A DNA stretch of 64,000 nucleotides from Mugil cephalus (lineage: Eukaryota > Chordata > Actinopteri > Mugiliformes > Mugilidae), in NCBI RefSeq assembly GCF_022458985.1, contig NC_061770.1, forward strand, positions 35,197,599 through 35,261,598, written 5' to 3'. The notes beneath the pieces were generated by a model, which worked only from the letters and a program-made list of their open reading frames with translations, searched no databases and had not been told where the DNA came from. The position numbers were made by a program, and so were the translations under genes. Positions within the stretch are counted from its first letter, which is position 1. Every line of letters starts with the position of its first letter. This document shows, in pieces, positions 1 through 64,000 of the stretch.

Positions 1-1
1 T

Positions 2-46
2 GCTCCAAGCTCATACTGTGAAGAAGACGACGACGTAGTGGACTGA
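2..46 (+). CDS. Possible last codons of a gene extending off the left edge
   Basis: One frame is open from the first bases of the window and ends at a TGA at 44-46. It would give a short acidic C-terminus reading APSSYCEEDDDVVD. About 2.1 kb downstream there is a polyadenylation signal, so the stretch could be the end of the last exon of a plus-strand gene followed by a long 3' UTR. With only 14 codons visible, neither the family nor the reality of the frame can be settled. I give no function. Confidence 0.25.
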   Translation, partial: APSSYCEEDDDVVD

Positions 47-627
47 TTGGATCTGAAGCAATAAATGCTGAAACAGAACCATATCTTTATAAAGGTTGTT
101 ATTTTTATTATCAGGCTTAGAAACCTTAAGTAGACTTTATGGATGTTGTGTACCTCCGTGGAGCTGCCAGCAGAGGGCATCAGGACACTTGAAGCGAGAC
201 ATTTATTACTGCAGACTGTCTGACATCAGTCATCCGTCTCCTGAAAACCAATTCACTCCTAACTTATTTTACCTTTAGCTTCCACACGATTACGCCTCAG
301 TGTGAGAGACAAATTCAGACTCCACTGCTTCTAGTTTCCTATTTGACATTTTGCACCTTTTGTCTTTATTCTGCCTCTTATTCTGGAAACTGATGACTCC
401 GTTTTATAGTGCTGTAGGGATATTAACCATCCTGTTTTGGCCTTTTTTATTCCTCATGTGAGTCACAAAAAAGTAAATACTACTACTAACAATAATAATC
501 CTGTCCCAAACACAGTCATTGGAAAAGGAGCAGCTGTCGTTCCCCATTCATGTGTTAGTTTGTCTAGTCTATATCTGAACACCTAAATACCTCACTGGGG
601 GAGTTTAGGAGCAGTTTACATTTAAAT

Positions 628-1006
628 CAGAAGGGTGTCAAACTCATTTTAGGTCATACCAGTAACATCATACGATAATAAGCTAATAAATACCAACAAC
701 TCCACATGTTTACCTTTGTTTTAGAGCAGAGACGTAGAAGAAAATCATGAAAACCAGACTTTTTGAGAACGAAGAAGTGTAATTTTTCTGCTCATTGCTG
801 CCACCTACTGTTCAGTTCTGGGTCTGAGTTGCGTTTTGTCGACAAACCTGAGTGAACCGGGGCGACCCCTAGTGGACAAATTGGGAACGGGTGCAAAATT
901 GAATGTCTTCTATGTAATCTTTGCACTTCCTTGTTCTCATCTTCTCCCTTTTTGAATTTTAAAAATCTTTCCTTTCGATCTGGTTCCGCTGCGTTTGACA
1001 CCCCTG
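628..1006. mobile_element. hAT-type miniature inverted-repeat element (379 bp)
   Basis: The left end reads cagaagggtgtcaaac and the right end, read in reverse, caggggtgtcaaac. This is the familiar CAGGGGTGTCAAAC terminus of hAT elements. The flanks carry an 8-bp target-site duplication with one mismatch: atttaaat at 620-627 and atttaaaa at 1007-1014. The inside has no transposase reading frame, so this is a non-autonomous copy. Ends and duplication are seen directly; the family assignment rests on the termini and the 8-bp duplication length. Confidence 0.78.
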
Positions 1007-2127
1007 ATTTAAAACGAACGAGGCGCCAACTTCCGAATCGATGCCGCGTGCTGGCCTGGATGACGTGGTTGGACTTGTGGAAGTGTTTGATAACAGCTCT
1101 AGGCAGTAACTTTATTTTTGTCGGTTTTATGGATGTATATTTTTATTGTCGTATAAGGATGCTGTACAAAAATTGCCAAACTAGACAAAGTCATTGTCTG
1201 CTGGAGTAGAGTTTTGCGTTCTTAAAGGTCCACTTAGTTTTGTCTCCTTATACGATATTGCGTTCAATCCATATTTGAAATGACTTCCTGTACTTTAAAC
1301 CCCCATCTAAAGCCCCGCTGTCAAATTTTGCCAAAGTGTCACCATTGAAAGTAGCTTTTAGAGAACATGCGGGACTGGACGGCGTGACCTAGCTACGTCG
1401 CCTACGCCGCTGTGAGCCATTTATACTCATGCCAGTCGTCGCCGTCGACTTATCGTTGCGGAAGCTCTGCAGCTCAAAGCTAAAACTGAAGCGTCCTCCA
1501 CGGTGTCATCTTCTTTGATGAGGCCACTGCATGACATTAGATACTCACATGAGAAAAAAAGCAAAGTTTGATAACTATAAATATATATATGTGTGTGTTA
1601 ATTTAAAATCTTGTGGGTGGTAATAACGGGTTCTTGGCCTGCAACAAGGTACACGTTAAGTTTCTTTTTTCAGTTCCCTGCCACCGACCTGACCTCATGG
1701 GGACACGTAGAGGACGATCAGACTGAAAACCAGTTCCTAATCATCAGTCCCTCGCGGGCGTTTGCTGCTGAAGATGCGAAACCTAATAATATGCAGAGAG
1801 CAGCACTGGCAAGAGTCTATTTTTGCAAAAGCTGGAGCGTCTCTTGTTATTTTCTTATAAAAACACCCGGTAGGAACAACTCAGACGTACGTTTCCAGAA
1901 CTCGTGGAGACACGAGGCGGCTGGTGGACACAGATGTTTATACTGAGCGCTCTATTTTCTAATCAGATATATTTTGGTGACAGGAACAGAATGTACAGAC
2001 TATGTGCATGTATTTTATGTGCTCACTGTGTCACTTGTGCGGTTTCGAAGTAGCGGCGACACGACCATGTTTTAGTATGACCGTCTTTTACAGGATGTTT
2101 GGAATCACTGAGAAATATCTATTTGTA

Positions 2128-2133
2128 AATAAA
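2128..2133 (+). promoter_or_regulatory. Polyadenylation signal AATAAA
   Basis: A canonical AATAAA lies in a T-rich context about 2.08 kb after the TGA at 44-46. It is the best plus-strand candidate for the 3' end of the gene at the left edge. The signal itself is plain; its use is inferred. Confidence 0.4.
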
Positions 2134-2199
2134 GATTGTAATTTTATCCACGTCCACGCTTTTGTCGCCTTTTGTTTTCTCATGTTTTGTTTCTTAACA

Positions 2200-2700
2200 C
2201 ACAAAGTGTATATATATAAAATATGTATAGAAGTATATAAAACTAAGTATATATAAAAATACAAACACATGCAAAAGTTTAATACAGTTTAATAAGATAT
2301 ACAAAACTGTATAAAGAACATGTATACAAGTATATATAAAAATATATATAAAATATACATGTTTAAGTAAGTCATACAAGTGTATAACGTAAATACAAAA
2401 ATATATGAAAGTATATACACAAACATAAAATATATCTAGAATATGTATGTATATATGTTTAAATATATTGAATATACAAATTTGAGAATATATATATAAT
2501 TATACATAAAAATATATATGAAATATACATATTTTAAGACAGAGTGTACAAAGAATAAATATAAGTACATAGAAAAACATTTAAAAAATATGTACAAAAT
2601 ATACAAGTTCAAATAAAATATACAGAACTACTGTATATAGATACATAGATACAGTATATATACAGTATATCTTTCTATATATATGTAATATCTTTAAGAT
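2200..2700. repeat. AT-rich, TATA-type low-complexity repeat
   Basis: About 500 bp consist almost entirely of degenerate tatata/aaatata runs with no long exact period. The short ORFs here on both strands are low-complexity artefacts. Confidence 0.8.
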
Positions 2701-3740
2701 TTAATGTAATCTAGAAAAGTTCTAACTTATTAAATGTATCATTCTGTCTAAAGATATAAAAACAAACAGCAGCAGCGAGACTAAAAATCAACAGTAAATT
2801 CAAGTTGCTTGTTAAAATCTAATTATTTTTTTCCAGATTAAAGCCACATTCAGTAAAACATGAGTGGGTGATGAAAGTCGTCTCCAAACAGTGTCTCACC
2901 GTCTCATCGTCTCTGTCCCGTATGGTTTTTGTTTTGTCCTTCTCTGTAATGAAATATCCAGCTGTCTCCTCCTCCTCATGTTTCTATCTGGTTCCACTTT
3001 CATCCTCAGCTTCAGTAATTAAAACGGAGCCAACCTCTTAGCAGGTTATCAACACTGTTAGGTTAACCCCTCACCTCCCCCCCTACCTCCAGGTCCAGCG
3101 TGTCCATGCACAGACACAAATATACACCAGTCATCAGTCTATAGACGCGTCTGTCTCGCAGCTACATACCAGGCTGATAACTACAGGGAAATACACTTCA
3201 CCTCCTCCTGGTTTTTCTTTCTTCTCGGTGTTGAGCCCCAGGAGGAATGTGCGTGACATTCATCTCCCAGGTCCCACGCTTTTCATTAGTTGGGCCTAGA
3301 AGGTATGCGGGATTCACACGAGCCTTGTTATGTGAGGATGAAATATGGTCCATGCTGGAGGTCTCCCGGCCTGGTCCAGCGCTGGAGAGGTATGGGTGGA
3401 GAAAAGAAAGCAGAAGGAGCGGACGTGGAGCTCGAGAACGTTTGTTTACCTTCATGATTCATATCGGACGATCAGACTGGAAGAACCTTCACCCTGTGAC
3501 CGGCTACACACTGAGTCCTGACCATTTATTGGGTTATTAAATCATTATTCAGCTGCACATTTGCACAGGTTCAATTACTGAATTCTACTGTTAGGAAGAA
3601 GCCATAGGTTTGGGCCAGTGACCCAAAAGTAGGAGTTAGGCTTTTAAATTGTTCAGTTTAATTCAGTTCAAATAGTTTAAAAGTAGCATAAGATGGAAGA
3701 GGACTGAAAACAAAACTAAATTGTAGTTAGAGCAAATTAT
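2701..3740. other. Gene-free stretch, no recognised feature
   Basis: The sequence is mixed and of ordinary complexity. Two overlapping ORFs at about 3200-3540 lie on opposite strands and neither shows a domain. I see no transposon termini. Confidence 0.5.
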
Positions 3741-3744
3741 TATG

Positions 3745-4010
3745 ATTATTATCAGAATTCTAACCTTAATTTCAGAGTTTTGACTTTTTTCTCTCAGGAT
3801 TTTGATTTTTTTTTCTCTCAGAATTCTGACTTTAATCTCAAAATTCTGACATTTTTCTCAGAATTTTGTCTTTTTTCAAAAAATTCTGACTTTAATCTCT
3901 GAATTTTTACTTTTTTTCTCAGAATTCTGACTTTTCTGTCAGAATTATGATTTTTTTAAATATCAGAATTATGATTTTTTTAAACAGAATTCTGAATTCT
4001 CAAAAAACAA
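3745..4010. repeat. Imperfect tandem repeat of a tcagaattctgac-type unit
   Basis: A core resembling cagaattctgac followed by a T-run (tttttctc or tttaatctc) recurs roughly every 20-30 bases, about nine or ten times, with many small changes. It is a degenerate minisatellite. The ORF at 3947-4132 is a by-product. Confidence 0.75.
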
Positions 4011-5400
4011 AAAATCATTCAACTCCAATTTCTTTTTTTTTTATTTCAGTGGCCTTAATCCTCTTCCATAATTCCCAAATAATATATGAAGTGTTTTGTG
4101 CATGTATCCACTCAGATGATTATTACTCCTAGGTACTGATTTAACCTTGGACCCTAGGTACTAGGGTTACTGGTTACTGTAGCCCTGAACCCAGGGGAAC
4201 CAGTGAACAATCAGAAAATATATATATATATTTCATACTATACTCTTATTGGTTGGAAGGAAGATGATAGTGAATGATAGTGAGATGATAGTCTCCACAT
4301 ATTGCATGGAAAAGAATAGCACCCAAAATATATTTAAGTTTTAAATTCAGTCAAGGGGAGGGGGTCTCTATGGTGGATCAGTTTGGCATCTAGTGAATTT
4401 GATTTAGACTTTGTTTTGGTTGGTCACAATAGCTTAGTTGCACACAAAAGAAACACTCGAGTTAAAATAAAGTGAGATTCAAATAAAATTAAAATAAAAT
4501 ATAAGTGTTATCTAGTTAAATAAAATAGAAAATGGTGTAAGCAAAATATGTGCAGGATCATCATTGTGAGCAAATTTACAAAAATAGTGTCCAAGGTGAC
4601 CAGGTTGGTTGGACTGTCGCATGGCAACAGTGGCGAGGATCTTATCTTAAACTGTTGCCTTGTCGGAGCTGAGGGAGGGATGCAAACACCAACACCCAGG
4701 ATCACGTCCCCATCCACCCGTAGACTCAACACCTGGTTGATGTTGATGTTGATGTTTTTTTTTTGTTTTTTTTTTGTTTTTGTTTTTTTAGTTGTTCCCT
4801 AACCATTTTTGTGTGTGTGTGTGCTTCCTAAGAGAACACTGAATACTGTACTGCTTAAAATATTTGAAGAGTTTTCAATGTTTATCCATAAAAGTGACAA
4901 AAGTGTATTTTCTCGACAGTAGATGAAGAGATCCAAGAACTGAACAGAAACACTTTCACTTATACCATGATCCATTTTTTATGTTCTGCATAAAGCCCCG
5001 CCCCCAAACAGTCATTGTCCAATCATACATCCTAGCAACCGTTACTACGTCTACTACTACTACTAGGTCCGTCAAGTTGTCGACCTCCAACAAGCTAAAT
5101 GTTTGCAGTGGGGCAGCGGAGCCTTGAGTGGATCAAACGGTGTGGAAGGACCCACTCCAGCTAAATCTCCAGGAAATAAACAAACATACGTCTGGTCCAA
5201 GGTAAGGCTAGAACGGGCTAAAGCCATAGTGATAGCTAGCTAGCTAACGTCGAGCTAGCAAGACGCTCATATATACGCAACTGTAAATCAAAGTAATGGT
5301 TTCTATTGGTGAATATTACTAATATTAGAGCCTGGCTAACATTAGTTAGCTTAATGTTAGCTAGCTAGCTAGCTACTTCACAATTCCTTTGGCTCTCTCT
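4011..5400. other. Gene-free stretch with T-rich and GCTAGC-rich patches
   Basis: No exon is recognised. Present are a T-rich run at 4754-4790, a short GT run near 4811-4822, and clusters of gctagctagc around 5235-5250 and 5360-5375. The repeated gctagc clusters are also seen at 16.8-18.2 kb. Confidence 0.5.
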
Positions 5401-5403
5401 TTC

Positions 5404-5431
5404 TATATATATATATATATATATATATATT
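5404..5431. repeat. (TA)n microsatellite
   Basis: An uninterrupted TA repeat of about 14 units. Confidence 0.9.
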
Positions 5432-5439
5432 CCTCCACA

Positions 5440-5740
5440 ATCTCCCCCCTCAAACACCCTACTGTTTCACATGTTTGAAATAAAAAAAAAAGGATATTTG
5501 AACCTGTATATTATTTGAATAGCCTCGTATTGAACGTAAAATGATAATAATAATGTATATTTATAAAAAGCACTAGGCTGAGTTTAATATAGAACAAATA
5601 TAGTAGGTAGCTTATCCCTACTTAATCTCTCCATCAGTTTGGGGTCCTTGGCCTGAAAAATAAACCAAAGATTTTGTGACCGCCCTTGCAGTACATCCAC
5701 GGGTCCCCTAGAGGTTGCGGACCCCTATTGAACACCTATG
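5440..5740 (-). mobile_element. hAT-like dispersed repeat, copy 1 (with terminus)
   Basis: The stretch shares gcactaggctgagttta, the phrase ggtccttggcctgaaaaa and a gggtccc...ggacccct end with copies at about 11400-11910 and 46780-47220. Read in reverse it begins aggggtccgcaacctct, a terminus typical of some fish hAT elements. The far end and a target-site duplication were not identified, so the borders are approximate. No coding capacity is visible. Confidence 0.5.
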
Positions 5741-7280
5741 CTGCTGGAGAGAGCTGCCAGCATTGAGTCCCAATGCAACAGCTAAAGTTAGCTAGCTTGC
5801 GTTAACTCGCCAGCTAACATTTGAAATAATATAAACAATGATGTTCAAACTTTTGACTACTACATTTAATAACTTCATAACACAATATCTGTACCTTTAG
5901 TTCTGGTACTTGAATAGTAAATGTTAAAATAAACTACGTTCAATTCTCAAGTATACAAAATGTTGAATGCTTTAGTACTTCTACTTAAGTGTGGTGCTTA
6001 AAGAACACTTCAACTTCTACTCAGCTCACTTTTTTTATAGAGTGCTTGTACTTTTTCTCAAGGCTGGGTCTCTAGTACTTTATACATGTCTGGTTCTGAA
6101 AAACATCCGTCAGTGTCACTCAAAGACAAGAAGATGGTACTAAACTTAGTGTATTAAGACTGGGCCAGGCCGCTCTATTTACCAATTGCAGCTGTCTCAT
6201 AGTGATGTTGTTAAAGTTGTTTTATAAAACATATACAGCTATTTGAATGTGACATGCGTCATAGCAGAGATGGAGAAAAGTTTCCAACGATCTTCTCCAA
6301 TCTTCAGCTGATGTCATCCATGGAACTTCCTTCTTCTGCTAGATCATAGGTACTTAATTTATTAAGAAATATTATTGCAACGAGTGGAATTAAATTAAAT
6401 TAATACTGATTTAAGGATCCCTGCTAGCCTGAGATACTGTATAGATTGTTGGCGTTAAAGACTCAGTCTGTAAACTCACTATGTCAAAGCTGGACGTTAT
6501 AAGAATTAAATGCAGGTTTATAAAATCAGATTGAACCACTTTTTTAATGTGGACGACAGAAACAAAGAGTTTGTTTAAGTCCTCGGAGAGAGAGCGAGAG
6601 CGATCTGACTCTGGTCAATGGCATCTCATGATGTCCATTCTCCGTCCTGATCTTTGTTGACTGCTACTGCTCGTTCCCAGAGTGTCGTCAGCTATTTATA
6701 GCTCGTAGACGCCTCAGCCGAACGGCTTTTAGTCGGGGAGCAGCTCCTCGAGGGGTGAACAGAACGTCCCCCCTCTCGGTTCTTTGCCTCCTTCACTTTG
6801 TCATTCTCCAAATCTCTTCTCGCTCTCCCATAAAGCAATCTTCTCAGACCCACGGCTTTCCCCCTCCTCCTGCTCCATCATCAAGAGGATAAGAAATACA
6901 GCCGAGGAGCGATGAAAACACACATCAGCATCTCAAGAGTTCATGAAAGTGAAATGTTCCGCATATTTTCTCTGTGGTGACATGTGTGTGTCCTGGAGTG
7001 GCTTAGAGGCACTCAGAATGAATATTTGATCATATTTTTCCCATTTAAGGCTGTGGTGCAGTGACTTCCAGGATACACTATGAATAGAGTTACAGCTCCA
7101 CAACTGGGCCTCTTGACACTTTATGAACCTCTGGTAGCTTAGATTGAGCAATCAATTATTTGGTTTAGCTTGGGGACAGATAACTAGACACAGTAGAATT
7201 GAAACCTTGAAGCTGATGTGAGACCTGATTGGGTAAATGTGGCGTTAAATCGTTTCTACTGTACCGTATGACTGCACAAT
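5741..7280. other. Gene-free stretch; possible regulatory DNA at 6.6-6.9 kb
   Basis: No coding exon is recognised. The part at about 6560-6900 is less AT-rich than its surroundings, holds a perfect MEF2-type site (6692-6701), and has no repeat character. It could be a regulatory element, but nothing more can be supported. Confidence 0.35.
6692..6701. promoter_or_regulatory. MEF2 consensus site CTATTTATAG
   Basis: CTATTTATAG matches the MEF2 consensus CTA(A/T)4TAG exactly. One 10-bp match in 64 kb can arise by chance. Function is not shown. Confidence 0.25.
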
Positions 7281-7284
7281 CCCA

Positions 7285-7740
7285 AAGCCCTGATGCAGAT
7301 GCAGATGTCAAAGCCAAAATAGGAAAGGCAAGGGCAGCCTTCCAACAACTGAAGAATATAGAGGTCCAACAATAAATAAAAATACAAATCTTCAACTAAA
7401 ATGTAAAATCAGTCCTCTTCTAAGGAGCCGAGACCTGGAGAACAACAGCTTCCCAGCCATCAGTACAAGTACAAACCCTCATAAATGGATATCTGAGCAG
7501 AATTCTGAAAATCAATTGGCCGGACACCAATGAAGACCTGTGGATGAAGACAAAGCAAAGCACCAGGTACAGACGAATTCAGATGGAAATGGATTGGGCA
7601 CACTAGCAAAAAAACAAAAAAACAAAACAGTAAACCAATTCAAAGTACCTCCAGACAGGCTCTGTCATGGAACCCATAAAAAAAGATGGGATACACCTGG
7701 TCACAGATACAAAGGAAAGGCAGCAATCGAGGTCTTCTGA
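7285..7740 (+). pseudogene. Decayed LINE reverse-transcriptase 3' fragment
   Basis: Conceptual reading across several frames recovers pieces of a familiar non-LTR retrotransposon ORF end. These are KARIGKARAAFQQLKNI near 7300-7360, VLFxGAETWRTT near 7405-7440, and ILKINWPDTxNEDLW near 7498-7545. The last two blocks are typical of the region after the reverse-transcriptase domain in fish LINEs. Stops and frameshifts separate the pieces, so this is a dead 5'-truncated copy. The short ORF at 7540-7740 is its last segment. The exact LINE clade was not determined. Confidence 0.65.
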
Positions 7741-7992
7741 CAACCCCCAACCCCAAATGATGTCAGGCATAAGTAAGTAATTGGAAATGAGAGGTTTGTA
7801 AAACACAGACAAACACAGGAGGCATCTGGCAGCATGGAAATGAGAACCTCCCACAGAAATGAGGTTCAGAGATACAAACATTTGTACGACTCGTCTCCGG
7901 CAAAATAGTTGAAACTGAAGTAGAAAGCAGAAACAGAACGAGCCAGACTGATGAGGTACGAGTAGAAATGACTCACAGCGGCGTAGGCTACG
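7741..7992. other. Short spacer between LINE and Tc1 remnants
   Basis: No feature recognised. Confidence 0.5.
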
Positions 7993-7994
7993 TA

Positions 7995-8435
7995 CAGTGG
8001 TGTGAAAAAGTGCCGACCCCCTTTCTGATTTCTTATTTTTTTCCATGTTTGTCAAATATTTATAATCAAACTAATTTAAATATTAGACAAAGATATCACA
8101 AGTAAATAACAAAATGAAGGCTTTTGTTATTAAGGTAAAACTGAATCCCTACCTACATGACCCTGTGTGAAAAAGTGTTTGCCCCCTGAACTTAATAACT
8201 CATCTTTGCCGAATTTTTGTAATTCAGCCACACTGGAGGGTTTTCCAGCATGAACCGCCTTTTAAGGTCATGCCATAGAACTTTGACTGGGCCACTCCAG
8301 AGTCTTCATTTTGTTTCTCTTGAGCCATTCAGAGGTGGAATTACTTTATTTCTCATTTGTTCCTGAATTTCTTTGGATCTCGGCATGATGTCTAGCTTTT
8401 TGAAGATCTTTTGGATCTAGTTCACTTTTTATCAC
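7995..8435 (-). mobile_element. Internally deleted Tc1/mariner element
   Basis: The left terminus reads cagtggtgtgaaaaagtg just after a TA at 7993-7994. An inner copy, gtgtgaaaaagtgtttgccc, follows at about 8165. This double-repeat arrangement is known for Tc1-like elements. Minus-strand transposase fragments follow: aattcagccacactggaggg near 8221 and tttggatctcggcatgatgt near 8371. Most of the transposase middle is missing, and no right terminus was found. It is a dead copy. Confidence 0.75.
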
Positions 8436-8469
8436 CAGAGAAGGTAGTGTATTTTATTGAGCTTACTGT

Positions 8470-8720
8470 CGTGTGGGAAGACAGAGTTGCCTAGTAGCCT
8501 ACTGCTGTTGGCTAGGCGAGTTAGCTGATGTCTTCTTGTTCGTTGCTAGCTGGAAGCTGACTGCTAGTCTGCTGGTTGGTTTTCAGTTGGACTGGGATTC
8601 TAAATGTGTTGAGCTAACTAGGCTAGTTAGATGATGTCTTTGAGTTGGTTGCTACCTGGTAGCTGACCGTAGCTTGCTGGTCAGTTTTCAGTTGGACTTG
8701 GATTCTAAATGTAGCAAAAG
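8470..8720. repeat. Minisatellite, about 105-bp unit (locus 1)
   Basis: About two copies of a unit containing cagttggact, then ctaactaggctagttag, then gtagctgac and gctggt. The cagttggac marker recurs at 8584 and 8689, giving a 105-bp period. The same unit forms a second array at 12155-12400. Confidence 0.75.
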
Positions 8721-8959
8721 GAAATTGCTTTGTCACACTAACTTAGTTGAAAACAACTGTAAAATAGTAGAAAAAATTAAAATAAGCACAAAATGTATGA
8801 GATTTTTATGTACACACATACAAGAAACAAGACATGAGTAAGATGTAATCAGACCCAGCACTTTGCTCTACAAGCTGCTGGAAATGTCATTCAAGTGCCA
8901 CTTGTCCAAAAAAAGGCATGATAAGAACACATCAGTAGGAAGAACATTGCCCAGGACTG
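8721..8959. other. Spacer, no recognised feature
   Basis: AT-rich single-copy-looking sequence with no exon signal. Confidence 0.4.
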
Positions 8960-9560
8960 AATTACTGCACATGGGCACAAATACAGTGGTTACAGCTCTC
9001 AAACACTAACTGGGGGAAAAACATCTGAAACACTAAAGCCTGCAAACGTTGGTTAGCATATTTCAATGGACTGTTTTGGCAGGAATGGACGAGGAGAACG
9101 TATATTTTAGAGAATATAGTAATAAACTCACTCCTTGAGACCGGAAACATTATGGTGGCTAGTGGTTAGCATTAGCATGTATAGAGAATCCCCCAAATAA
9201 TAATTAACTTAACGTAATTTCAGTCACAATCGAGTTTAACCCATAATGTTATTGAGGCTGAAACTGATGATGTATTAGATATTAATCTAATCCTAATCCT
9301 GATATCAAATGTGCGCTTCAGACAGAGAGTTGTTGTTGATTGTCACATTCCAATCCTTTCTTTTAATAGCGTTCAACCAAAGTCGTCTTCAACTGGCAAT
9401 TGCTGATATGTGATACAACTTCAACTTAGCGTTTTTTCTTTTTTGGTTTTGACCCAAAATACATCAAGATGATATTTTCCCAGTTGAAAGTGAGAGTGTT
9501 CGCCTCACGCTTCCCTCTGTTCTGCCTCCAGCTAACATTGTGACGTCAAAGTGTATTTGT
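8960..9560 (-). repeat. Dispersed repeat R1, inverted copy
   Basis: Read in reverse, this stretch matches 31265-31970 block by block. The shared order is a segment with gacgtcac and tagctggaggcaaa, then a segment near gtatcacatatcagc with actttggtt, then a segment with gttctcctcgtccattc and tgccaaaacaa. Spacing is similar, so it is one repeat of about 0.6-0.7 kb rather than chance matches. No reading frame, no clear terminal inverted repeats and no transposase fragment are seen. The family is unrecognised. Confidence 0.65.
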
Positions 9561-11060
9561 ATATTAAATCCATTGATTATTAATATATGTGTGTGAACTG
9601 TTGTAATATATTTATAGTAGTAATATAAATTTCTGTTGACATTATGTTCATTATAATGATGTTGACTGACTGATGATATATATGGTGTAATTATATACTC
9701 TATTGATGCATTTTGTATATTAAATCCATTCATTATACACAGTGACGTGCAGTATGGAAATGGATCACAGGGAGATAAGGGGGCAGGAGTTAATCCTTTT
9801 GGGACTGATCTTTGTATGTTCTTTCCTTTTTTTGTTCTAAATAAATAATCATTCATTAATTCCTTCATTCATTCATTGAGTTCTGGTGGTGTGATGCGTA
9901 CCATCTGTCAGGTGTTCTTTGTCTTTTCTTTTTTTTTTTTTACGAGAAGCGGCTGCTGTTTTAGTTGGCGAGCTACGTACAGATCCAGACATGACATATT
10001 TTTTATTTTAGAGGTCTCGAGGCTGAAGTTTATATTTGGGTGTTATCGTTGCCAGTATTTATGGAAACCTGGATGCAACCAAGCTGGAGTCAGAAGAAAG
10101 CTATAAATACACTAGTGGTGAGAAAACGCGTCCCCCCATAGTACTAATACACATCACATATATGGGCCTAGAATACTATGTCCTATCAAATCCAAATCCT
10201 TTTTTTGTTTTTTTCTTCTGACTCACCCTCCTCTGCCTCTTTCTGCCTGACCCCCAACTCCTCCCCGCCGCCCCCCACTCCCCTCCACTTCCTGTTGTAT
10301 TTTGGGGAAGGCTCGGTTGGAGCGTGAGAATCTTTTTTTTTCTGTCGAGGGCCGTCTTGACCCTGAGGTATTTGAAGCCACATACATGCACAGCTACAAA
10401 TATTTTGATTGCAGACCTCATCCTGACATGAGGACACAGGGCCTGAGATTCATTAGGAGTCGTCTAAACCTTTCAGAGCTTTCATCTGTTTCCTTTTTTT
10501 TTTTTTTTTTTTTTTAAAGACATATGTGGTATTCGTGCATTTTAAAGCTTAAAAACCCAAACATTTGACTTGTTCCCCCCCTCACCCCCGGAGAAGGTTT
10601 AATTAAAAAAAGGAAGAGGGGGGAAAAAATGGACTTTTGTTCTCACCAATTTGTTACCCACATGAGTTTGGGTAATGGTTTCCTCATGGATGCAGACGAC
10701 AGCCAGCCTGGTTGTTTAGAGCGCGTCAACCAGAATGATCGGGACTTTAACGGCCTTCCGTCATTACAGCTCGTATTCACCTTCGCTCGTCATAATGTCT
10801 CCCAGAGACAACGCGAAAGGATGTTGTCTGTGGGTGTAAGGGGGGCGTGGTTGCGGAGCAGACCCTAGATTGGTTAATTCACAGTGGGATTTAATTATGA
10901 GGCCTCCCTGGGGTTGTTAATGGTAAACATCTCCTGGAGTTCTCCCACAGCGGAGCTGCAGCCCCACACTGCAGCCTTACTGACTGTTACAACCTCTGGA
11001 GCCGCGCCACATTCTGGTTAGATTAGATGTTGTCAGGCTGTCGGCTGAGCTTAACCGTGG
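9561..11060. other. Gene-free stretch with homopolymer tracts
   Basis: It contains T-tracts at about 9929-9941 and 10493-10515 and a C-rich patch at 10245-10285. Several ORFs overlap each other on opposite strands at 10176-10520 and none shows a domain. The segment 10640-11040 is of higher complexity but not recognisably coding. Confidence 0.45.
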
Positions 11061-11078
11061 CTGTGTTCTGTGGGTGAA

Positions 11079-11115
11079 GGGGGGGGGGGTTGGGGGTGGG
11101 GGTGGTGGTGGTGGA
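11079..11115 (+). repeat. G-rich tract with G-quadruplex potential
   Basis: A run of eleven or more G is followed by tgggggtgggggtggtggtgg, giving at least four G-runs of three or more within 37 bases. Quadruplex formation is a prediction from composition only. Confidence 0.5.
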
Positions 11116-11399
11116 TGGTTGGTTTCTGCTCAGAGTTGGCAGTTTGGTCACGAAGACTCGCACATACTTCCACACGTCTTCTGTCAGAAACAGTGTTCAC
11201 AGAAAATAAACACTTGGACAACCGAGACGTGATGGATGTCACACGAGAGCATAGGCTTTCTGATCGGAAAATGTATCATGTTTCGTGTTGTGTTCGCATC
11301 AAACTCACCCACATCAAAGGCTCCTTTAACCTCCTGAGACCCGAGCTTTTCATGTTTAATTTCTCCAAGGTATTTGGAATTAGTAGGAAGTAAACAAGC

Positions 11400-11910
11400 T
11401 AAAAATCATCTAGGGGGTCCACGGAGTTACTGCAGAGGGGTCGCAAAATCTTTGGTTGACTAGAAATTTTTATATATATATTTTTTTTAATTCTCCCCCA
11501 CAAATTTAAATTTCTTTAAATACACATTAACATGAGTCCAACATATTTTCGTAAAGGGATAAATGGAGGCGGAAGACGTTATCGTTCAGTCAACACTTGA
11601 CCCATTCGCATGCGATACAGGAGCTGTCTCAACAGCGCACCATCACACAGAGCGTCACTCTAGACCTGTCAATGAAAAACCTTCCTGTGCACAGTAGGCC
11701 CCGCCCCCATCGCTGCTGAGCCAATCACGAGGCCACATGTTACGTCGTCAGATTCCCTACATTTGGCTACGAAAAAAGAATATTTGAATCTGTTTATTTA
11801 TGCAAAATGATGATAATAACGTGTATCTATAAACAGCACTAGGCTGAGTTTATTGTAGAACACATATAGTTTGGAGTCCTTGGCCTGAAAAACGTTGAAG
11901 ACTTCCTGCT
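11400..11910 (+). mobile_element. hAT-like dispersed repeat, copy 2
   Basis: It begins with agggggtccacggagtta and a caaaatctttggttgact segment and ends with tttggagtccttggcctgaa. It shares gcactaggctgagttta with copy 1 and ccaacatattt...gtaaaggga with copy 3 at 46780-47220. The order of blocks fits one non-coding element about 0.5 kb long. Terminal duplication was not resolved. Confidence 0.5.
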
Positions 11911-12154
11911 TTAACAGGAAGTAGTTTTTGGAAAAAACAAAAAAATGTCCCGACATGTGGACATGGGGATTATTTCACTTGATATTATAATAGAGTCACC
12001 AATGTGTAACAAAATCTAAAACATGCCTGAACGTGTGTCCTCAAATGAGTACTTGCTAATTAGCGACGTTGTAGCTTGTTGCTATTGATAGAATTTGTTA
12101 ATCATTCATTCTTCCATAGACTGACTCCAATGAATCGTCGCTATCATGTTCTTA
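11911..12154 (+). repeat. Dispersed repeat R2, copy 1
   Basis: It contains gaagtagtttttgg, atgtggacatggggatta, tgagtacttgctaattagcg and acgttgtagc. These occur in the same order at 50515-50790. No termini or frames are visible. The family is unrecognised. Confidence 0.6.
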
Positions 12155-12400
12155 CATCAGTTGGACAGAGCTTCTAAATATGTTTAGCTAACTAGGCTAG
12201 TTAGCTTGTGTCTTCTAGTTGGTTGCTAGCTGCTAGCTGACATCATAGCCTGCTGGTTGGCTTTCAGTTGGACTGGGCTTCTAAATATGTTTAGGTAACT
12301 AGGCTAGTTAGCTGGTGTCTTCTGGTTGGTTGCTAGTTGGTAGCTGACTGCTAGCCTGCTGGTTGATTTTCAGTTGGACTTAGTTTCTAAATGTGTTTAG
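12155..12400. repeat. Minisatellite, 106-107-bp unit (locus 2)
   Basis: Same unit as at 8470-8720. The cagttggac marker recurs at 12158, 12265 and 12371, giving periods of 107 and 106 bp. Arms such as gctaactaggctagttagct are near-palindromic. Confidence 0.8.
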
Positions 12401-13629
12401 TCTGGGGTCTTGGCTCAAGGGATTGTAACATCTCATCCTGTGTAATGACGAATGTATGTAGTCCAAACTGAGACAGCTTAAATGTTACATTGCAAAACAG
12501 AGATCAAAAGATAAGCACACAAATATAATTTGGCCTGGTCTCAAGGTGTTAATTTTGTAACCATGGTTTCTGAACCGGACAAAAGTTTGTTTCAGACTGC
12601 TATGGTTAAAAAACAAAAACAAAGAAACAGTGCCTTGAAAGGAACCTGTGGTAAGTATTGTTTACTGCTACTGAGCTTCAACAGACCCTCTGTTTTCTTC
12701 TTAACGTGATAAGTTGATGGTTTCTTTAATGCAAAGAGATGGATTCCAGACGAATTGTGTGTAACAAACCGTCCTGATAACTGGTGTATCTCCTCTCTTT
12801 TGTCTCTGATAAAGCTCCCCCAGAGCTACAGACGACAACGAAACACGGCAAAGCTCAAATACGGTGATGGATTTTAAATGAACTGAGCTGTTTTTCTGTG
12901 TTTAAAACCTCATTAGGAGCTTGTTTGGCTGAGTTATAGTGTTTATAATTATTAAAACTCACGTCTCACGTCGCCATGTTATTGCACGCTGAAGTGGTTG
13001 GATAATTTCCTCTGCATTTTATCCTCTGATGAACCGAACTATCTGTAGTTTCCTCTGTTTTCGTCCCTCTGTGTGAGGTGAACGGAGGATGGATAATGTA
13101 TATTTCTCGCAGCTTCGGAGCCTGATGCAATGCACTGAAAATCTCCTTGACTCAATTTGTTAATTAGGCTTTACGGGATTACTCTAAACCTTAGAGGCTG
13201 CGCAGTTATTTATTTTTCATTTTTAATTTTGAACGTTTGTGTTTTGCATTCCAGTCCAGAGTGCACAGGAACTCAGACCTTTATACATCCAGTATATATG
13301 TAGTCAGTGTCAACATATTCTCTCCCCTCTTTCCTCGCTGGGCTGCTCCTGTTGTCATGGCGACGGCTTAGATTAGTAGTCACGTGTGACTGAAAGCTCT
13401 CACCACGCCAAATTTAACTCCTCATCCTGTTTACAATATGATCAGTGACAGAAATAAATAAATAAATAAACGTTCCCACGTCTGTGTCTGTTCCAGTTCA
13501 TCTCAGAGTAACCTGACATCACAGAAAGTCTGTTTCCGATAAAGTCTGAACATTGTTTTCTGTCAGTCAACTGTCTGGTTCGTGACCCTGCTCGTAATTC
13601 AACTTTGACGCGTGGGAAACAACAAACTG
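12401..13629. other. Gene-free stretch; possible conserved non-coding DNA
   Basis: No exon recognised. The part at about 13100-13200, with a TTAATTAG homeodomain-type core at 13160-13167, has even base composition and no repeat character. It is the sort of sequence where a conserved element could lie. This is only a suggestion. Confidence 0.3.
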
Positions 13630-13822
13630 TACACTGATCAGCCACAACATTAAAACCACTGACACGAGAAATAATAACATTTGAACCATCTTGTGACAGT
13701 TCAGTGTTCTGCTGGGAAACATTTGGACCTGGTATTCATTCATTCATTCGTGTGGATGTTATTTAGACTTGTAGCACCCACCTAGACCAGACCAGACACC
13801 CCCACCCTATAGCAATGACGTC
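13630..13822 (+). mobile_element. TcMar-type miniature element fragment
   Basis: It starts with TACACTGATCAGCCACAAC, the terminus shared by elements at 27478, 30122, 35541-35813, 41737-42007 and 53756. It then continues through the shared internal phrase agaccagaccagacaccccc. The right terminus is missing. The TA flank and terminus indicate a Tc1/mariner-class non-autonomous element. Confidence 0.65.
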
Positions 13823-14214
13823 ATCATCATCTAATTGTTTTTTTGTATGGTAACCCTGGTCTGGTCCCTGACGTAACCCCAGAAAGGCAGACGAAGACTA
13901 GTTGATGTCTAGATATTTGTAATTTCAGTCACTGAAGTTGAGAGGAAACGAGGTAAGTTCTGGACTGACTTATCTGGGAACGAGAGCCTCTGATTTTGTG
14001 ACAGCATGTGGTTGTGGTAGAGTTGGATGAGCTGGCAGGAGTTACTATTTGTTTGACTTCTAGTGTTGATGGACCCAATTTTGGCGGCTCACTTTTTGAT
14101 GTTACTAGCTGGATGAACGTTGCAGTACTGTTACACTCGTTGTGATCGTTGTGGCCGTTGCGTTCTGCTTGTCCCTTGTGTGTTTGCTTCGTTGAATTTC
14201 TAAGTTGGTATTCT

Positions 14215-14470
14215 TTGGCAGGTGGAGTTTGCATGTTCTCCCTGTGTCTTTCTCCAGGTACTCCGGTTTCCTCCCACCTCCAAAGACCTGCTCGTTAGGC
14301 TGATTGGTGATTCAAAATTGATCCTAGGTCTGAGTGTGAATGGTTGTTTGTTTTTGAGTTCGCCCTGCAGTAGAACGCCCAGGGTTGGGCTAGGGTTAGG
14401 GTCAGGGATGGCTGGGATAGGCTCCAACAACCCCGCGACCCTAGTCCTCACTAGTGGTAGTAGAAGATGA
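14215..14470 (-). repeat. Dispersed fish repeat R3, inverted copy
   Basis: Read in reverse it carries ggagcctatcccagccatcc, agtaccggag-type and gaacatgcaaactccac blocks. The same blocks occur at 18840, 38597, 44799, 48995 and 49590. This repeat is widespread in teleosts, as I recall it. The gggttaggg here belongs to it and is not telomeric. Confidence 0.7.
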
Positions 14471-16830
14471 CATGAGACTCTTTGGCAGTGACTATGAACC
14501 ACTATGCTGGGATTATTTGTTCCTACCCTTAGTATTTTTTAACTCTTGGGAACCGAATGTATCATCTGTGACACGTTAAAAACTCAAATTGTGGCTGAAC
14601 CCTGGGAAGTTGTGCTTTCGTCTGGAAGACCTTCGTGACACCTCAAGGGTATAACTAGCTTCGCTTTTACCAACAAATTCCTCCAAACAACTCTCCCTTC
14701 CTTGGTCTCTCGGTCTTGCATCATCATTACTGTAATGGCAGCTTCTTTTTCCAGAAAGAGCAACTTCCCGGTGTTCAGCCACACTTTGAATTCTGTCCAT
14801 TGGTGAGTTTAGGTCTTAAAGAGTTAAGGTAGCACCTTTGTGCAGGTATTCCATTTACTTTATAGCTGTTGTGCTACATCTTTATTGTAGGGGCATCTAT
14901 TGTTGCACGTCTTGGAAGATCTGGCATGATCCCAGAGGGCCTTGTGCATTTTTCAGAGTTCGATTTTGAGTGTGCACCTCCACCAGCCTTGTTGTGACAA
15001 CTGGTGCAGTGGTTTTTGGTTCATACCTCAAACAGCCACACCTGAGAAAACGTGAACAAAGGGCTCACCATGTGTCACCTGTCACGAATTTGATTGTTTG
15101 CCTCCATTTTATGCTGCAGCCTTCGAGCCGGATCGTTACGACATTAATATGCTGGACACGATTGTCCAGATGTGATTTACGTTATCAATCATCAGATAGC
15201 CGTGTAGCATTCTTTTCATTCATCAAGTCCTGTTGGTGCGTTGTAAGGTCAGATCAAATTAGACTGCGGCTTACTAACCTCATCTCACTATCGACGTTGC
15301 ATCAATGAGCAGCTGCCAAGAGACACAAATTACCAAGCTTTCCTTGAGACTATATCATATATGGTAAGGCTCCTGTGTTCTCTGCACTAATCTGCTGCTG
15401 CAGCCCAAACTCCAACCCTGGCACAAACAATTCTGCTTCACTCTGGCTCTTTGCCAAAACACACATTTTAAATTGTGCAAATCTCTCTTGTTATTCTCTG
15501 GAGCTTCTGCACCTTCACTCCAGAGGACAGCAGGTTAAATTTGGCTTCCAGGTTTAGGTTGCTGCTCACACTGCCACACCAAACATCCCCATTTGTTCAC
15601 TCCTGCCCTCCTATCATTACATTTTTTCGAATTTTGTTTCATTTACATCATTAATGATGCAGGTTGTCGCAAGATACTTTACAGAAGCCACTACTACTGG
15701 TTCAATGATAGACTGGAAACCACCATATTATATGTATGTGGATGTATGTGATTGGTTGTGCTAATGCTCCATGACCAAGCCATGAACCGCTGGTTTATAC
15801 ACCTTTGGCAAATGCTAAATTAAGCAAAAACACCTGGAGTGTCTATTTCCTGCATGAATGGACGATTGTGTTGCACCTGTATCCTCTGTTGCTTCAGTTG
15901 CAGCCATTCTTTATTTGACCCATGAGAGTACCAATTAAGACGGGCGTGATGCTAAAATAGTGAAGAGCCCCTTATTGAGACACTGCAAGGCCTGTCAGTG
16001 CTGCACACAACTCACACACTAACACACGAGTAGAGGTGGTTAAATATATTTAATGTTTACTGCTTCCCTTCAGTAATGTTGCACTTTCAGTCACTTACAA
16101 CAGGAGTTCTATAAATTAAGCTTAGAAAGGTTTAGTGAAGAACATTATGCAGCCAAACAAATAAAATAAATACAATATAAAACAACTATTTCCAGATATT
16201 TCTGTGAAATTTCCATATTTGATGTAACCAGAATCAGAAATGCTCATTTTAATATTAATCCCCAGGTGGGAAATTGGGTTTGCTACAGCTATTCCAATAA
16301 ACCACAGTACTAAAAAACAAAAACAGAATTTTATATGCCACTGGCAGGCCGTGCATTTTCCACTTAAGGCCTCTTAATGTGATCGTTATGACGACGCTGC
16401 TGTAGAGACCGCAATAAAACCCGACATTGCATCGATGTTGACCCAATAAAACGGCAAAAACATAAAAGATGTAAATATAATTTGTTTTACTCCCCGTGCT
16501 GCTCCCTAACTCACATTAACCAAGGACTCTGACCCCACTCCCGTAACTCTCTGGACTTTACATAGCCAGTGACATCTATATTAATACTATATATTATATT
16601 TTCATCCCATCCCTTTTTGCAACAACTCAGAGGTTGCACCAACCACTTATGTATATTGTCATGTGCCATGCCATGTTTTTCTTTTCTTTTTAGTAAAACT
16701 TTGTATATGCTGGCTATTTATATCTATACTTTGACTTGAAACTATTTAGAGTTCGTCCTTGGAGCCTGTTAACCAATGGTAGTGGTTGTATTTGCTGACC
16801 TGAAAGTGGTGGACACCCCCTTTCCCCGAC
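14471..16830. other. Gene-free stretch, no recognised gene
   Basis: ORFs of 60-112 codons exist (for example 14970-15308), but they overlap others on the opposite strand and show no domain, splice structure or codon signature that I can recognise. An old, unclassified repeat is possible between 14600 and 15400. Confidence 0.4.
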
Positions 16831-16839
16831 TAGATAGCG

Positions 16840-17050
16840 TTGCCCTGGAGCTAGCTAGCCCTTTCCCCAACTAGCTAGCTTCACCGCAGAGCAAGGTAGC
16901 CCTTTCCCAGCTAGCTAGCTTTCCCCCGGAGCCCCCAGCTAGGCTAGCTAGCTCATTATAAAATGCAGCTTTTTCTGGAAATCCACTGTAAAATTGACTT
17001 CCAGCTATTGTGTGTTCAACAAATAACTATCAAAGCGTTAACAGGGATGA
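16840..17050. repeat. Dispersed repeat with GCTAGC clusters, copy 1
   Basis: It shares ctagctagc clusters, aatgcagctttttctggaaa, and caacaaataactatcaaagc with 18120-18310. Both copies are in the same orientation, 1.3 kb apart. Confidence 0.7.
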
Positions 17051-18060
17051 TTTGGTTGAGCAGCCAGCCATCAGCTTGGCATATTATTCCAACTTTATGG
17101 TTAACAGTGTATAAGAAAGGATGAACTAAGTCATATTATAACAAAATACAAATACAACTAATATGCAGCTGTAAGATATTTCACTATATTTATGTGACAT
17201 GGCTCGGGGGGGTGGGTTCTGAGTGGTTTGTTGAGCTAAGAGGCTTAGTCACTTTGTGGTTGGGGGGTTTTCAGCTCTTCAGACTGTGGGCTGCAGCTGA
17301 CACAGAGCAGAGGAGGCCTGGTTCACAGAGGAAGGTCACAAGGTTGACACATCAAAAAAAAGAAGAAGAAGAAAAAAAAGAAGGAGCTGACTGACTTATC
17401 TCCTCCACGGGTGGGACTCTGAATACTCCCCACAGCCAGTCACACTCAAGGTAAACCAGACATCTGGTCCGTTGATAAACTTCTCAATAGCGTGACTTAA
17501 CTCTGACATTCAGACTTGTTCCCAAACAGCATTGACATCATTATGGTTCAGATCACTGGCAGAAGCGTCCTGTGTCTGATTTATTTTCTCGTATGTGACT
17601 CAGATCTGTTTATGTAACAATGTGAACAGGACAAATCATGCAGAAAATTTTAAGCTGCATGTTTTAGCTTTAAGCTATTGTTGCGCTGTCTCTCTGAACA
17701 TCCTGTTACAATTTATCTGCTATACAATCCCTGCCTGTGTCTGGCCCGACATGTCTGTTTGCATACTTCGTCACGGTTCTGAAGTCGCTCAGTTGTTCTC
17801 AGTAAACAGCTAGCAACTTGAGCTTGTTGAAACTATGCACAGAGAAGGCATAACATTATGACCACCTTTCTAATATTCCTATAAGCTTCCGAAACAGTTG
17901 TGACTCATCAAAGAATAATGAGTCATCCAGAGGGGGTCCTGAATGTTTTTAGTGGGGAGAACTTTGGCCTCTGTGGGTTGAGAGCCATCACAGTCTTGTT
18001 CCCAGCTAAGCTAGCACATAATAACCTTTACCTTTTCTCAACTTAACAGACTGAAATTCT
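17051..18060. other. Gene-free stretch; TcMar fragment at 17845-17970
   Basis: Contains an AG-rich run (17356-17385) and an eroded piece of the TcMar miniature family, with cataacattatgaccacctt at 17849 and tgtgactcatcaaagaat nearby. Nothing coding is recognised. Confidence 0.45.
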
Positions 18061-18062
18061 AA

Positions 18063-18380
18063 GTAACTAGACCTGAACTAGCACTCCAAAGTTATGGCAC
18101 AAAAACCAATAAAGGGGTGATGGCCCATTCCCCACCTAGCTAGCTTTCACCCAGAGCCACTAGTTAGACTAGCTAGCTCCGGGGTTGGTGCCCTTCATCA
18201 GAAAATGCAGCTTTTTCTGGAAAGTTCGCTGTAAAATTGTCCTTCTTCGGCCATCGTGGGGTCAACAAATAGCTATCAAAGCGTTATCGGGGATGATTCG
18301 ATAGAGCGGAACGTGAACCACTAGCTAGACCTGAACTAGCACTCCAAAGTTACGGCCCAAAAACCAATAAAGGGGTGATT
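18063..18380. repeat. GCTAGC repeat copy 2 with a nested direct repeat
   Basis: A 50-bp phrase beginning acctgaactagcactccaaa and ending ataaaggggtga occurs at about 18069-18120 and again at 18329-18379 with two or three changes. It brackets the second copy of the 16840-17050 repeat. The bracketing phrase may be part of a larger tandem unit of 260 bp. Confidence 0.7.
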
Positions 18381-18839
18381 GTCATACAAACACTTGGAGC
18401 ATTTCTACACCAAGTAAGTTTTAAAACATCCAAATTTACCTCATTAGGCAAAATTAGCTTCACCAGAGGTGAATGAAAATTAGATATTTACCCTGTAAAC
18501 GTGTTCAGTTCCGCCTAGGACCCCGAGCTGGAAGGGGGCCCCCAGAGACGGGATTGATATTGGTCCATAGCAGTGACAGTGATGGAACCCTTAGAGACGT
18601 CTCTCTAATGGGGCCCGCTACTAGCTGGCTTGCTGCTGGGGCGGGGAGCTGCCTCTTGCCTTTGGCCTCCAAAGTGTCTTCATACAACCCTGAACGTGTT
18701 ACTACGGCTAGTATCAGAGTTCTCCTTATCCGATTAAGACATGTATGCATGTATATGCCTTAATCTGAGTGTAACTAGACAACACATGTGAATATGCTCC
18801 ACAACCACTGTGCTGGCGCATGACCCTTGAACAAAAACA

Positions 18840-18955
18840 TCCAAGAAAACATGCAAACTCCAGACAGAAAGGCCTTGAGAATCAAACCCTCGATTCAAAA
18901 CCTGGAACCCTCTTGCTGTGAGGCAGTTGTACCAACTGTGCCGCCGTGCTTCCCA
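18840..18955 (+). repeat. Dispersed repeat R3, short copy
   Basis: Holds acatgcaaactccagacaga and the tail-like block with gaaccctcttgctgtgaggc, as in other R3 copies. It is truncated. Confidence 0.6.
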
Positions 18956-21060
18956 GTAACAGAACCAGTAGAAGAACCACCTGAAGGATTGCACACATCT
19001 TATCTGCACCATTAAAAAGCTGCATTATAAGGTCAACTGGAAAGGAGGCCGCCTCGTGTGGAGGAGGAGGACATATTTTCTCTGCTCCATGTTAACTGGG
19101 ACAAGGACCGCATTCAGAACGATGAACTTTGAGCATAGCTCGATTGAGCTGTGCATGCCTAGGTGTGTGAATGAATGCCAGGTTCAAAGGTGGACCTGTT
19201 GTGGCTGATCAGTGTACAGAACGTATCAGTAAACGTTAAAAATCCTCCAGAGGTGAATGAAAAGCAATACAGGAGAATGATGAGAGAAATGTCTCTTGGG
19301 CTAGGGTCAGGGACACTGGAGGAAAAGTTATCTCGGGGGTCTCCATGGCAATAATATGTGGCAGGAACTGGGGCTCTGATTTAATTGTGCACCTCCGGAC
19401 TTGTCGAACACACAGCTTTCAACTGCAAATTTGCAAAGGCTTCAAAGACACGCTTTCTATTCTGCACAGAGCGAGCCGCGTAGTAATTTACAGCAGTCTA
19501 TGAATATCAAGCAGAGGAGTGAGTCACTGTTGTTGCGCGATTGCGAAGATAAAGGAGTACGGGGCGACGTCGTGTACTGTATCAGTCAGTCAATTTTCTT
19601 GCTGAAAGGCTGGAAGACGGGAATTGATGGAAATGGAAGCAGCTCATTATTTCGCCCCTGACAAATGCTCTGGAGGCCGACAGTTTGGAGACGCACTACA
19701 CTCCATCTCATTGAAAAGATATAATAACAACATCACAAAAAGTAAATGCCAAGTGTGGCGCCTGAAAGAATCCCTGAGATTCACAGTTAAAAGTCCAATT
19801 ATGTTACAGTTGGATTCAACAGGTTTGAACCATTTAATTAAGCTGACCTCTTCAGCACCGTTTATCTGAGATGTTGATATTTCCATGTGCATAATTGCAG
19901 CAACCATTTTCTTAGCTGCAGTTTAACCAGACAATGTGACATCAGTGAGTACAACTATTAAAGCTAGTTGGAGTTGGATGGTTTCCTACGCTCTTCTTCC
20001 TCTTCCTCTCCGGGTTTCTGCCGCCTCAGCAATCTTTGTTGTTTCATCCTGTATAGTGTCTCTGACACTCACTAGTCCTTGGCCTACTTTTAAATAGCCT
20101 TTCATCTTCTTCTTTAGGCAGCCTATTGTGCCAGCAAGCTACCTGATGTCTAGTAATGCCACTCAGACCACCCTCTTCGGCTCACCCTACTGTCACCGCA
20201 CCGAAGCACAATAGCCCTAATCCTCAAGATATCATGTAGAAGAAAACTGCAACTGAGGCCTACTCATTAATCCCAGAACTAATAAGAGTTGATCAGCTTG
20301 CTTGTAGCTATTGTTGTTAGTTTATTTGGTAGTTTATTTGTGGCAAATACATATAGGAAAACCCTGACTGTAGTAGAAGCATTAAGGAGTGTCATTCCAA
20401 AAGGCGTTAAATGGAAAGGCAATTGGAATTTTGTCTTTAAGAAATTCTACAAGTCCAGTTGCCTTTATTCAACACCTTTTGGATTACCATGACCTGAATT
20501 CTCCTTTCAGCGGCCGTAATGTTGTGGCTTATCTGTGTATATTAGGCTAAGGCATGTCCTTCTGAATCGTCTTCCAGGATATTAATTTTCCTCCTGTCGT
20601 CAGTGGAGCTGAATAAAAGAGATTATTTCTGGTTATTTCAATGCATGCTCTGTAATTCAGTCCCAGAAGCTATTTGCATAATGCAATGAGAAAGTCAGTA
20701 AAGAAGCCCATTACAGCTCATTACTGGATGAGTAAAGCAAATGAAGTAAAGCGGTGACTTAGAGAAGTGAGAGGATTGAACGTCCTGGCGTCTCGGAGCC
20801 GCATCCTTGGGTTTTTCCTTTTGTGTTGGAGCCATTTATCGCATACCTTTGTGTTACTGTGAATATTCAGGGGTGTTTTGGTTATTTTTCTGACTCCTAC
20901 TTTAAAGTTTTATAGCAGGAAAACAGAAGAGAGCGGAGAGACCAGGTGCTGGTCGGGAGTCTAGGTGCTTTTTAATTAGAGTTCATTATTGATCCTTAAA
21001 GGACACTGTTTCGTTGCAGTCGCTTCCATAAAGTTTCTTAGTTTCTAACGACATTAACCA
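18956..21060. other. Gene-free stretch, moderately complex
   Basis: No exon, terminus or repeat family is recognised. The segments at about 19380-19880 and 20560-20800 have balanced composition and could hold conserved non-coding DNA. A 3' piece of the TcMar terminus (tgttgtggcttatctgtgta) sits at 20520, and another (ttgtggctgatcagtgtaca) at 19199. Confidence 0.4.
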
Positions 21061-21074
21061 TGGTTTGATGGCAG

Positions 21075-21175
21075 AGTGGCAAGACACATTTCTGACCGTC
21101 TGCAGTTTGATCGACATCATGTGGACGAGACAAGTATATTGGGACAATGTTCAGTGGAAATGGGCCAAACAAATT
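21075..21175 (+). pseudogene. Possible Tc1 transposase scrap
   Basis: The reading near 21105-21165 approximates the Tc1 phrase HVDKPxxYWDNVLW through frameshifts (catgtggacgagacaagtat, then attgggacaatgttcagtgg). It is too short and decayed to be sure. Confidence 0.35.
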
Positions 21176-21182
21176 CAAATGT

Positions 21183-21240
21183 TGTCCAGACTTTTCTGGA
21201 CAACGGGTCTACCAGTTGTCCAGACTGGTAGACCCGGTTT
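21183..21240. repeat. Paired hairpins sharing a gttgtccaga direct repeat
   Basis: The first hairpin has 10-bp arms gttgtccaga and tctggacaac around a 4-base loop. The second has 12-bp arms cgggtctaccag and ctggtagacccg around a 9-base loop, ttgtccaga. The loop of the second repeats the arm of the first. This is seen directly in the sequence. No function is assigned. Confidence 0.7.
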
Positions 21241-23150
21241 AGCTTCGCTAACCACAAGCGTCTCCTTTCCTCTGATAACTTTGAGCATTGTTCTCCCTAA
21301 TTTGTAACAACTTTTGTCAGTGTTTGAAATTCCAAACGTTTTCTGCGGTCTACCCGGTTGGTCCACCCCAAAACACGCCAATAATTCACCATTTCCCACG
21401 TTCTACTTCAGTAGACATGGCCAACATGACTACTTCTGGAATGATGACTCACCGTGACAACTCTCTACTGAAATGTGAAGCAAGCCGTTCATGTGACGAA
21501 ACCCACCGACATTCTCACAGTTGAAGTGGTTCTGTCCTGAGGAATGGGCTAAAATTCCTCCAAGCTGCTGTTGTGTTGTTGCAAACTGTGAAGTGGTGTT
21601 TGTTTGTGTGGTAAGGATGAGGTCCACCTGCTACGTATTTGCTCCGGAGAGTGCAGCTCGCCTCATTCGCTGCTGGAGGGTAGAGAGTTGCGCGGCATCA
21701 GATTATTTTCTTTTTCAAAGTCGGCTGTTACGCGATGATGTATCACCGATATAATGATGATGGAGGAGTGGCTCAGTGCTAAATGGTGGGAGCCAGCCCT
21801 GTAGTTAGAGGCATTTATACACCCAGACTGAGCCCCCATCAATTATATCTGACACAGGAAAATGAATAGACTTAGAACAGTTCCTAACATTCAGCCTACG
21901 AGTCAATTAAGATGTGACTGTGGATGCAGTGCAATCAGTTTAACAGCCACATCAGCTACTTCTGCTGTTGGCAAAACCCGTAAAAGGCACATCAGGCAGT
22001 TTTTGTTCAGTTTCTTTGTGCAGCTCAACAAATGACGCGTCTCTCGTGTAAAGAGCTCTCGTGCTCTTTCATCGTGAGATAAACCATCTCCTCTGCACTC
22101 TTGTTCACAGAAAAGCTTTGAGGTAGAAAATTATCCGGACCCCTGTGACCTAAAGTCTCAGCGTTATAAAGATAATATTGTAACAAGACATTTCCTGGTG
22201 AGCCAGGCCTGGAGGGCTGGGATGAGTAATCAAGTACAATAACAACCAGAAGTCCAGCTCTCTAAATCCGACTTATGTGCTCTGTAGAACATACATGCTA
22301 TATTCATTTTTTCACATGATTGAAATATGTAAATATTTATGCGTGTATGACACTTTCCAAACACCTCTATCATCATCATATATGTGCAGGAGATGTCCTT
22401 GTGCCATCCAGACATGACTCATTGGGAGCGATGCTCAACGCTGCATGGGAAACCATTCAAATCCCAGAAGGTCCTGACTGGAATCCGAAACCGTCTTCGT
22501 GTCCTCACCACCCTCGTCTCAGGATGTGAAAGATATCAGAGCGCGAGCACCAGATTTGAATTACAGATGGGATTTGCAGGATCGGCAGCAGAAAACTGTA
22601 GGTGTGCAGAGGAGAAAGTATCTTGACAGACTGTCTACTTTATTAAAAACTCATGCATATTAAGAGCCACATTTCTCTTCCCCAGGCTCTTCTCCAGGTT
22701 TCCATAAACCAGTCGATAAGGTAAGGACGTTCATAATTTAAAAGGTGTTTAGAGATTCCTCCAGGGGAGCTGGTTGGTAGGTAAACGCCATTAAAATAAC
22801 TATTCAATATAAGTACTTGCTAATTTGTGACAGCACATCTTAGTAAGATCACTGAGCTTTCAGAATAACAGATGAGTTGGCTGTTATAATGTTGGAATAT
22901 ACTAAGAGTCATTAGCAGGTTGGAGAATTATGCATTCAGGCAGGAATGCATGAAGACCGGGTGTTTAACTCCAGTACCATGGCTTTAAGTTTGGGTACTG
23001 ACATAAAAACTGGCATTACTTGAAAATGGGAACTAGGGCAAGGACATTCTCTCCACGGACTGAAAACTACATGAAGATTAAAGTCACAATAGAAAAGAAG
23101 AAGAAAGGCATCAAATAAATGCAGCGATTTTCCCAATTTGTCTATTCATG
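21241..23150. other. Gene-free stretch, no recognised feature
   Basis: Short ORFs at 21288-21754 and 22230-22626 overlap on opposite strands without domains. No transposon termini were identified. Confidence 0.45.
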
Positions 23151-23154
23151 CCAT

Positions 23155-23500
23155 GGTTACAATGATTTCCTCTCCTGGGAGTTGATAAGAGAGGCCAGAC
23201 TGAGAACAAATGGGGGGGGTTTGAGTCGAGTTTTAACCCACGGGGGTGGTTGGCCAACAGAGATAACTCCATAATAGTCTGAGAGGTCACAAAGGAACAC
23301 AGGGGGACTTCCAACAGCAGCTTGATCAACATTATGTGGACAAGCCACAAGACTATTGGGCCAATGTTTTGTGGACAGATGAGACCAGAGTAGAACAGAT
23401 GGGTCTAAATGAGAGGCATCGTCATGTTTGGAGAAGAAACAACGCTGCATTCCAGCATCAGAACCTCATTCCTCCATGAAACATGGAGGAAATGACAGGA
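23155..23500 (+). pseudogene. Decayed Tc1 transposase fragment
   Basis: Frame-hopping translation gives REAxLRTNGG near 23190, then HVDKPQDYWANVLW near 23327-23370, LWTDETRVEQ at 23365 and HRHVWRRNNAAF near 23420. These match the catalytic-domain order of Tc1 transposases, and TDE holds the first part of the DDE region. Frameshifts and missing ends make it a dead fragment. The ORF on the opposite strand at 23111-23450 is its shadow. Confidence 0.7.
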
Positions 23501-23547
23501 CATGAGTCCATGAGCTGAATGAGAGGAGAGACTGGAGGAAGGAAAAA

Positions 23548-23583
23548 AAGGAAGGAAGGAAGGAAGGAAGGAAAGAGAAGAAG
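23548..23583. repeat. (GGAA)n microsatellite
   Basis: About six to seven GGAA units in a wider AG-rich patch. Confidence 0.85.
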
Positions 23584-23599
23584 AAAGGAAGGAAACTTA

Positions 23600-25141
23600 G
23601 TCATGCATCGAGGCAACGAGTGGTTCTTAAAGAACGTTTAGAGTACACCAGATGCTTAGGAACAAGTCAAAGTTTTGACCTTAGAAATGTTGTAGCATCA
23701 GTTGATGAGAGGAAACCACCGTCTTCTCATAACTGAACCGGTTCTGATCTGATTAATGGGATCAAACTCCCCCAACTTGCTGTAAACGACTGATCAGCAG
23801 TTACCAGAAACATTTAGGATGGGGCTCACTGGCTTTTGCAACTCACAGATAGGTACAAGTGATTCATTTTCTTGAATAAACAAACACAAAGCCATAATAT
23901 TTCCGTTGCATTTGTTTGATTGCGTTCTGTTTGTCTACTTTTAGATGCTGTGAGAAAACGCAGGATATCCTCGGAAAGTTTCTTGTCTGTTTTCATTCAC
24001 AGTCATAGGTATTTACTGTATTAAAGCTGGGCTCAGGAACAGTCAGCTGGATTTATTCCGGTCTCAAAGGACTCAGACTACAGGAGTCCAGCCCCCCTCA
24101 CCCCCCCTCCAACCCCACATGCCCTACTCCTTAATTCTCTCTCAAACACACACTCTTCTAGCATTTCCCGTTTAGAAACATAAGTCTCCATTTTACTGAC
24201 CTGTCTTTGTTTTCATAGCAAACCCGGGGGGCCCTCTTCCTCCACACTGACATTGACAACTTTCGCTACTTCTCCATCGCATTCTTGCGGCAACTTAGCT
24301 GCAGTCATCATCTTGCAAAACTCCAACAGAATCCAGCTGCATCTAAGACGTTTTGTGCAGGGACAGGTATTGCTTTGTGTCCCGGGATTGTCTTGTCAGA
24401 GCCAGATGTGCGGTAATAGAGAGATGAGAGTCTTTTTCTCATTACCCCCTGAGAACCTGAGAACAATCAGGCAGGTTTATTTTACGTCTGCGCCTGTTGG
24501 ACCACCTCCAACTGCTACAACTACTACAAATTATGGAGCCAAAAAGAAGGAACCCCATTTTGACGAGCTACTAAACTCCTTAAGGGGCATGCATGTTAAA
24601 GTCCATCTGTTCACATTGTTAGGGGTAACAAAACTTGGTTCGTGACGTTATTATTTGTGTGTGTGTAAGCAAATGGCAGCATACCAAATTGACTCCTTGA
24701 ACAGTGATTATGAAAACCATATGACATGCTCTGAAAAAAGAAAGACCTCCCCCAACTCTGACACACAAATGCTCCCACCCCCATCTACCAACTTCTTCCA
24801 AAAACATAGAATTCTTTTCCTCCCTTCATCCCCCCCAGTTATGTCCACCCTGCCTTCTTGCTGTATCCCCCTCCTTCTCCCTTTTTACTCCCCTCCCACC
24901 CGGCTCTATGAAATCTCTGGACAATGTGCATTCACTCAACTCCACTACAGATCTCTCTCAGCCGGCTGGAGTGAGGAGCACAGGCAGTGTTAGGAAAGAA
25001 ACAAAAATATAGGGTTCAAATGATAGGGAGGAAGGGTGCAGATAGGCAACAGAAAAACACCAAGAAAAAAAATAGCATCAAGAAGAAACATTGAAAGGCG
25101 TGGAGAAAGCCAGGGATTTTATTCTTAAAAAAGAAAAGAGC
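23600..25141 (+). other. Upstream region of the CD248-like gene
   Basis: Immediately 5' of the receptor gene. It is pyrimidine-rich at 24740-24900, and no TATA box at a convincing distance was found. The 5' UTR probably begins somewhere in 24900-25100, since an in-frame TTG-led extension (25091) has no ATG. ORFs at 24253-24645 and 24655-24993 show no domain. A promoter is expected here but cannot be placed. Confidence 0.35.
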
Positions 25142-27286
25142 ATGGGTTCCCAGGTGAGCAGTGCCGCAGCTGTTCTCTTCACCTCTCTGCTGGCTTTGCT
25201 CATTGGATTTTCTTCAATCTTGGGCGAGGAGCTGAGAGAAAGGGATGCACTGTGTCACTCAGAAGGTTGCTTTGTTGTCTACTTTCAAAGGAAAACTTTC
25301 CTGGACTCCTGGAGGGCCTGCAAAGAGAACGGTGGCAACCTAGCCACCATCAAACGCAAGAAGGATGCCACCAGCATTACTAATCTCTTCCTCAATATGG
25401 ATTTGCCCCATTCCCATTCTAACGTCAGAGTCTGGATTGGCCTGCAGCGCCAGCCTCGCCAATGTTCTGCAACTCGCCCGCTGCGGGGATTTTCTTGGAC
25501 TACCGGCGACCAGGACACGGACTATACCAACTGGCAGAAGGAGGACTCCCCCAGTATGTGTTCAGTGCCACGCTGTGTGGTCATGGGCTACAGCACACAA
25601 GACCAGACTGATAACTTCAAGTGGCTGGATGGTTCTTGCTCAGTCCCTGTGGACGGGTATCTCTGCTATTACCCCTACAATGGAATGTGTCCTGCCTTGC
25701 AGAGTGAGGGGGCAGGAAACGCCCTCTACACCACGCCATTTAACCTCATAAGTACCCTGCTGACCCACATACCCATTGAATCTGTTGCTATCTTACCCTG
25801 CCCGCAAGGCACCAAGCAAGAACAGACAGTTGTGTGCACGCTGAGGGAGGATGGCTCGGCGGGGTGGTCAAGAGAAACCCCACTTTGCTCCAACCACTTA
25901 GTATCATTTAACTGGTGCGACCAAAACGGCGGCTGTGAGCATTTCTGCAGACCGGCCAATGGTCACTTCTACTGTGAATGTGCTGGAGGCTATCAGCTAG
26001 GAGATGATGGGAAAAGCTGTGAGCCGTATGACGTGTGTCAAGGGGCCCCCTGTGAATCTGAGTGCGTGCCCCTCCCAGATGGCTACCGCTGCGCCTGTCC
26101 CGACGGATACATGCTCGCGCAAGACGAACGCGGCTGCCTGGATGTGGACGAGTGCACCCAGAGTCCCTGCGAGCAGCTTTGTGAGAACGCGGAGGGGACA
26201 TTCGAGTGTCGGTGCTGGGAGGGTTACGAGCAAGACGACAAGGGTGGTTGTAAAGATATAGATGAGTGTATGAATGACCCGTGTGAACATGAATGTGAGA
26301 ACACTGAAGGATCTCATATCTGCCTCTGCAGTCTGGGGTTTTCCCCAGTGCCCGAGGATCCCAGCCGATGCCAGGACACTGATGAGTGCCAGATCCAAGG
26401 GACCTGTGAGCAGATGTGTGCGAATTATGACGGCGGATTTCAGTGCGACTGTGAGGAAGGCTATGAACTCCTGTCCGATCGCAGCTCGTGTCGAAAGACA
26501 GGGGAAGGGGACGGTCATTTCGCTGTCACCCCTCCCTATCCGTGGGCCACCCCCCAGCCCGGATATGAGTGGGACCCCACGGACTACGGCTGGGGGACCA
26601 CTAAGGAGGACCAGTTTCCAAACTGGCAGCCTGGGTGGGATTCTGAGTCTGGTTTGCATGTTATTTGGGTCACCCGTGCCCCAGAGACAGGACAACCGTT
26701 TGATTCAACAGTCTCCCCTGACACACACGGGACTGAGGAAGCTACAGACGTAGCTGAAGATGAAAGTTTGTCCACTACCACCTACACTACCACCTACACT
26801 ACCACCACGTCGACACCCAGTCCAACCTCCAACACTTTCTCAGACGAGTATGAAGGTGACGGTGAGGAAGTAAGTACGCCTTTTCCCTTCCTTTCCACCT
26901 CTGTGATATCTGAGGGAGCTTGGAATTGGTGGGACAGTCCGAGTCCAGAGTCAGATGAGACAGTAGATCATATCTCTACTGTTTTCACCCAGTCTACCGC
27001 CTCCCCGTCACCTTTAACCGAGGGCGCCGGACGTGACGACACCATGGTTCCTGCGGAGCCTGTAGACAAGGATCTAGGGCAGGGCAGAACCTGGCTCCTT
27101 TTAGGCCTCCTTCTGCCCATGTGCATCTTCATCGTGGTGATGGTGGCACTCGGTATCATCTACTGCTCCCACTGTGCTGTCCGGTCACGCAACACCAACG
27201 CCCCCGACTGCTACCACTGGATCTCTGGGGCCCAAGATAAACAGGGAGCTCCTAACCCCTCAGTAGGGGTCAAGACCCACGTGTAA
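25142..27286 (+). CDS. cd248: CD248 (endosialin)-like group XIV C-type lectin receptor
   Basis: Single-exon gene, 714 residues. The start ATG at 25142 has A at -3 and G at +4. The same frame is open 5' to 25091 but without ATG. Domain order: signal peptide (about 1-28); C-type lectin-like domain (about 38-176, with WIGL and WLDGSC but no EPN/WND calcium motif); sushi-like domain (about 183-249); five EGF-like repeats (about 259-451), the last three opening DVDEC, DIDEC and DTDEC as calcium-binding EGFs do. A Ser/Thr/Pro-rich stalk follows, then a membrane helix (about 651-675) and a 39-residue tail. The tail contains PDCYHW and ends THV, a class I PDZ-type end; both recall human CD248. Known CD248 is a stromal and pericyte surface glycoprotein binding matrix proteins. 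CD93 also has five EGFs, so CD93 is the main alternative, but its tail differs. Teleosts have a and b copies; which one this is was not resolved. Confidence 0.82.
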   Translation: MGSQVSSAAAVLFTSLLALLIGFSSILGEELRERDALCHSEGCFVVYFQRKTFLDSWRACKENGGNLATIKRKKDATSITNLFLNMDLPHSHSNVRVWIGLQRQPRQCSATRPLRGFSWTTGDQDTDYTNWQKEDSPSMCSVPRCVVMGYSTQDQTDNFKWLDGSCSVPVDGYLCYYPYNGMCPALQSEGAGNALYTTPFNLISTLLTHIPIESVAILPCPQGTKQEQTVVCTLREDGSAGWSRETPLCSNHLVSFNWCDQNGGCEHFCRPANGHFYCECAGGYQLGDDGKSCEPYDVCQGAPCESECVPLPDGYRCACPDGYMLAQDERGCLDVDECTQSPCEQLCENAEGTFECRCWEGYEQDDKGGCKDIDECMNDPCEHECENTEGSHICLCSLGFSPVPEDPSRCQDTDECQIQGTCEQMCANYDGGFQCDCEEGYELLSDRSSCRKTGEGDGHFAVTPPYPWATPQPGYEWDPTDYGWGTTKEDQFPNWQPGWDSESGLHVIWVTRAPETGQPFDSTVSPDTHGTEEATDVAEDESLSTTTYTTTYTTTTSTPSPTSNTFSDEYEGDGEEVSTPFPFLSTSVISEGAWNWWDSPSPESDETVDHISTVFTQSTASPSPLTEGAGRDDTMVPAEPVDKDLGQGRTWLLLGLLLPMCIFIVVMVALGIIYCSHCAVRSRNTNAPDCYHWISGAQDKQGAPNPSVGVKTHV

Positions 27287-27477
27287 ACAGGGAAGCAAGA
27301 AACTGAAATGTATATAAACAGACTCGGTGTCAGTGGAAAGAAAAGAGGAGATAATGAACCTGGTAGTTGGTAGGATACGTGATCCAGCCTCCCCATCTGT
27401 GGAGCAGGCGACTCTTAAAAGACATTCGGACGTTGAATGAGAGGTGATGTTGAAAATCAATTACCTGTTTGGGAATA

Positions 27478-27954
27478 CACACCGATCAGTCACAACATAA
27501 TGACCACCGACCGGAAAAGTGAATAGTATTTAAACCATGTTGTGACAATTCAGACCTGGCATTAATTCATGAGGATGTTATTTAGATTATGCAGCACCCA
27601 CTTAGACCAGACCAGACACCCCCACCCCATAGAAATGACACACTAAAATGCTTAAGGTGCAACTAAAAAACAAAAAACAAAACATGAAGGACTGCACAAG
27701 GTGTTGATTTGATCTCTAGGGCTGAGCGAATCGATCTAAATATCGATAGTATCGATACCAAGGCCAGTATCGGTATCGGATCGATACTAGCGTGATGAGA
27801 TCGATACTTTTGTTACAGTTTCAAACCAGACACGCCCGCCCCATAGCGATGGCACCCTCAGAAGGCCCACGTCCATCCTCCGATGAGCTGCACAACAGTT
27901 TTGAAGACCTTCACAGTATCAGGAAGGTGGTCATAATGCTATGGCTGATCTGTG
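27478..27954 (+). mobile_element. TcMar miniature element with a nested insertion
   Basis: The left end ACACCGATCAGTCACAAC follows a TA at 27476-27477. The right end, gctatggctgatctgtg, precedes a TA at 27955-27956. Internal phrases match 13630-13822 and 35541-35813. The middle is interrupted at about 27640-27815 by a segment rich in tatcgata. The bordering phrase accagacacccccaccccat recurs afterwards in slightly changed form (accagacacgcccgccccat). It lies in the probable 3' UTR of the CD248-like gene. Confidence 0.7.
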
Positions 27955-28198
27955 TAGTTTCTCTGTGGTACAAACTGCAACCTTGATGCTGCACACACCG
28001 ACCACGCGGTGCAACATCTGCTTGCTTCCCGATTGCACTAGATGTCACAGTTTAAATTTATCTTTTACTGTCAGTTGTGTTTTTGAAGCGGATTAACATG
28101 TGATGGACTCATATCAGCATTTGGAGACATTAGATAAACGTCCCCTCCAGATAAAAGACATACATCACATGAGATAAGATTCAAAACCCAGAGTGGAT

Positions 28199-28204
28199 AA
28201 TAAA
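28199..28204 (+). promoter_or_regulatory. Candidate polyadenylation signal for the CD248-like gene
   Basis: AATAAA is followed by a GT-rich stretch (tgtatatactggttcttttg), about 0.9 kb after the stop codon. It is the first canonical signal seen on this strand after the gene. Use is inferred. Confidence 0.45.
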
Positions 28205-28825
28205 AGACCTTCTTTGTATATACTGGTTCTTTTGTCTGTTTTTGTTTCTTATTATCACAGCGCCATTTGTTCTGAGGAAATATAATGTTTAATAATTTAA
28301 CCTGTTGGAAACGTGTTGGATTGAACTCAGCTGTGTGGAGGCTGATGCTGATGCAGATTCACTCATTTTTGCGATTTGATACGACACCCAGGTCCTGAGC
28401 ATGAGGCCTCTGATAGGAGCGAGTATGACGTCCATAGAAAACAGAAATACAATGAGCCAATGGGTTTAAACTGTGAACTATGACAAACATCTGATGTAAG
28501 TTTTTATTTTTCTGTTAAAGTTTCTTAATTAAAAACAATGAAACGGGTCCAGTGTGAGGGTTTAATGTTGATCTTGAGAACATATCTGCATCTATGTGAT
28601 TCAGTATGGGGCCAGCTGTTTCCTCCCTGTGCTCTCATCTCCAAATCTATGGCCACTGGCCCGGCCGACCTGCTCTGAGTCTGTTTGTTGTTTCTCAAAT
28701 GCTCTTCTCTCCCCTCTCTGCAAACACACAGACGCCCACCCACCATGAGTCTGGTTCTGTCTGAGGTAAACTCAAGTTAAAAGCAGTGGTCAAGGATGAA
28801 GGTCATTCAGTGCCTGTAGGTAAAA
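28205..28825. other. Gene-free stretch, no recognised feature
   Basis: No exon, repeat terminus or tandem array is seen. Confidence 0.45.
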
Positions 28826-29260
28826 AGGAAATGAAATAAAATTAAATGAAATTATTAATATAAATTGAATTAAATAAATAAGTATTTTTTATTTTTTAAT
28901 TATGTTAAATTAAATATATGTATTAAATTCAAATAGATTTATTTATTAGATTATATGTATTATATAAAATTAAATATATGTTATATATTGGAGTAAATTA
29001 AATATTTGTATTAAGTTGGGTTAAATATATGTATTGAATTCAATTTTATTTCATTTTATTTTTATGTTTTTATTTAATTAAATATAAGTATTAAATAGAA
29101 TTTTATTTAGTTTTTATGTTTTTATGAAATTAAATTGAATATAAATACTTAATTCAATTAAATCCATTTATTAAATTAAATGTATGTATTAAATAATATT
29201 TATTTATCTTGTTTTTATTAAATTAAATGTATGTATTTTAATTTATTTTATTATTTAGAC
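28826..29260. repeat. AT-rich imperfect tandem repeat
   Basis: Degenerate units of the type aaattaaatatatgtatt recur throughout, mostly 25-70 bp apart. There is no coding content. Confidence 0.8.
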
Positions 29261-30115
29261 TCACAGGTGCAGTCGCCAGTAATAGTTTAATTTTATGTAC
29301 CTGACAATTTGTCATTTGGGAATTTAAGTTGCCATTCGAGACTCATGTCCTTCATATTATTTTTCAGGTTTTATAGATAAATGCCAGCAGATGCGATGCA
29401 GATTAATTTTTGCACAGATAATAAGATGAAGCCGTCCATCATTGTCATTTTGAACATATTTTGAATATTATTCAGTCTGTAACTTACTGCAGTTTTATGT
29501 GCTGCAGCCAGTTAGCAAGTTAAAATGTCAGAGACTGATGCAGTTCATCTCATCAACGTGTCCTGTGTCCGTCAGCTCCTGCCTGTTTGCCACAATTCTC
29601 CATCCTGCTCTCTTCCATGTTATATATATGCATGCATGTGCAAACCAGATGTATGTAGATAGATTCAAGGTCCTCGCCTCCGCCTCAGGGATTTGCATCG
29701 CATCTTCTATTGCTCTGACTATCGCATGCACTTTATTTTTTCATATTTCCATTAAAACATGAATTTAAAGAGAACATTTATCCATCAAATGCACAAGAAC
29801 ATCTGGTGACATGCGGATAATAAGAACCTGACAACATCCTGTATGTTATTAGGCCACGTGCTGGTGTTCCCGTTCCTTTCAGATGAAGATTATTTACAGC
29901 GTCGTACGTCTGCTTGACCATAAATAACAGCTTCACGACGACAGCGTCCACGCTTTGCTTTAATATCCGGCTTCGTCCCCGCGGGTTCACGTCATCGGCT
30001 GAGAAACGGTCACATTCACAACGACCAGATTCTTATCGTGTCCTGTTGATCCTCAGCTTCCTGGTGACAGGCCACAGTGGAAACGGTTTCATCCCGTTTG
30101 TCTTGACTGGGGATA
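29261..30115. other. Gene-free stretch, no recognised feature
   Basis: ORFs at 29499-29762 and 29914-30198 are each covered by an opposite-strand ORF and have no domain. Confidence 0.45.
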
Positions 30116-30121
30116 TTTTTG

Positions 30122-30800
30122 TCAGCCATAACATTATGACCATGATGTTATGTCCAAGACAGCTGGGACTCATCAGAGCACGGACATGGGCCTTCTGAGG
30201 GGGTTCTGAATGTTGTGGATCATCCCACAGATACTTGATCAGTTTGGGATCTAGTGGTGTTGGGCGATACTGGGAATTGTAGTATCGATCCGATACCAAG
30301 TAAATACAGGGCTAGTATCACCGATACCGATACTTTTCCTTGAAAAGTCATGATCACATGACATTTCAACATTGAATCTTATCTTATGCTTTTTTTGGGG
30401 GGGGGGGGGGGGGGGGGTTACAATGTAAAACAATTTAATAGTATAAATTTTAAATAATTCACACAATTGTTTTAGAAAAAAATGCAAAAATAATAAGAAG
30501 GAACAATATAACAAAAACCTATATGTGTTCTATATTAAACTAGTTCTGTTTATAAATATACATTATCATCATTTTGCATTCTATGCCTTATCTCTTTACG
30601 AAAACATGTTGGATTCATGTTAATGTGTATCTAAAGAAATTCAAAGGGCAAATGTAAGAAAAAATATGATAAAATAATAATAATAAATATAATAAAAACA
30701 AAACTATTATTATAATAATAATAATTATAAAAAATAAAATAAAAAATATGGTGGAGGTGTGTCTGTGGGCTGCCATAACATTATGACCATGATGTTGTGT
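30122..30800. mobile_element. TcMar fragment interrupted by an hAT-like piece and low-complexity DNA
   Basis: The terminus phrase cagccataacattatgacca occurs at 30123 and again in near-identical form at 30770. Between them lie gggcgatactgggaattgta and tatcgatccgatacc (30259-30300), resembling the interior of the 27640-27815 insertion, a 21-G homopolymer, and an AT-rich (aataat)n patch at 30670-30745. The layout is a nest of old elements; exact borders are unclear. Confidence 0.5.
30397..30417 (+). repeat. 21-base poly-G tract
   Basis: Twenty-one consecutive G follow seven T. Pure G runs of this length are rare; the length in an assembly is unreliable. Confidence 0.8.
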
Positions 30801-31264
30801 ATGATGGGCTGAATCCTTGGGTGAAAACATCACAGCTGATTCTCAAGTAGAAGTGAACTTTCTGAAAACAACTAAGTCCTCACATCCAATATGCATCAAA
30901 AGCAATGCACAGAAAAGTCAATAAATAACTTCCAGGTGATCTCAACTATTTTTAATCTTAAAATCAAAAATCCAAACCCCAAGGGGGCAAATAGTAATAA
31001 AAAAAATATCTTATTTTTTAATGGAATATCAACACTCGGTTTCATCTATAAATGCTGTATCTCATGCTCTTGTAAGTCAGCTGCCCTTTTCCTCTCCATG
31101 TCTGAAAGCTTCCTTTACCTCGTTGAACTGCCTCCCTGTCAGTTTGCATCTGGATGCCTCTTGTTGCCCTTTAAACATTTGCGGATTTGCGGTTTAAAAA
31201 TGTTTCTGCTTGAACAGGAACTGTGTATTCTGGTGTAAAATTGTGTGTGTACATGTAAAAGCCC
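30801..31264. other. Gene-free stretch
   Basis: The ORF at 30891-31238 has no recognisable domain. Its 3' part (31080-31200) reads like generic UTR or old repeat. Confidence 0.4.
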
Positions 31265-31970
31265 TTCATGACCTACGTCACTGTGACGTCACAACGTTAG
31301 CTGGAGGCAAAACAGGGACGCTGGAGGCGAACACTGTCACTTTCAACCATGAAAATGTCGTCTTGCTGTTTTTTTTGGGGCCAAAACCGAAAAATCCAAA
31401 ACACTAACTAGACGTATCACATACCAGCCACTGCCAGTCATAGACAACTTTGGTTTGGCTTTGGAGATTAAAAGAAAGGACTGGAGGGAAACAATCAATA
31501 ACAATGGGCACACTTCAGATAAGATGCTAACCGCTAGCTAACTTGACTTTAGTTGCTGTTTCAGTGTTGTCTAAGCAGAAGCTGTATTTACTACATCGAC
31601 CTCTACAGTGGTTTGACTTACTTCTTGTAATATCTTTATTGGAGAGGCTTCACTTGTTAAAGACAGACCAGACTTTGTCCCCTCTGTGTCCTCCTTTGCT
31701 CAAATCGTCCATCCAGTGAGTCCGAGTGTATATTCCCATCAGTCAGTCAACTTTTTAAAATGACACTCACGATCTCAGGCAGTGAGTGCATCAGTATTTA
31801 TTTATGTTTTTTTAAATATACGTTCTCCTCGTCCATTCTTGCCAAAACAAGAAATATGAAAGATGCTAACCAATGTTTACAGGCTATAGTGTTTGAGATG
31901 TTTTGCCTCCAGCTAAGCCCCGCCCCTAAAAAAACATCACATTGTTTACATGCTGTGAAATGATTGCACC
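31265..31970 (+). repeat. Dispersed repeat R1, direct copy
   Basis: The fullest copy of R1. Blocks in order: gtgacgtcacaacgttagct; gtatcacataccagccactg with gacaactttggtttgg and attaaaagaaaggactgg; atacgttctcctcgtccatt; and tttgcctccagctaagcccc with gcccctaaaaaaacatc. It matches the inverted copy at 8960-9560. Neither terminus nor reading frame identifies a class. Confidence 0.65.
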
Positions 31971-32884
31971 CCCTTTGAATGTCAGGACTTATTATTACGT
32001 AACTTAGTTTCAGGAACAAGTCCACTCCTCAAACGTCCAGTTACCTGCAACTATCTAAACAAATCTCTTTTCGCCCACTTGGCTCAGGCCTTGGTCAAAA
32101 TAAACTCCGTTACACATACTGAGGTTCTTGTTAGTGAATAATTGGTAGTTCAGTGGATAAAATGTCAGAAAATACCAGAATGAACTGGCTCAAGTACTAA
32201 AAAAAACAAACAAAAAAAACAACCATAAAGGAAAACAAGCATTAGGCCTGAGTGACTTCGACAAGAGACAAATTATTACGACCAGATGAATGCTAGAAAA
32301 GGAAAAGAAAAACTCAGTCTGGATGAAGGAGAAAACAGCAGCCACACAGGCTTTGGAAGCTTTGTTTTTGAGATAACATCAGTTTTCCTCATTAGACATT
32401 CCTGGAGCTGCAGCATTGTTACAAATGTGTTCAGCAGAAACTGAAAAGGATCTTTTTTCAAAGCCAGCAGACCAGATGCATATTAGTCCTAATAAGATAT
32501 AGAGCGGACAGATCACGAGGGGACAAGTCGTTCTTAAGAGGAAGAGGTAAAAATAATGACTCTGGGACTCTGAGAGGAGAAATCAAGACGCTGAAAGTCT
32601 GGAGCTGTCGTCACGGTAGCTCGGCATCCAGGAGTCGTCTCTCAAAACGCCTTGGTGAATGAGGACGAGGAGAAACTGAGGTCACGAGCTCCAGGTCACA
32701 CTTCAAGGGGGAGATTTTCCTGGACGAGAAGAAGATATTTTATGAACCCCATGAGTGGAAGATGGGGTGTGGATGAACGTCCTGAGGAACATTTTTGTCC
32801 AACTGTTTCAGTCTTCTGTCACATCGTCAATAAACACCAGTGGTCCCCCTTCCCTCCAGATCATAGGTGATGTTTGGGATCCAG
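31971..32884. other. Gene-free stretch between R1 copies
   Basis: No exon or element is recognised. An AC-rich run (aaaaaacaaacaaaaaaaac) lies at about 32200. Confidence 0.4.
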
Positions 32885-33070
32885 AGTGTGAGTGTATTAG
32901 TATATTCTCTAAAACATACGTTGTCCTCGTCCATTCCTGCCAAAACAATCAGTTGAAATGCGCTAACTGCTGTTTACAGGCTATAGTGTTTGAGATTTTT
33001 TGCCTCCAGCTAAGCCCCGCCCCTAAAAAAAACATCGCATTGTTTACAAGCAATTGCATTGTGGTTCCAT
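32885..33070 (+). repeat. Dispersed repeat R1, 3' part only
   Basis: Repeats the last R1 block (acatacgttgtcctcgtcca, then ttgcctccagctaagccccg and gcccctaaaaaaaacatcgc) in the same orientation as 31770-31950, about 1.1 kb away. Confidence 0.7.
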
Positions 33071-33452
33071 TTTTTTTAACATTTCTTAGCTGAGTCTGGT
33101 GAGACCTTCCTGTCCTTTGAGAATCACAAAGTTTAGCCTCTTGAAGCAATCCGTCTCTGCAGGATAGTGATATTCCTTCCTCCTGGAGAAGGTTTCTTTC
33201 ATTGCACCAAGACATACGGTACATTCAATGTTTACAGCATCACTCTCCAAACATGTCGCGCTTGGAAACAATTCCAGATCATCCAGACCAGAGGAAGGAA
33301 GTCAAGAGTTACTTTTGAATCCCTGAATAGAGGAAACTATTAGTGAGTAGAAATGGATGTAGCTTAAACGCATGTCAGGGTCCAAAGTATACTATAAATG
33401 CAATATGTGCAAATGAGAAGTGTTTTGTGTTCTGATATGCTTTACACCGGAC

Positions 33453-34305
33453 CAGGGGCGCCACCAGGGATTTTGGGCCCCATGAAAAAAAGAAAAAAAA
33501 CATCACATTGGGACCCCCATCCATCATAAATAAATAAACTTATAACTGTAAAGAAAGTTAAACAAACTCTAAATAAATTAAGAGAATCCTCTAGAAATAA
33601 TGAAAACTGCAGTTTGGCTTGAGTAAGAACAAAGGACTCCTGGAAAGTCCAACTTTTTTTGCTCAGCCTAAATCCCCCAGTGTAGACCCTTCTTGGTGCA
33701 AGTTCATTCATCAAGTCTTTGAAGTCCAGCTTTCTATCCAACTGACTTTCAATGGACAACAAGGCAAGACTCTAAATCCTGTCCTGGGACATTGTGGACC
33801 TCAACTGTTTTTCTATTCTTTTTTTTTCTTTATCAGTTTTAGCTCACTGAACGCTCTCTTTCCACCAACAACAGTCAGAGGCAATGTAGAAAATATGAGT
33901 AAAACAATGCAGACTTCTACAAAAATGCTTGTTTTTTGGCATTCAAGAGACCAAGAGGGGACAAGTTAGGAGGACAAGTTGTCTCTCCTCTCCCTCCGTT
34001 GTCTCTTTCCTTTTTTTTTAAAACCAAATTTTTCTTTGCTATTGGACAACCTTGTGACTGATCCAGCAATTACAGGCCTGCACCACGATGCTCTAAGGTT
34101 GGACCAAACCATTTCATGCAGAGTCACGGGGGTGGTTGCTCATACCTTTTGATTAGTGGAGTCGAAACTAATGTGAAGAAATCCCGTATGTTTTGTTATT
34201 ATATTAAAAATTTGTCTTTCTTATGATATGGTTTAATAATTTTCTCCTTTTTTACTTTTCTTTTGGGGCCCCTGTCAGTCATGGGCCGTTGTTATTGCGC
34301 CACTG
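33453..34305 (-). mobile_element. hAT element with transposase remnant (853 bp)
   Basis: The left end is caggggcgccacc and the right end ttgcgccactg, giving termini of the CAGgGGCG type. An 8-bp target duplication with one mismatch flanks it: caccggac at 33445-33452 and catcggac at 34306-34313. On the minus strand, near 33690-33765, a short frame reads LSIESQLDRKLDFKDLMNEL. This resembles the conserved C-terminal end of hAT transposases. The rest of the transposase is gone. The left breakpoint of the 6.2-kb tandem duplication falls inside this element at 34062, so a truncated second right end exists at 40231-40498. Confidence 0.72.
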
Positions 34306-34855
34306 CATCGGACTAACATGATCAAATCCATATTTACGTAGCCAAATTGAATATTAGATTAGTTTAGTTAGACGTCTTTTTCAACAACATGCTGTTTTGT
34401 TCAGTACTTTTCAGTTTGAAATAGAAGCAGAACTGGACGGACTGACCAGAATCTGTTTTTTGTTTGTTTGTTTGTTTGTTTTTTTGTAAATTTTTCAGAA
34501 GCAAAATACACAGAAAAGAAAAGACAGCAAATTTGATATTTTCAGTGACTTGACGTATAGTACAATTTTATTTATATTAACCCAATAACAAACACAAATG
34601 AGGAAACAGAACCCCTGGGAAGCAGCTACGGAGACGACAGTAGAAAGGAAAAAACAAAAAACAAAAGAGGAAACCTGAGCGCTACCAGGGTTACATGGGG
34701 TGACCCAGCTGGGACACAGAGGGAGATGAATTCATATATCGGGACAGAACAAATGAATATGCTGAAACGTTAACAAACACAGATTTAGACGAGAGAGAGC
34801 TGATACTTAATAGTAAACATTTAATTTCTTTCTTAGTTTCTCACGGTAAAGAGGA

Positions 34856-35337
34856 CTGTGCAAAAGTTTTAGGCAAAAAAACAAAAAACAAAACAGCAAA
34901 TCAATATCTGGAGTTACTACAACTTGCTGTCAGGGGTTTTGCAGGATCGTAGATGGAGTTTAGGAAACTTGCAGATGAAAAACCCAGGTACAGTCATCAG
35001 CTGTCTGGAGAAATCTAGACTAGAAGTGACTTCATGGAAGAGTCGCAGCCAAAAATCCAAAACCTCCCACCAGGAAGCAAAGAAAAGAGACTCAACTATG
35101 CAGGAGAATATAAGAACTGGGGAACCAAGGAGTAACAGCAGGTGTTCTGGACTGATGAGTCAGAATGAAAAATAGTACTTGGCTTTAGCAGAAGATGGAG
35201 AGCGTGAACGATAACGAGTATCTGCAGGCAACGGGGAAGCATGGTGGAGGTTAGGTGCAATTACTCACAACTACAAATTTATTATTTATATTTTTTTAAA
35301 AAGCATCCTTAGTTACCTGCCTAAAACCTTTGCACAG
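34856..35337. mobile_element. Internally deleted Tc1-like element (in unit 1)
   Basis: Bounded by ctgtgcaaaagttttaggca and its inverted counterpart tgcctaaaacctttgcacag (one mismatch). The inside keeps scraps of a plus-strand Tc1 transposase in shifting frames, with AAKNPKPPTRK-like and ELGNQG-like pieces near 35045-35135. The 83-codon ORF at 34924-35175 is part of this debris, not a gene. Confidence 0.7.
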
Positions 35338-36252
35338 CTTCACAAGAACAACACTTAAATATTAACAACGAATATCTGTATAAAGATAGCAGTAGGACAT
35401 TATATATACGACTATGAAAAAATCTCCCTGACTGATTAGGCAACACCGGGGGTTAGTGCTGGAGGCGGCAAACAATGTTCGGTTGACTTTAGCATTTTGG
35501 CAATTTTTCCATCCATGTCAGTTGCCCTTTAGACTTCTACATTGTGACCACTTCCAAACATTGTGAAGGTCTCCATTGTGCCTCCTTGGGTCCTACGGGT
35601 TGAGGGGAGGGGCCTCTGTGGATCATCCCACAGATACTTTGGGATCTAGCGAATTTGGAGTCAGATCAGGCATGTTCCAGGGTGGGGGGTGTCTGGTCTG
35701 GTCTAGGTGGGTGCCACATGTCTAAGTATCATCCACATGAAAGAATGTCAAAGTTTCCCAACAGAACATTGAATTGTTACAAGACAAGGTCATAATGTTG
35801 TGGCTGATCGGTGTACATATGTCAGTGTACTTTTGTCAGTGGGCTCGGTAACACTTGTGTTAACCCATTCAGCAGTAGACGGTTCATTTAAGTCACATAA
35901 ATAAATAATTAAACTCTGACAAAAACATTTCACATTTAATATTTCTTCATCGCCCTCTCGGTGTCTCGTTCGATTTCTGAATCCAAATGTTTATAAGCCA
36001 ATAACTACGACTGTGGGCTTACATTCAAGTTGTGTTCAGTAGTGTGGCCTGTGACTTTAAGGTCCCAAAACTCTTAGAACACATCAGAGAATTCACATGT
36101 TGCTGATTCAGTCTTCTTTTGGCACACTGCCGAGGAGATTACAGGATATGACCAGTTCATGGTCATTAATTTCCTCTGTGCAGATCCAAGGCTGGGAAAT
36201 GTATCTTTACACATCTGCTACTCCCCCATTTAATTCTCATCCTTGGTGAATG
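35338..36252. other. Region 3' of receptor copy 1, with TcMar fragment
   Basis: A TcMar-family fragment covers about 35541-35813 and ends cataatgttgtggctgatcg before a TA. The remaining 36-36.25 kb should be the 3' UTR of the minus-strand receptor gene. No canonical AATAAA was placed with confidence. Confidence 0.5.
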
Positions 36253-37359
36253 TTAAACCGTAGTTGTACGAGAGGTGTACGTCCCGTTGCGGAAAACCAT
36301 ATCAGAAGCCATGCAGTCCTTGGGGAAGTCTAGGGGGTTACACGTTGCCTGTCTCTTTAATGCCACAGCACAGTAATCCACCTGTTCTGCATCCAGCCCG
36401 GACTCCAGCCACCGGAAACACACGATGCGCTGGAACGAACGCCGGAAGTTGTCCGACACGAAGCCGTACAGAATAGGGTTGGCGCCGCTGTTGGCGTAGC
36501 TGAGGATGACGAAAAGCTGGGTGACCATGGGATCGGGAGGCCGGTGGAAAACGCTGACCAGCTGGACGATGTAGAACGGCATCCAGCAGAGAATGAACAC
36601 CGTCACGACCAGAAGCACCATACGCGTGATCTTCTTCTCCGAGCGCCGCCGCTGAAGCCACCCAGCCTTCAGTCCCACTGCTCGCATTCTGGCCACCATC
36701 AGACAATAGCATAAGCAGATGGCTCCAACCGGCAGGAGAAACCCCAGCAGGAAGGTGTAGACCACGAACGCTTCTGACCACACGGCCTCAGGCCACAAGA
36801 AGTTGCAGTCCACGCCACCATCCTGCGCGGGGACGGTGTCTGCAAAGATAATGATGGGCAGGATGACGACGAGCGAAAGCCCCCAGACGCAAACATTGAC
36901 CACTTTGGCGACAGTCGGTCTGCGGTAGCGAGCGGCCTTGATCGGGTGGACCACCGCCACGTACCGGTCCACACTCAGCACAGTCAGGCAGAAGATGGAC
37001 GTAAACATGTTGATGCCGTCCACGCTCAACACCAGTCTGCACATCAGCGACCCAAAGGGCCAGTGACGGACCGCCGCCGACGTGGCCAGGAAGGGAACGC
37101 TCAGCATGAACAGCTCGTCGGCGATGGCCAAGTTGAGAATATAAATGTTTGTGGCTGTTTTCATCTTGGCGTATTTCAGGATCACGTAGATGACCATGGC
37201 GTTGCCGATGAGACCCACACAACAGACGAGGGCGTAGATGGATGGGATGATGATTTTACTGGTGCTGGTGTCCTGGTAGTAGTCCTCATAGTCCATGCTT
37301 GCGTTGTAGGGCGGCCTCGTTGGATAGGCCCAGTAGTCGTGGCTCTCATTAAAATCCAT
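36253..37359 (-). CDS. Somatostatin receptor (SSTR4/SSTR6 type), copy 1
   Basis: Intronless class A GPCR, 368 residues. The ATG at 37357-37359 has A at -3 and G at +4; a longer frame would need a GTG. Visible features: N-glycosylation sites at N4 and N19, seven membrane helices, TM2 Asp81, C107-C185 disulfide pair, TM3 Asp114 (the residue that binds the ligand lysine in this family), D131-R-Y, a likely palmitoylated C314, and a TTTV end of PDZ type. Segments [20 protein letters not shown] and [18 protein letters not shown] are near-identical to SSTR1/SSTR4. RHWPFGS, SVDGxNMFTS, IFADT and [10 protein letters not shown] favour the SSTR4 side. The neighbouring CD248-like gene suggests SSTR6. SSTRs couple to Gi and inhibit secretion and adenylyl cyclase. 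Oddity: the family signature YANSCANP reads YANSGANP (Gly292). Sister copy at 42447-43553 differs only at residue 16 (Pro here). Confidence 0.93.
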
Positions 37360-38590
37360 TGTCACCTGTGGTGGATACGTGATGCCGTTTTTCTACTTGA
37401 CAGGATCAAACAGCAGTCTCCTCCATCGACAGGTAAGTATCTGGCTGTTAACAGACACCGGTCATGCAAGTTTCTGATGGGTAACATCCACCGATATTCC
37501 TGTTTAAACCCCTCCACCAGTCCGGTCAAGACTTGGATGAAACGTCTTCAGTAAACCCAATAAGTCCAGTTGTCTGTCTTTCGCATTTTTTGGGCATTTT
37601 GTGGTTCTGATCAGATCCTGGTTTCTTCTTTGTCGAGGAATTACACGTTTGAAGTGAAATTCCTCACAGACATTGACGGAAAGTACATGACGAAAACATC
37701 CACGGATAGACAGTACCAAAGAACATCTTCATATTGGGAGAGAAAGTGATGTTCTTGAGTAATAAAAGAAAGAAAAACATGGACACTGTTTTCGCAGTTC
37801 ACATGTCCTTCATTTTCCTGGATCTTTTGTGTCAGGACGGGTCCAGACAACCTTGATCATTCACTTCCGCTTAGCAACAGAAAACCTTCTTTTTAAGGCA
37901 TCTGTCATTGCTCGTCCGTTGCATGTAACAACATTCATAGTGTTCTGATGAAAAGTCAGATGAGGCCATTATGATGCCGTACACGACTCAATCTGTCGAC
38001 TGAAACTCTTTGTTCTGGCAGCTATTGTTCGACTAAACGTGCTGTTGTTCGCCTCCTGGGCTCAGGTTGTTTTGTTGAGCTGCGGTCTTTTTACAGAGTG
38101 AAGAGAAGCCACATTTCTTGCTGAAACCTCTCCTCGGGACACAATAAGCTTCGATTTTCTGGGACGTTGGTAATGAGAACCTGCGAGAAAGTAAAATAAC
38201 TGTCACTTGATTTGTCTCTGTCACCAAGCATCTAAATACAACTACTGAGTGACAAAACACAACACAATGCATTGTCCTTTCCCTCCAGATTCTTTAAAGT
38301 TGACTGTTATGTGATGAAAGTCGAATCGGCACTGACTAGTCACTAGTAATGAAATCTATATCCTTGACCTACATACAGTGAGCTGCAGCCTGTATAAAAA
38401 CCGGCAGCACCATCTGTAGTGTTTAATAGTACTCCACAATGTGTTGTTAGATGGGATATTTCTCTGCAGCTAAAAGTCTAATAACCTTATCAAATTGCTG
38501 ATGTGCAGCCTCCTTCTCCAGGAAGCAATTTCAGACTGTACGGCAAATTATTTGTAGGCATGCAACTACTTGTGCCTTTGGGATTCATCT
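37360..38590. other. 5' flank of receptor copy 1
   Basis: Leader and upstream region of the minus-strand receptor. Bases 37231-37625 differ strongly from the sister copy while the rest is almost identical. A perfect donor-like AGGTAAGTAT lies on the plus strand at 37431, and TATAAAAA on the plus strand at 38395; both point away from the receptor. No minus-strand TATA box was found. Confidence 0.5.
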
Positions 38591-38596
38591 CATATC

Positions 38597-38815
38597 ATCT
38601 TCCATAAACGCTTATCCTCTAGGGGCGCGGAGTTTACTAGAGCCTATTGCAGCTGTCACCGGGCAAGAGGCAGGGTACACCCTGCACAGGTCGCCAGTTT
38701 TTTCGTAGGGCTAACACATGGAAAAACAATCATTCGCACGCAGTCACACCTAGGGTCAATTTAGGGTCACCGATCAGCTTAAGGGACAAGTCATCGGAGG
38801 TGGGAGGAAACTGGA
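38597..38815 (+). repeat. Dispersed repeat R3 (in unit 1)
   Basis: Carries gtcaccgggcaagaggcagg, gtacaccctgcacaggtcgc, tagggtcaatttagggtcac and ggaggtgggaggaaactgga, the usual R3 order. It lacks the final acatgcaaactccac block. Confidence 0.75.
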
Positions 38816-40230
38816 GTTCCTGAAGAGGTTTTAGACTGGAAATGTTTATGATCCTCATCATGGTGACTTCCTACATACATACAATAATTACAGTAAAGGT
38901 TACACATATACCTTAACGCACATATATATACAGTCTGTATATATATATATATATATACCGTCTTGTTCATTAAAGTACATTCAGATTAATTGAAAGTATC
39001 TATTTTCAGACACTTTCTCAAATGACGATTATTACCTAAGAAAACTTAAAGGGTAAACAAGAGCTCTGGAACATGTGCCTGTCTATGGCAAGAATACTGC
39101 ACAACTAAAATAAGAAACATGGCGCCGTCTGCTGGCTCTGCTACTCCCATATTTAGGGATATCAACAGATTAGTTACAAGATCCCTAACGTAAAGTCTTA
39201 AACCTCAAACAATCTTGAACAAGGAAGAAGTGATGATTAGAATGAGCGAAATGCTCATTTTGCACAGATGTCCTCACTCCCAAGTGGTCCCCAGAAAGAC
39301 AGCTACACAACAACACACACTTGTCAATGTTCTCACTTATACTCAATGCCAGGTCTTTTCTTTTCTTCCCCTTTTACTATACAGGTATAGAAGACACCTT
39401 CATGGCACTCTGCTTTACAGTAAGACCGTTAAGGCTTTCAGTATTGCTGCATATCCACAACAATAGGCAACCAACCATCAGATCAAAAGCATGAACACCT
39501 TCTTCCATTATTTTCCTGTGATACCAACTTTATCCTAGTTCATAATCGTACTTATGTGGTTAGACTGCTTCTACCTTCCTGCTGCTGTTAGGATCCACAA
39601 TGAACATTTGTAATACTATTACACCTCAAGGTTGTAGTCTTCAGTCTCATGTTAGCATTCATCTGTTAGCACTCGTTTGTTAGCTCACTATTTCAGACTA
39701 TTGTCTACTAGTAATGGTAAATGGTCTTGCTTTTATATAGAACTTTTTTATCTATGTTTACTCAAAGCTCTTTACAGTCACAGAGGCTCAGTGTCTGGCT
39801 CAAGGACACTTAAGTATGTGGCACATTCCAGGGATTGATCCACTAACCTTTCTACCTACTGGGGTACGGTCGCCCATTGTCTCCCACAAGCAGTGTAACC
39901 ACAAAAAATGGACCCACCAATTTTTAATTTTATTCGAATACAAATGCCCTTTTTCCCCTCAACAAATACAAATACTAGATGCTTTGCACACCTCCAATTG
40001 CTTGTAAACCTGTTAAAGATGACATTTAGGCAGTATTAACACCTGTTGGCTCAAGGCACCGCGCCACAGCTCCACAAGTTTAAGACAGACATAATTCGAT
40101 TTTCTTTCTTCACACAACATTAGTCAGTTCCCCCCGGAAGGCTTCGTTCTTTCTGGTACGACTCCTTTTTTTTTTGTACTCTGTGTAAAGGGATTCCTCA
40201 ATTATTTACTTACATTGACCTTCCCTTCAC
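38816..40230. other. Non-coding remainder of unit 1
   Basis: Includes a TA microsatellite at about 38939-38957. The short ORFs at 39215-39466 and 39816-40007 are identical in both units, simply because the DNA is; none shows a domain. Confidence 0.5.
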
Positions 40231-41047
40231 TCCAGCAATTACAGGCCTGCACCACGATGCTCTAAGGTTGGACCAAACCATTTCATGCAGAGTCACGGGG
40301 GTGGTTGCTCATACCTTTTGATTAGTGGAGTCGAAACTAATGTGAAGAAATCCCGTATGTTTTGTTATTATATTAAAAATTTGTCTTTCTTATGATATGG
40401 TTTAATAATTTTCTCCTTTTTTACTTTTCTTTTGGGGCCCCTGTCAGTCATGGGCCGTTGGAACTGTCCTAACTTTTCCCGCCTATATTGCGCCACTGCA
40501 TCGGACTAACATGATCAAATCCATATTTACGTAGCCAAATTGAATATTAGATTAGTTTAGTTAGACGTCTTTTTCAACAACATGCTGTTTTGTTCAGTAC
40601 TTTTCAGTTTGAAATAGAAGCAGAACTGGACGGACTGACCAGAATCTGTTTTTTGTTTGTTTGTTTGTTTGTTTTTTTGTAAATTTTTCAGAAGCAAAAT
40701 ACACAGAAAAGAAAAGACAGCAAATTTGATATTTTCAGTGACTTGACGTATAGTACAATTTTATTTATATTAACCCAATAACAAACACAAATGAGGAAAC
40801 AGAACCCCTGGGAAGCAGCTACGGAGACGACAGTAGAAAGGAAAAAACAAAAACAAAAGAGGAAACCTGAGCGCTACCAGGGTTACATGGGGTGACCCAG
40901 CTGGGACACAGAGGGAGATGAATTCATATATCGGGACAGAACAAATGAATATGCTGAAACGTTAACAAACACAGATTTAGACGAGAGAGAGCTGATACTT
41001 AATAGTAAACATTTAATTTCTTTCTTAGTTTCTCACGGTAAAGAGGA

Positions 41048-41530
41048 CTGTGCAAAAGTTTTAGGCAAAAAAACAAAAAACAAAACAGCAAATCAATATC
41101 TGGAGTTACTACAACTTGCTGTCAGGGGTTTTGCAGGATCGTAGATGGAGTTTAGGAAACTTGCAGATGAAAAACCCAGGTACAGTCATCAGCTGTCTGG
41201 AGAAATCTAGACTAGAAGTGACTTCATGGAAGAGTCGCAGCCAAAAATCCAAAACCTCCCACCAGGAAGCAAAGAAAAGAGACTCAACTATGCAGGAGAA
41301 TATAAGAACTGGGGAACCAAGGAGTAACAGCAGGTGTTCTGGACTGATGAGTCAGAATGAAAAATAGTACTTGGCTTTAGCAGAAGATGGAGAGCGTGAA
41401 CGATAACGAGTATCTGCAGGCAACGGGGAAGCATGGTGGAGGTTAGGTGCAATTACTCACAACTACAAATTTATTATTTATATTTTTTTAAAAAGCATCC
41501 TTAGTTACCTGCCTAAAACCTTTGCACAGC
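41048..41530. mobile_element. Internally deleted Tc1-like element (in unit 2)
   Basis: Copy of 34856-35337 carried along by the duplication; same inverted termini. It is not an independent insertion. Confidence 0.7.
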
Positions 41531-42446
41531 TTCACAAGAACAACACTTAAATATTAACAACGAATATCTGTATAAAGATAGCAGTAGGACATTATATATA
41601 CGACTATGAAAAAATCTCCCTGACTGATTAGGCAACACCGGGGGTTAGTGCTGGAGGCGGCAAACAATGTTCGGTTGACTTTAGCATTTTGGCAATTTTT
41701 CCATCCATGTCAGTTGCCCCTTTAGACTTCTACATTGTGACCACCTTCCAAACATTGTGAAGGTCTCCATTGTGCCTCCTTGGGTCCTACGGGTTGAGGG
41801 GAGGGGCCTCTGTGGATCATCCCACAGATACTTTGGGATCTAGCGAATTTGGAGTCAGATCAGGCATGTTCCAGGGTGGGGGGTGTCTGGTCTGGTCTAG
41901 GTGGGTGCCACATGTCTAAGTATCATCCACATGAAAGAATGTCAAAGTTTCCCAACAGAACATTGAATTGTTACAAGACAAGGTCATAATGTTGTGGCTG
42001 ATCGGTGTACATATGTCAGTGTACTTTTGTCAGTGGGCTCGGTAACACTTGTGTTAACCCATTCAGCAGTAGACGGTTCATTTAAGTCACATAAATAAAT
42101 AATTAAACTCTGACAAAAACATTTCACATTTAATATTTCTTCATCGCCCTCTCAGTGTCTCGTTCGATTTCTGAATCCAAATGTTTATAAGCCAATAACT
42201 ACCACTGTGGGCTTACATTCAAGTTGTGTTCAGTAGTGTGGCCTGTGACTTTAAGGTCCCAAAACTCTTAGAACACATCAGAGAATTCACATGTTGCTGA
42301 TTCAGTCTTCTTTTGGCACACTGCCGAGGAGATTACAGGATATGACCAGTTCATGGTCATTAATTTCCTCTGTGCAGATCCAAGGCTGGGAAATGTATCT
42401 TTACACATCTGCTACTCCCCCATTTAATTCTCATCCTTGGTGAATG
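41531..42446. other. Region 3' of receptor copy 2, with TcMar fragment
   Basis: Duplicate of 35338-36252, including the TcMar fragment at about 41737-42007. A handful of single-base and one-base indel differences are visible relative to unit 1. Confidence 0.5.
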
Positions 42447-43553
42447 TTAAACCGTAGTTGTACGAGAGGTGTACGTCCCGTTGCGGAAAACCATATCAGA
42501 AGCCATGCAGTCCTTGGGGAAGTCTAGGGGGTTACACGTTGCCTGTCTCTTTAATGCCACAGCACAGTAATCCACCTGTTCTGCATCCAGCCCGGACTCC
42601 AGCCACCGGAAACACACGATGCGCTGGAACGAACGCCGGAAGTTGTCCGACACGAAGCCGTACAGAATAGGGTTGGCGCCGCTGTTGGCGTAGCTGAGGA
42701 TGACGAAAAGCTGGGTGACCATGGGATCGGGAGGCCGGTGGAAAACGCTGACCAGCTGGACGATGTAGAACGGCATCCAGCAGAGAATGAACACCGTCAC
42801 GACCAGAAGCACCATACGCGTGATCTTCTTCTCCGAGCGCCGCCGCTGAAGCCACCCAGCCTTCAGTCCCACTGCTCGCATTCTGGCCACCATCAGACAA
42901 TAGCATAAGCAGATGGCTCCGACCGGCAGGAGAAACCCCAGCAGGAAGGTGTAGACCACGAACGCTTCTGACCACACGGCCTCAGGCCACAAGAAGTTGC
43001 AGTCCACGCCACCATCCTGCGCGGGGACGGTGTCTGCAAAGATAATGATGGGCAGGATGACGACGAGCGAAAGCCCCCAGACGCAAACATTGACCACTTT
43101 GGCGACAGTCGGTCTGCGGTAGCGAGCGGCCTTGATCGGGTGGACCACCGCCACGTACCGGTCCACACTCAGCACAGTCAGGCAGAAGATGGACGTAAAC
43201 ATGTTGATGCCGTCCACGCTCAACACCAGTCTGCACATCAGCGACCCAAAGGGCCAGTGACGGACCGCCGCCGACGTGGCCAGGAAGGGAACGCTCAGCA
43301 TGAACAGCTCGTCGGCGATGGCCAAGTTGAGAATATAAATGTTTGTGGCTGTTTTCATCTTGGCGTATTTCAGGATCACGTAGATGACCATGGCGTTGCC
43401 GATGAGACCCACACAACAGACGAGAGCGTAGATGGATGGGATAATGATTTTACTGGTGCTGGTGTCCTGGTAGTAGTCCTCATAGTCCATGCTTGCGTTG
43501 TAGGGCGACCTCGTTGGATAGGCCCAATAGTCGTGGCTCTCATTAAAATCCAT
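42447..43553 (-). CDS. Somatostatin receptor (SSTR4/SSTR6 type), copy 2
   Basis: Intronless, 368 residues, ATG at 43551-43553 with A at -3 and G at +4. The protein equals copy 1 except residue 16, Ser here and Pro in copy 1, in the extracellular N-terminus between the two glycosylation sites. All receptor landmarks listed for copy 1 (Asp81, C107-C185, Asp114, DRY, TTTV end, and the unusual Gly292) are kept. Both frames are intact, so neither is a pseudogene by sequence. This copy keeps the ancestral upstream DNA through 48 kb, including a TATA box and candidate first exon at 47870-48067; copy 1 instead has unit 2 upstream. It may therefore hold the original promoter. Subtype assignment carries the same doubt as for copy 1. 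Confidence 0.93.
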
Positions 43554-44790
43554 TGTCACCTTTGGTGGATACGTGATGCAGATTTTCTACTTGACAGGAT
43601 CAAACAGCAGTCTCCTCCATCGAGAGGTAAGTATCTGGCCGTTAACAGACACCAGTCATGCGAGTTTCTGATGGGTAACATCCACCGATATTCCTGTTTA
43701 AACCCCCAACTCCTCCACCAATCCGGTCAAGACTTGTTTGAAACGTCTTCAATAAACCCAACAAGTCCAGTTATCTGTCTTTCGCATTTTTTGGGCATTT
43801 TGTGGTTCTGATCAGATCCTGGTCTCTTCTTTGTCGAGGAATTACACGTTTGAAGTGAAATTCCTCACAGACATTGACGGAAAGTACATGACGAAAACAT
43901 CCACGGATAGACAGTACCAAAGAACATCTTCATATTGGGAGAGAAAGTGATGTTCTTGAGTAATAAAAGAAAGAAAAACATGGACACTGTTTTCGCAGTT
44001 CACATGTCCTTCATTTTCCTGGATCTTTTGTGTCAGGACGGGTCCAGACAACCTTGATCATTCACTTCCGCTTAGCAACAGAAAACCTTCTTTTTAAGGC
44101 ATCTGTCATTGCTCGTCCGTTGCATGTAACAACATTCATAGTGTTCTGATGAAAAGTCAGATGAGGCCATTATGATGCCGTACACGACTCAATCTGTCGA
44201 CTGAAACTCTTTGTTCTGGCAGCTATTGTTCGACTAAACGTGCTGTTGTTCGCCTCCTGGGCTCAGGTTGTTTTGTTGAGCTCGCGGTCTTTTTACAGAG
44301 TGAAGAGAAGCCACATTTCTTGCTGAAACCTCTCCTCGGGACACAATAAGCTTCGATTTTCTGGGACGTTGGTAATGAGAACCTGCGAGAAAGTAAAATA
44401 ACTGTCACTTGATTTGTCTCTGTCACCAAGCATCTAAATACAACTACTGAGTGACAAAACACAACACAATGCATTGTCCTTTCCCTCCAGATTCTTTAAA
44501 GTTGACTGTTATGTGATGAAAGTCGAATCGGCACTGACTAGTCACTAGTAATGAAATCTATATCCTTGACCTACATACAGTGAGCTGCAGCCTGTATAAA
44601 AACCGGCAGCACCATCTGTAGTGTTTAATAGTACTCCACAATGTGTTGTTAGATGGGATATTTCTCTGCAGCTAAAAGTCTAATAACCTTATCAAATTGC
44701 TGATGTGCAGCCTCCTTCTCCAGGAAGCAATTTCAGACTGTACGGCAAATTATTTGTAGGCATGCAACTACTTGTGCCTTTGGGATTCAT
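43554..44790. other. 5' flank of receptor copy 2
   Basis: Equivalent to 37360-38590. The leader differs from unit 1 at about thirteen positions plus an extra 8-base stretch (ccaactcc) near 43708. Beyond about 43830 the two copies are almost identical again. Confidence 0.5.
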
Positions 44791-44798
44791 CTCATATC

Positions 44799-45017
44799 AT
44801 CTTCCATAAACGCTTATCCTCTAGGGGCGCGGAGTTTACTAGAGCCTATTGCAGCTGTCACCGGGCAAGAGGCAGGGTACACCCTGCACAGGTCGCCAGT
44901 TTTTTCGTAGGGCTAACACATGGAAAAACAATCATTCGCACGCAGTCACACCTAGGGTCAATTTAGGGTCACCGATCAGCTTAAGGGACAAGTCATCGGA
45001 GGTGGGAGGAAACTGGA
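44799..45017 (+). repeat. Dispersed repeat R3 (in unit 2)
   Basis: Duplicate of the R3 copy at 38597-38815. Confidence 0.75.
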
Positions 45018-46437
45018 GTTCCTGAAGAGGTTTTAGACTGGAAATGTTTATGATCCTCATCATGGTGACTTCCTACATACATACAATAATTACAGTAAAG
45101 GTTACACATATACCTTAACGCACATATATATACAGTCTGTATATATATATATATATATACCGTCTTGTTCATTAAAGTACATTCAGATTAATTGAAAGTA
45201 TCTATTTTCAGACACTTTCTCAAATGACGATTATTACCTAAGAAAACTTAAAGGGTAAACAAGAGCTCTGGAACATGTGCCTGTCTATGGCAAGAATACT
45301 GCACAACTAAAATAAGAAACATGGCGCCGTCTGCTGGCTCTGCTACTCCCATATTTAGGGATATCAACAGATTAGTTACAAGATCCCTAACGTAAAGTCT
45401 TAAACCTCAAACAATCTTGAACAAGGAAGAAGTGATGATTAGAATGAGCGAAATGCTCATTTTGCACAGATGTCCTCACTCCCAAGTGGTCCCCAGAAAG
45501 ACAGCTACACAACAACACACACTTGTCAATGTTCTCACTTATACTCAATGCCAGGTCTTTTCTTTTCTTCCCCTTTTACTATACAGGTATAGAAGACACC
45601 TTCATGGCACTCTGCTTTACAGTAAGACCGTTAAGGCTTTCAGTATTGCTGCATATCCACAACAATAGGCAACCAACCATCAGATCAAAAGCATGAACAC
45701 CTTCTTCCATTATTTTCCTGTGATACCAACTTTATCCTAGTTCATAATCGTACTTATGTGGTTAGACTGCTTCTACCTTCCTGCTGCTGTTAGGATCCAC
45801 AATGAACATTTGTAATACTATTACACCTCAAGGTTGTAGTCTTCAGTCTCATGTTAGCATTCATCTGTTAGCACTCGTTTGTTAGCTCACTATTTCAGAC
45901 TATTGTCTACTAGTAATGGTAAATGGTCTTGCTTTTATATAGAACTTTTTTATCTATGTTTACTCAAAGCTCTTTACAGTCACAGAGGCTCAGTGTCTGG
46001 CTCAAGGACACTTAAGTATGTGGCACATTCCAGGGATTGATCCACTAACCTTTCTACCTACTGGGGTACGGTCGCCCATTGTCTCCCACAAGCAGTGTAA
46101 CCACAAAAAATGGACCCACCAATTTTTAATTTTATTCGAATACAAATGCCCTTTTTCCCCTCAACAAATACAAATACTAGATGCTTTGCACACCTCCAAT
46201 TGCTTGTAAACCTGTTAAAGATGACATTTAGGCAGTATTAACACCTGTTGGCTCAAGGCACCGCGCCACAGCTCCACAAGTTTAAGACAGACATAATTCG
46301 ATTTTCTTTCTTCACACAACATTAGTCAGTTCCCCCCGGAAGGCTTCGTTCTTTCTGGTACGACTCCTTTTTTTTTTGTACTCTGTGTAAAGGGATTCCT
46401 CAATTATTTACTTACATTGACCTTCCCTTCACTCCAG
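45018..46437. other. Non-coding remainder of unit 2
   Basis: Same content as 38816-40230. The TA microsatellite at about 45141-45159 has the same length as in unit 1. Confidence 0.5.
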
Positions 46438-46779
46438 GGCCTGCGTTCATTGCATTTTATTTTATATTGGCAGCGTTTAGCCTGGAGTACAGTCTACAGA
46501 TGAATATGGAAAAAAAAGCTTTTTCCTGCTCTGGTTGTCTAGAGATGTTTGATAGTTTGTGATGGTGAGTGGAAATTGCTATTCTGCTGGTGAGAGTCAC
46601 TGAATTCATTATGTGAATTTATGCAAACATACTGTATCTACTTGTTAAGCAGCCTCGGACAATCACAGGTTGATGCCAGAAAGAATGCATTAATGTTATA
46701 AATATATATGAATATGTTAATAGACCCACTAATGTTTCTTTTGGTCGAATGTTGGTGCCTTAACATCAATTATCGCTGT
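46438..46779. other. Unique flank right of the duplication
   Basis: No feature recognised. This is the ancestral neighbour sequence of unit 2. Confidence 0.4.
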
Positions 46780-47220
46780 ATATTTTTAGATTTCTTTAAA
46801 CACACTTTAAAAATGAATCCAACATATTTCAGTAAAGGGATCGATGGAGGCTGAAGATGAAACATTAGGAGAAGAGACGCTAACAGCGCAGCTCACTCCC
46901 ATCAGCCAAGTACTGAGGCCAAAAATCTCTGCTGTTTAAACTTAAATCCTGGAACTGTCAGTTATTTAGCTGTGTTTACATAATTTAGCTATGTTTAGCT
47001 GTGTTTTGTGGGTATGTTTCCGGCAGTTACGCGGTCTCCCTGCTGTTGCACGTGTTCGAAATTTAAATATTTGGACTGTTAATTATTTTTATAGCTTAAT
47101 ATTGAATGCAAAAGAGAACACATGATAGGTAGGGGCTAACCCTAAGCCTAGCCCACCCTACTTAATCTCTCCATCAGTTTGAGGGTCTGTGGTCTGAAAA
47201 ATGTGGAAGACCCCTCGTGT
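46780..47220 (+). mobile_element. hAT-like dispersed repeat, copy 3
   Basis: Shares atttctttaaacacactt, tccaacatatttcagtaaag and the ending cttaatctctccatcagttt with gtctgaaaaatgtggaagac with copies 1 and 2. Non-coding; borders approximate. Confidence 0.5.
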
Positions 47221-47865
47221 AGGGATATAATCTGAAGCTGAAACTAATCTCATTAAGTGTTTATTTCTGTTATTTGCAATTAAGGAACAGCTCAGTGAGC
47301 GTTCGGAGCTCTAATTTTTACGCTTATCGGTTTTAATTAAGGAGAACCAAGAGTGGAATTATCTACTTGATCGAGTCCCCTAGTTGTTGAAATACCGCCA
47401 ACACCTTTAACTGCATTCGTACTGAGTGCAGGTTATTGTAAAAAAACAAAAAAACAAAACAACAAACAGGACATTCAGACATTCTGATTCCTCAGCCGTG
47501 CACGATGATCGATTGCAACCAGATTTGTGTCGTACACCGTGGCCACTAGAGGGCTTCCTGACACAGATGCACGGCTCTGCTCCTGTCATTTCTCTTCTGA
47601 AGAGTCTCTCCTTTCTAATTGATGGAGGGTTTGCCGGGGGAATGCACCAGAGGCACTAAAAAGAAAGAAAGAAAGATAAAAAAAGAACTCTCTATCCTTT
47701 CTACAATTTGATTTATACCCTTAACAGAAAACAGACCGGTGCACCCCATAATAAGACAGGGCTCTTTGTAAAGATGCTCCCCGAGCATACTGGGGAGTGG
47801 GGGGACTCTGAATGGGATGATTCAATTGTTGCATGTTTTTTTTTTTTTTTTTTTGCGTTGAGAAC
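47221..47865. other. Gene-free stretch with a long poly-T
   Basis: No exon recognised. A T-tract of about 20 lies at 47836-47854, just beyond the candidate splice donor at 47869. Confidence 0.4.
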
Positions 47866-47869
47866 TTAC

Positions 47870-48067
47870 CGTCTATGTGTAGCTGCAGAGATGCTGCCGC
47901 TGTCCTTCCACGCCTCCTTCACGGGGAGAATCTTGTCTTTTCTGTCTCCTCATCCTCCCCATCCTCGTGTCCATCAGACGCTGCCTGACTGACTGAATCC
48001 AGCTCCTCGTCCCTCTGCTCCTCCAGTTCATTCTCTCCTCCTCTGCTGCTAGAGGCTTGTTTTTATA
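47870..48067 (-). promoter_or_regulatory. Candidate TATA promoter and first exon (minus strand)
   Basis: On the minus strand GCTATAAAA (TATA box 48061-48067) is followed, at the usual distance, by a non-repetitive stretch of about 165 bases. This ends GACG|GTAAGT, a near-perfect splice donor, at 47870/47869. This is the layout of a TATA promoter with a non-coding or short-coding first exon. The next minus-strand gene is receptor copy 2, 4.3 kb downstream, so a 5' UTR exon of that gene is the natural guess; another gene cannot be excluded. An AG-rich ORF through it (47873-48184) is compositional. Confidence 0.35.
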
Positions 48068-48071
48068 GCAT

Positions 48072-48180
48072 ACTGACACGTCCACCCCCCCCTCCCCACC
48101 ACCACCACCACCACCACCCCTTTCTCTCCCTCCCTTGCTCTCCCCCCCTCCCTCTCTCCCTCTCTCCCTCTCTGTGTTTC
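48072..48180. repeat. (CCA)n and CT-rich low-complexity DNA
   Basis: Nine or so CCA units at about 48095-48118 are followed by ctctccctctctccctctc. It sits just upstream of the TATA box and might be a promoter-proximal purine/pyrimidine tract. Confidence 0.8.
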
Positions 48181-48990
48181 TCATGCACTCTCCTGCTCTT
48201 TTATTCCCCAGCGGAAATTATAATGGATCGAAAATGCGTCGCTGCAGACAACAAAAAGTTTTTAATGCTTTAAAAGACGTGGTGTTGTGTTTCTCCAGCG
48301 CGTTAATGCATTACATAACATTCTCTCATTCAAGCTTATTATTCAGTTTTTAGACATTAGGCTGAGCTCAGACTGCAGGTAAATCCATATCTTCTTCCAT
48401 CTTTCTATCTTCTTTTTTTTTTTTTGGTTCATTAATTCGTTTCTCTAATCAGATCTCCTGGACAGACTGTCCGTGAAAGCATCACCCGAACCGATCTGTA
48501 CGCGTTGCTGTGGTAACGATGTTGGAATCAGTAACTGATGACAACAGTGGGTTCCTTGGAGCTCCTGCTTGTACAGGGGAATGGGTAGAAATGGAAAATA
48601 AAAACAAGAAAACAGAGGCGCAAGCAAGCAAAAAAAAGACCACTTCACTCTCCAGACCGTGATGGGGTTGTCAGAAGAAGAGAGGGGCCCCCGGTGGAAA
48701 TGAGCAACGCTTGCAAAGGGTCAGCGTGGAGATGGAGACGGAGACGTGAACTTGTGAACAGATGGGATGGTGTTTTTTAATTCTACAGAGGAGGCTGGTA
48801 GCTGAGAGAACACTGAGTCATGCAGATTGCTTGACTGGACAGACGGGAGCAATGAGTGCTTTAAGGGAAGCGGGTTATTGACGTCGAGAGACTTACAGTA
48901 GGCGCTGCTGCAATTAGGAGGATGATGAAGTTAAGGAAATTCCCCTGAGACGTTTGGTGGCTGCACAAAAAAAACACTGTCGCAAGAGTA
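48181..48990. other. Gene-free stretch, no recognised feature
   Basis: Contains a T-tract near 48412-48425. No exon was identified. Confidence 0.45.
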
Positions 48991-48994
48991 GAGG

Positions 48995-49200
48995 CTGCAA
49001 TCGCTTTATCCCGGGCTGGAAGCTTATCCCAGCTGTCACTGGGCAAGAGGTGGGGTACAAACCTGGACTCTCACACCTACGGCCGATTTAGAATCACCAG
49101 TGAACCTTACAAACATGTCGGAGAAAACCAACATGCAAACTCCACCGAGAAAGAGCCCAGTCGGGCCATGGACTAGAACCCAGAACCTTCTCACATCACA
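48995..49200 (+). repeat. Dispersed repeat R3, copy
   Basis: Has tatcccagctgtcactgggc, aagaggtggggtacaaacct, and acatgcaaactccaccgaga followed by the tail block. Confidence 0.75.
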
Positions 49201-49589
49201 CCACTGTGCTGTGGTGTAGAAGTTAAAGATCCATAAAACATGCGCTGTTGGGTTCAGTTGTGTCGGAGTTCCAGATGTGAGTGGTTATGGTGGTTTGCTG
49301 CTGAGTTTTGTTCTTGAACGATTTCTGAACCCTAAACAATGATGTAGTGTAAGAAATTCCATGGACATTCGTAAGTTATTTCAATGTGTACGAGTACTGA
49401 GTACATGCCACAAAACCTGTCTAGTTTGGCCAACTCAATTCCGTTAGCACAAGCAACGCAATTTGCCTTGTCCCCCACAAGTTTAATTGTGTTAAAATAA
49501 TAGTATATAGCACTTTATCTGCCAATCCACCAACAACCAGACACAACGGACAATCTACTTAAAAATCTCATCTCATTTCATTCAAGTCT
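49201..49589. other. Spacer between two R3 copies
   Basis: No feature recognised. Confidence 0.4.
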
Positions 49590-49815
49590 TCTACTTCTTA
49601 TCCTCACTAGGGTCGTGGGGTTGTGGGGGTTGCTGGAGCCTATCCCACCCTGGACAGGTCGCCCGTCCATCTCAGGGCTAACACAGAAACCAATAACCAT
49701 TCACCAAGGGTCAATTTAGAGTCACCAATCAGCCTAACGAGTCTTTGGAGGTGGGAGGAAGCCGGAGTACCTGGAGAAAACCCACGCAGACACAAGGAGA
49801 ACATGCAAACTCCAC
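49590..49815 (+). repeat. Dispersed repeat R3, near-complete copy
   Basis: Reads through gttgctggagcctatcccac, tggacaggtcgcccgtccat, gtcaatttagagtcaccaat, ggaggtgggaggaagccgga, acccacgcagacacaaggag and aacatgcaaactccacc. It is the clearest R3 copy in the window. The ORF at 49623-49871 is its translation artefact. Confidence 0.8.
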
Positions 49816-50509
49816 CACCTACAATGACTTATTTATGTAAGTCAGGATTCATTTTAAGTTGTGCTAACTGAATACACCTCCATGTTGAATGAAAGCAGGT
49901 ATATCAAATGAAAATCCATGTACTATTGAGTCGGGACGGCTTTATCTATTTTCATTTAGACCAACGTGTTATCAGCTCATTATAATGTAAACACAACAAA
50001 CTCTTGATTTTGAGCTACACTCACTAACCCCATGGATCTGTTTTTTTAGAGTGTGTGTATTGCTTTTCATGACGGCCTAAAGTAGAGGAAGAAATCTGGG
50101 TGCAAACTAAATATCTATATAATATTTTGGGCAGTTCTGTGTGCACGTTTGCCTCTTTGGAGGCCGTGCACACGGGCAGAGAGAATTCTTATCTCCAAGT
50201 CTGAATTTGGACTCAGCAATAGCAAATGTTAAGATGAGTACGCTGATCATCCAGAATTCACTCCACTCTGGGTCTAGTTTGGGGCCTGAAAGCATCCGTC
50301 CTCCTCCTCACCTGGCACCACTTGCTCCTAAGACAGTTAGCCTCTTTGTTGCTAGCTCTTTTATCCGTTTGCTGCAGTTCCTCCTGACCCAACTAGCTGC
50401 CGTCCTGCTGGTTTACATGGCCCCGTGTTCGCACTGACTGCTGATGTGGAAATCTGGGGACATTTACAACTTAGAGATGAAAAAGAAAAAAAAGAAGTAT
50501 AAAAGCTAA
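49816..50509. other. Gene-free stretch, no recognised feature
   Basis: The ORF at 50141-50437 has an opposite-strand partner and no recognised domain. Confidence 0.4.
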
Positions 50510-50890
50510 GCGTTTTGAACAGGAAGTAGTAGTTTCTGAAAAAACAACAACAATGTCCTCATATGTGGACACTGGGATTATTCCGGAAGCCCCAACGTCC
50601 TCAAGCAAGTACTTGCTAATTAGCGACGTTGTAGCGCGTTGCCATTGATAAAATTTGCTCAATTTGCGCGTCACAACAAACTAGAAAGTTACTAAGAATA
50701 AATAAATAAGTTTAAACTTTTTTGTCCCTGAAATCGTTTGTAGAATGAATCTGATGAAATTCCCGCTATCATGTTTTTACACAGACTAGTGTGTTGACTC
50801 TTTGCTACCACTAGATGGCAGACTAAAGCGTCCACTAAATGAAGCCGAACAAGATGCAATAAAACAAACTAATGTCCCCATACGAGGACG
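50510..50890 (+). repeat. Dispersed repeat R2, copy 2
   Basis: Shares gaagtagtagtttctgaaaa, tatgtggacactgggattat, caagtacttgctaattagcg, acgttgtagc and ccgctatcatgtttttac with 11911-12154, in order. It is longer than copy 1 and includes ctaccactagatggcagac at its end. No coding content. Confidence 0.6.
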
Positions 50891-53560
50891 CAGGGTCTCA
50901 ATAGACCACGACCGGCTACCGTAATAATTATAGTATAAGCTCAACGTTTTTTTCTTATTCATAAAAAGCTAAAACTGGGGACACTTTCGGGAACAACTTG
51001 AACTAAGGGACAGGTCATACAAAACAGGGAGTGTCCCCAGAAATCAGGGACGTCTGGTCACCCTAAAAAAAACAAACAAAAAAACAAAAAAAACAAACCT
51101 TTTTTAGCAGGTTAAGAAGCGCTACATTGAAAATGGTCCAGTCTCATGGTGCAGTGTTCCTCATACTGTGTAAGCAAACACACTGATACGGCTGTATATT
51201 AAAAATTCATATCATAACGTAAAAACAAACCAGTATTCAGTATGAACCAGTTTACCACCCAGCGCTACCTGGAATTTCCCAAGCTCTTTGGTTCCACCCT
51301 TCCCCTCTTTGTTGTATTTAGTGCCTTGTTGTTCAGGCACTAAATCAATTTAACGCTTGCTCCGGGGTTTTTTTTTACTTGAAGTGAATCAATAAATAGT
51401 CCAACCCTTCCTTTTACAGTCACAATGATGCACCTGCCCGCTCACACTGAGAGCAACTCTCAGGGGTTCGGCGTCTCTCTGAAGGATGTGGATGTGGCTC
51501 ATTGAACCACGAACTCTCTGGTGAGCTGCCCAAATGTAATGGAACTGAAGTAAAGAACTGCCTCCAGAGCTTGGGCGCACATGCAAAAGAAATAATATCC
51601 CTATGATTAAGGAGAACCAGATCCCTGTGGGCTCCACTGTTCAGCCTTTCTCATCTGAAGCACGACATCGAGACGCAAATTCGTCCCAAGCCTGTCATCA
51701 TAATCCCGATCTCATCCCAGAAGAGCTCTGGACGTTATCACTACGTGATAATATAAACTATTGTGTTTATTTATTCTTGTCTTTTTTGTTGCATGTTTGA
51801 GCTTTAAAGGCCCTCAGTGACCGATGGACGTCAACCGATGTTTGTTTACAACCTCCACAGTAATCTTTTCGCGCTTGCATAAAAGCATGTGACTATCATA
51901 CATATCTAACAAGTTGCTGGTGGCCAATTCAGAGAAGGAGGGTGGGGAACAATGGTTATTAATGGTGTAACACCGCGCACGAGGCCCCAGTTCTGAGCTC
52001 AGATTTACAGGTTTAATACCTGCTGACAGTCGTGTGAGTTTAATATTGTACTTTTCTTCTTTTAATCTGGTAATAATTCAATCTTCTGAGCGGAATATAG
52101 GGTTTCACTTTCCTTATAGTTTACTAGTTGGCACTGGCTGAGACCAGGGGCGTCAAAAACCAGCCCACCACAGATGGTGGGTTCATCAGGAATACATTCA
52201 GGAAGTGGGTTTAAGAGCTCCAAGACGGTTCCATTCATAAATCCTCTGAAGTAATATATTTTTTTAACAGCAGGTGAGCACACATGGTAGAAATCAGCAA
52301 CACTCCTGCACTTGGATTTATGGCCGCCCACATGGACACAGCCCTGGATGGAATTTACACGACTACTTGATACTTAAATTTTAGTTTGTGGGATTAAATT
52401 TAAAGAAAACACCAGTTTAATAGGATTCTTTTTTTTTTTTTTTCAGATCCTCAAAAGTGAAGTCGAAGCAAGTAGAGCTCCCTCTGGTGGCTGGACGCTG
52501 CAGTGTAGGTCGTAAGCTCCACCTCCTCTATGTTAGTGGGCGGGACTTGGGCCAAACTAAAACACTAAAGTACACGTCAATTATTATTATTTTTTTTTTC
52601 AAGGATGGTTTCAGTCGTTTAAGGTAGCTCATATAATGTTGAGAATTGCCTAACTAGCTCTCCGCTACCTGTTAGCTCATGCTAACACCTGTCACAAAAG
52701 AGTTCAAAAAACATTCACCCTCTGCACAGTCATGAATAGTGAAATAAACTATTGGGACAAAAAAACATTTTTTTGTACCAGGCTGTAAACATGTTTAATG
52801 GTGCTGTAAAGTTGGGCTCTTTAACATGGATGCCTGTGGGGATTTGAGAGGAAGTGGAGACGTGTTGTCCATATTTGTATACAGTCTATGGACCACAGAT
52901 GCTAAAGCAGTTACTAATCATCTGATTAGAAGTGGATTCATGTTAACAGATTTAATTATCAGAGTCTGGACTCAAGTGTACTCACCTAATGGGAACCAGC
53001 GCTACGTCAAAATCCACAAATGCACAGTTGCATTTTATTTATTTTTTAAATTATTTTGTTAATAAAGAGACAGACGGTCAGTCTGAAGCTGGGTTATTTG
53101 TCAAATGACATACAAATAAATGTGGTGGGTACCTTTACAGCAAGGGGATAATTTATCAAGTTACAACGTTGTGATGCAAAAATAATTGTCCGCATCTAAA
53201 AATATGTACAATGTGCAGTACAATCTTGCAAATATTTAATGAAAATTGCAAAAAAAAAAGTATCAGCTTTTCATTCGACTGTATATAACTGTAAATGTGT
53301 AAAATAACAAAAAATGACTGTAAATTTCAATAAATGCAAGATAGCATTAATTTTACAGTTACTTTGCTTTTTGGGTTCCTTTAAAATACGAGTGCAGCTT
53401 CTTGTATCAGGAGAGAATTGAACCAACAACATAAACTCATATTGTCTTAGCAACAGTGTGTATAGGCGGAGTACACACAGAGCACATGGCCAGTCTTTGC
53501 TTTAAAAAGGTCACTGTCCCGACTGCTGCCTCTCAGCGTTTTAAATGTCAGTGTTCTTGA
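50891..53560. other. Gene-free stretch; one odd minus-strand ORF
   Basis: A/C-rich runs near 51066-51100 and a T-tract at 52430-52444. A minus-strand ORF of 89 codons (52062-52331) contains PLPECIPDEPTICGG and reads more like protein than most here, but no domain is recognised and no splice context fits. No other exon is supported. Confidence 0.4.
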
Positions 53561-53577
53561 ATGCACCACGGGCATGA

Positions 53578-53634
53578 TTATACCATGCTGGGGGGGAGAG
53601 GGAGTGTGTGCCCCCCCCCCTCAGCATGGTATAA
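53578..53634. repeat. Long hairpin (19-bp stem, one bulge)
   Basis: The left arm ttataccatgctggggggg (53578-53596) pairs with cccccctcagcatggtataa at the right (to 53634), with one extra T in the right arm. The loop is about 17-18 bases. The pairing is seen directly; whether it is a transposon end pair, a precursor RNA or chance is unknown. Confidence 0.75.
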
Positions 53635-53755
53635 ACATGAGATGAAAAGGTCGCCGCAATAGATCATATTTCTCAAAAAATAGTCTTTGCGCGCTTTGTT
53701 TGTTTAACGCTACACTAACGTGAGGGGGGCAACATGTGGATGTGATGTATATATA

Positions 53756-54110
53756 CACCAATCAGCAATAACATTATGACCACCTTCCTGATACTGTGAA
53801 GGTCTCCCTTGTGTCTCCACAACAGTTGTGGCTCATCAGAGAATGGAGGGTGAGGGTGTCGTGTTGTGTCTGGAAACAGGATGTTGTAAGTGGATGCATG
53901 TGTGCAGCTGTTACTTGTATATTTATTATACTTGTAGTTTGATATTAAGTTTTATCCCATAAATTACATCTTTACCCACATCTCACATTTAGATTTTTGT
54001 TAGACATGTGTTCTTGTTTGAATCATACGTTTGCTTAGTATTTTTGGTTGTTGTGTGTCTGTCTGGTCTGGTCTACGTGGGTGCTACATGTTTAATCCAC
54101 ACTAATGAAT
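53756..54110 (+). mobile_element. TcMar miniature element, 3' end lost
   Basis: Begins ACACCAATCAGCAATAAC after a TA and continues ttatgaccaccttcctgata and gtgaaggtctcccttgtgtc, then the shared ctggtctggtctacgtgggt phrase. The right terminus is not visible. Confidence 0.65.
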
Positions 54111-54170
54111 GTATGGTAGTAAGAACCATAATTAACCATGATCTGAATTATCTGAATTTACAGTGAAGAA

Positions 54171-54300
54171 CTAGACGATGAGTTTTGCTGCAGTAGCGCC
54201 GACTGTCCACATGTGGGCGCTGGTGTCCCACTGGTCCCTCCACCAGTACAGGGGAGTGGGGGGTTGCGCTGGATGCAGCAGGTCTTTCTGGAGGCTCCAC
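54171..54300 (-). CDS. Weak candidate terminal exon
   Basis: A minus-strand frame ending at TAG (54171) reads DLLHPAQPPTPLYWWRDQW and then DTSAHMWTVGATAAKLIV. Its composition is more protein-like than the low-complexity ORFs around it. A CAG acceptor at about 54286 is possible but its pyrimidine tract is weak. No family is recognised and no upstream exon was found. It may equally be a chance frame or an old retrocopy piece. Confidence 0.2.
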
Positions 54301-55560
54301 AGGTAAAGGAAAGAAATAAGTGAATGCAGACGGTTAGATCTATGTGTAAGTCTGTCAATATTTGAATTAAAATCACTAAAATTGTTATGTTTTGATTGAA
54401 GTTCCCTCTGATTCCTACATTTTCCCAACTTTACTACCAGCCATTTGTTAGGTTAATAAATCCACTGAAAAATACATTATTTTTTGCTACTGTGTCAGTG
54501 TGAATTCATAAATAGACTTACGGTATATGCAAGGTCTGTGTATGTTTTGGTCATTTCTGTTCACAAAAGTTTATTAAAACAAAACAAATACATAAATATG
54601 TGGTCCTTTGATTTTCAATTTAAAATTCTAAAATTAAAATTGAAAAAAAAAAAAACAATCGATTTTCATTCCCCAGTTTCATTGACCAGAAATTGTTTTT
54701 TTTTTTTTTTTTTTCAGAATAAGAGCATGCATAAGGTCGGCGCAGTGTAACAGAAGTGGATGGACATGGATCAGTACGTTGTTTTTCGAAACAATGAAAG
54801 AGTCTCGGGGAAGACGACGTGACTGCAGAAAAACTAACGCATATTTCAGGTAAAAACTAAAAATAACTACATATAATCAGGGAACAGTTAGCTACTAGCT
54901 AACTTTATGGTACTGATGTGGGTGTAGAGATTGTAGATTTCTGTCATGACAAGTCTCGTTTTGTCTTTACGTAAAAAATCATGTCATGATTAAGGTTGCC
55001 CAGGTAGCCTGGGTTAGCTAGTGAAACCACAGATACAAGTCATATATTTGGGCGCTCATGACATAAGCACAGCGCCGTCCTCTTACTTGCTCTTATTTTG
55101 AAAACACAACTTCTGGTTGCATTTTTTTCCTTTTTTTTAAAAAAAAAAAACGGGTCCTGTTTTTGTTTCTGTCTTCTAACGATTTTATTTTTTATTTTTA
55201 GAAACAGAAAATGAAAATAGACCGGTTTCGTTTATCCCACCTCGACACCGATAAAGAAAAATGCCCTGAATATCAATTTAATTTTTTAATTTTAAAATTA
55301 AAATCAAATGACCACACATTTTTTGTTTTTTATTATCCTTTTCTATATGGACCAAAACGTACACGGAATATCTTGTTTTTTTTTTAACCCTCAAATCAAA
55401 TTAAAGCCAAAAAAAGCCTGTACCTTATCTTTTGTGATGTCATACAGAGGTAAAATGAAAATTGTCAAATGAACCTGTGGCCAGATTCAAAGAGGAAGAC
55501 GCTAGCAGCTCGGACGTAGCGACCGTCAGGCACTGGAGGACATGCAAAAAGGAGAACACT
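54301..55560. other. Gene-free stretch, AT-rich
   Basis: Contains several A- and T-tracts (54643-54655, 54696-54714, 55127-55150). No exon recognised. Confidence 0.45.
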
Positions 55561-55566
55561 TTTATT
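55561..55566 (-). promoter_or_regulatory. Candidate polyadenylation signal of the zinc-finger gene
   Basis: AATAAA on the minus strand, about 0.9 kb after the zinc-finger stop codon, followed by T-rich sequence. It is the first canonical signal noticed after that stop. Use is inferred. Confidence 0.4.
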
Positions 55567-55923
55567 TCCAGAGCCGATGAGCAATAACAGCTACTATTCA
55601 CACACCACCAGCTTTCATTTTGCATTTTTTTTTCTTTTTTACAGAACAACAAAATGAAACAAAACAAAGAAAATCACAGTCTGCGTCGGTTAATCAAACC
55701 AAATCATGATTTTTTTTGCCTTCAGAAATTAACCACACTGTGCCGGTTTCAAGTGAAGCTCAATTTCCAAACTTGAAATATACTATGGTGTAACAGTTTA
55801 TCAGATCCACTCCAGTTACAGCAGTGGTGAGTTGTAATAACACAATTGGATGTCTGCTCCTCGATAACTACAGCTCTTTCATGCTGTATGTTAGCTTAGC
55901 ATAGCCTGTGTCTATTGTGTTTG

Positions 55924-55964
55924 TGTCTGTCTCTGTGTGGATTCAACCAACACAGAGACAGACA
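55924..55964. repeat. Hairpin with 15-bp perfect arms
   Basis: Arms tgtctgtctctgtgt (55924-55938) and acacagagacagaca (55950-55964) are exact reverse complements around an 11-base loop. It lies within the presumed 3' UTR of the zinc-finger gene. Confidence 0.75.
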
Positions 55965-56461
55965 TACCTCTGCATGCGATTGGAAAGTCCTCCAACCAAT
56001 CACAGCCATTTTGTTGATGAATGTGTAAGGACTACTCTTATGCTTTAGTCCATCACAGCCTTAAGCTCCGCCCAAACCATTCGATTGTCGATTGGGGAGC
56101 GTAATCAGTTCCCAACGGAGAGACTCCAGACCGACTTGCGGAGGCTTCCAAGCTCCGTTCACGTGGTGCTGACTTGTCCGAGAGCTTTCGGTCTCCGAAA
56201 CACAGATGAACTCTGCTCAGATGTCATGGACGTTTAGTTCTTTATGTAGTTTCTAAAGCTTCCTAAAGTCCACAAAACAACTACGGTTTCCATGACACCT
56301 GCACAAACACCAGATAATCGAGCTCCTGGAGAGGGTCAAGAACAAACTTTGAATCTCAAAGATGTAGAGTCATCTGTTAAGAATGTTCTTCACGTGACTC
56401 CCCACAGCGTGACCAGACAGTCCATGCACACTTTAGACTTGTCGTAGCATCGAGGGGCTTG

Positions 56462-59400
56462 TTACTGGGCCGGGGTGCACCGGTGGCTCTTGTAGGTGCC
56501 CAGGTGGCGGAAGCTCCGCCCACACTGTTGGCAGCAGTACGGCGTGGCCCCGCTGTGGATCCTCTGGTGGGTGTACAGGTTCCCCAGCTCCTTGAAGCGG
56601 CGGCCACACTGAGGGCAGGCGTAGGGGCTCTCGCCGGTGTGCACCCGTTGGTGTCTCTTGAGTCCGGAAAGGACGGAGAAGCCTTTCCCACACTGGGGAC
56701 AAGGGAAGGGGCTCTGGGCGCCGCTGTGGACCAACCGGTGGCTCTTTAAGCGGGCGGCGTGGCGGAACCTCTCCCCGCACTCCGGACACATGAAGGGCTT
56801 CTCTCCGGTGTGGATGCGCTGGTGTTGCCGCAGGTTGCCAAGGTAGTTGAAGTGACGGCCGCACTCCCCGCACTGATACCCTCCTTCGATTTTAATCTCC
56901 TTCTTCATGAGCCCTTCCCCTTGACCGGCGCCGCCGGAAGCCAGTCCCGCGCCGCACTCGTTTTTCCCACCCGCCACCCGCCTGGAGTCACTGCCGCCGT
57001 CTCCCATCGCGGGGACCGCGGAGGAGGAGGAGGTGGACTGGAGGGCCTGGAGACCTTGACCACCAGGACCGGAGTCCAGGTGTATGAGTTTGACGTGCTC
57101 CTCCAGGAACACAGAGTCGGGGCAAAAGGTCCCACACAGGGAGCAGATGTAGGGGTGGCTGGTAAACTGCTGGCCTGAAACAAGAAACGTTTAATGAATT
57201 AAGGTGGAAAACGATCGGTCAACCATCCCAATGGTTAACATCCAAGTCTTAGCTGGTAAACCTTCTGAACCATGAAAATCTGGTGCCAGGTTGTCTACAT
57301 GTGTCTGTAGAGGCTCTGGTTAGATGTTCTGAAGGACATGTAAGGGAGTCCTGCTATGATGGTTCTCGTCCAGTCTGAGGATTTAACAAAAGTCCATTTT
57401 GCAAATGCGTCATAAAATAATCACCTTTTAAGAGCCATTTTATGTTTTATTTTCTTCTTTTTTTGATTGCTGAGCATAATTTATTCACTTTTTTTTCCAG
57501 CAGCCAAGCCCTGATCCCCAGGCCTTGGTAGTTTACCTCTTATCATTCCAGCCTATTGAAGATATACCCAAAGTAAATTGGATGTTTTTCATGCACACTT
57601 TGGTGCTCATTCATGGTCTTGGTCTCTTTTGAAACCCAAGACTCTGAAGTTTCTATCACTAAAGTCAGAATCACTCTAAGTGGTATAGTTCTTTAGTAAT
57701 CAAAGTTGGCACACAGTTAAAAAATAAGAATTATTTTGTTTTGAAACTCAAACACAACTTGTGTACAGAGCTTTGATTGGTTCAAAAAGATACCAAAGTC
57801 CCATATATGACCCAGAGGAACGTTAAAGGGTTAATAAAGCCAAGAACGGGTACCAGCACCATTAGTTTCTATAGAACACAGTACATTGCTGTCCTTGGTC
57901 CGTAAACGTGCTTTGCGTTCTTAAATTATGAGATGGAATTATAATTTAAATTGATGTCCTTCTCACATGTCAGCAATTTTTTTCGTTCTTTCGTTTTTTT
58001 TTTTGTATGTATTATATATACGTAAATATACATACGGACAACTTTTATGCACAAAACTTTAAAAAAGTTCCTGAAAATACAGACTGATCATCAGCCTCGT
58101 TGCTTGTGATTTGCTCGTAACAAAAGTTGGTGTTGACAACTTACAATCCACTAGTCTGACCGACACCTCCCTCACCTGCCTCGGGTCTGTCTGCGTTGCC
58201 CTCAAGGGAACTCCCTCCCTCCTCTGGAGAGCTCGGAGCCTCCATGGAGAACTCGGAGGGCTGGCCGATCGAGAGCGGAGCTTGGGCGTCCTCCAGTTCC
58301 TCTGCTTCCCTTCGGGACGACTCGTCTTCATTGTCGTCGTCCTCCGTGTCGCCACTTTGGTGGTTCTCACACTCCGGCTCCTTTGCGACTGAAGGGGGGG
58401 GGGGTTAACATAGAGACATATTATTATTGGTATTATAGTTGTAACTGTGACTAAACAATCACTATAATAACGTGCTTTGTAATAATATAAGGTATTCTGT
58501 GTTCTGATTATCTGTATGAATTACCTACACAGCACTTTGACTGAAAGCCCTTTATAAGTACAATAATAATTATTATTATTAGGTTGCTATTAACACCACT
58601 TGTGCTCCCACACACACATATTTTGTTGACACTTTGTCTGTTCATATCTGTATTGTCTCATTTCACAATTTAAAATGTATATATATGAATACACACACAC
58701 ACATATATACATATATATATACAGAAGAAAGAAAAATTATTAAAATAAATGGAGCCAGGGACTGAAGAGTAAGGGTGGGAAAAAATACTGATATGGCAAT
58801 ATATTGCGATATTTTTTCTTCCGATACAATATCAATTTTGAATATCTTATTATCGATTTTAAAAGAAAAAGAAGAAGATACGTTTTGGGCCAATGTTGAA
58901 CGACTTCCACACCACCACTGCCACTTTACAAGTGCAATAAATTGGAAATGGATCGTTTGGATTACTCTCGTTTTTTTTTTACTCAATTTTTCCAGTGAAT
59001 TATCGCTGATGTCACCTGATGAACATATATACAATGTGTATTTTAAGCTGCATTTAAAACTTCTCAGTGTAGAACATTGCGATATATCGCAAAAATGTAT
59101 TGCACCGTGACTGAAGTATCGATACGTATCGTTAAGTCTTTGCCAATATCCACCCCCTACTGAATAGAGTGAAAGAATGTTTAAAAAGAGAAGTCACCAG
59201 TAATAAAATGTAATAAAGTGTAGTAAAATTATATTCTCCAGCTTTAGAAAAGACGCGCTAGAGAAACATTTAGGTTATTTACTTCTCCTGCCTGTGGTCA
59301 TAATGTTGTGGCTGATCGGCCGTGTATTTTTTAAGCGCAGACAACGCGTGTTTACCTTTCGCGTCTGCAGAATACTCCATCGGTGCTATCCACTCGTAGT

Positions 59401-60064
59401 CGTACATGCGTTTGCTGCCGGAGGGGAGCATGCCGAAGATGTCATCCGCAGGCCCGGATCCGACCATCCCGTTATCCGGCCACAGGTGCAGGGAGTGCGG
59501 CTCCGGTTCCGACCGAGCGTCCCTGTCACCGCTGCTGGCTTGGTCGCTGCTCTGGTCCCCGTCCACGTCGGCGCAGCCTCTCGAGTTCTTGTCCTTCATC
59601 AGGTAGTCACAGATCGCGTTAATGTTCTCCTTCTTCACGCCGGGCATGGCCGCCTTGGCTCTCCTCGGGTCCGGGTTGTTGTTGTTGTTGTTGTTGTTGT
59701 GCTTCTTGAAGCCCGGTTCCGCAGACGACTCCGCGGTGGCTGCGGAACCGGGGTACGCGTCCCTGGCGTCCCCGTGCACCGTCTCCAGTCTCGCCTTCAG
59801 CTCGTGGATCTCCTCCGTCTTCTGGCGCAGCTCCATTTTCAGGACCCGTATCCGGAGGCTGACCATCTTGCGGATCTCGGACAGCGCCGTCTCCAGCACC
59901 ACCGTGATGTTCCTGCCCAGGTGCTCCGTGATGTCGCTCACCGAGCACAGGAGCTCCTCGTCGGGCTCCAACTCCAGAAAATCGCCCTCGGCTCGACCCA
60001 CCGACCCGGGAGACTCCATGAAGGCGCAGCGGAGTTCGGGGGAGAGACTCGATTTGCGACTCAT
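56462..60064 (-). CDS. Coiled-coil C2H2 zinc-finger protein (three exons)
   Basis: Minus-strand join of 59356-60064, 58176-58388 and 56462-57174 gives one open frame of 544 residues. Donors are AAAG|GTAAAC and GCAG|GTGAGG. Acceptors are TTCAG|TC and TTTCAG|GCC. Both introns are phase 1. Exon 1: acidic start, helical coiled-coil stretch at about 52-95 (EIRKMVSLRIRVLKMEL), eight consecutive Asn (123-130), and a sumoylation-type VKKE (143-146). Exon 2: a Glu/Asp/Ser-rich linker. Exon 3: an atypical finger (C318, C321, H334, H339), IKIE (401-404), and fingers at 409-429, 437-457, 466-486 and 494-514 with TGEKPF-type linkers. A sixth finger has lost its last His. The layout resembles teleost coiled-coil zinc-finger families, so a nuclear DNA-binding regulator is inferred; I do not recognise the specific member or target. 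Confidence 0.82.
57175..58175 (-). other. Intron 2 of the zinc-finger gene
   Basis: About 1.0 kb between exons 2 and 3, AT-rich with a TA-rich patch near 58005-58035. No embedded gene is seen. Confidence 0.7.
58389..59355 (-). other. Intron 1 of the zinc-finger gene
   Basis: About 0.97 kb. It holds a TA/CA-rich patch (58676-58725), an hAT miniature element (58770-59159), and a TcMar terminus fragment (about 59295-59326, ggtcataatgttgtggctga) ending 30 bases before the exon 1 donor. Confidence 0.75.
58770..59159. mobile_element. hAT-type miniature element (390 bp) in intron 1
   Basis: The left end taagggtgggaaaaaata and right end, in reverse, taggggtggatattgg form inverted termini. Sub-terminal palindromic stretches (atattgcgatat, gatacgtatc) are typical of such elements. 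An 8-bp target duplication with one mismatch flanks it: ctgaagag at 58762-58769 and ctgaatag at 59160-59167. No transposase is present. Confidence 0.75.
59679..59702 (-). repeat. Trinucleotide repeat coding for poly-Asn
   Basis: Eight AAC codons in a row (gtt on the plus strand) inside exon 1 of the zinc-finger gene, coding residues 123-130. A pure codon repeat of this kind can vary in length between individuals. Confidence 0.85.
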
Positions 60065-60424
60065 CGGTGGAGGCCTGTCCCGGCTGGAGGCTCTGCTGCC
60101 TGGGGGGAGTCCTGGCGACCTAACGCTGCTGGACGAGTCAGGGTTTAATGTTTAACGATTAATGCTTGGATGATGCTGAGGAAGCTGTGGGCTCTTCTTC
60201 TTCTTCTTCTTCTTCCTCCTCCGCCTCCACTTCTTCTTCGTCTTTGATATTGTTGACAGAAATTGACGCAACTGTGCGTAAAACTACCCCCAGCGGGATG
60301 AGAGCGTAACTACAGCCACCGCCGACAGGGAAACATGGAGGATAAACAAATAAATAAATAAATAAATAAATAAATAACGATAACAACAACAAAGACTGTG
60401 GGGAAAAAAACACACTATTATGAG
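60065..60424 (-). other. 5' flank of the zinc-finger gene
   Basis: Upstream of the first ATG. It has a (GAA)n-type run (ttcttcttc on the plus strand, 60194-60242) and an (AAAT)n microsatellite at about 60345-60376. No TATA box was identified on the minus strand. Confidence 0.45.
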
Positions 60425-61800
60425 ATTAATGTTTTTTTTTCTTATTTTTTTCAGCATAAATCTCTCAAACCACTTCAGCACTTTACAAAACTACCAAAGA
60501 AATCAATTATTTTTCAGGTTTTTAACCCTTTGAATGGTAGTTTGATTACTTAAAGTCACTGATATGAAAAAAATGTGGGAAAAAAAGTCAAAAATATCCC
60601 ATTGACTTCCATTATAACTTCATTTTTTGACCTCTCAGCGGTGACACAATAAAATAATTCATTCTGGAATATTAAGGTTTAATTTATGAGAAACATTATT
60701 GTCATTTCTAATGTTCTACAGTAAAATCAATATTTTCCCTGTTACAGGGCCTATGAATCCATAAAATGTTTTTTATTTCATTAGTTTTTGTGCTTGTGTT
60801 CCAAAAATTGCTATAAAAACTGAACTGATTAATATTTTTTTCTTGTTTTGTTTCTGCACAAATCCTTAAACCACGTCAGCGTTTTACAAAACTACTAAAA
60901 GTTCAATCATTTTGCAGATTTTAACCATTTAAATGCCAGTTTGATTACTTAAAGTCACTGTTATGAAAAAAATGTGGGAAAAAAAGTCAAAAATATCCCA
61001 TTGACTTCCATTATAACTACATTTTTTGACCTCTCAGCGGTGACACAATAAAATAATTCATTCTGGAATATTAAGGTTTAATTTATGAGAAACATTATTG
61101 TCATTTTTAATGTTTGCACTAAAATCAATCATTTCCCTGTTACAGGGCCTATGAATACATAAAATGTTTTTTATTTCATTAGTTTTTGTGCTTTTGTTCC
61201 AAAAGCTGCTATAAAAACTGAACTGATTAATATATTTTTTCTTGTTTTGTTTCTGCACAAATCTCTTAAACCACGTCAGCGTTTTACAAAACTACTAAAA
61301 GTTCAATCATTTTGCAGATTTTAACCATTTAAATCCCAGTTTGATAACTTGAAGTCACTGTCATGAAAACAAAAACAAAAAAAACAACAAAAAAAAATGT
61401 GAAAAGTTAGTTTTCACAAAACTAATATTGGGGGGCTGCGGTTTTTCTTTTTTTTTCAAATCAGTCTTGGATTTGACCAAGATTATACAAAAATATCGAC
61501 TCGATTGCATTATTAGTTTTTGTTGTAGCATCAGGTTTAAAATTTACCCTCTTTTAACCTTAGCAGGTAAAAATATCCCATTGACTTCCATTATAACTAC
61601 AATCTTTGATCTCTCAGCCATGACACAATAAAATGATTCATTCTGGAATATTTGGGTTTAATTTAAGAGAAAAATGGTCAAAATTGTCATTTTTAGTGGT
61701 CAACACTAAAATCAGCCATTTCTCCATTTATAGGGCCCATGAATAAAATGTTTGTTATGTCATTAGTTATTGTGCTTGTGTCTTTGAGCTCAGCAGGTTA
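60425..61800. repeat. Tandem repeat, about 400-bp unit, three copies
   Basis: The marker cccattgacttccattataa occurs at 60598, 60997 and 61577. The first two units are 399 bp apart and close in sequence. The third is more diverged and carries an insertion of roughly 180 bp. Each unit includes acaaaactac, a poly-A with gtgggaaaa, gacacaataaaatga-type and tacagggcctatgaat-type blocks. The family is not recognised and no frame is kept. Confidence 0.8.
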
Positions 61801-63216
61801 TTTTAAAGTGTGTCTGTGTGTGTCTCCACCTTTTGCCTTTTGTTTTAGTGCAAAGAGGAACAAGTGGACAAATTAAGAGTAGAAGTTATTTCCATTGGAA
61901 AAATCGTCTTTGTAAAAACCAAATTTAAACCACTTCAAAAACACTTACAAAGAAAATGTTTTTCACCAGACGTAGAGATGAAGGTTATTATTCATTGTTG
62001 TTTACATATATATTTTTTACATACATATTATTTATATATAAAAAAGTATATGTGTGTATTTAAGTATACTTGTATATTTTAATAGGTATATGTGTAGATA
62101 TACAGTATGTATGTGTATATAAATAATAAGGGCTAATGTAAAAAGAAGAGGGAAATAAACTATTATAATAAACTACATCAACTAGTATTAATAACTTATG
62201 AATAAGGGGCAGAAGTAAATAAATTGTACTTCCTCTCAGCTCTTTTCAGACTTTAAAGGGAAATTATTGTGCTGCTGTTTGTATTTCATTTTTATTTATT
62301 TATGTTTAAGATCGTATCAACCGTCCATTTTTGTATTATCCTTTCTACTTATTTGCTCATATATACAAATAGATAAATATAGTCAAATAAGAGCATCGCT
62401 GTTGCTCTTGTATGTGAACTTGTATAACAAGTTTTAAGAAAGGTTTCTGTTTCTATATCTATATGCAAATGAGCATCACTTAGATATGCACCAATTTGCA
62501 TACATTTCCAGAACAGGCTCAAAGTTCTTGTTTCATTTCGTTACAAGTGTCTACAAAGTGTTTTTTTAGGAGTGAAATGTTCCATAAATCAACCTCTGGA
62601 TTATATATATAACAACATACAACATCCTGGACACTAAAATCCTGCACTTTACACCAGAGTCATCTGACAGCTTCCTTATACGGTGGGAAAAAATTTATAT
62701 GATGGGACACTTTTGCAGGATGTTTATTGCTTTATCGTGCATCTTGTGATTATGCCTCATAAAACCGCTGCACCAGCTTCAGATTAGTTATTCTCCGGCT
62801 CGGCTGCTTCGCCTCTAAAGCTGATACAGGAACCGGAGGAGAGGAAATGCTGAGTCTGTTCCTGGGGGGTGTTTGACCCACATCCACTCAGAACAGGAGG
62901 AAAACTGAAGGGAAGGGAACGGGAGGGAGGTTTTTATTTAATGCTGTGGTGATATTTAGGAGGTGAATATATGCCCCCTCTTGCCCCTGTGCTCTGTTTA
63001 GCTGTTTGGCCACGGGACAAACTTTATTTGCTCAGTGAATGATTATTAACTTGAAACGCTGCACGGCTGGATTTTAAGGAGAAAATGTGGGAAACTTCTC
63101 AGCGTTAAATCCCATAATAAATAAATAAAGAAATAAAAGATGTGGTTATGTGGAGTTGTGTCCTGATAGAGAGACACCAGCATGAATAAAGGTTTAGAAC
63201 ATAAACTGAGAGTATG
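61801..63216. other. Gene-free stretch right of the tandem repeat
   Basis: Includes a degenerate TA/TG-rich patch at 61995-62120. A segment at about 61900-61960 (aaaccacttcaaaaacactt) may be a fourth, broken start of the tandem unit. No exon recognised. Confidence 0.45.
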
Positions 63217-63218
63217 TA

Positions 63219-64000
63219 CAGTGGGGGAAATAAGTATTTGATCCCCTGCTGAATTTGTAAGTTTGCCCACTTCCATAGAAATGATCAGACTCTGGTTTTT
63301 ATGGTTGTTTACTGGTTATGGGTATAGACAGAATATCAGTCGAAAATGCATAAAAAACACACAATCTAAAAGTTATAAATTGTTATGTATTTTATTAAGG
63401 GAAATAAGTATTTGATCCCCAACAATTCACTTAGAATTCAGGCTCCTACAGATTGGCTGGTGCGCATGTGGCACACAGCTGTGCTCAGTCAACTAATTAC
63501 CAATACTCCTGATCTTAACTCGTCATGTATATAAAGCACACCTGCTCTAAGAATCAGTTTCTTACATTCCAACTTCTACAGCACCATGGGCAAGACCAAA
63601 GAGCTGTCAAAAGATGTCAGGGACAAGATTGTAGACCTGCACAAGGCTGGTATAGGTTACAAAACCATCAGCAAAAGGCTTGGTGAGAAGGTGACAACTA
63701 TTGGTGCCATTATTCGCAAGTGGAAGACCCATAAAAGGACCATCAACTGTCCTCGGTCTGGAGCTCCCCGCAAAATCTCGCCTCATGGAGTGAGGATGAT
63801 GATGAGAAAGGAAAACCAAGAAAACAGTTGGCAACACACTGCGCCGTTATGGATTGAACTCTTGCAGTGCCCGCAAGGTCCCCCTGCTCAAGAAGGCACA
63901 TGTACAGGCCCGCCTTAAGTTTGCCAGTGAACATCTAAATGACTCAGAGAAGGCTTGGGAGAAAGTGCTGTGGTCTGACGAAACCAAAGTTGAGCTATTT
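63219..64000 (+). mobile_element. Tc1-like DNA transposon, left part (cut by window end)
   Basis: Follows a TA at 63217-63218 and begins cagtgggggaaataagtatt. An inner direct repeat, gggaaataagtatttgatcc, lies at 63399-63418, the double-repeat arrangement known from Tc1-like elements of fish. A transposase frame starts at 63586. The right end is beyond the window. Confidence 0.88.
63586..64000 (+). pseudogene. Tc1 transposase, internally deleted and frameshifted
   Basis: The frame opens [20 protein letters not shown], the usual N-terminus of this family, and continues through the first helix-turn-helix ([12 protein letters not shown]) and a [17 protein letters not shown] block. Just after 63810 the sequence jumps to [13 protein letters not shown]-type sequence in another frame. 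The part between the two DNA-binding subdomains is therefore missing and the frame is broken. The second frame then stays open past [15 protein letters not shown] and WSDETK (first catalytic Asp region) to the window end. The protein cannot be made whole from this copy; it could still be mobilised by a related transposase if its right end is intact. Confidence 0.85.

Follow-up and report, generated by a model that had tools for sequence, protein, structure and literature searches.

A tandem pair of receptor genes

The window (the whole stretch of DNA analysed, 64 kb, positions 35,197,599–35,261,598 of contig C1 in a 634.8-Mb assembly of 24 contigs) contains a direct repeat of ~6.2 kb, whose two copies lie head to tail at an offset of 6169–6202 bp in the self-alignment. 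Each copy comprises an intact receptor gene of 368 codons, as had been claimed in an earlier note on this DNA and as is borne out by the self-alignment and by the open reading frames (ORFs); both genes are located on the minus strand. The following features belong to the repeat (positions in the window):

34062–40230, plus strand: duplicated unit, copy 1, 6169 bp (self-alignment)
40231–46437, plus strand: duplicated unit, copy 2, 6202 bp plus the common 5-bp TCCAG at its end (self-alignment)
40231–40235: internal junction with TCCAG microhomology; the 5 bp recur at 34062–34066 and 46433–46437
36253–37359, minus strand: copy 1 of the receptor gene, with one coding exon and a product of 368 aa from the ATG at 37359 (the start proposed by the ORF finder is a GTG at 37365)
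42447–43553, minus strand: receptor gene copy 2, 368 aa, with Ser16 in place of Pro16, ATG at 43553
40461–40484: 24-bp stretch of copy 2 missing in copy 1 (alignment), beside 34292 and 230 bp from the left end of the unit
38585–38827: dispersed repeat within unit 1 (unit positions 4524–4766)
39645–40001: dispersed repeat within unit 1 (unit positions 5584–5940), which stops 229 bp short of the junction

In the global alignment of the two units, 99.6% of the aligned base pairs are identical (6146 matches against 22 substitutions); there are six internal indels, one of 24 bp, one of 7 bp and four single-base ones, besides an end effect of 5 bp. BLASTN, with gaps counted, gives 99.1% identity over 6208 columns. 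The substitution at 34292 is part of a complex indel at the site of the 24-bp difference. Among the 1-bp indels, those at 34656 and 35525 are differences in homopolymer length and that at 35551 is a C/CC difference, a pattern that residual sequencing error would give. At both ends of the unit the copies are identical, over 230 bp on the left and 2.1 kb on the right, and the longest run that is identical with respect to substitutions measures 2608 bp (P 0.00025, 20,000 draws). The junction is exact, with TCCAG common to the start of the left unit, the junction and the end of the right unit, so that the earlier note's position 40231 for the internal junction holds within the 5-bp ambiguity. According to the equal-base formula, microhomology of 5 bp or more is expected in ~0.5% of random joins. 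No N bases occur in the 64-kb window or in 264 kb around the locus, hence the junction is gap-free.

Neither receptor ORF is interrupted (368 codons from the ATG, 370 from the upstream GTG), and the two differ at five codons, four of them synonymous. The fifth, Pro16Ser, located in the N-terminus before the first helix, is the only amino acid difference, in agreement with the single changed residue noticed previously. The Pfam domain 7tm_1 of class A GPCRs was identified in both copies (1.1e-69, residues 54–300 of the 370-codon ORF), and the DRY, CWxPF and NPxxY motifs are intact in copy 1, from which copy 2 differs at residue 16 only. The best PDB matches of copy 1 are SSTR1 (499 bits) and SSTR4 (448), followed by SSTR2 (372), SSTR5 (357), SSTR3 (317) and the best opioid receptor (270). 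Together the Pfam and PDB matches uphold the earlier note's identification of the proteins as somatostatin receptors, the closest solved relatives being SSTRs rather than opioid or other related receptors. The prokaryotic library NCBIfam yielded no matches for two proteins, and Rfam none at gathering score within the window.

Within 264 kb, the receptor unit pair is the sole direct repeat of at least 1 kb at ~99% identity. An older tandem duplication of ~18 kb (C1:35116265–35127635 vs 35134181–35145973, L014–L017), 84–97% identical in pieces, sits about 50–80 kb left of the window; its left copy contains an ORF with ephrin-receptor ligand-binding and cysteine-rich domains and a tyrosine-kinase exon. 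Thus, this neighborhood has been duplicated more than once. The window contains also a 399-bp tandem repeat (60434–61369, 2.3 copies, 92% matches) and, ~3.6 kb apart, two short tandem arrays of 106–107-bp units (8512–8712 and 12157–12400) that look alike by eye. On the minus strand, a C2H2 zinc-finger ORF and an ORF with no Pfam match (56462–57112 and 59279–60064) may form one zinc-finger gene. To the right of the window lie a SOX-type HMG-box gene (L029:127–909, minus strand) and an ORF combining IGFBP and Kazal domains (L025:7773–8264, plus strand).

Receptor subtype and neighboring genes

The PDB comparison places the receptor in the SSTR1/4/6 branch, nearer to SSTR1 and SSTR4 than to SSTR2, SSTR3 and SSTR5. 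The next-best match in the genome after the pair itself is 54% identical (115 matches listed in the genome search). The same comparison covered four further SSTR-like loci, all nearest to receptors of the 2/3/5 branch: SSTR3 for L003 and L005, SSTR5 for L007 and SSTR2 for L008, the lead over the other receptors of this branch being small for L007 and L008. Two more loci, L004 and L006, were inspected by eye only. The pair thus appears to be the sole representative of the 1/4/6 branch among the SSTR-like loci compared, and apparently the only such receptor in the genome.

The subtype was approached through the neighborhood and the literature. The neighboring gene that bears on it lies outside the duplication:

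25091–27286, plus strand: gene of the group XIV C-type lectin kind (thrombomodulin/CD93/CD248), with EGF-type domains (Pfam)

This lectin/EGF gene, for which thrombomodulin and CD93 (the C1q receptor) are the best PDB matches, is single and located 9 kb from receptor copy 1. Its relatives form adjacent pairs on C17 and C21, while the one on C15 looks single. Adjacent pairs are the arrangement expected of CD93 and thrombomodulin, which are linked in every gnathostome analysed according to the available part of PMC9167495. The gene at 25091–27286 is therefore most likely CD248, with CLEC14A as the other candidate. At 35 kb to the left of the window there is a Pellino gene. Human CD248 and PELI3 are near each other on chromosome 11. 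A lone CD248-like neighbor together with a Pellino gene, considered alongside this proximity in human, favors the assignment of the pair to teleost SSTR6, which is probably the correct subtype, rather than SSTR1.

In the accessible portion of their paper, Ocampo Daza et al. describe SSTR4 as lost in ray-finned fishes, zebrafish as the one species with SSTR1 among the teleosts studied, and SSTR6 as present in teleosts, gar and coelacanth (PMC3560075). Nomenclature is in conflict: as far as the available text of the survey PMC6504862 goes, it recognizes in fish and coelacanth a subtype SSTR1B, which may equal the SSTR6 group, and mentions that the name SSTR6 had been used for another, SSTR2-like group. 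Tilapia lacks SSTR1, SSTR4 and SSTR6 according to the part of PMC11224465 at hand, which is inconsistent on medaka.

A divergent stretch at the 5' end of the genes

The earlier note missed that the differences between the units are unevenly spread and concentrated in one patch at the 5' end of the receptor genes. The patch and the repeat used for its polarization are the following:

37231–37623: divergent patch in copy 1, codons 1–43 and 264 bp upstream of the ATG, with 18 of the 22 substitutions
43425–43824: counterpart in copy 2, including 7 bp missing in copy 1 (alignment)
37400–37593: old dispersed repeat within the patch, taken as an outgroup, with at least 39 partial matches elsewhere in the genome

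When the 22 substitutions were placed uniformly, the maximum within one 400-bp stretch was 10 in 20,000 draws, against the 18 observed. The two-rate figures use 21 substitutions, 34292 having been dropped as part of an indel: 18 in 393 bp of the patch (4.6%, 95% interval 2.7–7.2%) and 3 in the 5776 bp outside (0.05%, 95% interval 0.01–0.15%), with a gain in log-likelihood of 41.1 vs a maximum of 12.6 in 1000 shuffles. The patch is sharply bounded, at a distance of 2.6–3.2 kb from the breakpoints, and its divergence is unlike that of the flanks, as looked for in an island of conversion or exchange. CpG decay was considered as a source of the cluster and rejected, since a CpG is present at too few of the substitution sites (7 of 22). 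Constraint is a poor explanation for the identity outside the patch, since coding sequence is the minor part there and old dispersed repeats occur in it. At a neutral rate of 2–4e-9 per site per year, 4.6% would correspond to 6–11 million years and 0.05% to ~0.1 million, values to be taken as orders of magnitude only. The description of the duplication as recent thus fits ~94% of the unit (the 3 substitutions in 5776 bp) and fails for the 393-bp patch.

The dispersed repeat, whose listed matches are 70–88% identical to the locus, made it possible to ask which copy carries the derived state. Twenty of the at least 39 matches were aligned, giving 23 stretches against copy 1 and 24 against copy 2; the family covers 10 of the 14 non-coding sites compared in the patch and leaves four uncovered. 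At seven of the ten sites the majority base of the family is that of copy 1 (37430, 37446, 37468, 37520, 37536, 37537 and 37572, of which 37446 and 37468 have weak support and 37536 and 37537 could reflect a single event); at the remaining three it is that of copy 2 (37460, 37551 and 37561). The 7 bp absent from copy 1 and present in copy 2 are filled in most of the aligned family stretches, and the overall closeness to the family is nearly equal (summed bit scores 2124 vs 2117). Single sites may mislead at 70–88% identity, but the picture from all ten is less easily set aside. Both copies seem to bear derived changes of their own, which suggests that the patch represents two old, separate lineages and therefore not new mutation in one copy alone. 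One-sided hypermutation of one copy is accordingly disfavored by the polarization. The matches listed for this genome include the patch in full length twice, with no third such copy and no donor. Another copy of the dispersed repeat is an unlikely source for a conversion of the patch, both because the patch runs into coding sequence beyond the repeat and because the matches listed include no third full-length copy.

Origin of the pair and its expected consequences

The locus contains no N and the join falls exactly on 5 bp of microhomology, and for these reasons a real duplication appears likelier than an assembly artefact; the junction would point to microhomology-mediated repair or template switching. 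The assembly artefact, put forward previously as the main alternative, is weakened by the gap-free microhomology junction. One form of it would be a heterotype (allelic) false duplication, in which the two haplotypes of one locus were set in series by the assembly. Such false copies are likewise adjacent and near-identical, and the available text of PMC9516828 puts false duplication, mainly of this kind, at 4–16% of three earlier vertebrate assemblies; here, heterozygous sites in clusters would resemble the divergent patch, and the homopolymer indels between the copies fit as well. However, gaps between false copies are commonest in the same text, while not a single N lies between or near the copies in 264 kb, and a join exactly at a 5-bp microhomology is not what this explanation leads one to expect, so we regard it as unlikely. 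A somewhat less than even chance is given to a duplication that is real but polymorphic, carried by one haplotype or some individuals only and with no fixed role. The very low divergence outside the patch agrees with it, and a true allele-specific tandem duplication is mentioned among the assemblies studied in PMC9516828, as far as its accessible part goes; this possibility overlaps with our preferred reading, and the odds of the two are not exclusive.

Our preferred reading, to which we assign a probability of roughly two in three, is that a single SSTR1/4/6-branch gene, most likely SSTR6, was truly duplicated in tandem, with a unit that is mostly young and a 393-bp island at the 5' end that is older. 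The duplication step would have been a microhomology-mediated event at TCCAG, and the island would have been brought in by gene conversion or exchange, the simplest source of such deeply diverged sequence being another haplotype; alternatively, the two units could derive from different homologues. Either way, the island would be older than the duplication rather than mutated since, and mutation after a single recent duplication does not yield the patch pattern. The opposite order of events is possible, though doubtful: an older tandem pair, diverged by 4–5%, was homogenized by gene conversion or unequal exchange except in the 5' patch, which was perhaps spared by selection for two promoters. 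The derived changes in both copies within the patch agree with such an older pair, as do the ~5.8 kb of near-identical flanks, for which, being mostly non-coding and including old repeats, constraint is no explanation. The older pair nevertheless requires homogenization on either side of the patch, and it has to account for the identity of both ends of the unit, 230 bp at the left and 2.1 kb at the right, although conversion is expected to be least effective near breakpoints. It is this identity that makes us prefer a recent duplication with an imported island, while the 24-bp indel and its accompanying substitution, 230 bp inside the left end, lean against the preference. A stronger version of the older pair, millions of years of age, homogenized by conversion except for a promoter and N-terminal island kept apart by selection, is improbable; if true, it would mean two separately regulated copies of what is apparently the only receptor of the SSTR1/4/6 branch. 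Break-induced replication is known to give clustered substitutions, and clustered mutation of one copy by error-prone repair synthesis during the duplication would be comparable, but the patch lies 2.6–3.2 kb away from the breakpoints and derived changes are apparently present in both copies, which makes this origin very improbable.

As for the consequences of a recent duplication with an imported island, both copies would make near-identical receptors, Gi-coupled as inferred from the family. Copy 2 retains the original distal upstream sequence, while in copy 1 the native upstream sequence ends after ~2.9 kb, where the 3' flank of copy 2 begins. Hence the locus, described in the earlier note as complete, was duplicated in full as regards the coding gene, but may be incomplete in copy 1, whose native upstream sequence is limited to this length. 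Since the proteins differ by one residue and the upstream flanks differ, any functional difference would more likely lie in expression than in ligand binding or pharmacology. Ten upstream ORFs are present per copy within 400 bp of the ATG, three of which in copy 2 are brought into the frame of the ATG by the 7-bp indel; changed upstream ORFs were rejected as a consequence with a clear effect, since these in-frame ORFs all stop before the ATG. Between 900 bp upstream and 150 bp inside the gene, TATAAA, TATAAG, GGGCGG and GTAAGT were not found in either copy, and one CCAAT is present in both. Growth hormone release is restrained by somatostatin receptors, and a change in copy number of a receptor of the SSTR1/4/6 branch would be a testable natural experiment on dosage in the growth axis. 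Likewise, divergence concentrated at the 5' end would be a natural experiment on conversion sparing or importing regulatory sequence. Tandem duplication of single genes is common, and the general interest of the case is to that extent moderate.

Among known systems, the teleost SSTR6 is a receptor of the same 1/4/6 branch; in the available part of PMC3560075 it is represented by one gene per genome, with two in trout via the salmonid genome duplication, whereas a local tandem pair is found here. The coelacanth SSTR2/SSTRX, described in the same part of that paper, is likewise a lineage-specific SSTR duplicate on one scaffold and in one orientation, but it concerns another subtype and is described as faster evolving. 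In the open-licence full-text literature, to the extent of the text available, we found no report of a tandem SSTR6 pair or of tandem copy-number variation of a fish SSTR, and one may exist elsewhere. The tandem opsin pairs of fishes with gene conversion, a subject with which a paper on the long-wave opsins of anabantoids (PMC11291592) reportedly deals, are also duplicated GPCR genes, but of another receptor family; in the Mugil cephalus pair it is the upstream side and the N-terminus that form the divergent part.
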